Of a stretch of 34,997 nucleotides of DNA, positions 1 through 34,997 are shown piece by piece (within the stretch, counting starts at the first letter, position 1; every line of letters begins with the position of its first letter). A program made the translations under genes and the position numbers. This DNA comes from a virus: the IMG/VR virus record IMGVR_UViG_3300005253_000032, positions 1 to 34,997 of that record, one strand, 5' to 3'. The notes under the pieces are model-generated. The model made no database searches. It saw only the letters and a list, made by a program, of their open reading frames with translations, and was not told the DNA's origin.

Positions 1-121
1 CTTATGTCCCATACACAGGAGCTGATGATAATATTAATTTTGGAGCTAACAACTTCTCAGTCGATACTAATGTTCTGTATGTTGACAAGAATAATAACAG
101 GGTTGGGATTGGGATAATAAG
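1..121. repeat. Terminal overlap, copy 1 (circular contig)
   Basis: This segment is identical to 34877-34997 by direct reading. It lies inside the fibre gene, and the frame is continuous when the copies are merged. This is the signature of a circular molecule assembled as a linear contig rather than of a biological terminal repeat. The unique length is 34,876 bp. Confidence 0.95.
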
Positions 122-1820
122 TCCATACTCAGGTTTACATTATCAAGGAGACATTTTTTATTTGACTCCTAATGCTGGTACAGAATCAAATGATAATATA
201 ACAATTAAAAATTATGCAACTGGAAATGGTGCTCCAAATATTATATTAAGAACAGCTGATATAGATGGAGCTTATGGCATAGGTGTTGGTACGTTATCTT
301 TAGTTGGTGGTTCAAAAACAACGCATTATGGTGGAATAGGTGGTGGTGGAGGAGAAATATCTCTCCAAGGTGGGCAAGGAAGAGATGCATCTAATAATCC
401 ATCTGGTTACGCTCCAGTTTTATTGCAGGCCAACGGTGGTAATGTAGGTATTGGAACAGACTCACCAGGCAGACTTTTTGAAGTTTTTGGCTCAGCACCT
501 GTGTTTCGTTTTAGGGATTCAGGACCTACAGGTTCTGCGACTACTGCTTTTATAGAATTTGGCGGAACTGATGGGGGAAGTTGGAATAGGACAGGATATA
601 TTGGAGATGGCTCAAGTGCAAATAAAGATTTGCTTTTAGTTGCAGAAGCAGGAGATTTAAGATTAGGAGATTCAAGTTCTAATTCTGTTTTAACTTTAAG
701 CGGAGGGGTTGCTATATTTTCAGGAGACATAACAGCAAACTCCTTTAACGGAAGTTGGAATGGTTCTGAAGCTTTAGTTAGGGGCAAACCTGATAATGGT
801 TCTGATGCTAAGTTTAAAGACTTATTTCTAACAGATGCAGCATCTGGATTTGATTTTAAATTTAAAGTCTTATCAGCACTTCAGGATGAGGTTTCTATAT
901 TAACTTTTGACACTAGTAATGGGGCGAGGACATTAACTATTACAGCAGACGCAACTGTTAATCAAGATACAAGAACAAGTTCAAGTCCTACATTTATTCA
1001 TCCTTCACTTACTAAATTAACTGTTGATGAACAAGTAGGATTTGGAACTGCTGCTGGAACGGATGTTTGGGAAGTATTAAATATGGAATTTACCAGAGCT
1101 AATAATTTCGGTGGGTGGTATATTGAAAATCTAGCTGCTGATGGAATTTCAAGGTTTAGTGTAGGGATGAATCACATAACTGGAACTAAAGGCGTTTTAT
1201 TTCAATACGACAATGAAGATGGCAGAGCATTAGTTCTAAATAGAAAAGCAACTATTGGAACTATGGAATTGACTACAACAGGAGGAGGAGTTAAAGTACT
1301 AAATGACGGAAATGTGCAAATAGCAGATGCCTACTCAAACGACATAGGAACAGAAAGAGATTTATTAATAAATGCAAGTGGAGATTTAGGTTATGATTCT
1401 TCTTCAATAGTCTTTAAAGAGAATGTAAAGGATATGACTAACGAGATGAGCAGTAAAATCCACCAATTAAGACCTGTAACTTATGATAAAATAAGCGGAA
1501 AGAAAAATCAAATAGGATTAATAGCAGAAGAAGTTTATGAATTATATCCAGAGTTTATCAGTTATAAAAGAGAAGAGATATGGGGAGAATGTTGTTTAGC
1601 TCCTGATGATTGTTATGAGTGTGTAACAGAATATAGGCTAGCTAGAGATAACATAACAGGAGAACTTATACCTGAAACAATTAGTTATAAGAAATTAGTC
1701 ATTCCTTTAATCCAGGAAGTCCAGAATTTAAAAGAAGAGAAATGTGACGATAGATTAACTATTATAGAAAACTGCATAGCAAATTCAAAAGATTTTATAG
1801 AACTAAAGGCGTGTATATAA
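1..1820 (+). CDS. Fibre/spike protein, C-terminal part, with S74 chaperone domain
   Basis: This is the 3' part of the gene that starts at 32908 and crosses the contig join; the whole product is 1262 aa. The frame is open to the left edge, so a TTG at 162 is not a start. The middle has fibre-like Gly/Ser/Asn-rich repeats (NVGIGT, RVGIG, ITANSFNGSWNGS). From about whole-protein residue 1122 there is an S74 (endosialidase-type) intramolecular chaperone: SSSIVFKEN, then LRPVTYD, then IGLIAEEVYELYP, ending in a likely coiled coil (IPLIQEVQNLKEE). In this family the domain trimerises the fibre and cuts itself off at a Ser just before the K-x-N motif; the Ser is present. The role in host attachment is inferred. 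The stop at 1818-1820 is followed 12 nt later by a TnpB-type end sequence. Confidence 0.9.
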   Translation, partial: YVPYTGADDNINFGANNFSVDTNVLYVDKNNNRVGIGIISPYSGLHYQGDIFYLTPNAGTESNDNITIKNYATGNGAPNIILRTADIDGAYGIGVGTLSLVGGSKTTHYGGIGGGGGEISLQGGQGRDASNNPSGYAPVLLQANGGNVGIGTDSPGRLFEVFGSAPVFRFRDSGPTGSATTAFIEFGGTDGGSWNRTGYIGDGSSANKDLLLVAEAGDLRLGDSSSNSVLTLSGGVAIFSGDITANSFNGSWNGSEALVRGKPDNGSDAKFKDLFLTDAASGFDFKFKVLSALQDEVSILTFDTSNGARTLTITADATVNQDTRTSSSPTFIHPSLTKLTVDEQVGFGTAAGTDVWEVLNMEFTRANNFGGWYIENLAADGISRFSVGMNHITGTKGVLFQYDNEDGRALVLNRKATIGTMELTTTGGGVKVLNDGNVQIADAYSNDIGTERDLLINASGDLGYDSSSIVFKENVKDMTNEMSSKIHQLRPVTYDKISGKKNQIGLIAEEVYELYPEFISYKREEIWGECCLAPDDCYECVTEYRLARDNITGELIPETISYKKLVIPLIQEVQNLKEEKCDDRLTIIENCIANSKDFIELKACI

Positions 1821-1831
1821 TGAAAAATGCA

Positions 1832-1871
1832 AAGTAAAATAATCCCACCATCTAAAGATGGGGGCTTTTAA
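1832..1871 (+). repeat. L-type end a (TnpB right-end-like hairpin)
   Basis: A 40-bp block identical to 6863-6902. It holds a hairpin with a CTAAAG loop (CCATC TAAA GATGG) and ends in GGGGGCTTTT. In reverse complement it matches the sequence at the 3' end of tnpB (29701-29733). It forms the left border of a 300-bp unit closed by the R module at 2077. It could also act as a terminator for the fibre gene. Confidence 0.75.
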
Positions 1872-1875
1872 AAAA

Positions 1876-2106
1876 ATGGCAAAGAAAAAATACGACGAAA
1901 CGGATGAGGATTTTATAGTATCTGTCCGCTGGTTAGATGGCTATTTTGAAAGTTTTAGAGCCAGACAAATTCGTATTAGTGAAACTTTAATTTGGCTTCG
2001 TTTAAAAAATCACAAAAATAGGAATATTCCTTTGAAAAATGTAAGATGGTACTCAGTGTATCCAGAAAGTCACGAGGAGGTGAGTGGCAATTCCTCCCAT
2101 AAATAA
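1876..2106 (+). CDS. Hypothetical 76-aa cargo protein of element a
   Basis: No family is recognised. The product is a mixed charged and aromatic soluble protein (VRWLDGYFESF, IWLRLKN, VRWYSVYPES), perhaps a small beta-rich fold. An ATG at 1858 lies inside the L-type hairpin, so ATG 1876 is preferred. The last residues, EVSGNSSHK, are encoded by the R module, and the stop codon sits in that module's TAAA loop. The gene fills the space between the L and R ends, on the strand opposite to tnpB in the equivalent element at 29.7-30.9 kb. Confidence 0.7.
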   Translation: MAKKKYDETDEDFIVSVRWLDGYFESFRARQIRISETLIWLRLKNHKNRNIPLKNVRWYSVYPESHEEVSGNSSHK

Positions 2107-2133
2107 ATTTATGGGTATCCTCAGCACACGATT
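2077..2133 (+). promoter_or_regulatory. R module a: Shine-Dalgarno plus stop-in-loop hairpin before ATG 2134
   Basis: GAGGTGAG at 2077-2084 is followed by a perfect 8-bp hairpin CCCATAAA-TAAA-TTTATGGG (2096-2115), TATCC, and then ATTATG. The upstream ORF stops at 2104-2106 in the loop. No other Shine-Dalgarno sequence precedes ATG 2134. The outer stem is weak in this copy. Confidence 0.7.
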
Positions 2134-2769
2134 ATGAAAAAATGGACACTATATATAATAATGGCTTTGTTGATGTTCACAATAGTTTCAGCAATAAAAG
2201 AATGCGAAGATATACAGTTAGTGAAAGAAATACCTTGTCAAATAACAGCGACATGGAATTATACAATACCATGCAATTCGCACAATGCAACGGTTTACAA
2301 CAGCACAAACAACAACATAATCAATTACACTTTCCAAAGTTTAGGAGAATCCCCTTTATGTGTTTTCGATTGGAACGTAACAACATTAGGATCATACAGT
2401 TATATAGTAGATACTGGAGATACTGGAAATATAACTGTAGAGAGGCAGAATAATATGATAGCTATAATAATAGGATTAATATTTGTAATGATTTTCTTTT
2501 TAGCATTGGGATTCATATTTGATAAACTAGGAGCTAAACTATTTGGATATGGAATTGCATTTATACAATTATTAAATATAGTTTATATCTTATATATCAA
2601 CGAATTAAATCAATCTTTAGCACCAATATTAAGAATAAATTTCATTTCAATATTATGGCTATCTTTTGGAGTAGGTATGATTAGTATAATAAGACTATCC
2701 ATATCTTTAATTAGTATGGGTAAAGGTGCAGATGATCCAAAAGAAGATAAAAAATGGGGAAGAGGTTAA
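2134..2769 (+). CDS. Secreted-domain membrane protein, 211 aa
   Basis: It has an N-terminal signal or anchor (MKKWTLYIIMALLMF, residues 1-20) and an external domain of about 85 residues with four Cys and many N-x-S/T sequons (NYT, NAT, NST, NVT, NIT). Three or four transmembrane helices follow from about residue 105, and the tail is charged (DDPKEDKKWGRG). No family is recognised. It is probably a virion envelope or host-membrane assembly protein. Its start lies directly behind R module a. It overlaps no real gene, although a second frame inside it is open by chance. Confidence 0.8.
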   Translation: MKKWTLYIIMALLMFTIVSAIKECEDIQLVKEIPCQITATWNYTIPCNSHNATVYNSTNNNIINYTFQSLGESPLCVFDWNVTTLGSYSYIVDTGDTGNITVERQNNMIAIIIGLIFVMIFFLALGFIFDKLGAKLFGYGIAFIQLLNIVYILYINELNQSLAPILRINFISILWLSFGVGMISIIRLSISLISMGKGADDPKEDKKWGRG

Positions 2770-2771
2770 AA

Positions 2772-2957
2772 ATGGTTAGGGGAAATAATTTAGTTAAAAT
2801 TAGGCCCTCAAAAGAATTCAATGATATAATAAATTTCATAAGGGCTAAGTGCATATTAGAGGGTAAAATACCACCTTCAAAAGCAAGGATAACACAAGCA
2901 ATAGCAAAGAAGATAAACAAGGAGGAATTATTAAGAAATGAGTTTATTCGGTTCTAA
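2772..2957 (+). CDS. Small basic protein, possible DNA-binding, 61 aa
   Basis: The product begins MVRGNNLVKIRPSKEF and continues with a predicted two-helix region (NDIINFIRAKCILEG, ITQAIAKKI). It is rich in Lys and Arg. The layout of a short strand followed by helices could be a ribbon-helix-helix or HTH-type fold, but no family match is claimed. The preceding GAGG site at 2762-2765 supports ATG 2772 over ATG 2754. Its 3' end overlaps the next gene by 20 bp, showing translational coupling. Confidence 0.65.
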   Translation: MVRGNNLVKIRPSKEFNDIINFIRAKCILEGKIPPSKARITQAIAKKINKEELLRNEFIRF

Positions 2958-3447
2958 AAAAGCACAGGCAGAAAATTATATAGCAGTAGCAATATTCTTA
3001 TTGATATTTGGGTTTATTTCTGTATTAGCAACTTTTATGTGGTTAGAGTTTATAGATGCCTTTACAGCTGCAGGATATTATGAAGGGCAGATGGAAGAAA
3101 CAGGAAACAAATTTTTAGCTACTTTAAAATTATATGATACAATTATTGTTCTCATTATGATTGTTCTATTAATAGGAGTTGGATTAACTTCATATAAACT
3201 AAGAACTTCACCTGCCTTTTTTATAATCACTTTAATAACAGCAGCGATAACAGGTTTTGTAAGTTTTTTCTTTAATTTTATATTTATAGAATTAGTGAAT
3301 GATGATTTATTTGCTGCTACTTTAGTTTTCTTTCCTAAAACAATGTTGATAAATACTAATCTTCATTGGATTACATTAGCAGCTATAATAATAGGATCAA
3401 TCACATTATACGCAAAAAGGGATTCAGGTGAGTTAGTACAGCAATAG
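2938..3447 (+). CDS. Four-helix membrane protein with prepilin-like N-terminus, 169 aa
   Basis: The N-terminus MSLFGSKKAQAENYIAVA resembles archaeal class III (prepilin/archaellin) signals: a short basic leader, K-A-Q, Glu near position +3, then a hydrophobic helix. Three further transmembrane segments follow (about residues 65-85, 92-116 and 140-158), which pilins lack. A tail GELVQQ ends the protein. The function is unknown. A GGAGG site (2921-2925) is 12 nt upstream of the start. It is probably envelope-associated. Confidence 0.75.
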   Translation: MSLFGSKKAQAENYIAVAIFLLIFGFISVLATFMWLEFIDAFTAAGYYEGQMEETGNKFLATLKLYDTIIVLIMIVLLIGVGLTSYKLRTSPAFFIITLITAAITGFVSFFFNFIFIELVNDDLFAATLVFFPKTMLINTNLHWITLAAIIIGSITLYAKRDSGELVQQ

Positions 3448-3487
3448 CAGCAGTTACTTTTATATTTGCGACTAAGGTGATTAAAAA

Positions 3488-3586
3488 ATGGAAGAAGAAG
3501 ATGAGTTCAAACCAAAGAATCAAAAAGAAATGAATAAACAGATAAAAAGAGGTTTAGAGGAAGAGGATTATCCAATAGCAGGTTAA
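3488..3586 (+). CDS. Short acidic/charged peptide, 32 aa
   Basis: ATG 3488 follows AAGGTGATTAAAAA, a usable Shine-Dalgarno site. The peptide is highly charged (MEEEDEFKPKNQKEMNK...) with no recognisable motif. It is placed between two real genes with near-zero spacing (stop 3586, next ATG 3588), which is the main support. Function unknown. Confidence 0.5.
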   Translation: MEEEDEFKPKNQKEMNKQIKRGLEEEDYPIAG

Positions 3587-3587
3587 G

Positions 3588-3704
3588 ATGAAAGAACACT
3601 CAAAATGTTTCACTTGCAATTACAAAAGAGTAAATGCAGATAGTGATCCTTGTGTAGTATGTTTATTAGATGGAAAGTTCAAGGCATATGAGGAAACCCA
3701 ATGA
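3588..3704 (+). CDS. Mini zinc-finger protein, 38 aa
   Basis: Two CxxC pairs (CFTC and CVVC, 15 residues apart) make a zinc-ribbon-like knuckle. Short proteins of this pattern are common in phages and archaeal viruses. It starts one base after the previous stop, and its own stop overlaps the ATG of the next gene (ATGA at 3701-3704), so it is translationally coupled to the surface glycoprotein. The role is unknown; nucleic-acid or protein binding is likely. Confidence 0.65.
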   Translation: MKEHSKCFTCNYKRVNADSDPCVVCLLDGKFKAYEETQ

Positions 3705-6700
3705 AAAAATTATTTATCTCATTAATCATTCTTGTTGTTTTAAGTAATCTTGTTTTTGCAGTTGATGTTATTTTTCAATCTACCGAAGCAGAATTATTAG
3801 ATACATCTGTGTTAAAGACTATTAGTGGTGCTTCTACTAATTTTAATGGAGGGGGTGCAAATGTTGTACTTTTTAAAGAAAGGCCTGATACTTACAGACC
3901 TTTAATGAATTGGAATTACACATTTGCTTCTATTCCTGATGGTGCAACTATAACTAATGTTACAATACAAATAGTAGTATCTACTTTCGATGGTAATCCT
4001 ATTACACCAGAAGTATTCCCTATAAATGTTTCGTGGGATGAAGGAAGCGAGGATTTTACCGCAGGTAATGCTTCGTGGGATTATCCAAAAGATGGTAGTC
4101 CATACTGGGCAGGGGGTAATTACAGCATCAATACTTCTTTCCAATTATTAGTTAATCCACAAGAAATAAATAGTACAGGTAGATTTAATTTTTCATATAA
4201 TTTAACTTATTGGCAAAAGTTTTTCGATAGAGAATATGACGGAGTATATTATGGTGAACTTTGGAGAGGAACAAACGAAGAATACATAGCAGGAGGAGAT
4301 AGTTCAGCTTATTTTAGAAGTTCAAATTATTCAGTAGCTACAGACAGGCCTACGCTATTTGTAAGTTATATAATACCAAGAGGGGAAGTAACACCAACAA
4401 TAGTTGCACCAAGTCCTGATGATGGAGATTTCATAAATAATGCAAACCCAATAATAAATATTTCACATAATGGAACAGACATAAAATATTACTTGTATTT
4501 CGGGAATGTTTTAAATCTCAACGAAACACATTTAGTTTTGAATAATGTTGATGAAACAGGCCCAGGATACAGAACCTATACTGATACCTTAAGTAGTGCA
4601 ACATATTACTATAAGGCTAAAGTTAGAAATACATCAAATAATAATTTTTCGTCAAATACAACAATAAGAAACTTTACAGTTGATTTAATAAACCCAACAT
4701 TAGCCACAGATTTTATTAATGATTCTTTGATTTTTAATAAAAATCTTACGGGACAATTCAACTTCTCCGATAATATTGGGATACATTCATATAATATATC
4801 CATTGATGGAATAACTATCTTTAATCGTACAAATATTCAAAATACCATTTATCTGTTTAATTTAAGCTATAACATAAGTACTTTATCAATAGGCAAACAT
4901 TCTTTAGGGGTTGAATGGGCGGATGGACATACATCAAATAAATTAGGTGGGGATTATGAAGTATCCAATGGACTATTCAACGATTATCTAAAATATGATT
5001 TCTATGATAGTGGAAATATAAAAACAAAATTAAAATTTAAATCAATCTTTGATGAATGGTATTCGGAGAAAAGAACAGATAGATATATACAAATCCTAGA
5101 ACCTGCAATACCCTCAGATACAATAACCTTAGTGGAAGAATCAGACATACCTATTTATATAGTCTATAAAGAAGGCAGTTATAATGATTATTGGATAATA
5201 ATGGGGAATCATTGGAAAGATTATGTATTGGAAAATGAACCAAATATACAGGTTTCAATAGAAAGAATAAATGATTATAAGGTTGAAATAACAATAAGCG
5301 GAATAAAAAACAAAAATAAATTAATTTTTAGTTCTGTAGGAGATTTAAACATAGTGACAAGAGAATATTCTTTTTATGCTATAAATATGACTGAATCCTT
5401 TGATGCTCTAATAACAGAAGGTTTTGAATTCTCTTTAGATTTAACTGTTGATTTTGGAAATATAGAATTTGATATTAGTGGAATAACACCAACTGGAACT
5501 TTACAATGGAATGGAACAAATTTTACAACAACATTAGTAAGTTTCGATTCAACCGCAAGCTCTTTCAGAAAAACATTTAGCCCCATAGATATAGAAACAA
5601 AAGAAACAATAACTCATAACTGGTGGTTTAATTTTTCAACATTCACAGATGGATTCATAAGAACAAATAATGTATCGCAGATTGCATCATCAATAAATGT
5701 AAATGTATGCAATACAACATTTACAAATTACACAATATTAAATTTAAGCTATTTTGATGAAGTGAATGATGCACCCATAGCTATTACAAACGCTTATCAA
5801 TTAGCTATATTTGATGGGACATTCTATTATAATCAAACAGGCTCATTCGTAAATAATATAACAAGTAGTTTTTGCACAAATTTAAATCCTTTAGAAATAA
5901 CCTATAATTGGGATATGTGGGGTTTATTGACATTATCAAAATCTGGCTATATAACTAGAGTTTTGGATATTGATAAAGGAGTGCCTATAGCATTAAGCAA
6001 CAACCCCACAACAAATTTATCTTTATTCTTAGTAGGAACTCTAAACTCCTCAACAGTAACATACAATTGGCAAACAACAAGATTTCAGCCTATAGATGGG
6101 ATTATGAGAATATTTAAATGTAATGCAGACGGAACACAGGATTTAGTGGAAAGTACACCAATAATATCAGGGGTAGCAACAGCAAACATACAATTACTGT
6201 TACAAACATATTCTTATGATGTAATAATAAATGGAGTAGTATTTAAAGATTTACAGAGTTATAGCAGATGCCATGTAGAATCAACAACAGAAAGAACATT
6301 CTTTGTAGATGTTGATCCTATAGATATTGCACCCTTAATTGGGTTAGCCGGAATAATATGCACGTTAGAAGAGAGCGCAATAAACAATTCTGTAACAATG
6401 AGGTGGACAACAAATCCAGAACAAACAGGTTATGTAACTGGATGTATAGTTGCAGACAGAAGAACAATAAGGGGAAGTGTAAATGTATTGAATAATTGCT
6501 CTATTGAATCAGAAGGATTTACAAGAACATTAGCAGTTCCTGTGGTAGATGGGAACACTTACATAGTTAAGGGAAGATTAGAACAAGGAAATAATATAAT
6601 AATATGTGATGATACAGTTATATTAACCCCAGGACAAGCCCAGGGGGGACTATTTGGGGTATCTGGACTAATGGGGGTAATATTCTTAGTTGTTTCATTA

Positions 6701-6868
6701 GCATTAATATATGCCTCAGATGGAGAATTTATGTTAGCAGGTGGTGCAATAGGATTAATCGTTTCATGGTTTTTAGGAATTTTAGTATTTGATTGGATAG
6801 TGGTATCTGGAATTATATTTTTCTTTGCTTTAATAGCCATAACAGGGAGGTACACAAGAAAGAAGTAA
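3701..6868 (+). CDS. Surface glycoprotein with DNRLRE-type N-terminal domain, 1055 aa
   Basis: It has a signal peptide at residues 1-20 (MKKLFISLIILVVLSNLVFA). Residues about 21-225 match the layout of DNRLRE (disaggregatase-related) beta-sandwiches: a leading strand with LLDTSVLK, RPLMNWN and SIPDGATITNVTIQI, a W-x-E-type SWDEGSEDF, NASWDYPKDGSPYW, and closing RPTLFVSY. Several Ig/fibronectin-like stretches and many N-glycosylation sequons follow. The C-terminus has three hydrophobic helices (from about residue 980) and a basic tail (YTRKK), so the bulk faces outward. It is likely the main spike or adhesin, comparable in place and size to the large VP4-type proteins of spindle viruses. The stop codon lies inside L-type end b. 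Confidence 0.85.
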   Translation: MKKLFISLIILVVLSNLVFAVDVIFQSTEAELLDTSVLKTISGASTNFNGGGANVVLFKERPDTYRPLMNWNYTFASIPDGATITNVTIQIVVSTFDGNPITPEVFPINVSWDEGSEDFTAGNASWDYPKDGSPYWAGGNYSINTSFQLLVNPQEINSTGRFNFSYNLTYWQKFFDREYDGVYYGELWRGTNEEYIAGGDSSAYFRSSNYSVATDRPTLFVSYIIPRGEVTPTIVAPSPDDGDFINNANPIINISHNGTDIKYYLYFGNVLNLNETHLVLNNVDETGPGYRTYTDTLSSATYYYKAKVRNTSNNNFSSNTTIRNFTVDLINPTLATDFINDSLIFNKNLTGQFNFSDNIGIHSYNISIDGITIFNRTNIQNTIYLFNLSYNISTLSIGKHSLGVEWADGHTSNKLGGDYEVSNGLFNDYLKYDFYDSGNIKTKLKFKSIFDEWYSEKRTDRYIQILEPAIPSDTITLVEESDIPIYIVYKEGSYNDYWIIMGNHWKDYVLENEPNIQVSIERINDYKVEITISGIKNKNKLIFSSVGDLNIVTREYSFYAINMTESFDALITEGFEFSLDLTVDFGNIEFDISGITPTGTLQWNGTNFTTTLVSFDSTASSFRKTFSPIDIETKETITHNWWFNFSTFTDGFIRTNNVSQIASSINVNVCNTTFTNYTILNLSYFDEVNDAPIAITNAYQLAIFDGTFYYNQTGSFVNNITSSFCTNLNPLEITYNWDMWGLLTLSKSGYITRVLDIDKGVPIALSNNPTTNLSLFLVGTLNSSTVTYNWQTTRFQPIDGIMRIFKCNADGTQDLVESTPIISGVATANIQLLLQTYSYDVIINGVVFKDLQSYSRCHVESTTERTFFVDVDPIDIAPLIGLAGIICTLEESAINNSVTMRWTTNPEQTGYVTGCIVADRRTIRGSVNVLNNCSIESEGFTRTLAVPVVDGNTYIVKGRLEQGNNIIICDDTVILTPGQAQGGLFGVSGLMGVIFLVVSLALIYASDGEFMLAGGAIGLIVSWFLGILVFDWIVVSGIIFFFALIAITGRYTRKK

Positions 6869-6902
6869 AATAATCCCACCATCTAAAGATGGGGGCTTTT
6901 AA
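6863..6902 (+). repeat. L-type end b
   Basis: Identical over 40 bp to 1832-1871. The block includes the last sense codon and the stop of the glycoprotein gene (AAG TAA), so the insertion boundary lies within or just before the stop. A GGAGGTTAAG ribosome site follows at 6905-6914. It pairs with the R module at 7038. Confidence 0.75.
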
Positions 6903-6917
6903 CAGGAGGTTAAGAAC

Positions 6918-7067
6918 ATGCATCCAAGACAACAAAAAGAAATTATTGAAGAAATGCTTGAAGATGATGCTCTGTTAATCAACTCAGGCATATTTGAAAT
7001 TAAGGGTAAAAAGTACACCCTTACTATTGAAGTCAAAGAGGTGAAGCCAAATTCCTCCCACGACTAA
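6918..7067 (+). CDS. Small cargo protein of element b, 49 aa
   Basis: It begins MHPRQQKEIIEEMLEDDALL, then IFEIKGKKYTLTIEVKEV, and ends PNSSHD, encoded by the R module; the stop is in the hairpin loop at 7065-7067. A helix followed by a beta hairpin is expected. It has a good Shine-Dalgarno site (AGGAGG, 8 nt before ATG). No family is recognised. It replaces tnpB between ends of the tnpB type. Confidence 0.65.
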   Translation: MHPRQQKEIIEEMLEDDALLINSGIFEIKGKKYTLTIEVKEVKPNSSHD

Positions 7068-7097
7068 AGTCATGGGTATCCGAAGCGAAGGTGTTTT
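7038..7097 (+). promoter_or_regulatory. R module b before ATG 7098
   Basis: GAGGTGA is at 7038-7044. The hairpin CCCACGAC-TAAA-GTCATGGG is at 7057-7076, with one C/A mismatch, then TATCC. Unlike other copies it also carries a local AAGGTG site 4 nt before ATG 7098, and no outer stem is visible. Confidence 0.65.
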
Positions 7098-7553
7098 ATG
7101 AAACTATTAAGACACCCAGTTGCAGCTATGATTTTATTAGCTACATTGATAGGTTTACTGATACCTGTGTATAGAGCTTTAGAAAAAGGATATGGGATAA
7201 CAGAATCAGATACTAAAACAATAACTTCAATAACTACAGGAAATGTTACTACAGGAAATATATTAGATCAATTTGAAAATCTAAGATTAATCAATGGCAT
7301 ATCAGATATCAGTTCAAGTATAACTAAAATTACAACAGGTTCTAATGTTATAGATTTACTTGGAGGTTTAGCAGGTGTAGGATTAGGAACTTTAAAAACT
7401 GTTTTTGGATTAATAACAATTCCATATGATATTGCCCATATTATATCTGTATATTATGGTGCAGATTTCCCTAACTTCAATGGACTTGTAGCTATGATTA
7501 TAGTATATGTAGGATTCATATTACTATCAGCATATTTAAGGAAGGATGTATAA
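7098..7553 (+). CDS. Membrane protein, 151 aa, upstream of coat genes
   Basis: It has an N-terminal helix (HPVAAMILLATLIGLLIPVY), a Ser/Thr/Gly-rich middle (ITSITTGNVTTGN), a glycine-rich hydrophobic segment (LLGGLAGVGLG) and a C-terminal helix ending AYLRKDV. This suggests two or three membrane passes with an exposed loop of about 60 residues. It lies 2 bp from the next gene and is part of the virion-core operon. It is probably a minor envelope protein; no family is recognised. Confidence 0.75.
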   Translation: MKLLRHPVAAMILLATLIGLLIPVYRALEKGYGITESDTKTITSITTGNVTTGNILDQFENLRLINGISDISSSITKITTGSNVIDLLGGLAGVGLGTLKTVFGLITIPYDIAHIISVYYGADFPNFNGLVAMIIVYVGFILLSAYLRKDV

Positions 7554-7555
7554 TA

Positions 7556-7921
7556 ATGCCAGGATTTATTAATGGAACAACAAATGTAACGATAGAGATA
7601 CTTGAAGATATAGTCAATGTTTCAAACTATCCTGAATTTGTAATAAAGGTAAACGAGAATATATATAATGGAGTATTCTGGTTTATAATGCTCTGTGTAT
7701 TATGGATTATCTTATTTAGAGCAGCAAATAAAGCAAAAGACCAACCTTTGAATAATGCAATGTATTCAGGGGCATTAGTTTCAATAGTAGCATTTTTATC
7801 CAGGGCCATAACAGCAACTATATCCGGAACAAAATTTTCCTTAATCAACGACCATCAACTATGGATATTTCCAATAATAACTATTATTCTAGCGACTATT
7901 ATATGGAGCATTAAGGATTAG
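7556..7921 (+). CDS. Three-helix membrane protein, 121 aa
   Basis: A short N-terminal outside segment with sequons (NGT, NVT, NVS) is followed by three helices, near residues 38-56, 70-90 and 98-117, with a conserved-looking basic loop (FRAANKAKDQPLNN). No family is recognised. It sits immediately before the coat-protein promoter. It is likely a minor membrane protein in the virion or its assembly site. Confidence 0.75.
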   Translation: MPGFINGTTNVTIEILEDIVNVSNYPEFVIKVNENIYNGVFWFIMLCVLWIILFRAANKAKDQPLNNAMYSGALVSIVAFLSRAITATISGTKFSLINDHQLWIFPIITIILATIIWSIKD

Positions 7922-7934
7922 GGTATTTGTACCC
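7921..7934 (+). terminator. Short hairpin at the end of the 7.1-7.9 kb genes
   Basis: GGGTA-TTTG-TACCC starts at the last base of the stop codon of the preceding gene. There is no long T tract, so termination is uncertain. Confidence 0.3.
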
Positions 7935-7947
7935 TTGTACCCATAGA

Positions 7948-8006
7948 TTTATAAACATTATACTATAGATAGATAACTTAAATAGGATGGCTGCCTACAG
8001 CCGGAG
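7948..8006 (+). promoter_or_regulatory. Coat-gene promoter and leader hairpin
   Basis: A TATA box TTTATAAA lies at 7948-7955, predicting a start near 7980. The leader has a perfect hairpin GGCTG-CCTA-CAGCC (7989-8002) directly followed by GGAG (8003-8006). The hairpin may stabilise or expose the ribosome site of a highly expressed message. Confidence 0.55.
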
Positions 8007-8017
8007 ATGATTAGAAA

Positions 8018-8251
8018 ATGGCAAATGCATTAAAAGATTTACAAGCTTCTGGAATTGCGGTTGTTTCTTTGGCAGCAATTGTACTTACTGGATTAGCAGT
8101 CGTTCAGGGATTTAAAGATAGTGGAACTATAGACAATACAACAGCAACAAAATTCATTACAGGTTTAGCAATATTTGGGACATTCAGCACAATAATTATC
8201 TTAGCCATAATTGGTAAGGCCATAATAGGTCTGTTCAAGAGGACAGATTAA
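8018..8251 (+). CDS. Major coat protein paralogue 1 (spindle-virus-like), 77 aa
   Basis: A small hydrophobic protein with two transmembrane helices (about residues 12-32 and 46-68) separated by a short polar turn (KDSGTIDNTT), with a basic tail (LFKRTD). This is the architecture of VP1/VP3-type major capsid proteins of spindle-shaped archaeal viruses. It has its own promoter, and a paralogue lies directly downstream with the shared stretch TGLAIFGTFSTIIIL. It is followed by a protamine-like protein, as VP2 follows in fuselloviruses. The assignment rests on architecture and context, not on a residue-level match I can prove. Confidence 0.7.
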   Translation: MANALKDLQASGIAVVSLAAIVLTGLAVVQGFKDSGTIDNTTATKFITGLAIFGTFSTIIILAIIGKAIIGLFKRTD

Positions 8252-8282
8252 TTAGTTGTTTTTTCTTTTTGAAAACAACTAA
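8252..8282 (+). promoter_or_regulatory. Perfect inverted repeat between the two coat genes
   Basis: TTAGTTGTTTT and AAAACAACTAA form an 11-bp stem with a 9-nt T-rich loop, starting right after the first coat gene's stop. It could attenuate transcription or protect the upstream message, setting unequal amounts of the two coat proteins. Confidence 0.55.
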
Positions 8283-8294
8283 GAGGGAAACAAC

Positions 8295-8810
8295 ATGGCA
8301 AAAGAACTAAATAAATTCACTGTGAGTGCGATATTAATTATTACTCTTATAATAATAGTATTAGTTGGAATGGCAATATCAGCGAATTATTCTAAAGTAC
8401 TTAGAAAACAAACAGCATTAAATGTATCTTCTTTAGGGATAATAACATCTTTAGCAGCTCCCAATACATCAAATGCAGTAGGTTCTGCAGGGACATACCC
8501 TTTCTTAAAGGGATTGACATTATGCGGGAATTCAACAGAGTTAAACGCATCAAACTTATTACCAACAAATTTTTATACAGTTGATGAAGGTAATGTAGAG
8601 GGAGGAACTATAACCCTAAATCAAGATGGTGTAGCCTGGGAAGGCGTAGGTCTTAACTGTTCAAATCTAGTGTATTTAGCAGATTCAGATGGACAAGCAG
8701 CAGCAGATACGTTTACAACTGGTCTAGCAATATTCGGGACATTCAGCACAATAATTATTCTGACATTAATTGGCAAGGCTATAATAAGTCTATTCAAACG
8801 AAGTGATTAA
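8295..8810 (+). CDS. Major coat protein paralogue 2 with enlarged loop, 171 aa
   Basis: The C-terminal 45 residues are nearly the same as in the preceding gene (TGLAIFGTFSTIIIL, then GKAI-SLFKRSD), also at DNA level. The N-terminal helix (SAILIITLIIIVLVGMAISA) has diverged. The loop between the helices has grown to about 100 residues, with two Cys and several sequons (NVS, NTS, NST, NAS, NCS), so it is probably an exposed, possibly glycosylated domain. It is most likely a second coat protein that displays this loop. Shine-Dalgarno AGAGGGA is at 8281-8287. Confidence 0.75.
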   Translation: MAKELNKFTVSAILIITLIIIVLVGMAISANYSKVLRKQTALNVSSLGIITSLAAPNTSNAVGSAGTYPFLKGLTLCGNSTELNASNLLPTNFYTVDEGNVEGGTITLNQDGVAWEGVGLNCSNLVYLADSDGQAAADTFTTGLAIFGTFSTIIILTLIGKAIISLFKRSD

Positions 8811-8823
8811 AGCTAGTGAAAAG

Positions 8824-8866
8824 AAATAAAGGATTCCCCCAATCTTTATTTTCTTTTTTTATTTTT
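8824..8866 (+). terminator. Terminator after the coat genes
   Basis: AAATAAAG(G)ATT, loop CCCCC, AATCTTTATTT, followed by a T-rich run (TTCTTTTTTTATTTTT). The stem has one bulged G. A T tract after the stem fits archaeal termination. Confidence 0.65.
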
Positions 8867-8889
8867 AATGCTATAATTAAAGGTTTAAA

Positions 8890-9249
8890 ATGGTAAGATT
8901 ATTCATAGTCATAAGGCGTAAAGGTAGTAAAAGATTTCTAGGTGCTATACCTACCAGGAAAGGGGCTACCATAGCTTCATTAAGAAGAGTTATGCCTAAA
9001 CAAATCAAGCGAGGATTTACTTTTAGGATAGTAACTGAAAAGCAGCTTAAAATGATCATATTAAAGCAAAGGCCAAGAACTATCAGAAGAGTAAGAAGGA
9101 AAGGTAGAAGGCCAAGAAGAATAAAGAGGAGAAGAGTAAGACGTAGAAAAATAAGAAGAAGAGTTAGAAGAATCGGACACAGAAGAAGAGATAGAAGAAC
9201 CGGACACAGAAGAAGAGTTAGAAGAATCAGACGTAGGAAAAGAAGATAA
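8890..9249 (+). CDS. Arg-rich protamine-like DNA-binding protein, 119 aa
   Basis: The first 55 residues may fold (MVRLFIVIRRKGSKRF, IASLRRVMPKQIKRGF). The rest is almost pure Arg/Lys with Gly and His (RRVRRKGRRPRRIKRRR). Such a tail would neutralise packaged DNA. Its place after the coat genes mirrors VP2 of fuselloviruses, which is a basic DNA-binding virion protein; homology is not claimed. A T-rich stretch lies just upstream, and the ribosome site is weak. Confidence 0.75.
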   Translation: MVRLFIVIRRKGSKRFLGAIPTRKGATIASLRRVMPKQIKRGFTFRIVTEKQLKMIILKQRPRTIRRVRRKGRRPRRIKRRRVRRRKIRRRVRRIGHRRRDRRTGHRRRVRRIRRRKRR

Positions 9250-9337
9250 TTCTAAAAGATTTAATTTTTGATATTAATAAATTACTTTTTCTTAATTTGT
9301 TACTATAATAACATTCGGTTTCTATAAAAACGTTAGG

Positions 9338-9370
9338 TTTATATACTACCTATACTTTAATAGAGTATAG
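9338..9370 (+). promoter_or_regulatory. Promoter with palindromic operator
   Basis: A TATA box TTTATATA is at 9338-9345 in the context AGGTTTATATACTAC. It is followed by an inverted repeat CTATACT-N7-AGTATAG (9350-9370) that would cover the predicted start site. One of the RHH proteins of this genome could bind there. It drives the repeat-bracketed genes at 9.4-10.8 kb. Confidence 0.6.
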
Positions 9371-9395
9371 TTAAAACATAAAGAGGTGAAATCTA

Positions 9396-9494
9396 ATGGA
9401 CACAAAAGAGGCAATCAAAATGCAGATTCAAACGGATGGTGAAGAAGTCCAGAAAGAACTAGCATTTAAGGATTCTAAATTGGAGGCATACTAA
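9396..9494 (+). CDS. Leader peptide, 32 aa, copy 1
   Basis: It begins MDTKEAIKMQIQTDGEEVQK and ends FKDSKLEAY. AGAGGTGA lies 7 nt upstream of the ATG. From residue 7 on, the DNA is repeated exactly at 10707. It ends one base before the next ATG, with a GGAG site inside its last codons, so it may serve mainly to couple translation of the next gene. Confidence 0.55.
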   Translation: MDTKEAIKMQIQTDGEEVQKELAFKDSKLEAY

Positions 9495-9498
9495 ATGC
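9413..9498 (+). repeat. 86-bp direct repeat, copy 1
   Basis: Identical by eye to 10707-10792. The two copies bracket the two paralogous genes at 9495-10713 with a 1294-bp period. Homologous or site-specific recombination between them would delete or duplicate the unit. Confidence 0.9.
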
Positions 9499-10106
9499 AA
9501 ATAAACAAAGAATCAGAATGTAAAATAATAAAAAAACCAATGATAATGACACAAGAAAAATGGGTAAACCACTTCAACAACGAAGGAGAAGGAATGGTCT
9601 CTGCTCCAAACATCTATCAAACAGCAAAAACAGGAAACAAAGCACTAATAGAAAGCCTTAAACAAGACCTAAAAAAAGAGGGAATTATGACAAGCTCCCA
9701 AATAAGATACAACAAAAAAACTTTATTCGCAGAGATAATCCACAATGTAGGAAGTAAATTTGCAAAAATTAAGAAATACAAAGTTGAAATCCCCGTATTT
9801 GATGGAGATTTTGAAGAGAACACAAAAACAGAAAAATACTTACAAGCACTATTCGATACTAAAGGTAGCATAGATAAAATTCTAAAAACTTTAAAAAAGT
9901 TTGGAAAAGACAAAAAACTTAGACTTTGGACTCCAGACCAATCATATAGGAAAAAAAGACCTATTCGCTCTGTTGTGCTGTGCTTCGATGGCTTCGACAG
10001 GTTCTATGTCGGTGGCGACGGTTGGTTCGACGACAGTGAGGGCTTGTCTCGTGGGGTGATTATAGATTCTGCGAAGCAGACTAAAAAAAGGAGGAAATCA
10101 AAATGA
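9495..10106 (+). CDS. Paralogue A with constant C-terminal module, 203 aa
   Basis: No family is named with confidence. A variable N-terminal part (about residues 1-150) is followed by a conserved block: LRLWTPDQSYRKKRP, RSVVLCFDGFDRF, VGGDGWFDDSEGLSRGV, IIDSAKQTKKRRKSK. The gene next door has the same block. The DNA coding for this block (9967-10105) is visibly richer in G and C than its AT-rich surroundings, suggesting separate origin or strong conservation. The last codons form AGGAGGAAATCAAAATGA, a ribosome site whose ATG starts the next gene and whose TGA stops this one. Confidence 0.75.
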   Translation: MQINKESECKIIKKPMIMTQEKWVNHFNNEGEGMVSAPNIYQTAKTGNKALIESLKQDLKKEGIMTSSQIRYNKKTLFAEIIHNVGSKFAKIKKYKVEIPVFDGDFEENTKTEKYLQALFDTKGSIDKILKTLKKFGKDKKLRLWTPDQSYRKKRPIRSVVLCFDGFDRFYVGGDGWFDDSEGLSRGVIIDSAKQTKKRRKSK

Positions 10107-10756
10107 AGCTTTTAGTAGGAGATGATGAATGCAGAACACAAGAAAAGGCAATGGCTCATCATAACAAAAGAAAAGAGGTTACGTTGGGTTTGTCACATAT
10201 TTTCCAACTATGGAAAGAAAACAACACAGAAGCAATAGAATCATTAAGAAAAAACTTTGACCCTAGATGGCTTGTACTAAGCGATAGGATAATCTATGAC
10301 AAAGAAAACCTTTCTGCCAAAATAATACACAACGCAAACAGCACAGTAACAAAGCAAACAGAAATCAATCTAAAAGAAGTTCCTTACTGCAATCCAACAT
10401 ATCTAAAAGACTTGCTTGACAAAGATACAGGGCTAGAATATATAAGGGCATTAATCAACAACAAAAAAGCAACAAAAGAACAGATAATAAACTTCTTTGT
10501 AACATTAAGCGGAAAGAAAGAAAAAAACATAAGATTCTGGACACCTTCACAAAGTTCAAGAAAAGGTAAACAAGTTCGCTCTGTTGGGCTGTACTTCAAT
10601 GACTTGGGCAGGTTCATTGTCGGTGGCGACAATTGGTTCGTCGGCGATGGGGGCTTGTCTCGTGGGGTGATTATAGATTCTGCGAAGCAGACTAAAAAAA
10701 GGAGGAAATCAAAATGCAGATTCAAACGGATGGTGAAGAAGTCCAGAAAGAACTAG
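10103..10756 (+). CDS. Paralogue B with constant C-terminal module, 217 aa
   Basis: Its N-terminal half is clearly diverged from A but related (AIESLR, IIYDKENLSAKIIHN). The C-terminal block is nearly the same (RFWTPSQSSRKGKQ, RSVGLYFNDLGRF, VGGDNWF, GLSRGVIIDSAKQ). Here the constant 3' end is followed by C instead of A after AAAATG, so the TGA stop is lost and the frame runs 13 codons into the repeat (ending FKRMVKKSRKN). The natural product may have ended at KKRRKSK. Function unknown. GC-rich 3' module at 10577-10715. Confidence 0.7.
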   Translation: MKLLVGDDECRTQEKAMAHHNKRKEVTLGLSHIFQLWKENNTEAIESLRKNFDPRWLVLSDRIIYDKENLSAKIIHNANSTVTKQTEINLKEVPYCNPTYLKDLLDKDTGLEYIRALINNKKATKEQIINFFVTLSGKKEKNIRFWTPSQSSRKGKQVRSVGLYFNDLGRFIVGGDNWFVGDGGLSRGVIIDSAKQTKKRRKSKCRFKRMVKKSRKN

Positions 10757-10792
10757 CATTTAAGGATTCTAAATTGGAGGCATACTAAATGC
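10707..10792 (+). repeat. 86-bp direct repeat, copy 2
   Basis: Second copy of 9413-9498. It starts inside the constant AATCAAAATG end of paralogue B and stops just before CTTCTCTTTTTTT, a T tract that may terminate transcription. Confidence 0.9.
10714..10788 (+). CDS. Short peptide, 24 aa, repeat copy 2
   Basis: The frame MQIQTDGEEVQKELAFKDSK-LEAY equals the C-terminal part of the 32-aa leader peptide. Its ATG uses the ribosome site built into the end of paralogue B. Whether it is translated is unknown. It overlaps the read-through end of paralogue B in another frame. Confidence 0.4.
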   Translation: MQIQTDGEEVQKELAFKDSKLEAY

Positions 10793-10828
10793 CTTCTCTT
10801 TTTTTAAAAACGTTGGAGGTAATTGAAA

Positions 10829-10972
10829 ATGACAACATTAGATATTAAAGATGAAGTATATGGAGAGTGGGTTAAGTTCTATAACAAGCAGGATAAAATA
10901 AAGTATCCTACATTAAAGAACTTTACTGCTAGAAAGTTAAGGAAGATTATTAAAAAAGAGGTTAAGTTCTAA
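10829..10972 (+). CDS. Hypothetical basic protein, 47 aa
   Basis: It begins MTTLDIKDEVYGEWVKFYNK and ends with a Lys-rich helix (LRKIIKKEVKF). A TTGGAGGT site lies 9 nt before the ATG. The phrase GGTTAAGTTCTA occurs twice in its DNA, once internally and once at the stop. No family is recognised. It is the first gene of the rightward accessory array. Confidence 0.6.
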   Translation: MTTLDIKDEVYGEWVKFYNKQDKIKYPTLKNFTARKLRKIIKKEVKF

Positions 10973-11023
10973 AGAAATGGATAAGATATTTTTGGAGGAT
11001 TGAATGATAAAAATAGGAGAGGA

Positions 11024-11176
11024 ATGTTAAAAATGCTAACCGACTGGATACCACAAGGAACTATTAATTGGTTGGATAAAAACTTATTAGTAATGATTGA
11101 CCTAAAAGGAGGAAGTGCAAAAGGTTATGGGAGAGCTAAGGATTTAAGATTAAACCAACACAATAAGAAGGATTAG
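11024..11176 (+). CDS. Hypothetical protein, 50 aa, ending NQHNKKD
   Basis: The sequence MLKMLTDWIPQGTINWLDKN... includes an LVMIDLKGGSAKGYG strand-turn pattern. AGGAG at 11015-11019 favours ATG 11024; ATG 11033 is the alternative. The C-terminus NQHNKKD-stop is encoded by junction 1. Function unknown. Confidence 0.5.
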   Translation: MLKMLTDWIPQGTINWLDKNLLVMIDLKGGSAKGYGRAKDLRLNQHNKKD

Positions 11177-11188
11177 GAGGTAATTGAA
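11153..11188 (+). repeat. Junction sequence 1 (stop plus ribosome site)
   Basis: AACCAACACAATAAGAAGGATTAGGAGGTAATTGAA, shown here in pieces: AACCAACACAATAAG, GAAGGATTAG, GAGGTAATTGAA. It supplies HNKKD-stop to the gene on the left and AGGAGG to the gene at 11189. Confidence 0.85.
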
Positions 11189-11380
11189 ATGGAAGATTTA
11201 AATTTAAAGAAAATAAAAAGAATATTATTTGATATTTATGATTATCGTAAGTTTAATCTTAAACCTTTTGTTAGTAGAATTATTGCTAAATATTTTAATG
11301 AAACAACAGAAGATTTTTTGGAATTAAACAATATCAATAAAAGTTACATTCATTTAACATCAACAGAAATAAACAAATAA
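11189..11380 (+). CDS. Hypothetical protein, 63 aa
   Basis: It begins MEDLNLKKIKRILFDIYDYR, followed by FNLKPFVSRIIAKYFNETTEDF. It is mostly helical and charged. It has a strong Shine-Dalgarno site from junction 1. It ends INK before junction 2, so the junction does not supply its C-terminus. No family is recognised. Confidence 0.6.
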   Translation: MEDLNLKKIKRILFDIYDYRKFNLKPFVSRIIAKYFNETTEDFLELNNINKSYIHLTSTEINK

Positions 11381-11381
11381 A

Positions 11382-11414
11382 AACCAACACAATAAGAAGG
11401 ATTAGGAGGTTAAA
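11382..11414 (+). repeat. Junction sequence 2
   Basis: Same core as junction 1 (AACCAACACAATAAG, GAAGGATTAGGAGGTTAAA). It lies just after a stop and supplies AGGAGG to a GTG start at 11415. Confidence 0.85.
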
Positions 11415-11630
11415 GTGAAATTCGGAGAAAGAATACAAAACAAAAAAGACAAAAGAAAAGCATTAGAATCTGCTAACTTATGTTTAGATGGTGCTATCAA
11501 ACAATTAAAGAAAGGGAAATCTCCTGATTCATACCTTTATCAGTTCTGTTTGCAATTCAAGAAATACTGTAAATTAGAAATTAAACTTAAGAAGAACAAA
11601 ACATTAAGGAGGACGGATCTCCTACCATAA
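11415..11630 (+). CDS. Hypothetical basic protein, 71 aa (GTG start)
   Basis: MKFGERIQNKKDKRKALESA, then helices rich in Lys with LCLDGAIKQLKKG and CLQFKKYCKLEIKLKK. The GTG start is 6 nt after AGGAGG of junction 2. It ends RRTDLLP at the first arm of R module c; its stop falls in the stem rather than the loop. Function unknown. Confidence 0.6.
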   Translation: MKFGERIQNKKDKRKALESANLCLDGAIKQLKKGKSPDSYLYQFCLQFKKYCKLEIKLKKNKTLRRTDLLP

Positions 11631-11661
11631 CTAAAGTTATGGGTATCCAGCCTACGATTTT
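11608..11661 (+). promoter_or_regulatory. R module c before ATG 11662 (solo)
   Basis: GGAGGA at 11608-11613; hairpin CCATAAC-TAAA-GTTATGG at 11625-11642; GTATCC; ATTTTATG. No L-type partner is found upstream, so this is a solo end. The EVSxxSSxx coding property is not in frame here. Confidence 0.6.
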
Positions 11662-11757
11662 ATGAAAGCAAATAAATATGGTACACCTAAAGAGAGAGTA
11701 ATTAAAGTAATTATTTGTTTATTATTTATAATAGTTGTTGCTTTGATTTCAAGATAA
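11662..11757 (+). CDS. Single-helix membrane peptide, 31 aa
   Basis: MKANKYGTPKERVIKVIICL, then a hydrophobic helix ending VALISR. It has a basic N-terminus and one transmembrane segment. There is no Shine-Dalgarno site next to the ATG; the only one is the GGAGGA upstream of the R-module hairpin. Function unknown. Confidence 0.5.
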   Translation: MKANKYGTPKERVIKVIICLLFIIVVALISR

Positions 11758-11774
11758 CCAACACAATAAGAAAA
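11756..11774 (+). repeat. Junction sequence 3 (truncated)
   Basis: AACCAACACAATAAGAAAAATG: the core is present but the GGATTAGGAGGTTAAG part is missing, so the methyltransferase start has no ribosome site. This suggests deletion or recombination at the junction. Confidence 0.75.
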
Positions 11775-12479
11775 ATGTTAGAACTAAATAAGGTTTATAA
11801 TATGGATTGTTTAGAAGGATTAAAAGAATTACAAGATAATTCGGTAGATTTAGTTATTACAGACCCCCCATACAAAGTATCACAGAATTATGGTGGGGGA
11901 GTTGATGCAGATAATTTAAAAAATGTAGCAAATATATTAAGGTCATTTCCAGAGATATGTAGGGTTCTTAAAAAAGGAAGATTTTTTATATCCTTTTATG
12001 ACAATAGGATATTACCTTTTCTATTTGAAGCAATTAAAGGAACAGATTTAGTTTATAGAAAATCAATTTATCTTTATAGAAGATGGGGAAATGCTCACAG
12101 ATGGATGGGGTGGATGCAATGCACAGACCCTGTTTGTTTTTTTGTTAAAGGACACGATAAATCGTTTATGCCAAAAGGGATTAAATCAAAAGTAAAACAC
12201 GATTGTTATATTAAATCATCACCAGAACAAGAAAGTACAGGACATCCAGCTCAAAAACCTTTAGAAATTATAAGGGATATTATAATATGGTGTTCAAAAG
12301 AAAAAGAATTGATATTAGACCCTTATGTTGGTTCTGGTAGTGTTCCAGTAGTTTGTAAACAAACGAATAGAGATTTTATTGCATTTGATAATAATAAAGA
12401 TTATGTTGATATTGCTAACAAAAGATTAAATCAAAATACACTAACTCAAACACAAAACCAACACAATAAGAAGGATTAG
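11775..12479 (+). CDS. DNA (adenine-N6 or cytosine-N4) methyltransferase, 234 aa
   Basis: The catalytic DPPY is at residues 30-33 (VDLVITDPPYKV), the S-adenosylmethionine motif DPYVGSGS at 182-189, and HPAQKP at 157-162. The order, catalytic motif first and SAM motif last, is that of beta-class DNA methyltransferases. It methylates DNA, probably to protect viral DNA from host restriction or as part of a cassette-borne system. ATG 11775 begins MLELNKVYNMDC, the usual family start; an upstream extension from 11715 crosses another gene and is rejected. The C-terminus TQNQHNKKD comes from junction 4. No matching restriction enzyme is adjacent; an HNH protein lies 2 kb downstream. Confidence 0.9.
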   Translation: MLELNKVYNMDCLEGLKELQDNSVDLVITDPPYKVSQNYGGGVDADNLKNVANILRSFPEICRVLKKGRFFISFYDNRILPFLFEAIKGTDLVYRKSIYLYRRWGNAHRWMGWMQCTDPVCFFVKGHDKSFMPKGIKSKVKHDCYIKSSPEQESTGHPAQKPLEIIRDIIIWCSKEKELILDPYVGSGSVPVVCKQTNRDFIAFDNNKDYVDIANKRLNQNTLTQTQNQHNKKD

Positions 12480-12483
12480 GAAG
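12456..12483 (+). repeat. Junction sequence 4
   Basis: AACCAACACAATAAGAAGGA continuing TTAGGAAG to ATG 12484. It provides the last codons of the DNA methyltransferase and a weakened site (AGGAAG) for the next gene. Confidence 0.85.
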
Positions 12484-13227
12484 ATGAAAAAACAAACAAT
12501 AAAAAACTATTGGGAGGCAAGACTTCCCCTTGGAACAAAAGTTAAAAGACCAGAAAGATATGTTCAGTTTTATTATCTTTCGAAAGACGCTGAATTTAAA
12601 GAACACAAAGGAGAGAAGATTCTTGAAATAGGTTGCGGGGTTGGAATGGATAGCTTGGAATACGCAAAAGGAGGAGCTTTAGTCTATGGCATTGACTTAA
12701 CAAATTCAGCAATCAGAATAACTAAAAATAGGTTTAAATTAAATAATCTAAAAGGAGATTTTAGGACAATGGATGCAGAAAACCTTAAGTTTAAAGATAA
12801 TACTTTTGATTTAGTGTATAGTTATGGAGTTTTACACCATACACCGAACACAGAAAAAGCAATAGAAGAAATAAAAAGAGTTTTAAATCCAAAAGGCAAA
12901 GCAATAATCGGACTTTACGCTAAAGGCTGGACTTATTACTTGTTTTTTCCTATTTACTTTGGAATAATCAAAGGGGATTTGTTTAAAATGAGTTGGGAAG
13001 AATTAATCCATAAACACTATGAAATGGAAGGAAATGTTCCTTTAGTCAAAATCTATTCTAAAAAACAGATTAAAAAGTTATTTGAAAGATTTGAAATATT
13101 AGAATTAAAAAGAAAACCTTTAATAAATTCAGTAGGAAGATTTCCACCAGAATTTGTCATTAAATTATTAGAGAAAATATGGGGAGGATTTTGGATAATT
13201 AAAGTTAAATACAATAAGAAGGATTAG
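12484..13227 (+). CDS. Class I SAM-dependent methyltransferase, 247 aa
   Basis: Methyltransf_11-type fold: motif I ILEIGCGVGMDS (residues 46-57), acidic motif II VYGIDLT, DAENLKF and DLVYSYGVLHHTP (motif IV/V), then IKRVLNPKGKAII. The C-terminal 80 residues carry hydrophobic stretches (YYLFFPIYFGIIKG) that may contact a lipid or membrane. The substrate is unknown; small-molecule, lipid or sugar methylation is more likely than DNA. It lies 4 bp from the DNA methyltransferase through junction 4 and ends YNKKD through junction 5. It is accessory and probably acquired. Confidence 0.85.
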   Translation: MKKQTIKNYWEARLPLGTKVKRPERYVQFYYLSKDAEFKEHKGEKILEIGCGVGMDSLEYAKGGALVYGIDLTNSAIRITKNRFKLNNLKGDFRTMDAENLKFKDNTFDLVYSYGVLHHTPNTEKAIEEIKRVLNPKGKAIIGLYAKGWTYYLFFPIYFGIIKGDLFKMSWEELIHKHYEMEGNVPLVKIYSKKQIKKLFERFEILELKRKPLINSVGRFPPEFVIKLLEKIWGGFWIIKVKYNKKD

Positions 13228-13236
13228 GAGATTAAG
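13211..13236 (+). repeat. Junction sequence 5
   Basis: ACAATAAGAAGGATTAGGAG then ATTAAG before ATG 13237. It lacks the leading AACCA and is in frame with the upstream gene (NKKD-stop). Confidence 0.8.
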
Positions 13237-13419
13237 ATGGAAACAATTGAAGGATTTGGAATGATGATTAAAGTTACTAAAAAAGGTTCTGAATATAAAG
13301 CTACTGGAAAAATGACGTCTGGAAATATTAAATTGATGATAGGAGAAATGGAATTCATTAAAAGTAGATTACTTTTCGATTTAGAAAAAACTTTAGATGA
13401 TGGGTATGATAAAGGTTAA
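13237..13419 (+). CDS. Hypothetical protein, 60 aa
   Basis: METIEGFGMMIKVTKKGSEY, with ATGKMTSGNIKLMIGEMEF and a charged helical end. It may be a small beta-hairpin plus helix. Ribosome site AGGAG is supplied by junction 5. No family is recognised. Confidence 0.6.
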   Translation: METIEGFGMMIKVTKKGSEYKATGKMTSGNIKLMIGEMEFIKSRLLFDLEKTLDDGYDKG

Positions 13420-13425
13420 GATAAG

Positions 13426-13509
13426 ATGAAAGCAATATCAATAAAAGAGCCCTGGGCCTCATTAATAAGAAATGGAGAAAAAGGATTAGGAGGTAATGGA
13501 AATGTGTAA
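13426..13509 (+). pseudogene. Truncated ASCH-domain gene
   Basis: The start MKAISIKEPWASLIRNGEK is the hallmark beginning of ASCH-domain proteins (K-A-I/L-S-I-x-x-P-W-A-x-L-I-x-x-G-x-K). After Lys19 the sequence switches at once into a junction (AAGGATTAGGAGGTAATG), read here as GLGGNGNV-stop. The remaining ASCH fold, about 100 residues, is absent. It is a gene remnant cut at a cassette junction. Confidence 0.75.
13477..13501 (+). repeat. Junction sequence 6 (inside ASCH remnant)
   Basis: GAAAAAGGATTAGGAGGTAA then TGGAA before ATG 13502. It closely matches the right half of junction 1 (GGATTAGGAGGTAATTGAA). Confidence 0.8.
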
Positions 13510-14341
13510 TAAAATAAGTTTTAATCAAGACAAAAAAGGTAAGATATATTGTGCAGGGGGGTTAAGTTATAGCCATAGTGAAATATCAGCTTTGCATAAA
13601 ATAGGGGATGATGAAACAAACAAATATGAATTTAATCCAACAGACGGATTAATTACAGATAAAGAGGTATTTACACCGAAGCTATCTCACACTAGAAGAG
13701 TAGAATCTTATATCAAACCTTTTAAAAACAAGAGTTATTTTAAGAAATATGGCTCGAATTCAGATAATATGGATTGGAAAGAGATAGACAAAATAATTCC
13801 TAATTCAAAGGAATTCAAGGAATATCTTAAAAGGATAGAGTCTATAAATTGGTTATCTGCAAAGAAAAAGAAACTACCACTAAATGTTCTAAATCTTATG
13901 AAGAATTACTCAAAATTGATTGATAAGAAAGAAAGAAAGATAGTTGTTTTATCTGTTAGTAACTGGTCAGCAGCATGGTCAGCAGCATGGTCAGCAGCAT
14001 GGTCAGCAGCAGAGTCAGCAGCATGGTCAGCAGCATGGTCAGCAGCATGGTCAACAGCAGAGTCAGCAGCAGAGTCAGCAGCAGAGTCAGCAGCAAGGTC
14101 AGCAGCATGGTCAACAGCAGAGTCAGCAGCAAAGTCAGCAGCAAGGTCAGCAGCATGGTCAACAGCAGAGTCAGCAGCAAAGTCAGCAGCAAGGTCAGCA
14201 GCAAGGTCAGCAGCATGGATTTTATTTCCAAAGAAACTTAAAACAAAAGAAAACATATTTGAATATTATCTTAAAGTAGCTGAAGCAGGATATCTACTTT
14301 ATAAAGTAAGTGATGATAAGATTTACTTGTTTAGGAAATAA
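13502..14341 (+). CDS. WSAA-repeat protein, 279 aa
   Basis: N-terminal region of about 155 residues (MCNKISFNQDKKGKIYCAGG, later HTRRVESYIKPFKNK and KEFKEYLKRIES). Then 21 tandem four-residue units of the form X-S-A/T-A with X = W, E, R or K, and a C-terminal 40 residues (NIFEYYLKVAEAGYLLYKV). Units 8-21 show a higher order (WSTA-ESAA-KSAA-RSAA twice). Such Ala-rich repeats should form a long helix with one charged or Trp face. ATG 13502 is preferred over 13496 because it keeps the spacing seen at junction 1. Proteins with SAA-type repeats occur in phages with unknown role. Confidence 0.75.
   Translation: MCNKISFNQDKKGKIYCAGGLSYSHSEISALHKIGDDETNKYEFNPTDGLITDKEVFTPKLSHTRRVESYIKPFKNKSYFKKYGSNSDNMDWKEIDKIIPNSKEFKEYLKRIESINWLSAKKKKLPLNVLNLMKNYSKLIDKKERKIVVLSVSNWSAAWSAAWSAAWSAAESAAWSAAWSAAWSTAESAAESAAESAARSAAWSTAESAAKSAARSAAWSTAESAAKSAARSAARSAAWILFPKKLKTKENIFEYYLKVAEAGYLLYKVSDDKIYLFRK
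13965..14218. repeat. 12-bp tandem repeat, about 21 units
   Basis: Unit GGTCAGCAGCAT with variants at two or three bases (GAG, AAG, AGG for TGG). All six frames stay open across it, which explains several false ORFs. Copy number is likely to vary by slippage or recombination. Confidence 0.95.
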
Positions 14342-14359
14342 CTATAATTGTGGAGAACT

Positions 14360-14716
14360 ATGAAAGAAAGAGAAAGGATATTAAAAAGAGAACAAAGAAT
14401 AAGATATAGAAAGAAATATCCAGAAAAAGTAAAAGAAGAAAGGAGAAAGTATTTAGATAGGAAATTACAGAAAAGAATTAAAGAAGAACCTAGCTATTTA
14501 TATAAGCTTAAAGGAAAATTATTAAGTGACTTTGATAGATTAACAAGATTGACATTTAAAGATAAACTAGAGATGAAATGTAAAAACTGTGGTTCTCTTA
14601 AAGATTTACATATACATCACAAGCAATACAAATATCCAATAGTAGAAGAAGATTTAGTGGTATTATGCAGGCCCTGCCACATTTTAGAACATCAAAGGGT
14701 ACACCCCAAATTTTAG
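14360..14716 (+). CDS. HNH endonuclease-like protein, 118 aa
   Basis: A basic coiled N-terminus (MKERERILKREQRIRYRKKY) of about 75 residues leads into a zinc-bound HNH core: CKNCG, LHIHHKQYKYP, EEDLVVLCRPCHILEH. The two CxxC pairs bind structural zinc; the HIHH and the final CHxxxxH supply metal and catalytic histidines. Members act as homing endonucleases, restriction nucleases or terminase partners. GGAG at 14352-14355 supports ATG 14360; an upstream TTG is less likely. No intron or split gene is seen, so a free-standing homing or defence role is possible. Confidence 0.8.
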   Translation: MKERERILKREQRIRYRKKYPEKVKEERRKYLDRKLQKRIKEEPSYLYKLKGKLLSDFDRLTRLTFKDKLEMKCKNCGSLKDLHIHHKQYKYPIVEEDLVVLCRPCHILEHQRVHPKF

Positions 14717-14743
14717 AGAGTGTCCCCAATTTCCTATGGAACA

Positions 14744-15628
14744 ATGAAAAAAGAAAAAGAAGCATACAATAAAACAGTAAAAGACTATATAGATAAGCTA
14801 AGTACACCTATATTTGAGAAAGTTCTACAGGAAGATTTATCTAATAGTATGACTACTACCAAAAAGACCTTTTGTTACTTCTGGAGGCCCAACAACTTTA
14901 GACGACAAATTCCAGTAAAAGAGAAAACCAATAGTACTTCCACACGAATTAAAGGTACTATCTCTAAACTTCCTATGGAACTTAATATAAACGATCACAC
15001 CAAATTAATATCAATAAAGAACTTTAAGCCAAATATAACGATTCAATACGGCCGGACAACCCTGACAGCCATTTATTCTCAATCAATAATAGCCGGGGAA
15101 AAGGAAATATTCCGGATAGAAAGAAACTCAATAAACGAGATAAACGCCAGAATTGATGAAATTAAGCAAAATATCCAAAAAAAGGTAGATAGTGCCTTAA
15201 AAGAGTTTTCTCACCAATTTGACCTATCTATACCGTTTAAGAAGCCTGTATGGAGTAGATATGAAGATTTCCTTAAAGGAGAGGAATTTATTGATAAAAT
15301 ACCCAGGGAGTGTATAATCCATGATACTTTCTTCAAAAAGGTATATGGGAAAGGAATAGAGTTCAAAAAGGCCGGTACGGAAGAACCAACCGTTCATTTA
15401 AAGAATTACATCAAAAACAGGGCCATTGAAGATATTGCTCCGGAGATAGCAGCTTCTCTAAATCAACTATCTTTAAGATTTAATACCATTGGAGATAGAA
15501 TAATTGATATGATGAATAATAGATTAAAAGTAGATACTGAATTGCTCATCAATATAAGAACTCACAATAAGGTATTCAAGAAGTTAGATAATCTGTTAAG
15601 TCAAAAAGATTTAAGAAAATGGCTATAA
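14744..15628 (+). CDS. Hypothetical protein, 294 aa
   Basis: No family is recognised. The product starts MKKEKEAYNKTVKDYIDKLS. It has a beta-rich middle (ITIQYGRTTLTAIYSQS) and a helical C-terminal half with coiled-coil character (INEINARIDEIKQNIQKKVD; IAASLNQLSLRFNTIGDRI; TELLINIRTHNKVFKKLDNL). GTG 14720 would add 8 residues; neither start has a strong ribosome site. It is the largest unassigned gene of the array. No HUH, polymerase or helicase motif is visible, so a replication role is unsupported. Confidence 0.75.
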   Translation: MKKEKEAYNKTVKDYIDKLSTPIFEKVLQEDLSNSMTTTKKTFCYFWRPNNFRRQIPVKEKTNSTSTRIKGTISKLPMELNINDHTKLISIKNFKPNITIQYGRTTLTAIYSQSIIAGEKEIFRIERNSINEINARIDEIKQNIQKKVDSALKEFSHQFDLSIPFKKPVWSRYEDFLKGEEFIDKIPRECIIHDTFFKKVYGKGIEFKKAGTEEPTVHLKNYIKNRAIEDIAPEIAASLNQLSLRFNTIGDRIIDMMNNRLKVDTELLINIRTHNKVFKKLDNLLSQKDLRKWL

Positions 15629-15630
15629 AA

Positions 15631-15681
15631 GAAGGCATAGGAGCAAGTTCGCACCAACGAATGATTACTCCATCTTCCTTC
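15631..15681 (+). terminator. Possible hairpin after the 294-aa gene
   Basis: GAAGG (15631-15635) pairs with CCTTC (15677-15681), AT with AT, and GGAG (15640-15643) with CTCC (15668-15671), around a 24-nt loop containing GTTCG. It starts 3 nt after the stop. It has no T tract, so it may be a structured RNA rather than a terminator. Confidence 0.3.
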
Positions 15682-15697
15682 CAATAGTAGAATATAT

Positions 15698-15967
15698 ATG
15701 TTAGAGTATATAAATGTATTGATTAAAATGCCACTAAAAGAAATCCATTACAAAAGATTCATTGAAGTAGTCAAAAACGGATACGATAAAATATGGACAA
15801 TAGACGAATTATTGAAAAGAATAAATCGTTTACTGCTTTCAAATATAGTAATGACTGAACGTAGTTTAAGCAATTTAATAATCACTCAGCAGCAATTTAA
15901 AGTATTCAGGTGTAAATCTCACCAAAAGATTTATTACGAATTTAGGAGGGATTTGCCAGGAGAATAA
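15698..15967 (+). CDS. Hypothetical protein, 89 aa, possible winged-helix
   Basis: MLEYINVLIKMPLKEIHYKR, IWTIDELLKRINRLL, ERSLSNLIITQQQF, FRCKSHQKIYYEFR. The helix-helix-helix-strand pattern with a basic strand near the end would suit a winged HTH, but this is only a secondary-structure guess. AT-rich sequence precedes it, and no Shine-Dalgarno site is seen before ATG 15698 or the internal ATG 15728, so it may be leaderless. Confidence 0.55.
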   Translation: MLEYINVLIKMPLKEIHYKRFIEVVKNGYDKIWTIDELLKRINRLLLSNIVMTERSLSNLIITQQQFKVFRCKSHQKIYYEFRRDLPGE

Positions 15968-16010
15968 CACCTTCCCAAAGTAAATCTGCCTAAAGGCAGG
16001 GGTTTTCAAA
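15964..16010 (+). repeat. L-type end d (variant)
   Basis: AACACCTTCCCAAAGTAAAT, then hairpin CTGCC-TAAA-GGCAG, then GGGTTTTC. It differs at one base from 16546-16592 over its length. It is a second kind of left end that pairs with R module d. Confidence 0.75.
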
Positions 16011-16015
16011 AGAAA

Positions 16016-16177
16016 ATGTGTAAACACAAATTATATGTTATTAAGAATGTAAGTAATTCAGAAATACCATTTAAAATAGGTTGTAGGTTATGTCTTGCAA
16101 TTTGGAAGAAATGTATAGGTAATCCAAATTATCTTAGACAGAAAAAGGAGGTGAGTTCTCATTCCTCCAAGCACTAA
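16016..16177 (+). CDS. Small cargo protein of element d, 53 aa, Cys-rich
   Basis: MCKHKLYVIKNVSNSEIPFK, IGCRLCLAIWKKC. Cys2, His4, Cys26 and Cys29 could bind zinc. The end EVSSHSSKH is encoded by R module d, and the stop is in its loop. The ribosome site is not obvious. No family is recognised. Confidence 0.55.
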   Translation: MCKHKLYVIKNVSNSEIPFKIGCRLCLAIWKKCIGNPNYLRQKKEVSSHSSKH

Positions 16178-16210
16178 AGTATGTGGTATCCTGAGAACAT
16201 TATTATAAAA
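16148..16210 (+). promoter_or_regulatory. R module d before ATG 16211
   Basis: GAGGTGA at 16148-16154, outer stem GTTCTCA/TGAGAAC (16155-16161 / 16192-16198), inner hairpin with TAAA loop and three imperfect pairs. The ATG found at this place in copy e is ATA here (16205-16207); the next in-frame ATG is 16211. Confidence 0.7.
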
Positions 16211-16369
16211 ATGGGAATACTAACTGAAAAAGAATTTAAGAAAATATGTAAAATTAAACCATCCTGTTATTGCCCACCAATACATATAGCCTTTTCAGGA
16301 TATGCTGAAACTCCAGAATATTTGAGAAGATTTATTGCTTATATAAATCACAATAAGAAAAAGGATTAG
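16211..16369 (+). CDS. Hypothetical protein, 52 aa, ending NHNKKKD
   Basis: MGILTEKEFKKICKIKPSCY, CPPIHIAFSGYAETPEYLRR. It has a Cys pair (CYC) and one short helix at each end. Its C-terminus comes from junction 7. It may use the Shine-Dalgarno site on the far side of the R-module hairpin. Function unknown. Confidence 0.5.
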   Translation: MGILTEKEFKKICKIKPSCYCPPIHIAFSGYAETPEYLRRFIAYINHNKKKD

Positions 16370-16381
16370 GAGGTTAAGAAG
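16347..16381 (+). repeat. Junction sequence 7
   Basis: AATCACAATAAGAAAAAGGA then TTAGGAGGTTAAGAAG before ATG 16382. It has two extra A residues compared with junction 1, keeping the upstream frame (HNKKKD-stop). Confidence 0.85.
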
Positions 16382-16543
16382 ATGGATAAACCAAATATAA
16401 ATCATATCACTTGGATAATAGCTTTTATTTTAGGAATGGTATTGGTACTTTTAAAAGATATTGGTGGAGTAGTTTTATGTGCTGCACTTATGATAACTGC
16501 AAGAATTAATGATTTACCAAGAGAACTTAAAAATAAAGGTTAA
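16382..16543 (+). CDS. Two-helix membrane peptide, 53 aa
   Basis: MDKPNINHITWIIAFILGMV, then VLLKDIGGVVLCAALMITA and a polar end (LPRELKNKG). It probably has two short transmembrane helices. It has a strong AGGAGG from junction 7. No family is recognised. Confidence 0.6.
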   Translation: MDKPNINHITWIIAFILGMVLVLLKDIGGVVLCAALMITARINDLPRELKNKG

Positions 16544-16545
16544 GA

Positions 16546-16592
16546 TAACACCTTCCCAAAGTAAATCTGCCTGAAGGCAGGGGTTTTCAAAG
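16546..16592 (+). repeat. L-type end e (variant)
   Basis: Near copy of 15964-16010 with CTGAAGG in place of CTAAAGG in the loop. It begins directly after the stop of the preceding gene and ends at ATG 16594. Confidence 0.75.
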
Positions 16593-16593
16593 A

Positions 16594-16824
16594 ATGGAAA
16601 AAAACAAAATATATTCAAAAAAAGACATAAAGTTAGTTATTAGTTTGTTAGTTGTTATTTTAGGAATTGTTGGTGGGATGTCTTTAATCTTTAAAGGATT
16701 AGTATTAGAAATTAATTTTATAACTTTCCTAATTGGTTTTATTCTATTGTTGATTGGGATGTTAGCAATAGCAGTATTTATGTCAATACTAGAAGAGGTG
16801 AGTTCTCATTCCTCCACGCACTAA
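16594..16824 (+). CDS. Cargo membrane protein of element e, 76 aa
   Basis: MEKNKIYSKKDIKLVISLLV, then two transmembrane helices (LVISLLVVILGIVGG; FLIGFILLLIGMLAIAVF) and a C-terminal LEEVSSHSSTH encoded by R module e with the stop in the loop. Its ATG follows the L-type hairpin within a few bases. Function unknown. Confidence 0.65.
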   Translation: MEKNKIYSKKDIKLVISLLVVILGIVGGMSLIFKGLVLEINFITFLIGFILLLIGMLAIAVFMSILEEVSSHSSTH

Positions 16825-16851
16825 AGTACGTGGTATCCTGAGAACATTATT
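16795..16851 (+). promoter_or_regulatory. R module e before ATG 16852 (best-formed copy)
   Basis: GAGGTGA 16795-16801; perfect outer 7-bp stem GTTCTCA (16802-16808) with TGAGAAC (16839-16845); inner hairpin CCACGCAC-TAAA-GTACGTGG (16814-16833); ATTATT; ATG 16852. With the hairpin folded, the Shine-Dalgarno site would lie about 6 nt from the ATG. Confidence 0.75.
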
Positions 16852-16950
16852 ATGAGCCTAGACCAAGAATTTATGACTTTAAAGGAAGCTGAAAAAATAG
16901 CTAAAAAGCTAACTATTGAAGAAATCTTTATTCAAGATGAGGAAGAATGA
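16852..16950 (+). CDS. Short acidic peptide, 32 aa
   Basis: MSLDQEFMTLKEAEKIAKKL, TIEEIFIQDEEE: one amphipathic helix with an acidic end. It overlaps the next gene by 4 bp (ATGA). The only Shine-Dalgarno site is that of the R module. The LKEAEKIAKKLTIEE stretch looks like a helix of a small HTH, but it is too short to assign. Confidence 0.5.
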   Translation: MSLDQEFMTLKEAEKIAKKLTIEEIFIQDEEE

Positions 16951-17042
16951 GCAAAATATGGATGATCTTAGGAGTATACCTAATAATAATATTTATAATA
17001 TTTGTAGGATATTCCATATTAAAAAGACATAAATATAAATAA
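16947..17042 (+). CDS. Single-helix membrane peptide, 31 aa
   Basis: MSKIWMILGVYLIIIFIIFV, then GYSILKRHKYK: one transmembrane helix and a basic inner tail. It is coupled to the preceding peptide by ATGA. It resembles the many one-helix peptides elsewhere in this genome. Function unknown. Confidence 0.55.
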   Translation: MSKIWMILGVYLIIIFIIFVGYSILKRHKYK

Positions 17043-17057
17043 GGGAGGTAAAACAAA

Positions 17058-17264
17058 ATGGAAACATTAGAAAAAGAAGTAGTTGCTTTATTCAAAGAAG
17101 AGCATCAGGACTGGGTGAAGCACATAAAAGAAGCAGAGGAACAGAACGAAGGAGTAGATATAAACTTAGGTGGCAACTTTGCAGAGAGATTAGAGAAACT
17201 ATTAACGGCCCTAAGAAACTTTAGGGAAAGAAACAGAAAGAAAAAAGGTATGTGGGGTAAATAA
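17058..17264 (+). CDS. Helical charged protein, 68 aa
   Basis: METLEKEVVALFKEEHQDWV, KHIKEAEEQNEG, RLEKLLTALRNFRERNRKKK: strongly helical with an acidic first half and basic end. GGGAGGT lies 9 nt upstream. It is followed at 2 bp by the next gene. It may work together with the two following genes; no family is recognised. Confidence 0.7.
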   Translation: METLEKEVVALFKEEHQDWVKHIKEAEEQNEGVDINLGGNFAERLEKLLTALRNFRERNRKKKGMWGK

Positions 17265-17266
17265 AA

Positions 17267-17569
17267 ATGGAAGAACAAGAAATAATAGAAAAATTAAATA
17301 AATTCTTTGATAAGGAAGAATTAACCCTGGAAAGCAAGTATTTCTTAACAAAGAAGATGAACGAAGAATACTGGGCAGAGATGCAAGAGGAAGAAAATGG
17401 TGATGATCTGTTAGGAGAACTAGGGGAAGAAGAGCCGGAACAGGAAGAACCAGAAGAATCGGAAGAGATTGCTGCAGAACCAAAGACACCAAAGAAAAAG
17501 AAGATAACAATAAAAAAGCCAAAAGTAACCGCAAAGAGAGAAGAACCAGAAAAAGATGGCCTCATCTAA
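17267..17569 (+). CDS. Acidic/basic low-complexity protein, 100 aa
   Basis: A helical N-terminus (MEEQEIIEKLNKFFDKEELT) leads to an acidic Glu/Pro run (GEEEPEQEEPEESEE), then a basic KTPKKKKITIKKPKVTAK tail. The bipolar charge suggests it bridges a basic partner and nucleic acid, as a scaffold might. It overlaps the next gene by 14 bp. Confidence 0.7.
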   Translation: MEEQEIIEKLNKFFDKEELTLESKYFLTKKMNEEYWAEMQEEENGDDLLGELGEEEPEQEEPEESEEIAAEPKTPKKKKITIKKPKVTAKREEPEKDGLI

Positions 17570-17810
17570 GAATAACTTAATGAAGGCATTTACAGAGACG
17601 AAAGAATCTTTACATGAAGCAGTATTTAATTCGGTTGGAAAACAATTAATAGAAGAATCTAAACTAAATCAGCAAAGCCTTAATGAACAATTGATAGAGA
17701 AAATACATGAATTTACAGAAAACGTAAGTAAAACAGCAAAAGAGCTGATAGAAACACAGTTTGAATCAAAAATAAGGGAAATAGTCAAAGAAGAAATCAA
17801 ACTGCATTAA
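17556..17810 (+). CDS. Coiled-coil protein, 84 aa
   Basis: MASSKNNLMKAFTETKESLH, then an almost continuous helix with heptad-like hydrophobics (LNQQSLNEQLIEKIHEFTEN; AKELIETQFESKIREIVKEE). It starts inside the preceding gene, so the two are coupled. Function unknown; possibly scaffold-like. Confidence 0.65.
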   Translation: MASSKNNLMKAFTETKESLHEAVFNSVGKQLIEESKLNQQSLNEQLIEKIHEFTENVSKTAKELIETQFESKIREIVKEEIKLH

Positions 17811-17822
17811 TAAGCAGAGCTG

Positions 17823-17862
17823 CTATGTGGTTTTTAAACACCTCTTTTTCCACATAGTAGTT
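17823..17862 (+). terminator. Hairpin with T tract between 17810 and 17879
   Basis: CTATGTGG (17823-17830) pairs with CCACATAG (17850-17857), 19-nt loop, then TAGTTTTT. It may partly terminate before the last gene of the array. Confidence 0.55.
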
Positions 17863-17878
17863 TTTAATGGGGGTAAGA

Positions 17879-18229
17879 ATGGGAATAATCAAAGCAATAA
17901 TAAATGATCTTAAGACAGATGTACAGTTCTTAAAGGAAATCTATAAGGGAGAATACAAGTTTCCATACACTTTAAAGGAAGTCTTAGACATAAGGCCCTT
18001 AATTAAAGATCCACAAACCTGGATATTCCTTATGATAATAATTGCAACATTGTTTACAGGAATGTTTGTTTCTGCAAAATATTACCAGGGATTAGCCAAT
18101 GAAGAGATAATAAAAGCCCAGGACTTTGTTGATTTACATTGTTCAAATATAGATGGATATGCTTCAAATATTCCACAAACAGATTTTACAGAGATAATGG
18201 AGAAAATAAACATAAATTCTAATACTTAA
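17879..18229 (+). CDS. Single-pass membrane protein, 116 aa
   Basis: The N-terminal inside domain of about 50 residues (MGIIKAIINDLKTDVQFLKE, YTLKEVLDIRPLIKDP) leads to a helix (WIFLMIIIATLFTGMFVSA). An outside domain with one Cys and a helical end follows. Proteins starting with LKEVLDIRPLIKDP-like segments before one helix look like assembly or secretion adaptors, but no family is claimed. ATG 17879 follows GGGGGT; ATG 17867 is the alternative. It is the last gene of the rightward array. Confidence 0.65.
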   Translation: MGIIKAIINDLKTDVQFLKEIYKGEYKFPYTLKEVLDIRPLIKDPQTWIFLMIIIATLFTGMFVSAKYYQGLANEEIIKAQDFVDLHCSNIDGYASNIPQTDFTEIMEKININSNT

Positions 18230-18231
18230 CG

Positions 18232-18337
18232 TGGAGGATTCAAACACGGCTAAAATCTGAAAAAGATTTTATCCTATACCAAAAGGCAAAAGGAGAACTT
18301 CGTAACTCCTTTTACCTCTTCAGGATGTTTTCAGCCC
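18232..18337 (+). ncRNA. 3' structured RNA element, copy 1
   Basis: Conserved blocks are AACACGGCTAA (18243-18253), ATCCTATACCAAAAGG (18271-18286) and CCTCTTCAGGATGTTTTC (18315-18332). Between them are helix P1 (AAAATCT/AGATTTT) and helix P2 (AAAAGGAG/CTCCTTTT) with loop ACTTCGTA. The same blocks occur on the minus strand at 20614-20706 with different stem bases that still pair. ATCCT and AGGAT can also pair. It lies in sense at the end of the rightward operon. Confidence 0.75.
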
Positions 18338-18368
18338 AAAAGAAATCTACATTCTTAATAACAATAAA

Positions 18369-18398
18369 CTTTAAATACTTGCTATATTTATAAATATA
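18369..18398 (+). promoter_or_regulatory. Promoter with 16-bp palindrome
   Basis: TATA-like TTTAAATA (18370-18377) is followed by the perfect palindrome TATATTTATAAATATA (18383-18398), close to the expected start site, then GGAGG at 18412-18416 before ATG 18426. The palindrome is a candidate operator for the RHH-like protein encoded two genes on. Confidence 0.55.
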
Positions 18399-18425
18399 CA
18401 TATAAAACTATGGAGGTTTTTAAAA

Positions 18426-18683
18426 ATGAACTTAGAAGAATTATTTAAAGTTAAAAAAGGAGAGTATATATTAGTTGGTTCTAAAAATAAAATATATACT
18501 AAGACAACACATAGACTTGATAAATGTACAACAGTAATCCATACCAGAGAAAAGATTAAAGGGTTTATTGATACTTTAAAAATAAATGATTTTATCATTA
18601 CCAATGGAAGGGTAATTATCAGAATTGATACAAGAGCAAAACAAATATTAGTAAACAAATTAATAGATAAGGAGGCAAAATAA
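18426..18683 (+). CDS. Hypothetical protein, 85 aa
   Basis: MNLEELFKVKKGEYILVGSK, HRLDKCTTVIHTREKIKGFI, DFIITNGRVIIRID. It is a beta-rich small protein with basic surface, maybe an SH3-like or OB-like barrel. It is the first gene behind a promoter with an operator-like palindrome, so an early or regulatory role is plausible. No family is recognised. Confidence 0.65.
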   Translation: MNLEELFKVKKGEYILVGSKNKIYTKTTHRLDKCTTVIHTREKIKGFIDTLKINDFIITNGRVIIRIDTRAKQILVNKLIDKEAK

Positions 18684-18684
18684 A

Positions 18685-18810
18685 ATGGTACAAATGACTT
18701 TATTTTTAGGAGAAAAGCAGGAAGCTAAAGTAAATAAGTTGAAAGAGCTATGGCATAAGAACAAACACGATACTGTGCTACAGATTATTGATGAGCATAA
18801 GGGGGAGTGA
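18685..18810 (+). CDS. Putative ribbon-helix-helix regulator, 41 aa
   Basis: MVQMTLFLGEKQEAKVNKLK, ELWHKNKHDTVLQIIDEHKG: one strand (QMTLFLG), helix A, a tight turn (KNKHD) and helix B. This is the size and order of CopG/MetJ-type ribbon-helix-helix domains. The family binds palindromic operators as dimers; palindromes lie upstream. It has a GGAGG site. The fold call is from pattern only. Confidence 0.5.
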   Translation: MVQMTLFLGEKQEAKVNKLKELWHKNKHDTVLQIIDEHKGE

Positions 18811-18812
18811 AG

Positions 18813-19916
18813 ATGAAACTAAAATTAAATGAACTGAATGCTAATCCATTCAAAAAAGAAATTAATAAAGGAAAACTAGATGAAGATACAATAAAGAAAA
18901 TACAGAGCAATATGAAAGAACTTGGATTAATGGGGGCTTTGCCTATTTTCAAAAAAGATAATAAATATTATCTTGTTGCAGGACACCACAGGGTTGAAGC
19001 ATTAAAAAGAGAATTTGGAAAGAACTATGAAATTAATGTAACACTCCATAACTATTCTGAAGAAAATATTTTAAGGGGAATGGTTGTAGAAAACCTAACA
19101 CAAAGAAATAATAAGTTTAGAGAAGAAGGAGACAATCTTTTAGTGATTAGAAAGTATTTAAAACAACAATCAGCCCATTCACCGAGTGAACAGGCTAAAC
19201 GCAAAGACGTAAAGGGAATATATGATAAAGGTTCAATCTCTGAAATTTATTCTTGGCTTAACAAAAACGGGGAAGTAATGGCAAGAGGAAAAATATGCCA
19301 AGTTCTAAATATTCTTGATAATCTTGATGTGGAACTTTTAGAAAGAGTAAAGAAAGGTAAAGCAGTATCATTGGATGAACAAGAAGAAGGAATCTTAATG
19401 ACTAAAGACGCTTTAGCTATTTCTAAAATAGAAGATAAAGAAGAGCAGAAACAAATAGCAGACTTAATTCTTAAATCGAAATTAAGCAAAACAGATGATA
19501 GGAGAGATACAATAATTGCATATAATAAAGCCCCAGAAGAAGTTAAAGAAGAAATTAAAAAAGGTAATAGAGATATAGCTGATATTGAAGAAGCAATAAT
19601 AGAACACCAAATAAAAGAATCTAATAAGGGAAAGCCAATAACTGAATTTATACCTAACTTCAAAAGTAGAGTTGATGACTTCTCTTATAATGTAACAAGA
19701 CTTGAACAACAGGTAGCATTATTTCGTAAGGTATTCTATAGTAAAGGCTTTACCCAAAGATACAATACTCTAGGTAAGAAAGAAAAACAATTCTTGGGTG
19801 GAACAGTACAAGACATACATAAAAGAATAAAGAAATGTTATAGTGAGGTAGAGTTCTTTATATCCCAGTTGGAGAAAGCTAAGGGTGAATCTAATTCTCT
19901 GGAGGTAAAAAAATGA
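18813..19916 (+). CDS. ParB/Srx-fold protein, 367 aa
   Basis: The N-terminal ParB-like nuclease domain shows LVAGHHRVEALKRE (residues 54-67; the phosphate-binding G-H-x-R) and MVVENLTQRN (90-99; the classic E-N-x-x-R). Then come a helical region with candidate HTH (ISEIYSWLNKNGEVMARGKI) and a long helical C-terminus (FSYNVTRLEQQVALFRKVF). ParB proteins bind CTP and DNA for partition. Virus members may act as regulators or nucleases. No ParA partner is seen. ATG 18813 sits 6 nt after GGGGGA and is preferred over GTG 18807. The 3' end overlaps the next ATG by 4 bp. Confidence 0.85.
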   Translation: MKLKLNELNANPFKKEINKGKLDEDTIKKIQSNMKELGLMGALPIFKKDNKYYLVAGHHRVEALKREFGKNYEINVTLHNYSEENILRGMVVENLTQRNNKFREEGDNLLVIRKYLKQQSAHSPSEQAKRKDVKGIYDKGSISEIYSWLNKNGEVMARGKICQVLNILDNLDVELLERVKKGKAVSLDEQEEGILMTKDALAISKIEDKEEQKQIADLILKSKLSKTDDRRDTIIAYNKAPEEVKEEIKKGNRDIADIEEAIIEHQIKESNKGKPITEFIPNFKSRVDDFSYNVTRLEQQVALFRKVFYSKGFTQRYNTLGKKEKQFLGGTVQDIHKRIKKCYSEVEFFISQLEKAKGESNSLEVKK

Positions 19917-20416
19917 AATTTACTAAAGAACAAAATAAATCTATAAAGATACAATTGTGGAAATATTTTCAACCAATACATAAACATTTAGGCCTTGAAA
20001 ATTCTAGTGACATAGAAGAAATTACAGAACACATTATCAAGAAATGTAGATTATCAATAAAAGAATATTATAAAAAATTAATATTTAAAGGGGCTATTTC
20101 AAGTAAAATTTTTAATATACTTATGAATGAAAAATCACCATTCTATATCAAAGGATTAGATTGTGAAGTTGTTTATAAAAAAGGTAATGGTTTACAAAAT
20201 AGAATGGGACATTATTACATTGTTAAAGATAAGGAAGATGCAAGAAGAATAAAAGAGAAGAGAGATATAGGCATAAGGGATAGACAAAAAGGTAGTTATA
20301 TGCACGATTTACATAATAAAGAATTCTTAAAACAATTAGGGCATGACAGCAATATTGATAGAAAACAATTAAGGTATGGGAATAAGAAAAATCACTCTCC
20401 GTTAAACTCGGAGTAA
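19913..20416 (+). CDS. Hypothetical protein, 167 aa, coupled to ParB-like gene
   Basis: A helical N-terminal half (LWKYFQPIHKHLGL, EEITEHIIKKCRLSIKEYYK) and a basic second half (GLQNRMGHYYIVKDKEDARR, GIRDRQKGSYMHDLHNKEFL). The end NHSPLNSE is not membrane-like. It may be a DNA-binding partner of the ParB-like protein, judging from the ATGA overlap. No known motif is claimed. Confidence 0.7.
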   Translation: MKFTKEQNKSIKIQLWKYFQPIHKHLGLENSSDIEEITEHIIKKCRLSIKEYYKKLIFKGAISSKIFNILMNEKSPFYIKGLDCEVVYKKGNGLQNRMGHYYIVKDKEDARRIKEKRDIGIRDRQKGSYMHDLHNKEFLKQLGHDSNIDRKQLRYGNKKNHSPLNSE

Positions 20417-20440
20417 GGGGAAAATATTGGAAGTGAAAGG

Positions 20441-20614
20441 ATGGGGATGTATCTAGCAGTTAGGCAGCCATTAATAAACGGCAACGTTCCAGACATAGCA
20501 GTTCTTTCTTCTGAGAAATTAATTGTAAAAGAAGTGATGAATTCTGAAAGTGATTCTCAGTTTGAATCTAAAGATTATCCAGGAGCTAAAAAGATAAAGG
20601 TTAAAGTGGGGTAG
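20441..20614 (+). CDS. Hypothetical protein, 57 aa
   Basis: MGMYLAVRQPLINGNVPDIA, VLSSEKLIVKEVM, then an acidic run and KKIKVKVG end. It is a beta-rich small protein. AAAGGATGGGG around the start gives a modest ribosome site. It is the last rightward gene before the minus-strand operon and meets the minus-strand structured RNA at its stop. Confidence 0.5.
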   Translation: MGMYLAVRQPLINGNVPDIAVLSSEKLIVKEVMNSESDSQFESKDYPGAKKIKVKVG

Positions 20615-20706
20615 AAAACATCCTGAAGAGGTTTTTTCCATACGAAGTGTGGGAAAATCCTTTTGGTATAGGATAATTTCACAGAGAAATTAGCCGTGTT
20701 TTCACC
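20614..20706 (-). ncRNA. 3' structured RNA element, copy 2
   Basis: Read on the minus strand: AACACGGCTAA, helix AATTTC/GAAATT, ATCCTATACCAAAAGG, helix TTTTCC/GGAAAA with loop ACTTCGTA, CCTCTTCAGGATGTTTTC. The flanks GGGTGAAAACA and TGTTTTCTACCC form an outer stem. Stem bases differ from copy 1 but pairing is kept. It begins 14 nt after the last gene of the leftward operon. Confidence 0.75.
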
Positions 20707-20719
20707 CATCAAAAAAGAA

Positions 20720-20938
20720 TCAGTATTTAACATATCGCCATTGATCTCTGTATTTCCAGGTAAGAAAAGCAATACCAATAGCAGATAATACAAGTAAAAC
20801 AGCTAAAGTTATCTTAATCCATGTAGGGAGGCCAAAAACCATATTAAACATTACTCTTACTGTTTTAAAAATAATATCCCTTATATCTTCAATAATCTTG
20901 TTTATATCAAAATCAAAATTCAAATCATTTAGGCCCAT
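20720..20938 (-). CDS. Amphipathic and membrane helix protein, 72 aa
   Basis: MGLNDLNFDFDINKIIEDIR, DIIFKTVRVMFNMVFG (amphipathic), then LPTWIKITLAVLLVLSAIGI (transmembrane) and a basic-aromatic tail (WKYRDQWRYVKY). It may bend or anchor to membranes from one face. It overlaps the previous gene by 14 bp and is the last gene of the leftward operon. Confidence 0.7.
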   Translation of the reverse strand: MGLNDLNFDFDINKIIEDIRDIIFKTVRVMFNMVFGLPTWIKITLAVLLVLSAIGIAFLTWKYRDQWRYVKY

Positions 20939-21284
20939 TATAATCCCTCATAAACATATCATATAAAGTTAAATCCTTTATCTGATCTCTCGTTCTTATT
21001 TTTCTGATTAAATCCCATAGAAATGCTACAACAAACACTAAACAGAACAAAGCACTAAAAGAAGAATTAATTTTATACAAGAATAAAGAAGTTAATCCAA
21101 AGATAACCATACCAATACAGTCCATCCCATAGTAAATAAGCTGATAAGCAGAAGGATGAAGGTAAAGCCATTCATTATATGTCATGGCCCTTACATTGTT
21201 GCTGTGCCTTATTTCATTATGTGGATCACTCCAATCCTTAATCTTAGGAAGCAGCCGCCTTTTATTCTTTTCCCAATAACTCAT
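20925..21284 (-). CDS. Membrane protein, 119 aa
   Basis: MSYWEKNKRRLLPKIKDWSD, a soluble N-terminal part of about 45 residues, then two helices (YYGMDCIGMVIFGLTSLFLY; SALFCLVFVVAFLWDL) and a charged end (TRDQIKDLTLYDMFMRDYNG). Both ends probably lie inside. No family is recognised. It overlaps both neighbours in a compact operon. Confidence 0.7.
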   Translation of the reverse strand: MSYWEKNKRRLLPKIKDWSDPHNEIRHSNNVRAMTYNEWLYLHPSAYQLIYYGMDCIGMVIFGLTSLFLYKINSSFSALFCLVFVVAFLWDLIRKIRTRDQIKDLTLYDMFMRDYNGPK

Positions 21285-21367
21285 TTAAATCCACCAAGAT
21301 AGTTTATTATTATCAATATCATTAAGGCAATCACACCTATTATGTAGATTTTTGTTTCAGTTTTCAT
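21281..21367 (-). CDS. Single-helix membrane peptide, 28 aa
   Basis: MKTETKIYIIGVIALMILII, then INYLGGFK. GGGGGTTAAG is 6 nt before the ATG, and its stop overlaps the next ATG (ATGA). The coupling on both sides supports it as a gene. Function unknown. Confidence 0.55.
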   Translation of the reverse strand: MKTETKIYIIGVIALMILIIINYLGGFK

Positions 21368-21387
21368 CTTCTTAACCCCCTAATGAT

Positions 21388-21588
21388 TTATGAATTATAC
21401 CAAGGTAATATATCACATTTTACTATTCTTGATATGTTATAATTATAGTTATCTTCAACGTAAAGATTAAATTCTTCATTATTTAATTTACAAACTCTTT
21501 TATGTTCTATGTATCGATAACCGCCAGAAATGATTAATAATACTAACATCAAACACATCCAAAAAATAAATGCTTTAACTGTTTTCAT
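21388..21588 (-). CDS. Membrane-anchored protein, 66 aa
   Basis: An N-terminal helix (MKTVKAFIFWMCLMLVLLII) acts as signal or anchor. The outside part of about 42 residues has two Cys (RVCKLNNEEF; IVKCDILPWY), likely disulfide-bonded, and one sequon (NIS). It shares the TTAGGGGGTTAAGAAGATG-type ribosome site with its neighbour. Function unknown. Confidence 0.65.
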   Translation of the reverse strand: MKTVKAFIFWMCLMLVLLIISGGYRYIEHKRVCKLNNEEFNLYVEDNYNYNISRIVKCDILPWYNS

Positions 21589-21600
21589 CTTCTTAACCCC

Positions 21601-21843
21601 CTAACCATATTTATCTGCAAAGTCTTGGAATTTTGAAAAGCCCTTCTTTAGTTTAGGATTTGTTGATATAGATTTTATCTTTTCAATTATCTTTCCAGAT
21701 TTACTTGTTTTATGTTTTAGTGTTGCAACCTCTTTTTCTAATTCCTTTCTTTTCTTCTCTGCTAATTCTGATTCAGCTTGTTTTGATTCTAACTTCAATA
21801 ACTCTTCTTTCTCTGCCCGTAATTCTTCTATTGTCTTTTTCAT
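21601..21843 (-). CDS. Coiled-coil protein, 80 aa, paralogue of 31159-31461
   Basis: MKKTIEELRAEKEELLKLES is a long coil; the C-terminus KGFSKFQDFADKYG matches KRKFSKFQDFADRFS of the protein at 31159. The N-termini also align (KTIEELRAEKEELLKLESKQ against KTIMQLKIERKRLLKLANKQ). Here the coil is Glu/Lys mixed; in the other copy it is Arg-rich. A shared role, perhaps in the virion base or genome packaging, is inferred. Confidence 0.75.
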   Translation of the reverse strand: MKKTIEELRAEKEELLKLESKQAESELAEKKRKELEKEVATLKHKTSKSGKIIEKIKSISTNPKLKKGFSKFQDFADKYG

Positions 21844-22004
21844 TTTGAATCACCTTTCTTAAACTGTGTCTTTGGAATATCCCAATAAGGACTTTTACAT
21901 TTAGGGCATACTCTAGGCCTATTAACCTTACCATCTTTTGGCTTAGGATACCATTCATATTTACATCTTAAGCATTTCTGTTTCTTTATTGTTATTTTAC
22001 ACAT
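21840..22004 (-). CDS. Zinc-ribbon protein, 54 aa
   Basis: MCKITIKKQKCLRCKYEWYP, then VCPKCKSPYWDIPK. Two CxxC pairs (CLRC, CPKC) and Trp/Pro after the first pair are typical of archaeal and viral zinc ribbons. Ribosome site GGAGG lies 8 nt upstream. The 4-bp overlap with the coiled-coil gene shows coupling. Likely nucleic-acid or protein binding. Confidence 0.75.
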   Translation of the reverse strand: MCKITIKKQKCLRCKYEWYPKPKDGKVNRPRVCPKCKSPYWDIPKTQFKKGDSK

Positions 22005-22080
22005 TTTTTAGTCCTCCTTGTTAATTTACTTATATTTTTAATAAATATCTTAACTTCATCTTCTATCCAAAATGTCCAAT

Positions 22081-22168
22081 TTATATATAAACCTACAAAT
22101 ATAAGGCTTCCTAATGCTAACAAATTATATATAAACCTACAAATATAAGGCTTCCTAATGCTAACAAA
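22081..22168. repeat. Two exact tandem copies of a 44-bp unit
   Basis: Copies 22081-22124 and 22125-22168 each begin TTATATATAAACC and end CTAACAAA. 44 is not a multiple of three, so the duplication shifts the frame of the minus-strand gene it lies in. Confidence 0.9.
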
Positions 22169-22194
22169 TCTAGTATTGTATTAATTTCTATCAT
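22117..22194 (-). pseudogene. Small membrane-protein gene broken by tandem duplication
   Basis: The reading frame now gives 25 residues (MIEINTILDLLALGSLIFVG, LYIIC, stop). Removing one 44-bp copy restores a frame that continues NWTFWIEDEVKIFIKN through to 21992, overlapping the zinc-ribbon start. The intact ancestor was thus a membrane-anchored protein of about 53 residues. It could be a recent mutation, a phase switch or a mixture of variants in the sample. Confidence 0.65.
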
Positions 22195-22198
22195 CTTC

Positions 22199-22378
22199 TT
22201 AACCTCCTAAATACTTCTTTAAACTAAGACATAAACACATAGATAAAACCGAGATATTAGTTGCTGCCAACGCATTAAAATACCATCCCTTAAACATTGT
22301 ATAAAAAGCAATACCTAATCCAGCAAAAGCTGATAACATCATTAATGGTACAAACAACCATAATAATTCTTTTATCAT
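22199..22378 (-). CDS. Two-helix membrane protein, 59 aa
   Basis: MIKELLWLFVPLMMLSAFAG, LGIAFYTMFKGWYFN, ISVLSMCLCLSLKKYLGG. Two or three hydrophobic helices. GGAG at 22390-22393 and the stop of the previous gene one base upstream support ATG 22378 rather than GTG 22390. Function unknown. Confidence 0.65.
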   Translation of the reverse strand: MIKELLWLFVPLMMLSAFAGLGIAFYTMFKGWYFNALAATNISVLSMCLCLSLKKYLGG

Positions 22379-22379
22379 C

Positions 22380-22580
22380 TCAACCAACACTCCGAACCTT
22401 ATCAGCTATTTCATTATCTGAACTAATAGCAATAATCAACATAAGCATAACAACCATAGCCAAAGCATTTCTAAATATAGTGAAGCTGCCTAGTATTGAT
22501 ATAAAATACTTAAGGCCATAAATAACAATTCCAGCTAAGACCAACCATCCGCAAACTTCAACTTTTGTTTTTAGTTTCAT
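22380..22580 (-). CDS. Two-helix membrane protein, 66 aa
   Basis: MKLKTKVEVCGWLVLAGIVI, YGLKYFISILGSF, LAMVVMLMLIIAISSDNEIA. The ribosome site GGTGATTCAAAATG is the same as that of the coiled-coil gene at 21843. It is the first gene behind the minus-strand promoter at 22638-22645. Function unknown. Confidence 0.65.
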   Translation of the reverse strand: MKLKTKVEVCGWLVLAGIVIYGLKYFISILGSFTIFRNALAMVVMLMLIIAISSDNEIADKVRSVG

Positions 22581-22637
22581 TTTGAATCACCTTTGTTTGA
22601 GTTACCTTCACTCATATAGTATGGTAATATAGCCAAG

Positions 22638-22645
22638 TATATAAA
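22638..22645 (-). promoter_or_regulatory. Minus-strand promoter
   Basis: TTTATATA in the context TCGAAAGGTTTATATACTTGG (read on the minus strand), with a purine-rich BRE. It predicts a start near 22613, about 33 nt before ATG 22580. Confidence 0.6.
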
Positions 22646-22679
22646 CCTTTCGATTGGACTACCGTTATAATGTGGGTTG

Positions 22680-23027
22680 TCATTCTGATTCATTTAAAGT
22701 GGAATTGGTAGAATTAGTTTCATTAATAGTAATGTTTATATCAGTCATGGCCCACTTATTTATTATTGATTCTAACCTATTGATTTGATTGATTAATGAT
22801 ATATCACAGGAATTATTACTGCTGCTTATGAATATAGTTTCATTCGAGCAATTACCAGGAACTTCCTTTATTGTTGTATTATATGTAATTTCATATATAG
22901 TATTGTTTATAGTTTTGTTCTGGCACTTTAGCTCTATTGGTTTAGAACAGCCTGTTAGTAATATACTAATGAGTATGATTGCTATCCAGCCTATCTTTCT
23001 TTCTAGGTATTGGTTAAAGGTTTTCAT
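22680..23027 (-). CDS. Glycosylated lipoprotein-like protein, 115 aa
   Basis: A basic N-terminus and hydrophobic segment (IGWIAIILISILLTGCSKP) contain a lipobox (LLTGC at about residues 23-27). The rest is an outside domain with about ten sequons (NKT, NTT, NCS, NET, NNS, NIT, NST) and two or three more Cys, ending in a Thr/Ser/Asn-rich tail. It may be an envelope or host-surface lipoprotein, for example for superinfection exclusion; this is inference. It overlaps the integrase by 4 bp. Confidence 0.75.
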   Translation of the reverse strand: MKTFNQYLERKIGWIAIILISILLTGCSKPIELKCQNKTINNTIYEITYNTTIKEVPGNCSNETIFISSSNNSCDISLINQINRLESIINKWAMTDINITINETNSTNSTLNESE

Positions 23028-23737
23028 TTTCGATTCTTATAAAACTGTTTAAATATATCTGATGAACTTAGTTCCATATAGTATTTAGCAGGTCTAGCAT
23101 CAGTCCAACCCATGAACTTTATTAGAGCTTGTTCATTGAAGTCATACTTAGTTACTAGATGAGTAGCCCGGATATGCCTTATGAAATGGACATTGAAGTC
23201 TGTGCTATCTACTATTATCTGTGTAGCCCTTTTAGACTTAAAGTTAAATAAGATAGAATCATCATTAAGATCCTTTATATAATCCTTTATGAACTCTACT
23301 ATGGGCATCTCTAGTTCTATAGGAATAGGCTGCCTCTTAGTGGTTCTTTCCTTATGTTTCCTGTTCTCAGTTCTGATATACATACATTGCTTGTCATACT
23401 CAGTTCCAAACTTAATCTGCCCCTTATTAACACCAGGGTAGTTATGAGGTATCCTTTCCTTATCTACCTCTCTAAAGATATTGCCTTCTTTGACATACTT
23501 CTTCTTCCATAGTTCAGTCACCTTAACTATCTCACTAACCCTGCAGGCAGTAAGATAGTACATAGCAAATAAAGCCTTAGCTCTCTTAGTCTGTTTAACT
23601 ATATCAATCTTACCTGCATTGATCCTATCTATTATATTCTTTAGTTCATCCAGGCTAGGTACTTCTTCATAGGCATACTTCTTCTGTAGTTCCTTCTGCC
23701 TACTCCATGCTGCCCTTCTATTTTGGTTAGGTATCAT
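23024..23737 (-). CDS. Tyrosine recombinase (integrase), 237 aa
   Basis: Catalytic residues can be placed: Arg66 (YYLTACRVSEI), a Lys in the hairpin RTENRKHKERTTK, His184 and Arg187 in HFIRHIRATHL, Trp211 in FMGWTDA, and Tyr219 or Tyr220 in AKYYMEL. The N-terminal DNA-clamp domain is very short (about 50 residues), as in archaeal virus and XerA-like enzymes. It would insert the circle into a host site or resolve dimers. It has its own promoter (23789-23799). No tRNA-like attP is recognised nearby. Confidence 0.9.
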   Translation of the reverse strand: MIPNQNRRAAWSRQKELQKKYAYEEVPSLDELKNIIDRINAGKIDIVKQTKRAKALFAMYYLTACRVSEIVKVTELWKKKYVKEGNIFREVDKERIPHNYPGVNKGQIKFGTEYDKQCMYIRTENRKHKERTTKRQPIPIELEMPIVEFIKDYIKDLNDDSILFNFKSKRATQIIVDSTDFNVHFIRHIRATHLVTKYDFNEQALIKFMGWTDARPAKYYMELSSSDIFKQFYKNRK

Positions 23738-23788
23738 TGTTAGCCCTAGTATAAACTTATTATACCATAGAGCAGTAAGGTATAACTA

Positions 23789-23799
23789 CTATATATATC
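23789..23799 (-). promoter_or_regulatory. Integrase promoter
   Basis: Minus-strand GATATATATAG preceded by ATCGAA, about 50 nt before ATG 23737. It separates the integrase from the ATPase operon, so integration can be controlled independently. Confidence 0.55.
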
Positions 23800-23872
23800 T
23801 TTCGATTTTTGTCAGATATGAGCTAGAAACAAATTGAGTTATGGGTGCGTGTGGGAACTGTAATAAACCTAT

Positions 23873-24802
23873 TTACTCTTTTTTGGTTTCCCTATAATCT
23901 ATAATCTCATATTTTCGGACTTTGCCATCATTTCCCCTTATACCGGTTACTTGTATGCCCTTATTCTTTATTCTCTGCATAGTTTGATATACATTACTCA
24001 CGGTTACACCTAATTGGATAGCGGCCTCATCAATATCAACATCCCTCTTTATTACATTCAATGTTTTTTCTTCCGGTGGAGTTAATGGTTTTAATCCAGA
24101 GGCTTTTTGTTTATCTAGTTTTTCTTTTAATTCAATACCACTCAATAGTTCATCATAAACATCGGTAGTAAATTCTTTCTTCATCTTCTCATAATCCTTA
24201 ATTATATTCAAGGGAGGTTTAGGTAATCTTAATTGATTGCAGTATGTAGTAGAACCATCTAGTTTCTTTACCAATAATCTTTTACGATAGAACCTATCAA
24301 CATCACCATTATATTCTAAGGTGAATGGTTTAATGATGGTATAACCTTTAGACCAACCCATGGCTTTCCAATGGCAGTTCATCAACTTTCTTACCTTCTT
24401 GCTTATGCTAGTAAGGAATGGGCAGGTAGTTCCAAATATATAATTACGGAATCTTGCAGTACTAAAGAAAACACCCAGTGCTTTATTCGTTACATTCTGC
24501 CAATCAGCAGAATCTAAATCAACCTCGCTTTCATCATAGAGTATAGGCTTTCCTTTGACTATCCTATTGCCTCTGAAGTATTCTATTAACTTCTTGGCTT
24601 TGAATACGCATTGTTCACTAACATCAAAATCAGGATCAACTTCACAAAATTGTGATAAAAGACTATAAGACTTTCCTTCACCAGGCATAGAAGTAACAAT
24701 CAAATTTATACAGTTATTCTTTTGATTAGTTCTTTTAAAGAAATATGAAGTCCAGGGGTTCTGACCTTCTACTTGTTTGACTGTAGGCCATTTGTATCCC
24801 AT
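23873..24802 (-). CDS. P-loop ATPase (Zot/HerA-type) with C-terminal HTH, 309 aa
   Basis: Walker A SMPGEGKS (residues 38-45); Walker B PILYDE (86-91); a sensor-like STARFRNYIFGTTCPF (114-129) as in Zot-type and virus packaging ATPases. The C-terminal 65 residues form an HTH (LTPPEEKTLNVIKRDVDIDE, AAIQLGVTVSNVYQTMQRIK), similar in pattern to GerE/sigma-type HTHs. It likely powers DNA packaging or virion extrusion at the membrane. It begins in overlap with the 171-aa gene. The DNA-binding tail could recognise viral DNA. Confidence 0.85.
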   Translation of the reverse strand: MGYKWPTVKQVEGQNPWTSYFFKRTNQKNNCINLIVTSMPGEGKSYSLLSQFCEVDPDFDVSEQCVFKAKKLIEYFRGNRIVKGKPILYDESEVDLDSADWQNVTNKALGVFFSTARFRNYIFGTTCPFLTSISKKVRKLMNCHWKAMGWSKGYTIIKPFTLEYNGDVDRFYRKRLLVKKLDGSTTYCNQLRLPKPPLNIIKDYEKMKKEFTTDVYDELLSGIELKEKLDKQKASGLKPLTPPEEKTLNVIKRDVDIDEAAIQLGVTVSNVYQTMQRIKNKGIQVTGIRGNDGKVRKYEIIDYRETKKE

Positions 24803-25317
24803 CAGAATGTATCTCCCGATAACTCTAAATAATTCAATCTGAATAACTGTTTAGAGAGTTCAACAAATAAAGAGAGATGAAGCCTAAGCTTTTTATTGCG
24901 GTATGTTTCCAACAATATCTTATCTGCTTCATCCCCATAAAAACTCTCCCCCAAAATTACTTCCTCACTTACAGAGGATTTATCTATAAAGTCCTTTTGC
25001 CTTCTCTTAAGCTTAGTGTTAAAGTTGGTGAATGAGGTTCGCATAGTTTTATCAAACTTTGGATTTAATAAGATTGCCAGAGCATAGGTAGCATTAGAAA
25101 ATGATTCTCTACTATCCTGGACATATACTTCTTTCTCTTGTCCGGATTTAGTTGGAACAGTAGTGTAATACCCCCCACGAAATTCAACAGAACTTAATTG
25201 AGTAACTCTTCTTAACTGTGACATTAAAACATCTTTAAAACTATTACCACCACCTGGTGTTATTTCAATATCATCTACATCCTCTTGAGTTGTATCTTGC
25301 CTTTTTTTAAATATCAT
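24802..25317 (-). CDS. Hypothetical protein, 171 aa, ATPase operon
   Basis: MIFKKRQDTTQEDVDDIEIT, a Gly-rich turn (PGGGNSF), SSVEFRGGYYTTVPTKSGQE, then helices (SFSNATYALAILLNPKF; LRLHLSLFVELSKQLFRLNY). No family is recognised. It shares one base with the ATPase start and starts right after the 142-aa gene, so the three products probably act together in packaging or assembly. Confidence 0.7.
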   Translation of the reverse strand: MIFKKRQDTTQEDVDDIEITPGGGNSFKDVLMSQLRRVTQLSSVEFRGGYYTTVPTKSGQEKEVYVQDSRESFSNATYALAILLNPKFDKTMRTSFTNFNTKLKRRQKDFIDKSSVSEEVILGESFYGDEADKILLETYRNKKLRLHLSLFVELSKQLFRLNYLELSGDTF

Positions 25318-25746
25318 TTAAACAATCCTCTTCTTTTCTTTCTTCTGCTTTGAAGTAAGACCAACTCTTTCAAGAACCTTATTAAGATATATCTCTCTCT
25401 CCTCTAACATTCTTTTTAACTTAATAAAACCACTTTGATATATCAATCTTTGGTTTACTATACTTCCAGAATCATCAAGAATTTTTTTATGACCGAATAA
25501 CTTTATCTTAACTATTGCCTTTCTTAATTTATTCTGTATAACTACTTCACTAGATTTCATCTTCTGATGCAGCTTAATATACAGGGCCTGTATCCTTTCA
25601 GTAAGATTAATAATAAAATCAGGGTTGATAAGTATCTGTTGTTTTAGAACATCTATCTGTTCTTGTATATTAGAAATATCTTCGTTATACTTATCACTCA
25701 TATCTTTAACAACCTTCTCCTCTACTTCATTAGAATTAATTTCCAT
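25318..25746 (-). CDS. Coiled-coil protein, 142 aa, ATPase operon
   Basis: Mostly helical: MEINSNEVEEKVVKDMSDKY, ISNIQEQIDVLKQQILI, LTERIQALYIKLHQKM, RKAIVKIKLFGHKK, ending KQKKEKKRIV. It is basic at the C-terminus. It is the first gene of the leftward operon, 12 nt from the predicted start site. It may be a scaffold or DNA-bridging partner of the ATPase; no family is recognised. Confidence 0.7.
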   Translation of the reverse strand: MEINSNEVEEKVVKDMSDKYNEDISNIQEQIDVLKQQILINPDFIINLTERIQALYIKLHQKMKSSEVVIQNKLRKAIVKIKLFGHKKILDDSGSIVNQRLIYQSGFIKLKRMLEEREIYLNKVLERVGLTSKQKKEKKRIV

Positions 25747-25782
25747 TTTGGATTCCCCTATTTACCAAATAAATATTACTTG

Positions 25783-25822
25783 TATTTAAAGGTTTCTAAA
25801 AACAAAACGAAAGGTTTATATA
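25783..25822. promoter_or_regulatory. Divergent promoters of the ATPase operon and RHH gene
   Basis: Minus strand: TTTAAATA (25783-25790). Plus strand: TTTATATA (25815-25822) in CGAAAGGTTTATATACTAT. Both leaders contain GTAAATAGG before the start gene. A regulator bound between them, probably the RHH protein at 25869, could control both directions. Confidence 0.6.
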
Positions 25823-25868
25823 CTATATAGTTATTCTATTCTTTACTAAGTAAATAGGAGGTAACAAA

Positions 25869-26027
25869 ATGGATAAAAACAAAATAAAAACAAATCCTAG
25901 AAAGGCAGTAAAAAACATTAACATCAATATAAAGATTACAAAAGATGTTAGTGAATGGCTTAAGGAAAATAAGTATTCTCCAACAGGAATATTTATGGAA
26001 GCTATAAAAGAACTGGGATATAAATGA
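25869..26027 (+). CDS. Ribbon-helix-helix regulator, 52 aa
   Basis: After a basic N-terminus, the strand NININIKI is followed by TKDVSEWLKENKYSPTGIFM and EAIKELGYK. The strand-helix-turn-helix order and the phrase WLKENKYSPTGIF-EAIKELGY are typical of archaeal and virus CopG/Arc-type repressors. Own promoter; ribosome site AGGAGGT. It likely autoregulates from the divergent intergenic region. Confidence 0.8.
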   Translation: MDKNKIKTNPRKAVKNININIKITKDVSEWLKENKYSPTGIFMEAIKELGYK

Positions 26028-26060
26028 AATCAAAACTAACTATGGTTAAGGAGGAATGAA

Positions 26061-26300
26061 ATGGATCAATCATTAAAGAAAGCTATAAGGGATGGCCTGA
26101 TTAGTTCTTCTATTATTTCTTTTATTAGTTATATGTTTGGAATAGTAGAAATTATGGAAGAAGGATTTAGTCTTATCAATATGGCTTTATCATTGATAGG
26201 AGTAATGTGGATAGGTATAATATCTTTTACACCAGTATTTGTAATATCATTAATATATTTTTATTTTAAAGAAAGAAAGAAAACCGAAAGGTTAATATAA
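26061..26300 (+). CDS. Two-helix membrane protein, 79 aa
   Basis: MDQSLKKAIRDGLISSSIIS, two hydrophobic helices (SFISYMFGIVEIM; LIGVMWIGIISFTPVFVISLI) and a basic tail (FKERKKTERLI). AGGAGG lies 7 nt upstream. Function unknown. Confidence 0.7.
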   Translation: MDQSLKKAIRDGLISSSIISFISYMFGIVEIMEEGFSLINMALSLIGVMWIGIISFTPVFVISLIYFYFKERKKTERLI

Positions 26301-26369
26301 CAGTAATACTAATTCTTATTAAAATGCGATTTCTAAATGAGGAGGGGATAGTTTTAATTACAATCAAAA

Positions 26370-26534
26370 ATGATTAGTACTTTAACTCTTTTTGCTTTTG
26401 GAATATTCTTTATAGTAGCTTCAAATTATTTCTTAATGCTTTATCTTTTCAATAAAAAAGAAAAACAAATGCTAAACAATTTAATGAAATATTTAGAGAA
26501 TGAAGAAAACAGAAAGAGGATTGAGGGTAAATAA
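26370..26534 (+). CDS. Single-helix membrane peptide, 54 aa
   Basis: MISTLTLFAFGIFFIVASNY, FLMLYLFNKKEK, then a polar helix (QMLNNLMKYLENEENRKRIE). It ends directly against the ATG of the 1053-aa gene (stop 26532-26534, next ATG 26535), so the two are coupled. The GGAGGGG at 26341 is far from the ATG. Function unknown. Confidence 0.55.
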   Translation: MISTLTLFAFGIFFIVASNYFLMLYLFNKKEKQMLNNLMKYLENEENRKRIEGK

Positions 26535-29500
26535 ATGGGCCTAGACACAGACAGACAAAGACTAGAATTTATACGAAGGTTACCTAGATTTACATCTGAT
26601 GGAAGAAGTATAACCTTTATTCAACCAGACAAAAAACCAAAGGTTACAGGTGTGCAAATAGTCGATCCTTTAACTGGGAGATTAGGACAAAGTATATTCA
26701 CAGCAGATTTTCCAAGAAGAGCATTTACATCTATACCAAGAACCACAAAGATACAAGCAGCTTTTCAAAGATTAGAAAGTCCTAGTGAAAGAGCTTTTGC
26801 CAGAAGGCAAAAAGAAATAATGCAGCAAGAAGCTATAAAATTAAGACGGCAAGAACTACGAAGAACACCCTTAGCCACTCCAGGAGAACTAAGATTAACA
26901 ACAAGATTAAGACAAGCACAGGCAGAAAGACAACAGATAGCAGCAGTAAGACGAGCAAATAAAAGAATTATCAAAACTTTACAACGACAAGGCAAGAGAG
27001 TAAGAGTTGAAGCTTCTGGAAAAATAACTGCAACGGATATTATCACAGGAAGAAAAACAATAGTTCAAGGCAGAGGTATAGGTCTTGGATTAAGGATAAC
27101 AAAAAAAGGCACAAGAGGGGTAGTATCACCAAGGATTGTAGCTAAAGTTCCAGTGAGTGCTAGGGTAGATGTTCTAGGTGTAACGGCATTAACAAGAGCT
27201 AGAGAAAGAAGAGATACATCAAAAGATTTTAAGGAGAAAATACAAAGAGTAATAGCTAAAGCAGAAGCAAGAGAAAAAGGAAAACCCCTAACAAGAGCTG
27301 GAAGAGTTACTGAAAGGATTGCAGGATTTGTAGAAAAAAGAGAAAGGGATTTAACATCATTTCAAGAAAGAGTTTTTAAGAAATTAGGGATTTCACCTAA
27401 TGTTAAAGAAAGAGAAAGATTAAAACGAGAAGGAACTTTTGTTCAGAAAGGTGCAAGATGGGGAATAGAATTTGGTAAAGCGGTGCTTAGATTACCTTTA
27501 GATATAGCGGGTATTCCTTTTATAATTGGGGGTAGGGCAGCTATAGGTATAGCAGCTTTATTCGATAAAGAAAAGAGAAAAATAGTTACCGGTGCATTTA
27601 AGGAAGTGCCTAAAGCAGTTATTACCATGCATGATCCTAGAGAACCAGAAGGAGTGTTAATGATTATTCTTACTGTCACATCTATAAGGGGAATAGCAGT
27701 ATCAAGGGCAAATAGAATTAGATTTAATAATCAAGTAAAAAATGCTAAAGTAATTGGGGCAGAGGTAAAGGTATCAAAACCAGTAGGCGGTAAAGTTACT
27801 GTAATCAAAAAAGGAGTTTTAAGAGTTGGAGGCAAAAGAGTTACATTCTTTGAAAAGAGAGTTGTATCTAGAAATAAAGTACCTTCATTTTTAAAGAAAG
27901 GTGCGAGAGTAGGAAACTTTAAGGTAACAAAAAGAACATTAAATCAAATTACATTTGAACTTAAGAAAGCTAAAGTAAAAGTAACACCAACAAAAAAAGT
28001 TAAAGTAGGCAAACGATTAAAACAAATAATACCGAAACGTAAACGCCAATTAGAGATACAAAGGAGATTTATAGATAGACAACTAGCATTGGAAAGAAAA
28101 ATAAAAAGGGGATTACAAGTTAAAGCACCAAGACAGGGTGAGGGAGTTATTAGGAATGGAAAACGGACATTTCCTTTCTTAGATAAAGCAACAGGAAAAG
28201 TAACATTCTTCACTTCTAGGAAATTGTGGTTTAAAGCAGTTAAGCGACAAGTTAAAGCAGAACCCAAGATACCTTTTAAAAAGAGAATAAAAATAGCAAC
28301 TAGAAAACAAAGAATACAATTAGAAAAGCAAAGAAGATTACTAAGACAGCAGCTGGCATTAGAAAGAAAAATAAAAAAAGGATTGCAAGTTAAAGCCCCT
28401 AGAACAGGAGAGGGAGTTATAAGAAACGGTAAAAGAGTATACCCTTTCTTAGACAAAACAACAGGAAAAGTAAGATTCTTCACTTCTAGGAAATTGTGGT
28501 TAAGGGCAGTTAAGCAGCAAGTTAAGGCAGAACCTAAAATATCATTAAGAAAACAATTTAAATTATCAACAAGACAAAAAAGAATCCAACTAGAAAAGCA
28601 AAGAAGATTACTAAGGAAGCAACAAGCAATAGAAAAGAAGTTAGCAAGAGGATTACAAGTAAAAGCACCAAGAATTAATGAAGGAGTTATACGATTTGGA
28701 AAGAGGGCATACCCTTTCTTAGACAAAACAACAGGAAAAGTAAGATTCTTCACTTCTAGAAAACAATGGTTAAGGGCAGTTAAGCAGCAAATAAAAATAG
28801 ATATAGCAGAAGTTGGGAGGGCAAAAATAAATTTAAATACCTTATTCAAGCCAAGAGTAGTAAGAATAAAAGGCGGAGTAAGGATAATAGATAATAGAGG
28901 AAAAGTATTGTTTGAAGCAGTTAAGAAACCTAGAACACGACAAGTGAATTTTAAATCTGGAAGACAGGTTTTAAAATTAAAAACTTTAGAAAAAACAAAA
29001 TCAAAAACGATATCTAAACAAGCTAACCAGATACCTAGTTCTCAAAGGTTAGTGGCAGTTACTAGACAAACCCAAGCAGTTAAGAAAATAACAAGAACAA
29101 GACAATTATTAATACTTAAAATGAAATCTTCAACTAAATCAGTTTCGGTATCGAAAAACCAAAGCCTAGCCCAAGCACTTAGTTTATTCAAGGGATTGAA
29201 TTCTTTATTATTAGGCAAGACTAAATTAGCTTCGATATTAATAGGGCAATCTTCTCTATCAAAATTATCAAAAGCAGTATTCAATAAAACAAAATCAAAA
29301 CAAATACAACTATCAAAACAAATACAACTATCTAAACAAGCAAAAGCCCAAGTATTAAGTTTAGTATTAGCACAAGAATCTTTAAGTTTACAAGCAAAAA
29401 TATCAGCACAAACAAGTTTATTAAGGAGAATATTAAAAACAAAACAAAAAATAAAATTAGTGCCAAAATTGAAATTTAAATTTGTACCACCATTTCCAGA

Positions 29501-29696
29501 TGATGAAGAGAAGAAAAAGAAACTAAAAAGATTAATTGGAAGAGTTATTCCAAGACAAAGATTCATTTTCATAGCAGATTTATATTCAAGAATATATGGA
29601 ATCTTAGCTAATCCAAAAGAAAAAAGAGCATTCCTAAAAATAGGAAGAATATTTACAGGAGCAGAAGCAAGAAAAATAATAAGGGGAAGAAGATAG
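26535..29696 (+). CDS. Giant basic virion protein with three internal repeats, 1053 aa
   Basis: Arg, Lys and Gln rich throughout. The N-terminus is compact (MGLDTDRQRLEFIRRLPRFT). A hydrophobic stretch at about residues 310-340 (DIAGIPFIIGGRAAIGIAAL) may be a membrane helix. Residues about 502-760 hold three repeats of roughly 90 residues, each with EKQRRLLRQQLALERKI, GLQVKAPR, EGVIRNGKR, YPFLDKTTGKVRFFTSRKLW. The C-terminus reads QRFIFIADLYSRIYGI and GRIFTGAEARKII. Size, charge and repeats suggest a structural protein contacting packaged DNA or the inner envelope. L-type end c follows its stop. Confidence 0.75.
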   Translation: MGLDTDRQRLEFIRRLPRFTSDGRSITFIQPDKKPKVTGVQIVDPLTGRLGQSIFTADFPRRAFTSIPRTTKIQAAFQRLESPSERAFARRQKEIMQQEAIKLRRQELRRTPLATPGELRLTTRLRQAQAERQQIAAVRRANKRIIKTLQRQGKRVRVEASGKITATDIITGRKTIVQGRGIGLGLRITKKGTRGVVSPRIVAKVPVSARVDVLGVTALTRARERRDTSKDFKEKIQRVIAKAEAREKGKPLTRAGRVTERIAGFVEKRERDLTSFQERVFKKLGISPNVKERERLKREGTFVQKGARWGIEFGKAVLRLPLDIAGIPFIIGGRAAIGIAALFDKEKRKIVTGAFKEVPKAVITMHDPREPEGVLMIILTVTSIRGIAVSRANRIRFNNQVKNAKVIGAEVKVSKPVGGKVTVIKKGVLRVGGKRVTFFEKRVVSRNKVPSFLKKGARVGNFKVTKRTLNQITFELKKAKVKVTPTKKVKVGKRLKQIIPKRKRQLEIQRRFIDRQLALERKIKRGLQVKAPRQGEGVIRNGKRTFPFLDKATGKVTFFTSRKLWFKAVKRQVKAEPKIPFKKRIKIATRKQRIQLEKQRRLLRQQLALERKIKKGLQVKAPRTGEGVIRNGKRVYPFLDKTTGKVRFFTSRKLWLRAVKQQVKAEPKISLRKQFKLSTRQKRIQLEKQRRLLRKQQAIEKKLARGLQVKAPRINEGVIRFGKRAYPFLDKTTGKVRFFTSRKQWLRAVKQQIKIDIAEVGRAKINLNTLFKPRVVRIKGGVRIIDNRGKVLFEAVKKPRTRQVNFKSGRQVLKLKTLEKTKSKTISKQANQIPSSQRLVAVTRQTQAVKKITRTRQLLILKMKSSTKSVSVSKNQSLAQALSLFKGLNSLLLGKTKLASILIGQSSLSKLSKAVFNKTKSKQIQLSKQIQLSKQAKAQVLSLVLAQESLSLQAKISAQTSLLRRILKTKQKIKLVPKLKFKFVPPFPDDEEKKKKLKRLIGRVIPRQRFIFIADLYSRIYGILANPKEKRAFLKIGRIFTGAEARKIIRGRR
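28035..28805 (+). repeat. Three approx. 270-bp coding repeats
   Basis: In-gene repeats begin near 28035, 28302 and 28572. The second and third are most alike (for example GACAAAACAACAGGAAAAGT in both). They arose by duplication inside the 1053-aa gene. Confidence 0.8.
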
Positions 29697-29700
29697 TAAC

Positions 29701-29733
29701 ATAATCCCACCACTAAAGTAGTGGGCTTTTATC
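29701..29733. repeat. L-type end c = right end of the tnpB element
   Basis: ATAATCCCACCACTAAAGTA, then GTGGGCTTTTATCC. In tnpB orientation it is the right end; the TAG stop of tnpB lies in the hairpin loop. The overlapping tnpB 3' end is where TnpB-family guide (omega) RNA is encoded, with the guide read from the flank to the left of 29701. Confidence 0.7.
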
Positions 29734-30819
29734 CCTGAACTCAGGCTCAGTTGTCAATTGACCTTTGCCTTCACCATTCGAGACGTTTGGCTTTGTTACG
29801 TGAAGCCTACGCAAGTTACAAGAAGCGTTGAAATCAGATTGTGAGGAAAAACCACAATGAGAACAAAAAAAACTATCAAAGTATCGAGAACCAATTTTAA
29901 GACAGTTAGAGCAGGTTTGCGAAGTCATATAAGGACTGACAAAGATAACTCTTTTGCCTTCTCTTTCAGCTTTATATTTGATAAAACCCTGCAACTGATA
30001 GAAACTCCAACTATTAAGCCACCTATTCAATCTCTTTCCACTGTACTTATTCCTACTTTTTCGTATTCCTTTAAGGTTCTCCAATACGATTGTATTAGCA
30101 GAAGCAACAATCTCCTTGCTGATTATGTGGTTAACTCCACGCATGTAGCGTTTCTGCCTTCCAGAGATAGCTTTAAGCTTTCTCTTAGCCGACTTTGTGC
30201 CTTTACGTTGGAGTTTCTTCCTCAAGTATTGGTACTGCATAATCTTGGTCTTATAACCACTAAAAACCTCACCATCAGAAGTGACAGCAAGATTATTTAC
30301 TCCGACATCAACACCAACTATTTTCTCGTTGCGACAAGAAGTAGTGGTATTGACATCTCTGGAGAATGTGATATGAAAAAACAATCTTCCTTTTCTATCT
30401 TTAATAATTTCAAGGGTTTGGTATCTCCAATCAAGATACTTCCAATAATATTCAGGAATATTTATAGCAATATTCTTTCTTTGTCTCGGAGTAAAGGTAG
30501 CAATCCTAACCTTATCAAAGGAAAAAGTAAAGAGATTTCTATTGAAACTAATAGGGCAGGATTTCATAATAGGCTTCTTTTTAAGTTTAACAGCTTTAAG
30601 ATTTTCAGAAGCCTTAGCAATAGCCTCACAAGAAAAATCAGCAGGAAGCCATTGTCTCAAATCCTTATAGACAAGATGATGAAGCTTAAATCTATTGCTA
30701 ACTTTAGCTTCAAATCCTTTATCAATAGAATACTGAACAGCCTGAAGAAAAGTGTTAGACATATCCAACAATTCTTTATTATGTTTAATCTTAACCTTTA
30801 TAGTCGCAACGAGCTTCAT
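29713..30819 (-). CDS. tnpB: TnpB, RNA-guided nuclease of IS200/IS605-type element, 368 aa
   Basis: All catalytic parts are present: RuvC-I Asp171 (IVGVDVGVNNLAVTSDG), RuvC-II Glu247 (IVLENLKGI), zinc finger Cys303/306/319/322 (TCSNC, FFCSHCGF) and RuvC-III Asp329 (SQSDFNASCNL). Full family length. TnpB cuts DNA guided by RNA from its own 3' end, helping the element persist. No tnpA transposase is in the genome, so movement would need one in trans. The promoter GTTTATATAG (30841-30850) implies a very short leader. A 345-aa open frame on the other strand is a shadow. Confidence 0.95.
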   Translation of the reverse strand: MKLVATIKVKIKHNKELLDMSNTFLQAVQYSIDKGFEAKVSNRFKLHHLVYKDLRQWLPADFSCEAIAKASENLKAVKLKKKPIMKSCPISFNRNLFTFSFDKVRIATFTPRQRKNIAINIPEYYWKYLDWRYQTLEIIKDRKGRLFFHITFSRDVNTTTSCRNEKIVGVDVGVNNLAVTSDGEVFSGYKTKIMQYQYLRKKLQRKGTKSAKRKLKAISGRQKRYMRGVNHIISKEIVASANTIVLENLKGIRKSRNKYSGKRLNRWLNSWSFYQLQGFIKYKAEREGKRVIFVSPYMTSQTCSNCLKIGSRYFDSFFCSHCGFSSQSDFNASCNLRRLHVTKPNVSNGEGKGQLTTEPEFRDKSPLL

Positions 30820-30840
30820 ATAGGATGGAAATATATTAGA

Positions 30841-30850
30841 CTATATAAAC
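30841..30850 (-). promoter_or_regulatory. tnpB promoter
   Basis: Minus-strand GTTTATATAG preceded by TCGTAAA, about 25-30 nt before ATG 30819, so the message is likely near leaderless. Confidence 0.5.
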
Positions 30851-30864
30851 TTTACGAAAACCAA

Positions 30865-30921
30865 GAGGTGAGTCTCAATTCACCACACGACTAAAGTCGT
30901 GTGTACCCTTGAGACATAATT
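30865..30921 (+). promoter_or_regulatory. R module f = left end of the tnpB element
   Basis: GAGGTGA 30865-30871; outer stem GTCTCAA/TTGAGAC (30872-30878 / 30909-30915); perfect inner stem CACACGAC-TAAA-GTCGTGTG (30884-30903); ATAATT; ATG 30922. This copy ties the R modules to a recognisable transposon end. Confidence 0.75.
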
Positions 30922-31083
30922 ATGGGAGATAAATATTCACATTTACACAAGAAGAAAAATCCTAAGCGTACTAAAGAAGAGATTAGTGAGGATAGGATAA
31001 AAAGAAAAAAAGATAAGGAGGTAAAACAAAATGGGAATGCAAAAAAGAGTAAAAGGTCATTTAAGAAAAGTGCCGGGAAGTAG
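30922..31083 (+). CDS. Possible basic protein, 53 aa
   Basis: MGDKYSHLHKKKNPKRTKEE, ISEDRIKRKKDKEVKQNGNA, ending KRSFKKSAGK. It starts right behind R module f with no other ribosome site. Its 3' third overlaps, in another frame, the better supported gene at 31031, so its end may be altered by the element insertion. Confidence 0.4.
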   Translation: MGDKYSHLHKKKNPKRTKEEISEDRIKRKKDKEVKQNGNAKKSKRSFKKSAGK

Positions 31084-31156
31084 AAGAAAGATGAGGGTAA
31101 GAGGCCATCTTCGTAGAAGGAGAACAGATATAAAGCTAAGAGGCAAAGGCAGGTAA
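31031..31156 (+). CDS. Arg-rich peptide, 41 aa
   Basis: MGMQKRVKGHLRKVPGSRRK, MRVRGHLRRRRTDIKLRGKG: a protamine-like basic peptide with repeated R/K-GHLR phrases. The strong AAGGAGG site (31015-31021) is 9 nt upstream. It is followed within 3 nt by the next gene. It probably binds DNA in the virion, alongside the 119-aa basic protein at 8890. Confidence 0.7.
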   Translation: MGMQKRVKGHLRKVPGSRRKMRVRGHLRRRRTDIKLRGKGR

Positions 31157-31158
31157 GA

Positions 31159-31461
31159 ATGGGAAAAACAATAATGCAATTAAAGATAGAAAGAAAAAGA
31201 TTACTTAAATTAGCAAACAAGCAATTTCAACAAGATAGGAAAATAAGAGCAGCACAGGAAGAAAAGAGAAGATTAAAGAAACAAGTAAGGACTTTAAAGA
31301 GAAGAACAAGCAAATCAATAATAGCTAGAACAAGGAGATTAACCAGAAGAATACAATCAACAGCTACTAGCCCACAAGCTAAGAGAAGACTTATTGGACT
31401 TAAAGGAGAGATAAAAAGAAAATTCTCAAAGTTTCAGGATTTCGCAGATAGGTTTAGTTAA
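31159..31461 (+). CDS. Arg-rich coiled-coil protein, 100 aa
   Basis: MGKTIMQLKIERKRLLKLAN, a long basic coil (EEKRRLKKQVRTLKRRTSKS), and the C-terminus KRKFSKFQDFADRFS. It is a paralogue of the minus-strand 80-aa protein at 21601-21843, with an extra 15-20 residues before the shared tail. The stop overlaps the next ATG by one base (TAATG). Probably a DNA-contacting assembly protein. Confidence 0.75.
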   Translation: MGKTIMQLKIERKRLLKLANKQFQQDRKIRAAQEEKRRLKKQVRTLKRRTSKSIIARTRRLTRRIQSTATSPQAKRRLIGLKGEIKRKFSKFQDFADRFS

Positions 31462-32159
31462 TGAAACTAAAAAGAATTGAAGAAGAGATAGAACCAGAAG
31501 ATGAACTAGAACCTTTAGATGATGGTTTAGGTATAGATGATCCTTTAAATGATGGATTGGGTGATGATTTATTTGCAGATGATTTTTATGGTATGGGTGG
31601 ACAATCACCTTTAGATAAGCATAAAGATTTATTAAAGGATTTGACTAACTTCTCACCATATCTTAAGGATACTGTTAATAACTGGTTAGGTCTAACTTGG
31701 GATGAAAAGGCAGGAAAATATATTTCTTCTAGATTCATTAAACCAATAATGAGCATACAAGGTGCAGCTTGGTGTATAGGGCTTATGAAAACCTATGCAA
31801 GAAACAATAACATAATAACAGATATAGGAGAAGCAGAATATAAGAATATCCTCTCAGATCATATCTCTGCTATATGGCTTAACTTAGGTACAAGACCAGA
31901 GTTAGGGATTAAGGATGATGGAGATTTGATAAGGGTTGCTAACGAAATGGAACATTCAGCAGCCTTGGTTATGATGGGGGCCGGTGATGGTAAATATAAT
32001 AAGATGCTAGGAACGACTTACAGCCACCATACAACAGGCGCAATAAATCCTAATCAGGGTATGGGGATGATACCTGGACAGATGATGCCAGGGCAGATGG
32101 TAAAAGAACAAAAACCTAGTATGTTACAGAAAGTTAAGAAATTATTGACAGGAGCTTAA
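31461..32159 (+). CDS. Hypothetical soluble protein, 232 aa
   Basis: An acidic N-terminus (IEEEIEPEDELEPLDDG, GLGDDLFADDFYGMGG) precedes a helical domain (LTNFSPYLKDTVNNWLGLTW, FIKPIMSIQGAAWCIGLMKT, LSDHISAIWLNLGT, VANEMEHSAALVMMGAG). A Met/Gly/Pro/Gln stretch follows (GMGMIPGQMMPGQM), then a basic end. No family is recognised. The acidic start could bind the basic proteins just upstream. It is likely part of the virion or assembly set. Confidence 0.7.
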   Translation: MKLKRIEEEIEPEDELEPLDDGLGIDDPLNDGLGDDLFADDFYGMGGQSPLDKHKDLLKDLTNFSPYLKDTVNNWLGLTWDEKAGKYISSRFIKPIMSIQGAAWCIGLMKTYARNNNIITDIGEAEYKNILSDHISAIWLNLGTRPELGIKDDGDLIRVANEMEHSAALVMMGAGDGKYNKMLGTTYSHHTTGAINPNQGMGMIPGQMMPGQMVKEQKPSMLQKVKKLLTGA

Positions 32160-32182
32160 AAAACAAATTTGGGGGAATCAAA

Positions 32183-32911
32183 ATGGGATTAATTGGAATA
32201 ATCGTAATAACCGCAATAGTAGCAATCGTTGGAGGGGGGGGAGGATATTTATTTTGGGTTTTGACAAGGCCTCTAAAAAACACATGGAAAGCAAAAGTAT
32301 ACCAACTTGGTAAAGGAATAAGAGAACCATTAAAAGATAAAAAAGGAGATATCATTTCAAATTTAAAAATACAGGATTTAATTCCTTACTCAAGGGATAT
32401 ACTGGAAAAAGTTGATAAGGAACATGGAACAACATTTTATCAATTGCAAAAATTAAAGAAAACAACACCTGCCCCAGAGGATGGAACGGTAGATTATTGG
32501 GGCAAGAAATTTAAGGAAGTTTCGGTATTATATCATAAAGACGGTTGTACCTTGCTTAAGAAAGGCTACGATAAATCCACAGGAGAAATCATATTTGATC
32601 CATTACCCCATAGTAGAGTGAACATAATCAAAGGGGAAATGGGATTAAGGAAGAATAGGCTTCATGAAAAGAAAGACATATTAGAGGCAATCAGTCCATG
32701 GATTATTGCAGGGATTGTCATTATGGGATTGATAGCAATTTCATATCTGCAAGGAGAAGCTTATATAAAAGTTTCAGAAAACCTCAAAAATGTAATGCAG
32801 GAAAGCAATAAGAAGTATGACGAATTCATATCACAGCAAGCAAAGATAGAGGAACTTAAGCAAGGCATAGAACCAGAACAACATGATTTAGGGCCTCAGG
32901 ATGAACAATGA
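32183..32911 (+). CDS. Bitopic membrane protein, 242 aa
   Basis: The N-terminal helix contains a glycine run (IVITAIVAIVGGGGGYLFWV). A soluble region of about 150 residues has a charged beta-rich look (WGKKFKEVSVLYHKDGCTLL; TGEIIFDPLPHSRV). A second helix follows (SPWIIAGIVIMGLIAISYL), then a coiled coil (ESNKKYDEFISQQAKIEELK) and acidic end. It is coupled by ATGA overlap to the fibre gene, so it may anchor or assemble the fibre. No family is recognised. Confidence 0.75.
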   Translation: MGLIGIIVITAIVAIVGGGGGYLFWVLTRPLKNTWKAKVYQLGKGIREPLKDKKGDIISNLKIQDLIPYSRDILEKVDKEHGTTFYQLQKLKKTTPAPEDGTVDYWGKKFKEVSVLYHKDGCTLLKKGYDKSTGEIIFDPLPHSRVNIIKGEMGLRKNRLHEKKDILEAISPWIIAGIVIMGLIAISYLQGEAYIKVSENLKNVMQESNKKYDEFISQQAKIEELKQGIEPEQHDLGPQDEQ

Positions 32912-34997
32912 AAAAGACAAATTTAATATTATTTTTATTTTTGGTTGTTTTAATAGGTGGTGTTATGGCTGAAACTACTATGAACTTTCTAACTAAAGGT
33001 TTTGCAGATACTTTATACTGTTCTTTTTTAGGCTGCAACTATACAGGAAATGTATATGCACAGGATTGGTTACTCTGGAATGGAAGTTCTTGCTGCCAAG
33101 GTGGTGCTGCCGGAGTTTCTTCTGTAACAGGAACTTCTCCAATAGTTTCATCAGGTGGTTCTACTCCTAATATAAGATGGTTACCAATAGATATAGGTTT
33201 AGGATGGAGGAATACAACAAGCTATCCTGCGGCCTGTACTTCAGGACAATTCGTTAATACAGTAGGAGACGATCTAACTTGTTCTGCACCTAATTTTATA
33301 AACAATTGTTCGGTTCAGGATGGTTGTTCTTTAGTTGCTTATGATAATGAATTACTTTGGGAAAACTCAACAGGGCAAGTAAAACTTAAATCACCACAGG
33401 ATGTTGATATACAGGATAAGAATCTAAATAATGTTTCTGAGATTGGATTTCCAAATATGACAATAAAAAAAGTAATTACAAATAGTTTAGTTAATGGAAC
33501 AACTTATGGATTCTATACAGACGGACAGACAGGAGTTAATATGCCTCATTTCTGGCTGCAACCAGGAGGGCCAGGTCAAGCATCGGGAATGACAAGAAGC
33601 TTTATGTTTGCTAATGAAGTTATTGCCTTACAAAATACTATAAATATTACTAGTTGTCAGGCATTTCAGGATTTATTAGGAGTGCCAAGAAATAGGCAGA
33701 TTGATTGTAACACTTCGACTACTGGGGTAGATGTTATAGTCGGTGATGATTTTCTGGTGGGAGGGGATATAGTATTGAGAGATTCAAATAATGAATTTCA
33801 CGACATTAGTAGGGACTTACAGATTACGGATGAGATGAATTCGAATATAACATTGACGGGTTTGAACGGAACACTTAATTTAGAAACAGGTAATGTTACG
33901 ATATCAACTTTATCAGGAGAAAATATTGTAGTGAATATAGACAAGAATGAAACAATATTAAGTTCAAATACCGATAGTATAATTATAACTTCTGGAACAA
34001 ACTCATCCCCAATTTTAAATCAGATTGTATATGTTGATGGATCAGATCCTATTTTAGCTAAAAGAACGACATTATCATTAAAAGCCCCGAAGGTTGCTGC
34101 GTTCTTGCAGGGGGCAAATTTTACATATGCTTCCGCAATAGGATTATCAACACTTAATAATCTTATTGGAGGTTTATTCAATAGATTTCTATTTGATGGT
34201 GCAACTTATAAAAGTGGATTTGATTTTAATGTAACAACAGATATGATAAATATTTCAACTGGAACTATAAATTTTTTACTTAGTTCTATAGATATAATTA
34301 ATAATCATTCCACTTCTGATCTTTATGTTCACGTTCATAGTGACGGAAGTTTCGACCAACATCTTACTTTAAATGCTTGTTCAAACTATAACGATGGAAG
34401 TTCTATAGGAAATAATAAGTTTTATAGTGCTGTTTTTGGGATGGCTGTAACTCACGATGGCGCAGGAGTGATGTATGTAGTAACTCAGGATAGACCATCA
34501 AATGAATATATAAAAGCGATTGATGCCGAAGTTGATATAGAAAATACGGTTAATTTCTTTCCCTCTGACGATTTAGTTTCTTTAGTTTATATTCCGATTA
34601 TAAGAGTTGTTATCAGAAGAAGCGGTGGTGTTAATACGATTCAAACTTTAAGTAATGGTTTATTGTTTGATGATTTGAGAGGGACAGTCACAAAGACTTC
34701 TTCAAGCCCCCCTCCTTCTGGGATAACTGTTCATAGTGATTTAAGCAATTTAGACTTTGCAAGTGCAGGACATACTGGAAATTTGGATATGGGCGATAAC
34801 GATATAACAGCAAACTCTCTTAACGGCTCTTGGAATGGTTCTGTTAATTACAATACTTCTACAGAAATATCAGGTGCTTATGTCCCATACACAGGAGCTG
34901 ATGATAATATTAATTTTGGAGCTAACAACTTCTCAGTCGATACTAATGTTCTGTATGTTGACAAGAATAATAACAGGGTTGGGATTGGGATAATAAG
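32908..34997 (+). CDS. Fibre/spike protein, N-terminal part (continues at 1)
   Basis: ATG 32908 overlaps the stop of the previous gene by 4 bp. Signal peptide MKKTNLILFLFLVVLIGGVM (residues 1-21), then a Cys-rich head (LYCSFLGCNYTG, NGSSCCQGG) and fibre-like repeats (SVTGTSPIVSSGG, AYVPYTGADDNINFG). Many sequons are seen (NYT, NGS, NTT, NCS, NIT, NGT). The last 121 bases repeat the start of the window. Joined to 1-1820, it is 1262 aa and the longest product of the genome. Export through Sec combined with an S74 C-terminus is unusual. Confidence 0.9.
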   Translation, partial: MKKTNLILFLFLVVLIGGVMAETTMNFLTKGFADTLYCSFLGCNYTGNVYAQDWLLWNGSSCCQGGAAGVSSVTGTSPIVSSGGSTPNIRWLPIDIGLGWRNTTSYPAACTSGQFVNTVGDDLTCSAPNFINNCSVQDGCSLVAYDNELLWENSTGQVKLKSPQDVDIQDKNLNNVSEIGFPNMTIKKVITNSLVNGTTYGFYTDGQTGVNMPHFWLQPGGPGQASGMTRSFMFANEVIALQNTINITSCQAFQDLLGVPRNRQIDCNTSTTGVDVIVGDDFLVGGDIVLRDSNNEFHDISRDLQITDEMNSNITLTGLNGTLNLETGNVTISTLSGENIVVNIDKNETILSSNTDSIIITSGTNSSPILNQIVYVDGSDPILAKRTTLSLKAPKVAAFLQGANFTYASAIGLSTLNNLIGGLFNRFLFDGATYKSGFDFNVTTDMINISTGTINFLLSSIDIINNHSTSDLYVHVHSDGSFDQHLTLNACSNYNDGSSIGNNKFYSAVFGMAVTHDGAGVMYVVTQDRPSNEYIKAIDAEVDIENTVNFFPSDDLVSLVYIPIIRVVIRRSGGVNTIQTLSNGLLFDDLRGTVTKTSSSPPPSGITVHSDLSNLDFASAGHTGNLDMGDNDITANSLNGSWNGSVNYNTSTEISGAYVPYTGADDNINFGANNFSVDTNVLYVDKNNNRVGIGII
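34877..34997. repeat. Terminal overlap, copy 2
   Basis: Exact copy of 1-121. The length suggests an assembler k-mer overlap at the closure of a circle. Confidence 0.95.

Follow-up and report, generated by a model that had tools for sequence, protein, structure and literature searches.

A dispersed structured repeat from the genomes of Woesearchaeota-type archaea, probably REP/MITE-like, with two copies in a virus

In bacteria, the ERIC, YPAL and NEMIS elements are intergenic, MITE-like palindromic repeats of approximately 100-170 bp whose transcripts are predicted to form long stem-loops (PMC2229807), and the targets of YPAL lie in or adjoin regions of dyad symmetry (PMC2229807). The REPs are 20-50 nt long, carry a GTAG-type tag and are linked to an HUH transposase (PMC8266576). 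Here, we describe a previously unlisted family of foldable repeats, approximately 130 letters long, which occupy intergenic positions in tiny archaea of the Woesearchaeota type at up to approximately 58 copies per genome and occur twice in the window, that is, the whole 34,997-base record of an archaeal virus. We consider it probable, although well short of certain, that the two viral segments are copies of a new dispersed REP/MITE-like structured repeat that is selected as a folded single strand and that the virus took in and then probably duplicated. A description of the repeat family was not found in the open literature, and the covariance models of Rfam 15 gave no match above the gathering score at the element in the window or at 19 host loci, in agreement with the first-pass annotation, which had placed it in no known class.

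The record carries an identical terminal direct repeat of 121 bp (1-121 = 34877-34997); because of this repeat, it probably represents a whole circular genome (34,876 bp), whose genes would thus form two long divergent operons, a plus-strand operon running from 26061 through the circular junction to 18229 and a minus-strand operon running from 25746 to 20720. Two copies of a structured RNA sharing sequence blocks and a loop had been annotated at 18232-18337 and 20614-20706; both were located at these positions in the window, with all core sequence common to the two. They flank a ParB-like mini-operon in inverted orientation. Copy 1 lies 8-9 nt past the stop codon of the gene that closes the long plus-strand operon (end 18229), and copy 2, when read on the minus strand, lies approximately 15 nt past the stop codon of the last minus-strand gene (20720-20938); the annotated position of each copy, in sense behind the last gene of an operon, is therefore right on the strand that was used. 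When read on the plus strand, copy 2 lies in sense behind the ParB mini-operon, and the stop codon of ORF 20435-20614 forms the start of the element. Two covariance models were used: R1, built from the two viral copies alone after three loop bases of copy 1 had been trimmed for stem alignment, and R2, rebuilt on the opposite strand from 40 sequences (fetched copies with flanks). The features are as follows.

18238-18334, folding strand probably minus (plus in the first-pass annotation): core of element copy 1, 97 nt; 99.6 bits with R1 on the plus strand and 83.1 bits with R2 on the minus strand, where the R2 match spans 18218-18354
18248-18274, minus strand: hairpin P2 of copy 1, GG-A-TAAAATCT / AGATTTTA-G-CC; the helix covaries in 107 homologues and is 97.7% paired
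18284-18317, minus strand: hairpin P4/P3 of copy 1, with the conserved loop TTACGAAGTT on the minus strand (AACTTCGTAA on the plus strand); helices 96-99% paired over the homologues
18426-20614, plus strand: ParB-like mini-operon with ORFs 18426-18683, 18807-19916 (ParB-like), 19913-20416 and 20435-20614; ParB-like by PHROGs
20612-20705, folding strand probably plus: core of element copy 2, 94 nt; 81.7 bits with R2 on the plus strand
20609-20621, plus strand: 5' strand of P1 of copy 2, partner 20696-20707, from the fold
20624-20666, plus strand: hairpin P4/P3 of copy 2, loop TACGAAGTG, from the fold and covariation in homologues
20671-20695, plus strand: hairpin P2 of copy 2, from the fold and covariation in homologues

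The block ATCCTATACCAAAAGG occurs exactly twice in the window, and the pattern TATACCAAA-N20-42-CTCTTC also occurs twice, against 0.01 expected from shuffles. Between the two viral copies, 31 of the 94 aligned columns differ, all of them in the stems and loops of P2 and P3 or at the ends. With the loops aligned, 27 pairs can be written, ten of which are changed on both sides; nine of these ten still pair and one becomes C.A, which bears out the earlier observation that the helices differ in sequence yet pair. The outer stem CAACAACA of the cellular copies is missing from both viral copies in the comparison with homologues.

Elsewhere in this genome, ORF 32908-34995 runs on into 162-1820 and is tail-fibre-like with a Peptidase_S74 domain, and a tandem repeat with a 12-bp unit at 13496-14341 encodes a repeat protein of the WSAA/ESAA type. 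The virus also contains an IS605-type TnpB element with end hairpins together with at least four short LE/RE-like pairs lacking tnpB (MITE/PATE-like). These IS605-type sites (1832-2135, 6863-7096, approximately 11620-11648, 15964-16206, 16545-16853 and 29694-30923) apparently all lie in the same orientation between viral genes, and their number is unusually high for one virus. Near-identical archaeal-type promoter motifs (CGAAAGGTTTATATACT) are present on opposite strands at 25805-25824 and 22636-22655.

The search set comprised 371 genomes from the phylum of Ca. Woesearchaeota archaeon SURF_65, which are drafts, and the E-values are rough. The first-pass annotation had proposed a covariance model of the two copies as a check; R1 matched 12 of the 371 genomes (best E 2e-15), and in these homologues the helices pair through compensatory changes, so that the annotation withstood the refuting check that it had set itself. 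With R2, 29 of the 371 genomes had matches at E<=0.01, and the richest genomes had 58, 48, 33, 10 and 8 matches each, the 58 falling in a 1.3-Mb genome and the 48 in a 2.1-Mb genome, where 28 reached at least 57 bits. The weak R2 matches of 30-45 bits and approximately 100 nt, as in G204 and G156, may represent other hairpin families. R2 found the element in none of 237 genomes of the phylum holding Methanophagales and in none of 230 genomes of the phylum holding Paceibacterota. Exact-pattern scans of IMG/VR with the core blocks returned chance matches and no relative, the 52 IMG/VR contigs retrieved with the last core pattern contained no homologue according to R2, and among the 116 matches from scanning GTDB contigs with a pattern, all due to chance, there was no homologue.

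The unit of approximately 130 nt consists of an outer stem, P0, with the conserved sequence (C)AACAACA/TGTTGTT(G), a stem P1, which is divided into two parts by a symmetric 2x2 loop (a tandem GA/GA on the folding strand), and a three-way junction from which the hairpins P2 and P4/P3 project, the latter with the conserved loop ACnnAGU. The two helices annotated at first correspond to P2 and P3, to which the homologues add P1, P4 and, in cells, the outer stem. In the 107 copies, standard pairs occupied 95.1% of cells compared with 68.1% after shuffling, double-sided changes were present in 38 of 41 pairs, and the covariation score was 0.659, as against 0.178 for shuffled alignments and at most 0.149 for slid partners. 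This 107-copy alignment was fitted to the model and is thus biased towards it; an unguided MAFFT alignment of 42 copies yielded the same helices in RNAalifold, namely P0, the two-part P1 and the junction with P2 and P4/P3. Typical variants of P1 are AAAC:GUUU, AUAC:GUAU, ACAC:GUGU, ACUC:GAGU and GAAC:GUUC, and the outer pair of P4 occurs in all four Watson-Crick types. Any palindrome can be folded, and the element might on that ground be taken for chance palindromes or an alignment artefact; this explanation, to which we attach practically no weight, is already refuted by the homologues found with a two-sequence model and by a covariation 3.7-fold over that of shuffles, with flat slid controls. 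We regard the structure as settled and strong selection on it as shown, and in this respect the first-pass annotation stands. A different P4 (AUCCU:AGGAU) had been derived from the two viral copies and was part of R1; it was rejected and is absent from R2, the homologues showing GG:CC closing P2 and another P4. Strings resembling a theophylline aptamer, a hammerhead and a tRNA T-arm were noticed by eye, but the structure of the element does not match them.

The folding strand is probably not the one originally taken as such: the opposite strand folds better in all 42 copies tested, by a mean of 11.6 kcal/mol. The minimum free energy of copy 1 is -33.1 on the minus strand versus -23.9 on the plus strand, and that of copy 2 is -38.1 kcal/mol (z -5.6) on the plus strand versus -25.0 (z -2.2) on the minus strand. 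On the opposite strand, the core helices contain G.U and A.C pairs at 126:23 in the 107 copies, which are related to one another, so that the p-value for this excess is approximate, and the outer stem contains them at 32:28, the outer five P0 pairs showing no strand bias (18 vs 21). The mismatches UC/UC in P1, A.C in P4 and C.U in P2 on the strand first used become tandem G.A, G.U and G.A on the opposite strand, and the single broken viral pair becomes U.G. From these predicted folds and pair counts, we infer that the functional molecule is probably the folded strand opposite to that annotated, either as RNA or as single-stranded DNA.

The cellular copies are intergenic, scattered over the contigs in every orientation, and number 28-58 in rich genomes. 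With neighbor genes crudely called as ORFs that are 100 aa or longer and no more than 400 nt away, the 107 copies (including the two viral ones) had the upstream gene in sense in 42 cases and in antisense in 46, and the downstream gene in sense in 59 and in antisense in 34 (p 0.012); 28 were tandem sense, 20 tandem antisense, 24 divergent and 9 convergent. The downstream excess probably arises because the copies sit just before the next promoter: a TATA peak, with BRE-like sequence by eye, lies 40-69 nt beyond the 3' end of the folding strand and suits the next gene. Recurring or shared neighbor genes were not found among the cellular copies. These data bear directly on the original proposal of a cis-acting 3' element of mRNA that terminates transcripts or protects them from exonucleases. 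On the strand first used, each viral copy directly follows the final gene of a long operon; on the plus strand, copy 2 lies in sense behind the ParB mini-operon as well, and bacterial ERIC repeats are cotranscribed and have an orientation-dependent effect on mRNA stability (PMC2229807). Nevertheless, the even upstream orientation, the 24 copies between divergent genes, where a terminator is needless, the lack of clear T-run enrichment on either strand and the poorer folding of the strand concerned make this proposal unlikely in our judgment. Because cellular copies are intergenic, occur in all orientations and adjoin unrelated genes, the element in cells is not of the sense 3'-UTR type; for the same reasons, and since the family is not virus-specific, the roles of 3' stability or termination element, packaging signal and riboswitch suggested for it were not supported.

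The elaborate conserved junction and loops, the strong strand bias that is typical of RNA, the maintenance of structure in each old copy and an intergenic placement independent of neighbors would also suit a multi-copy family of stand-alone or trans-acting noncoding RNAs, a new RNA class expressed from intergenic sites, two members of which the virus would encode. However, no clear TATA enrichment was seen at promoter distance upstream of the folding strand, the peak past the 3' end suiting the next gene, and 30-58 near-equivalent copies in 1.3-2.1 Mb, accompanied by half copies and inverted pairs, have the appearance of repeats; we thus hold a noncoding RNA family to be rather improbable. One or two subfamilies are present per genome, for example AAAAGG..CTCTTCAG in G281 and TAAAGG..CTCTACAC in G130, and adjacent inverted pairs occur at the loci L203, L207, L237 and L293. 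In G130, half copies of the element and arrays of another hairpin flank the element copies. At one orthologous site in two species, where the flanking proteins are approximately 76% identical, the element is kept and its P2 is altered.

Several neighboring structures were observed alongside the family. The arrays in G130 (L232, L235 and L261-L266) consist of a second, unrelated hairpin family in tandem (CCTAGCCTCTCCG...CGGAGAGGTGGC) with a period of roughly 90-100 bp; they lie upstream of the element with respect to its folding strand, and degenerate half copies of the element lie on the other side. At L217 and L199 (G281) and at L215 and L204 (G090), the flank of the element contains a further large structured palindrome, for example GGCAGGAGACTGACTTTG..CCTACGGGGCACCCC..GTCTCCGCC, with a similar two-hairpin layout, and G281 and G090 thus seem to hold several structured-repeat families.

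For the REP/MITE-like repeat that we favor, we infer mobility from the number of copies and the existence of subfamilies, and the structure kept in old copies fits mobile sites and sites that each have a function of their own equally well. At L200 (G341), a 15-bp direct repeat, AATTGTTATTTCTTC, lies 69 nt ahead of the core and 70 nt behind it, around a copy with extra outer helices, and is possibly a target-site duplication; L200 is the only locus with such a symmetric direct repeat, most copies having none. A Y1 transposase is present in 7 of 12 carriers compared with 111 of 359 other genomes, a weak enrichment (p=0.06). The search detected none in the draft genomes of G130 (the richest carrier), G236, G243, G273 and G315, and the candidacy of this transposase as a necessary partner was not supported. 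A transposon-like cassette spanning 18238-20705 in the virus was likewise rejected, since no target-site duplication was visible by eye. The inverted pair around a discrete mini-operon, together with the tyrosine recombinase that the virus encodes at 23024-23737, raises the question of whether the element is a site for a tyrosine recombinase, integron attC-like or other, that works as folded single-stranded DNA, with the ParB segment as a mobile cassette. Strand-specific folding, conservation of structure above sequence, similarity within genomes and the report of attC sites from Nanoarchaeota (PMC9668308) are in keeping with such a site. The copies are, however, dispersed in mixed orientation rather than in same-orientation arrays, no recurrent recombinase adjoins them, and consistent GTTRRRY/RYYYAAC ends are not apparent in the alignment as read by eye; we consider this explanation very improbable.

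For the dispersed repeat, the most economical mechanism would be that a protein acting in trans recognizes the element in its folded, single-stranded form. Such recognition would account for the single-strand optimum (G.U and G.A rather than A.C and C.U), for helices that drift only with compensation and for the irrelevance of location and orientation. Because the family is multi-copy between archaeal genes, the virus probably carries a host-type repeat and not a virus-specific RNA signal. We propose that the virus may have picked up a core of the host type that lacked the outer stem; after duplication, the two copies would have been retained where its three transcription units meet. By analogy with the effect of ERIC repeats on bacterial mRNAs (PMC2229807), the hairpins at the ends of the viral operons may have a secondary role in the termination or protection of transcripts.

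By R1 score, the viral copies are most like those of G281. They share features (AACATCCTGAAG), which suggests duplication inside the virus followed by compensated drift; owing to this compensation, they are probably still under selection there. The viral protein encoded at 14720-15628 has homologues in G329 (44%), G281 and G341, and contig C40 of G341 holds both a homologue of this protein and a relative of the viral ATPase (23873-24802); this contig is possibly a provirus. The ATPase itself, encoded on the minus strand, is putative and 23% identical (E 1e-7) to a DnaA-like protein from Haloferax phage LSV-48N. Because of the homologues of 14720-15628 and the ATPase relative in G341, protein similarity would place the host near the G329, G281 and G341 lineages. 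The element was absent from those portions of the contigs of G329 and G341 that were retrieved, and none of the other IMG/VR contigs tested carries it.

Protein searches of IMG/VR and GTDB contigs found no relatives of the virus; this otherwise orphan virus is now linked to a host lineage, the G281-like Woesearchaeota, and is seen to keep host-type repeats at operon boundaries. DPANN genomes are very small and thought to be streamlined, and 28 to 58 copies per genome of a 130-nt structured repeat under compensatory selection imply an unlisted mobile or recognition system or an RNA function in these archaea, with the partner protein open to discovery. With the covariance model, genomes can be searched for the family directly. 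A more far-reaching possibility, which we raise tentatively, is that the family constitutes a new functional RNA class in DPANN archaea, each genome containing dozens of copies that are maintained individually, or the RNA or single-stranded DNA substrate of a hairpin-based dispersal system, which the virus has taken over at the ends of its transcription units.

Compared with ERIC, YPAL and NEMIS, the element is similar in size (about 100-200 bp), intergenic, dispersed and hairpin-forming by prediction and covariation, but it is archaeal, has a three-way-junction core, strongly conserved loops and a one-strand optimum, was not seen to have a general target-site duplication or TA ends, and has no known sequence relation to them. 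It resembles the REP/BIME repeats with TnpA_REP (RAYT) in its high copy number, strand-specific imperfect palindromes, inverted pairs, mosaics with other hairpins and lineage-specific subfamilies; unlike these repeats, it is approximately 130 nt long with a three-way junction, no constant tag was noticed in its alignment, and its richest carrier yielded no Y1 transposase. Like integron attC sites, which are also described in Archaea (PMC9668308), it would be a folded single-strand site in which structure is conserved above sequence and copies are more alike within than between genomes, but it lies outside cassette arrays, has a different core and has no associated integrase that we could find. 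The palindromic repeats of Methanocaldococcus jannaschii (Suyama 2005), for which our source is their citation in PMC2229807, are also archaeal and palindromic. The IS605-derived LE/RE hairpin pairs of the same virus are likewise small hairpin-bearing intergenic elements, but they differ in their loop, CTAAAGT, and in the rest of their sequence, and are unrelated to the element studied here. The anatomy is that of the structured repeats of the REP/ERIC/YPAL type, with an elaborate three-way-junction core; the unusual points here are that this junction is conserved, that compensation is nearly perfect even among divergent copies and that the lineage is archaeal.
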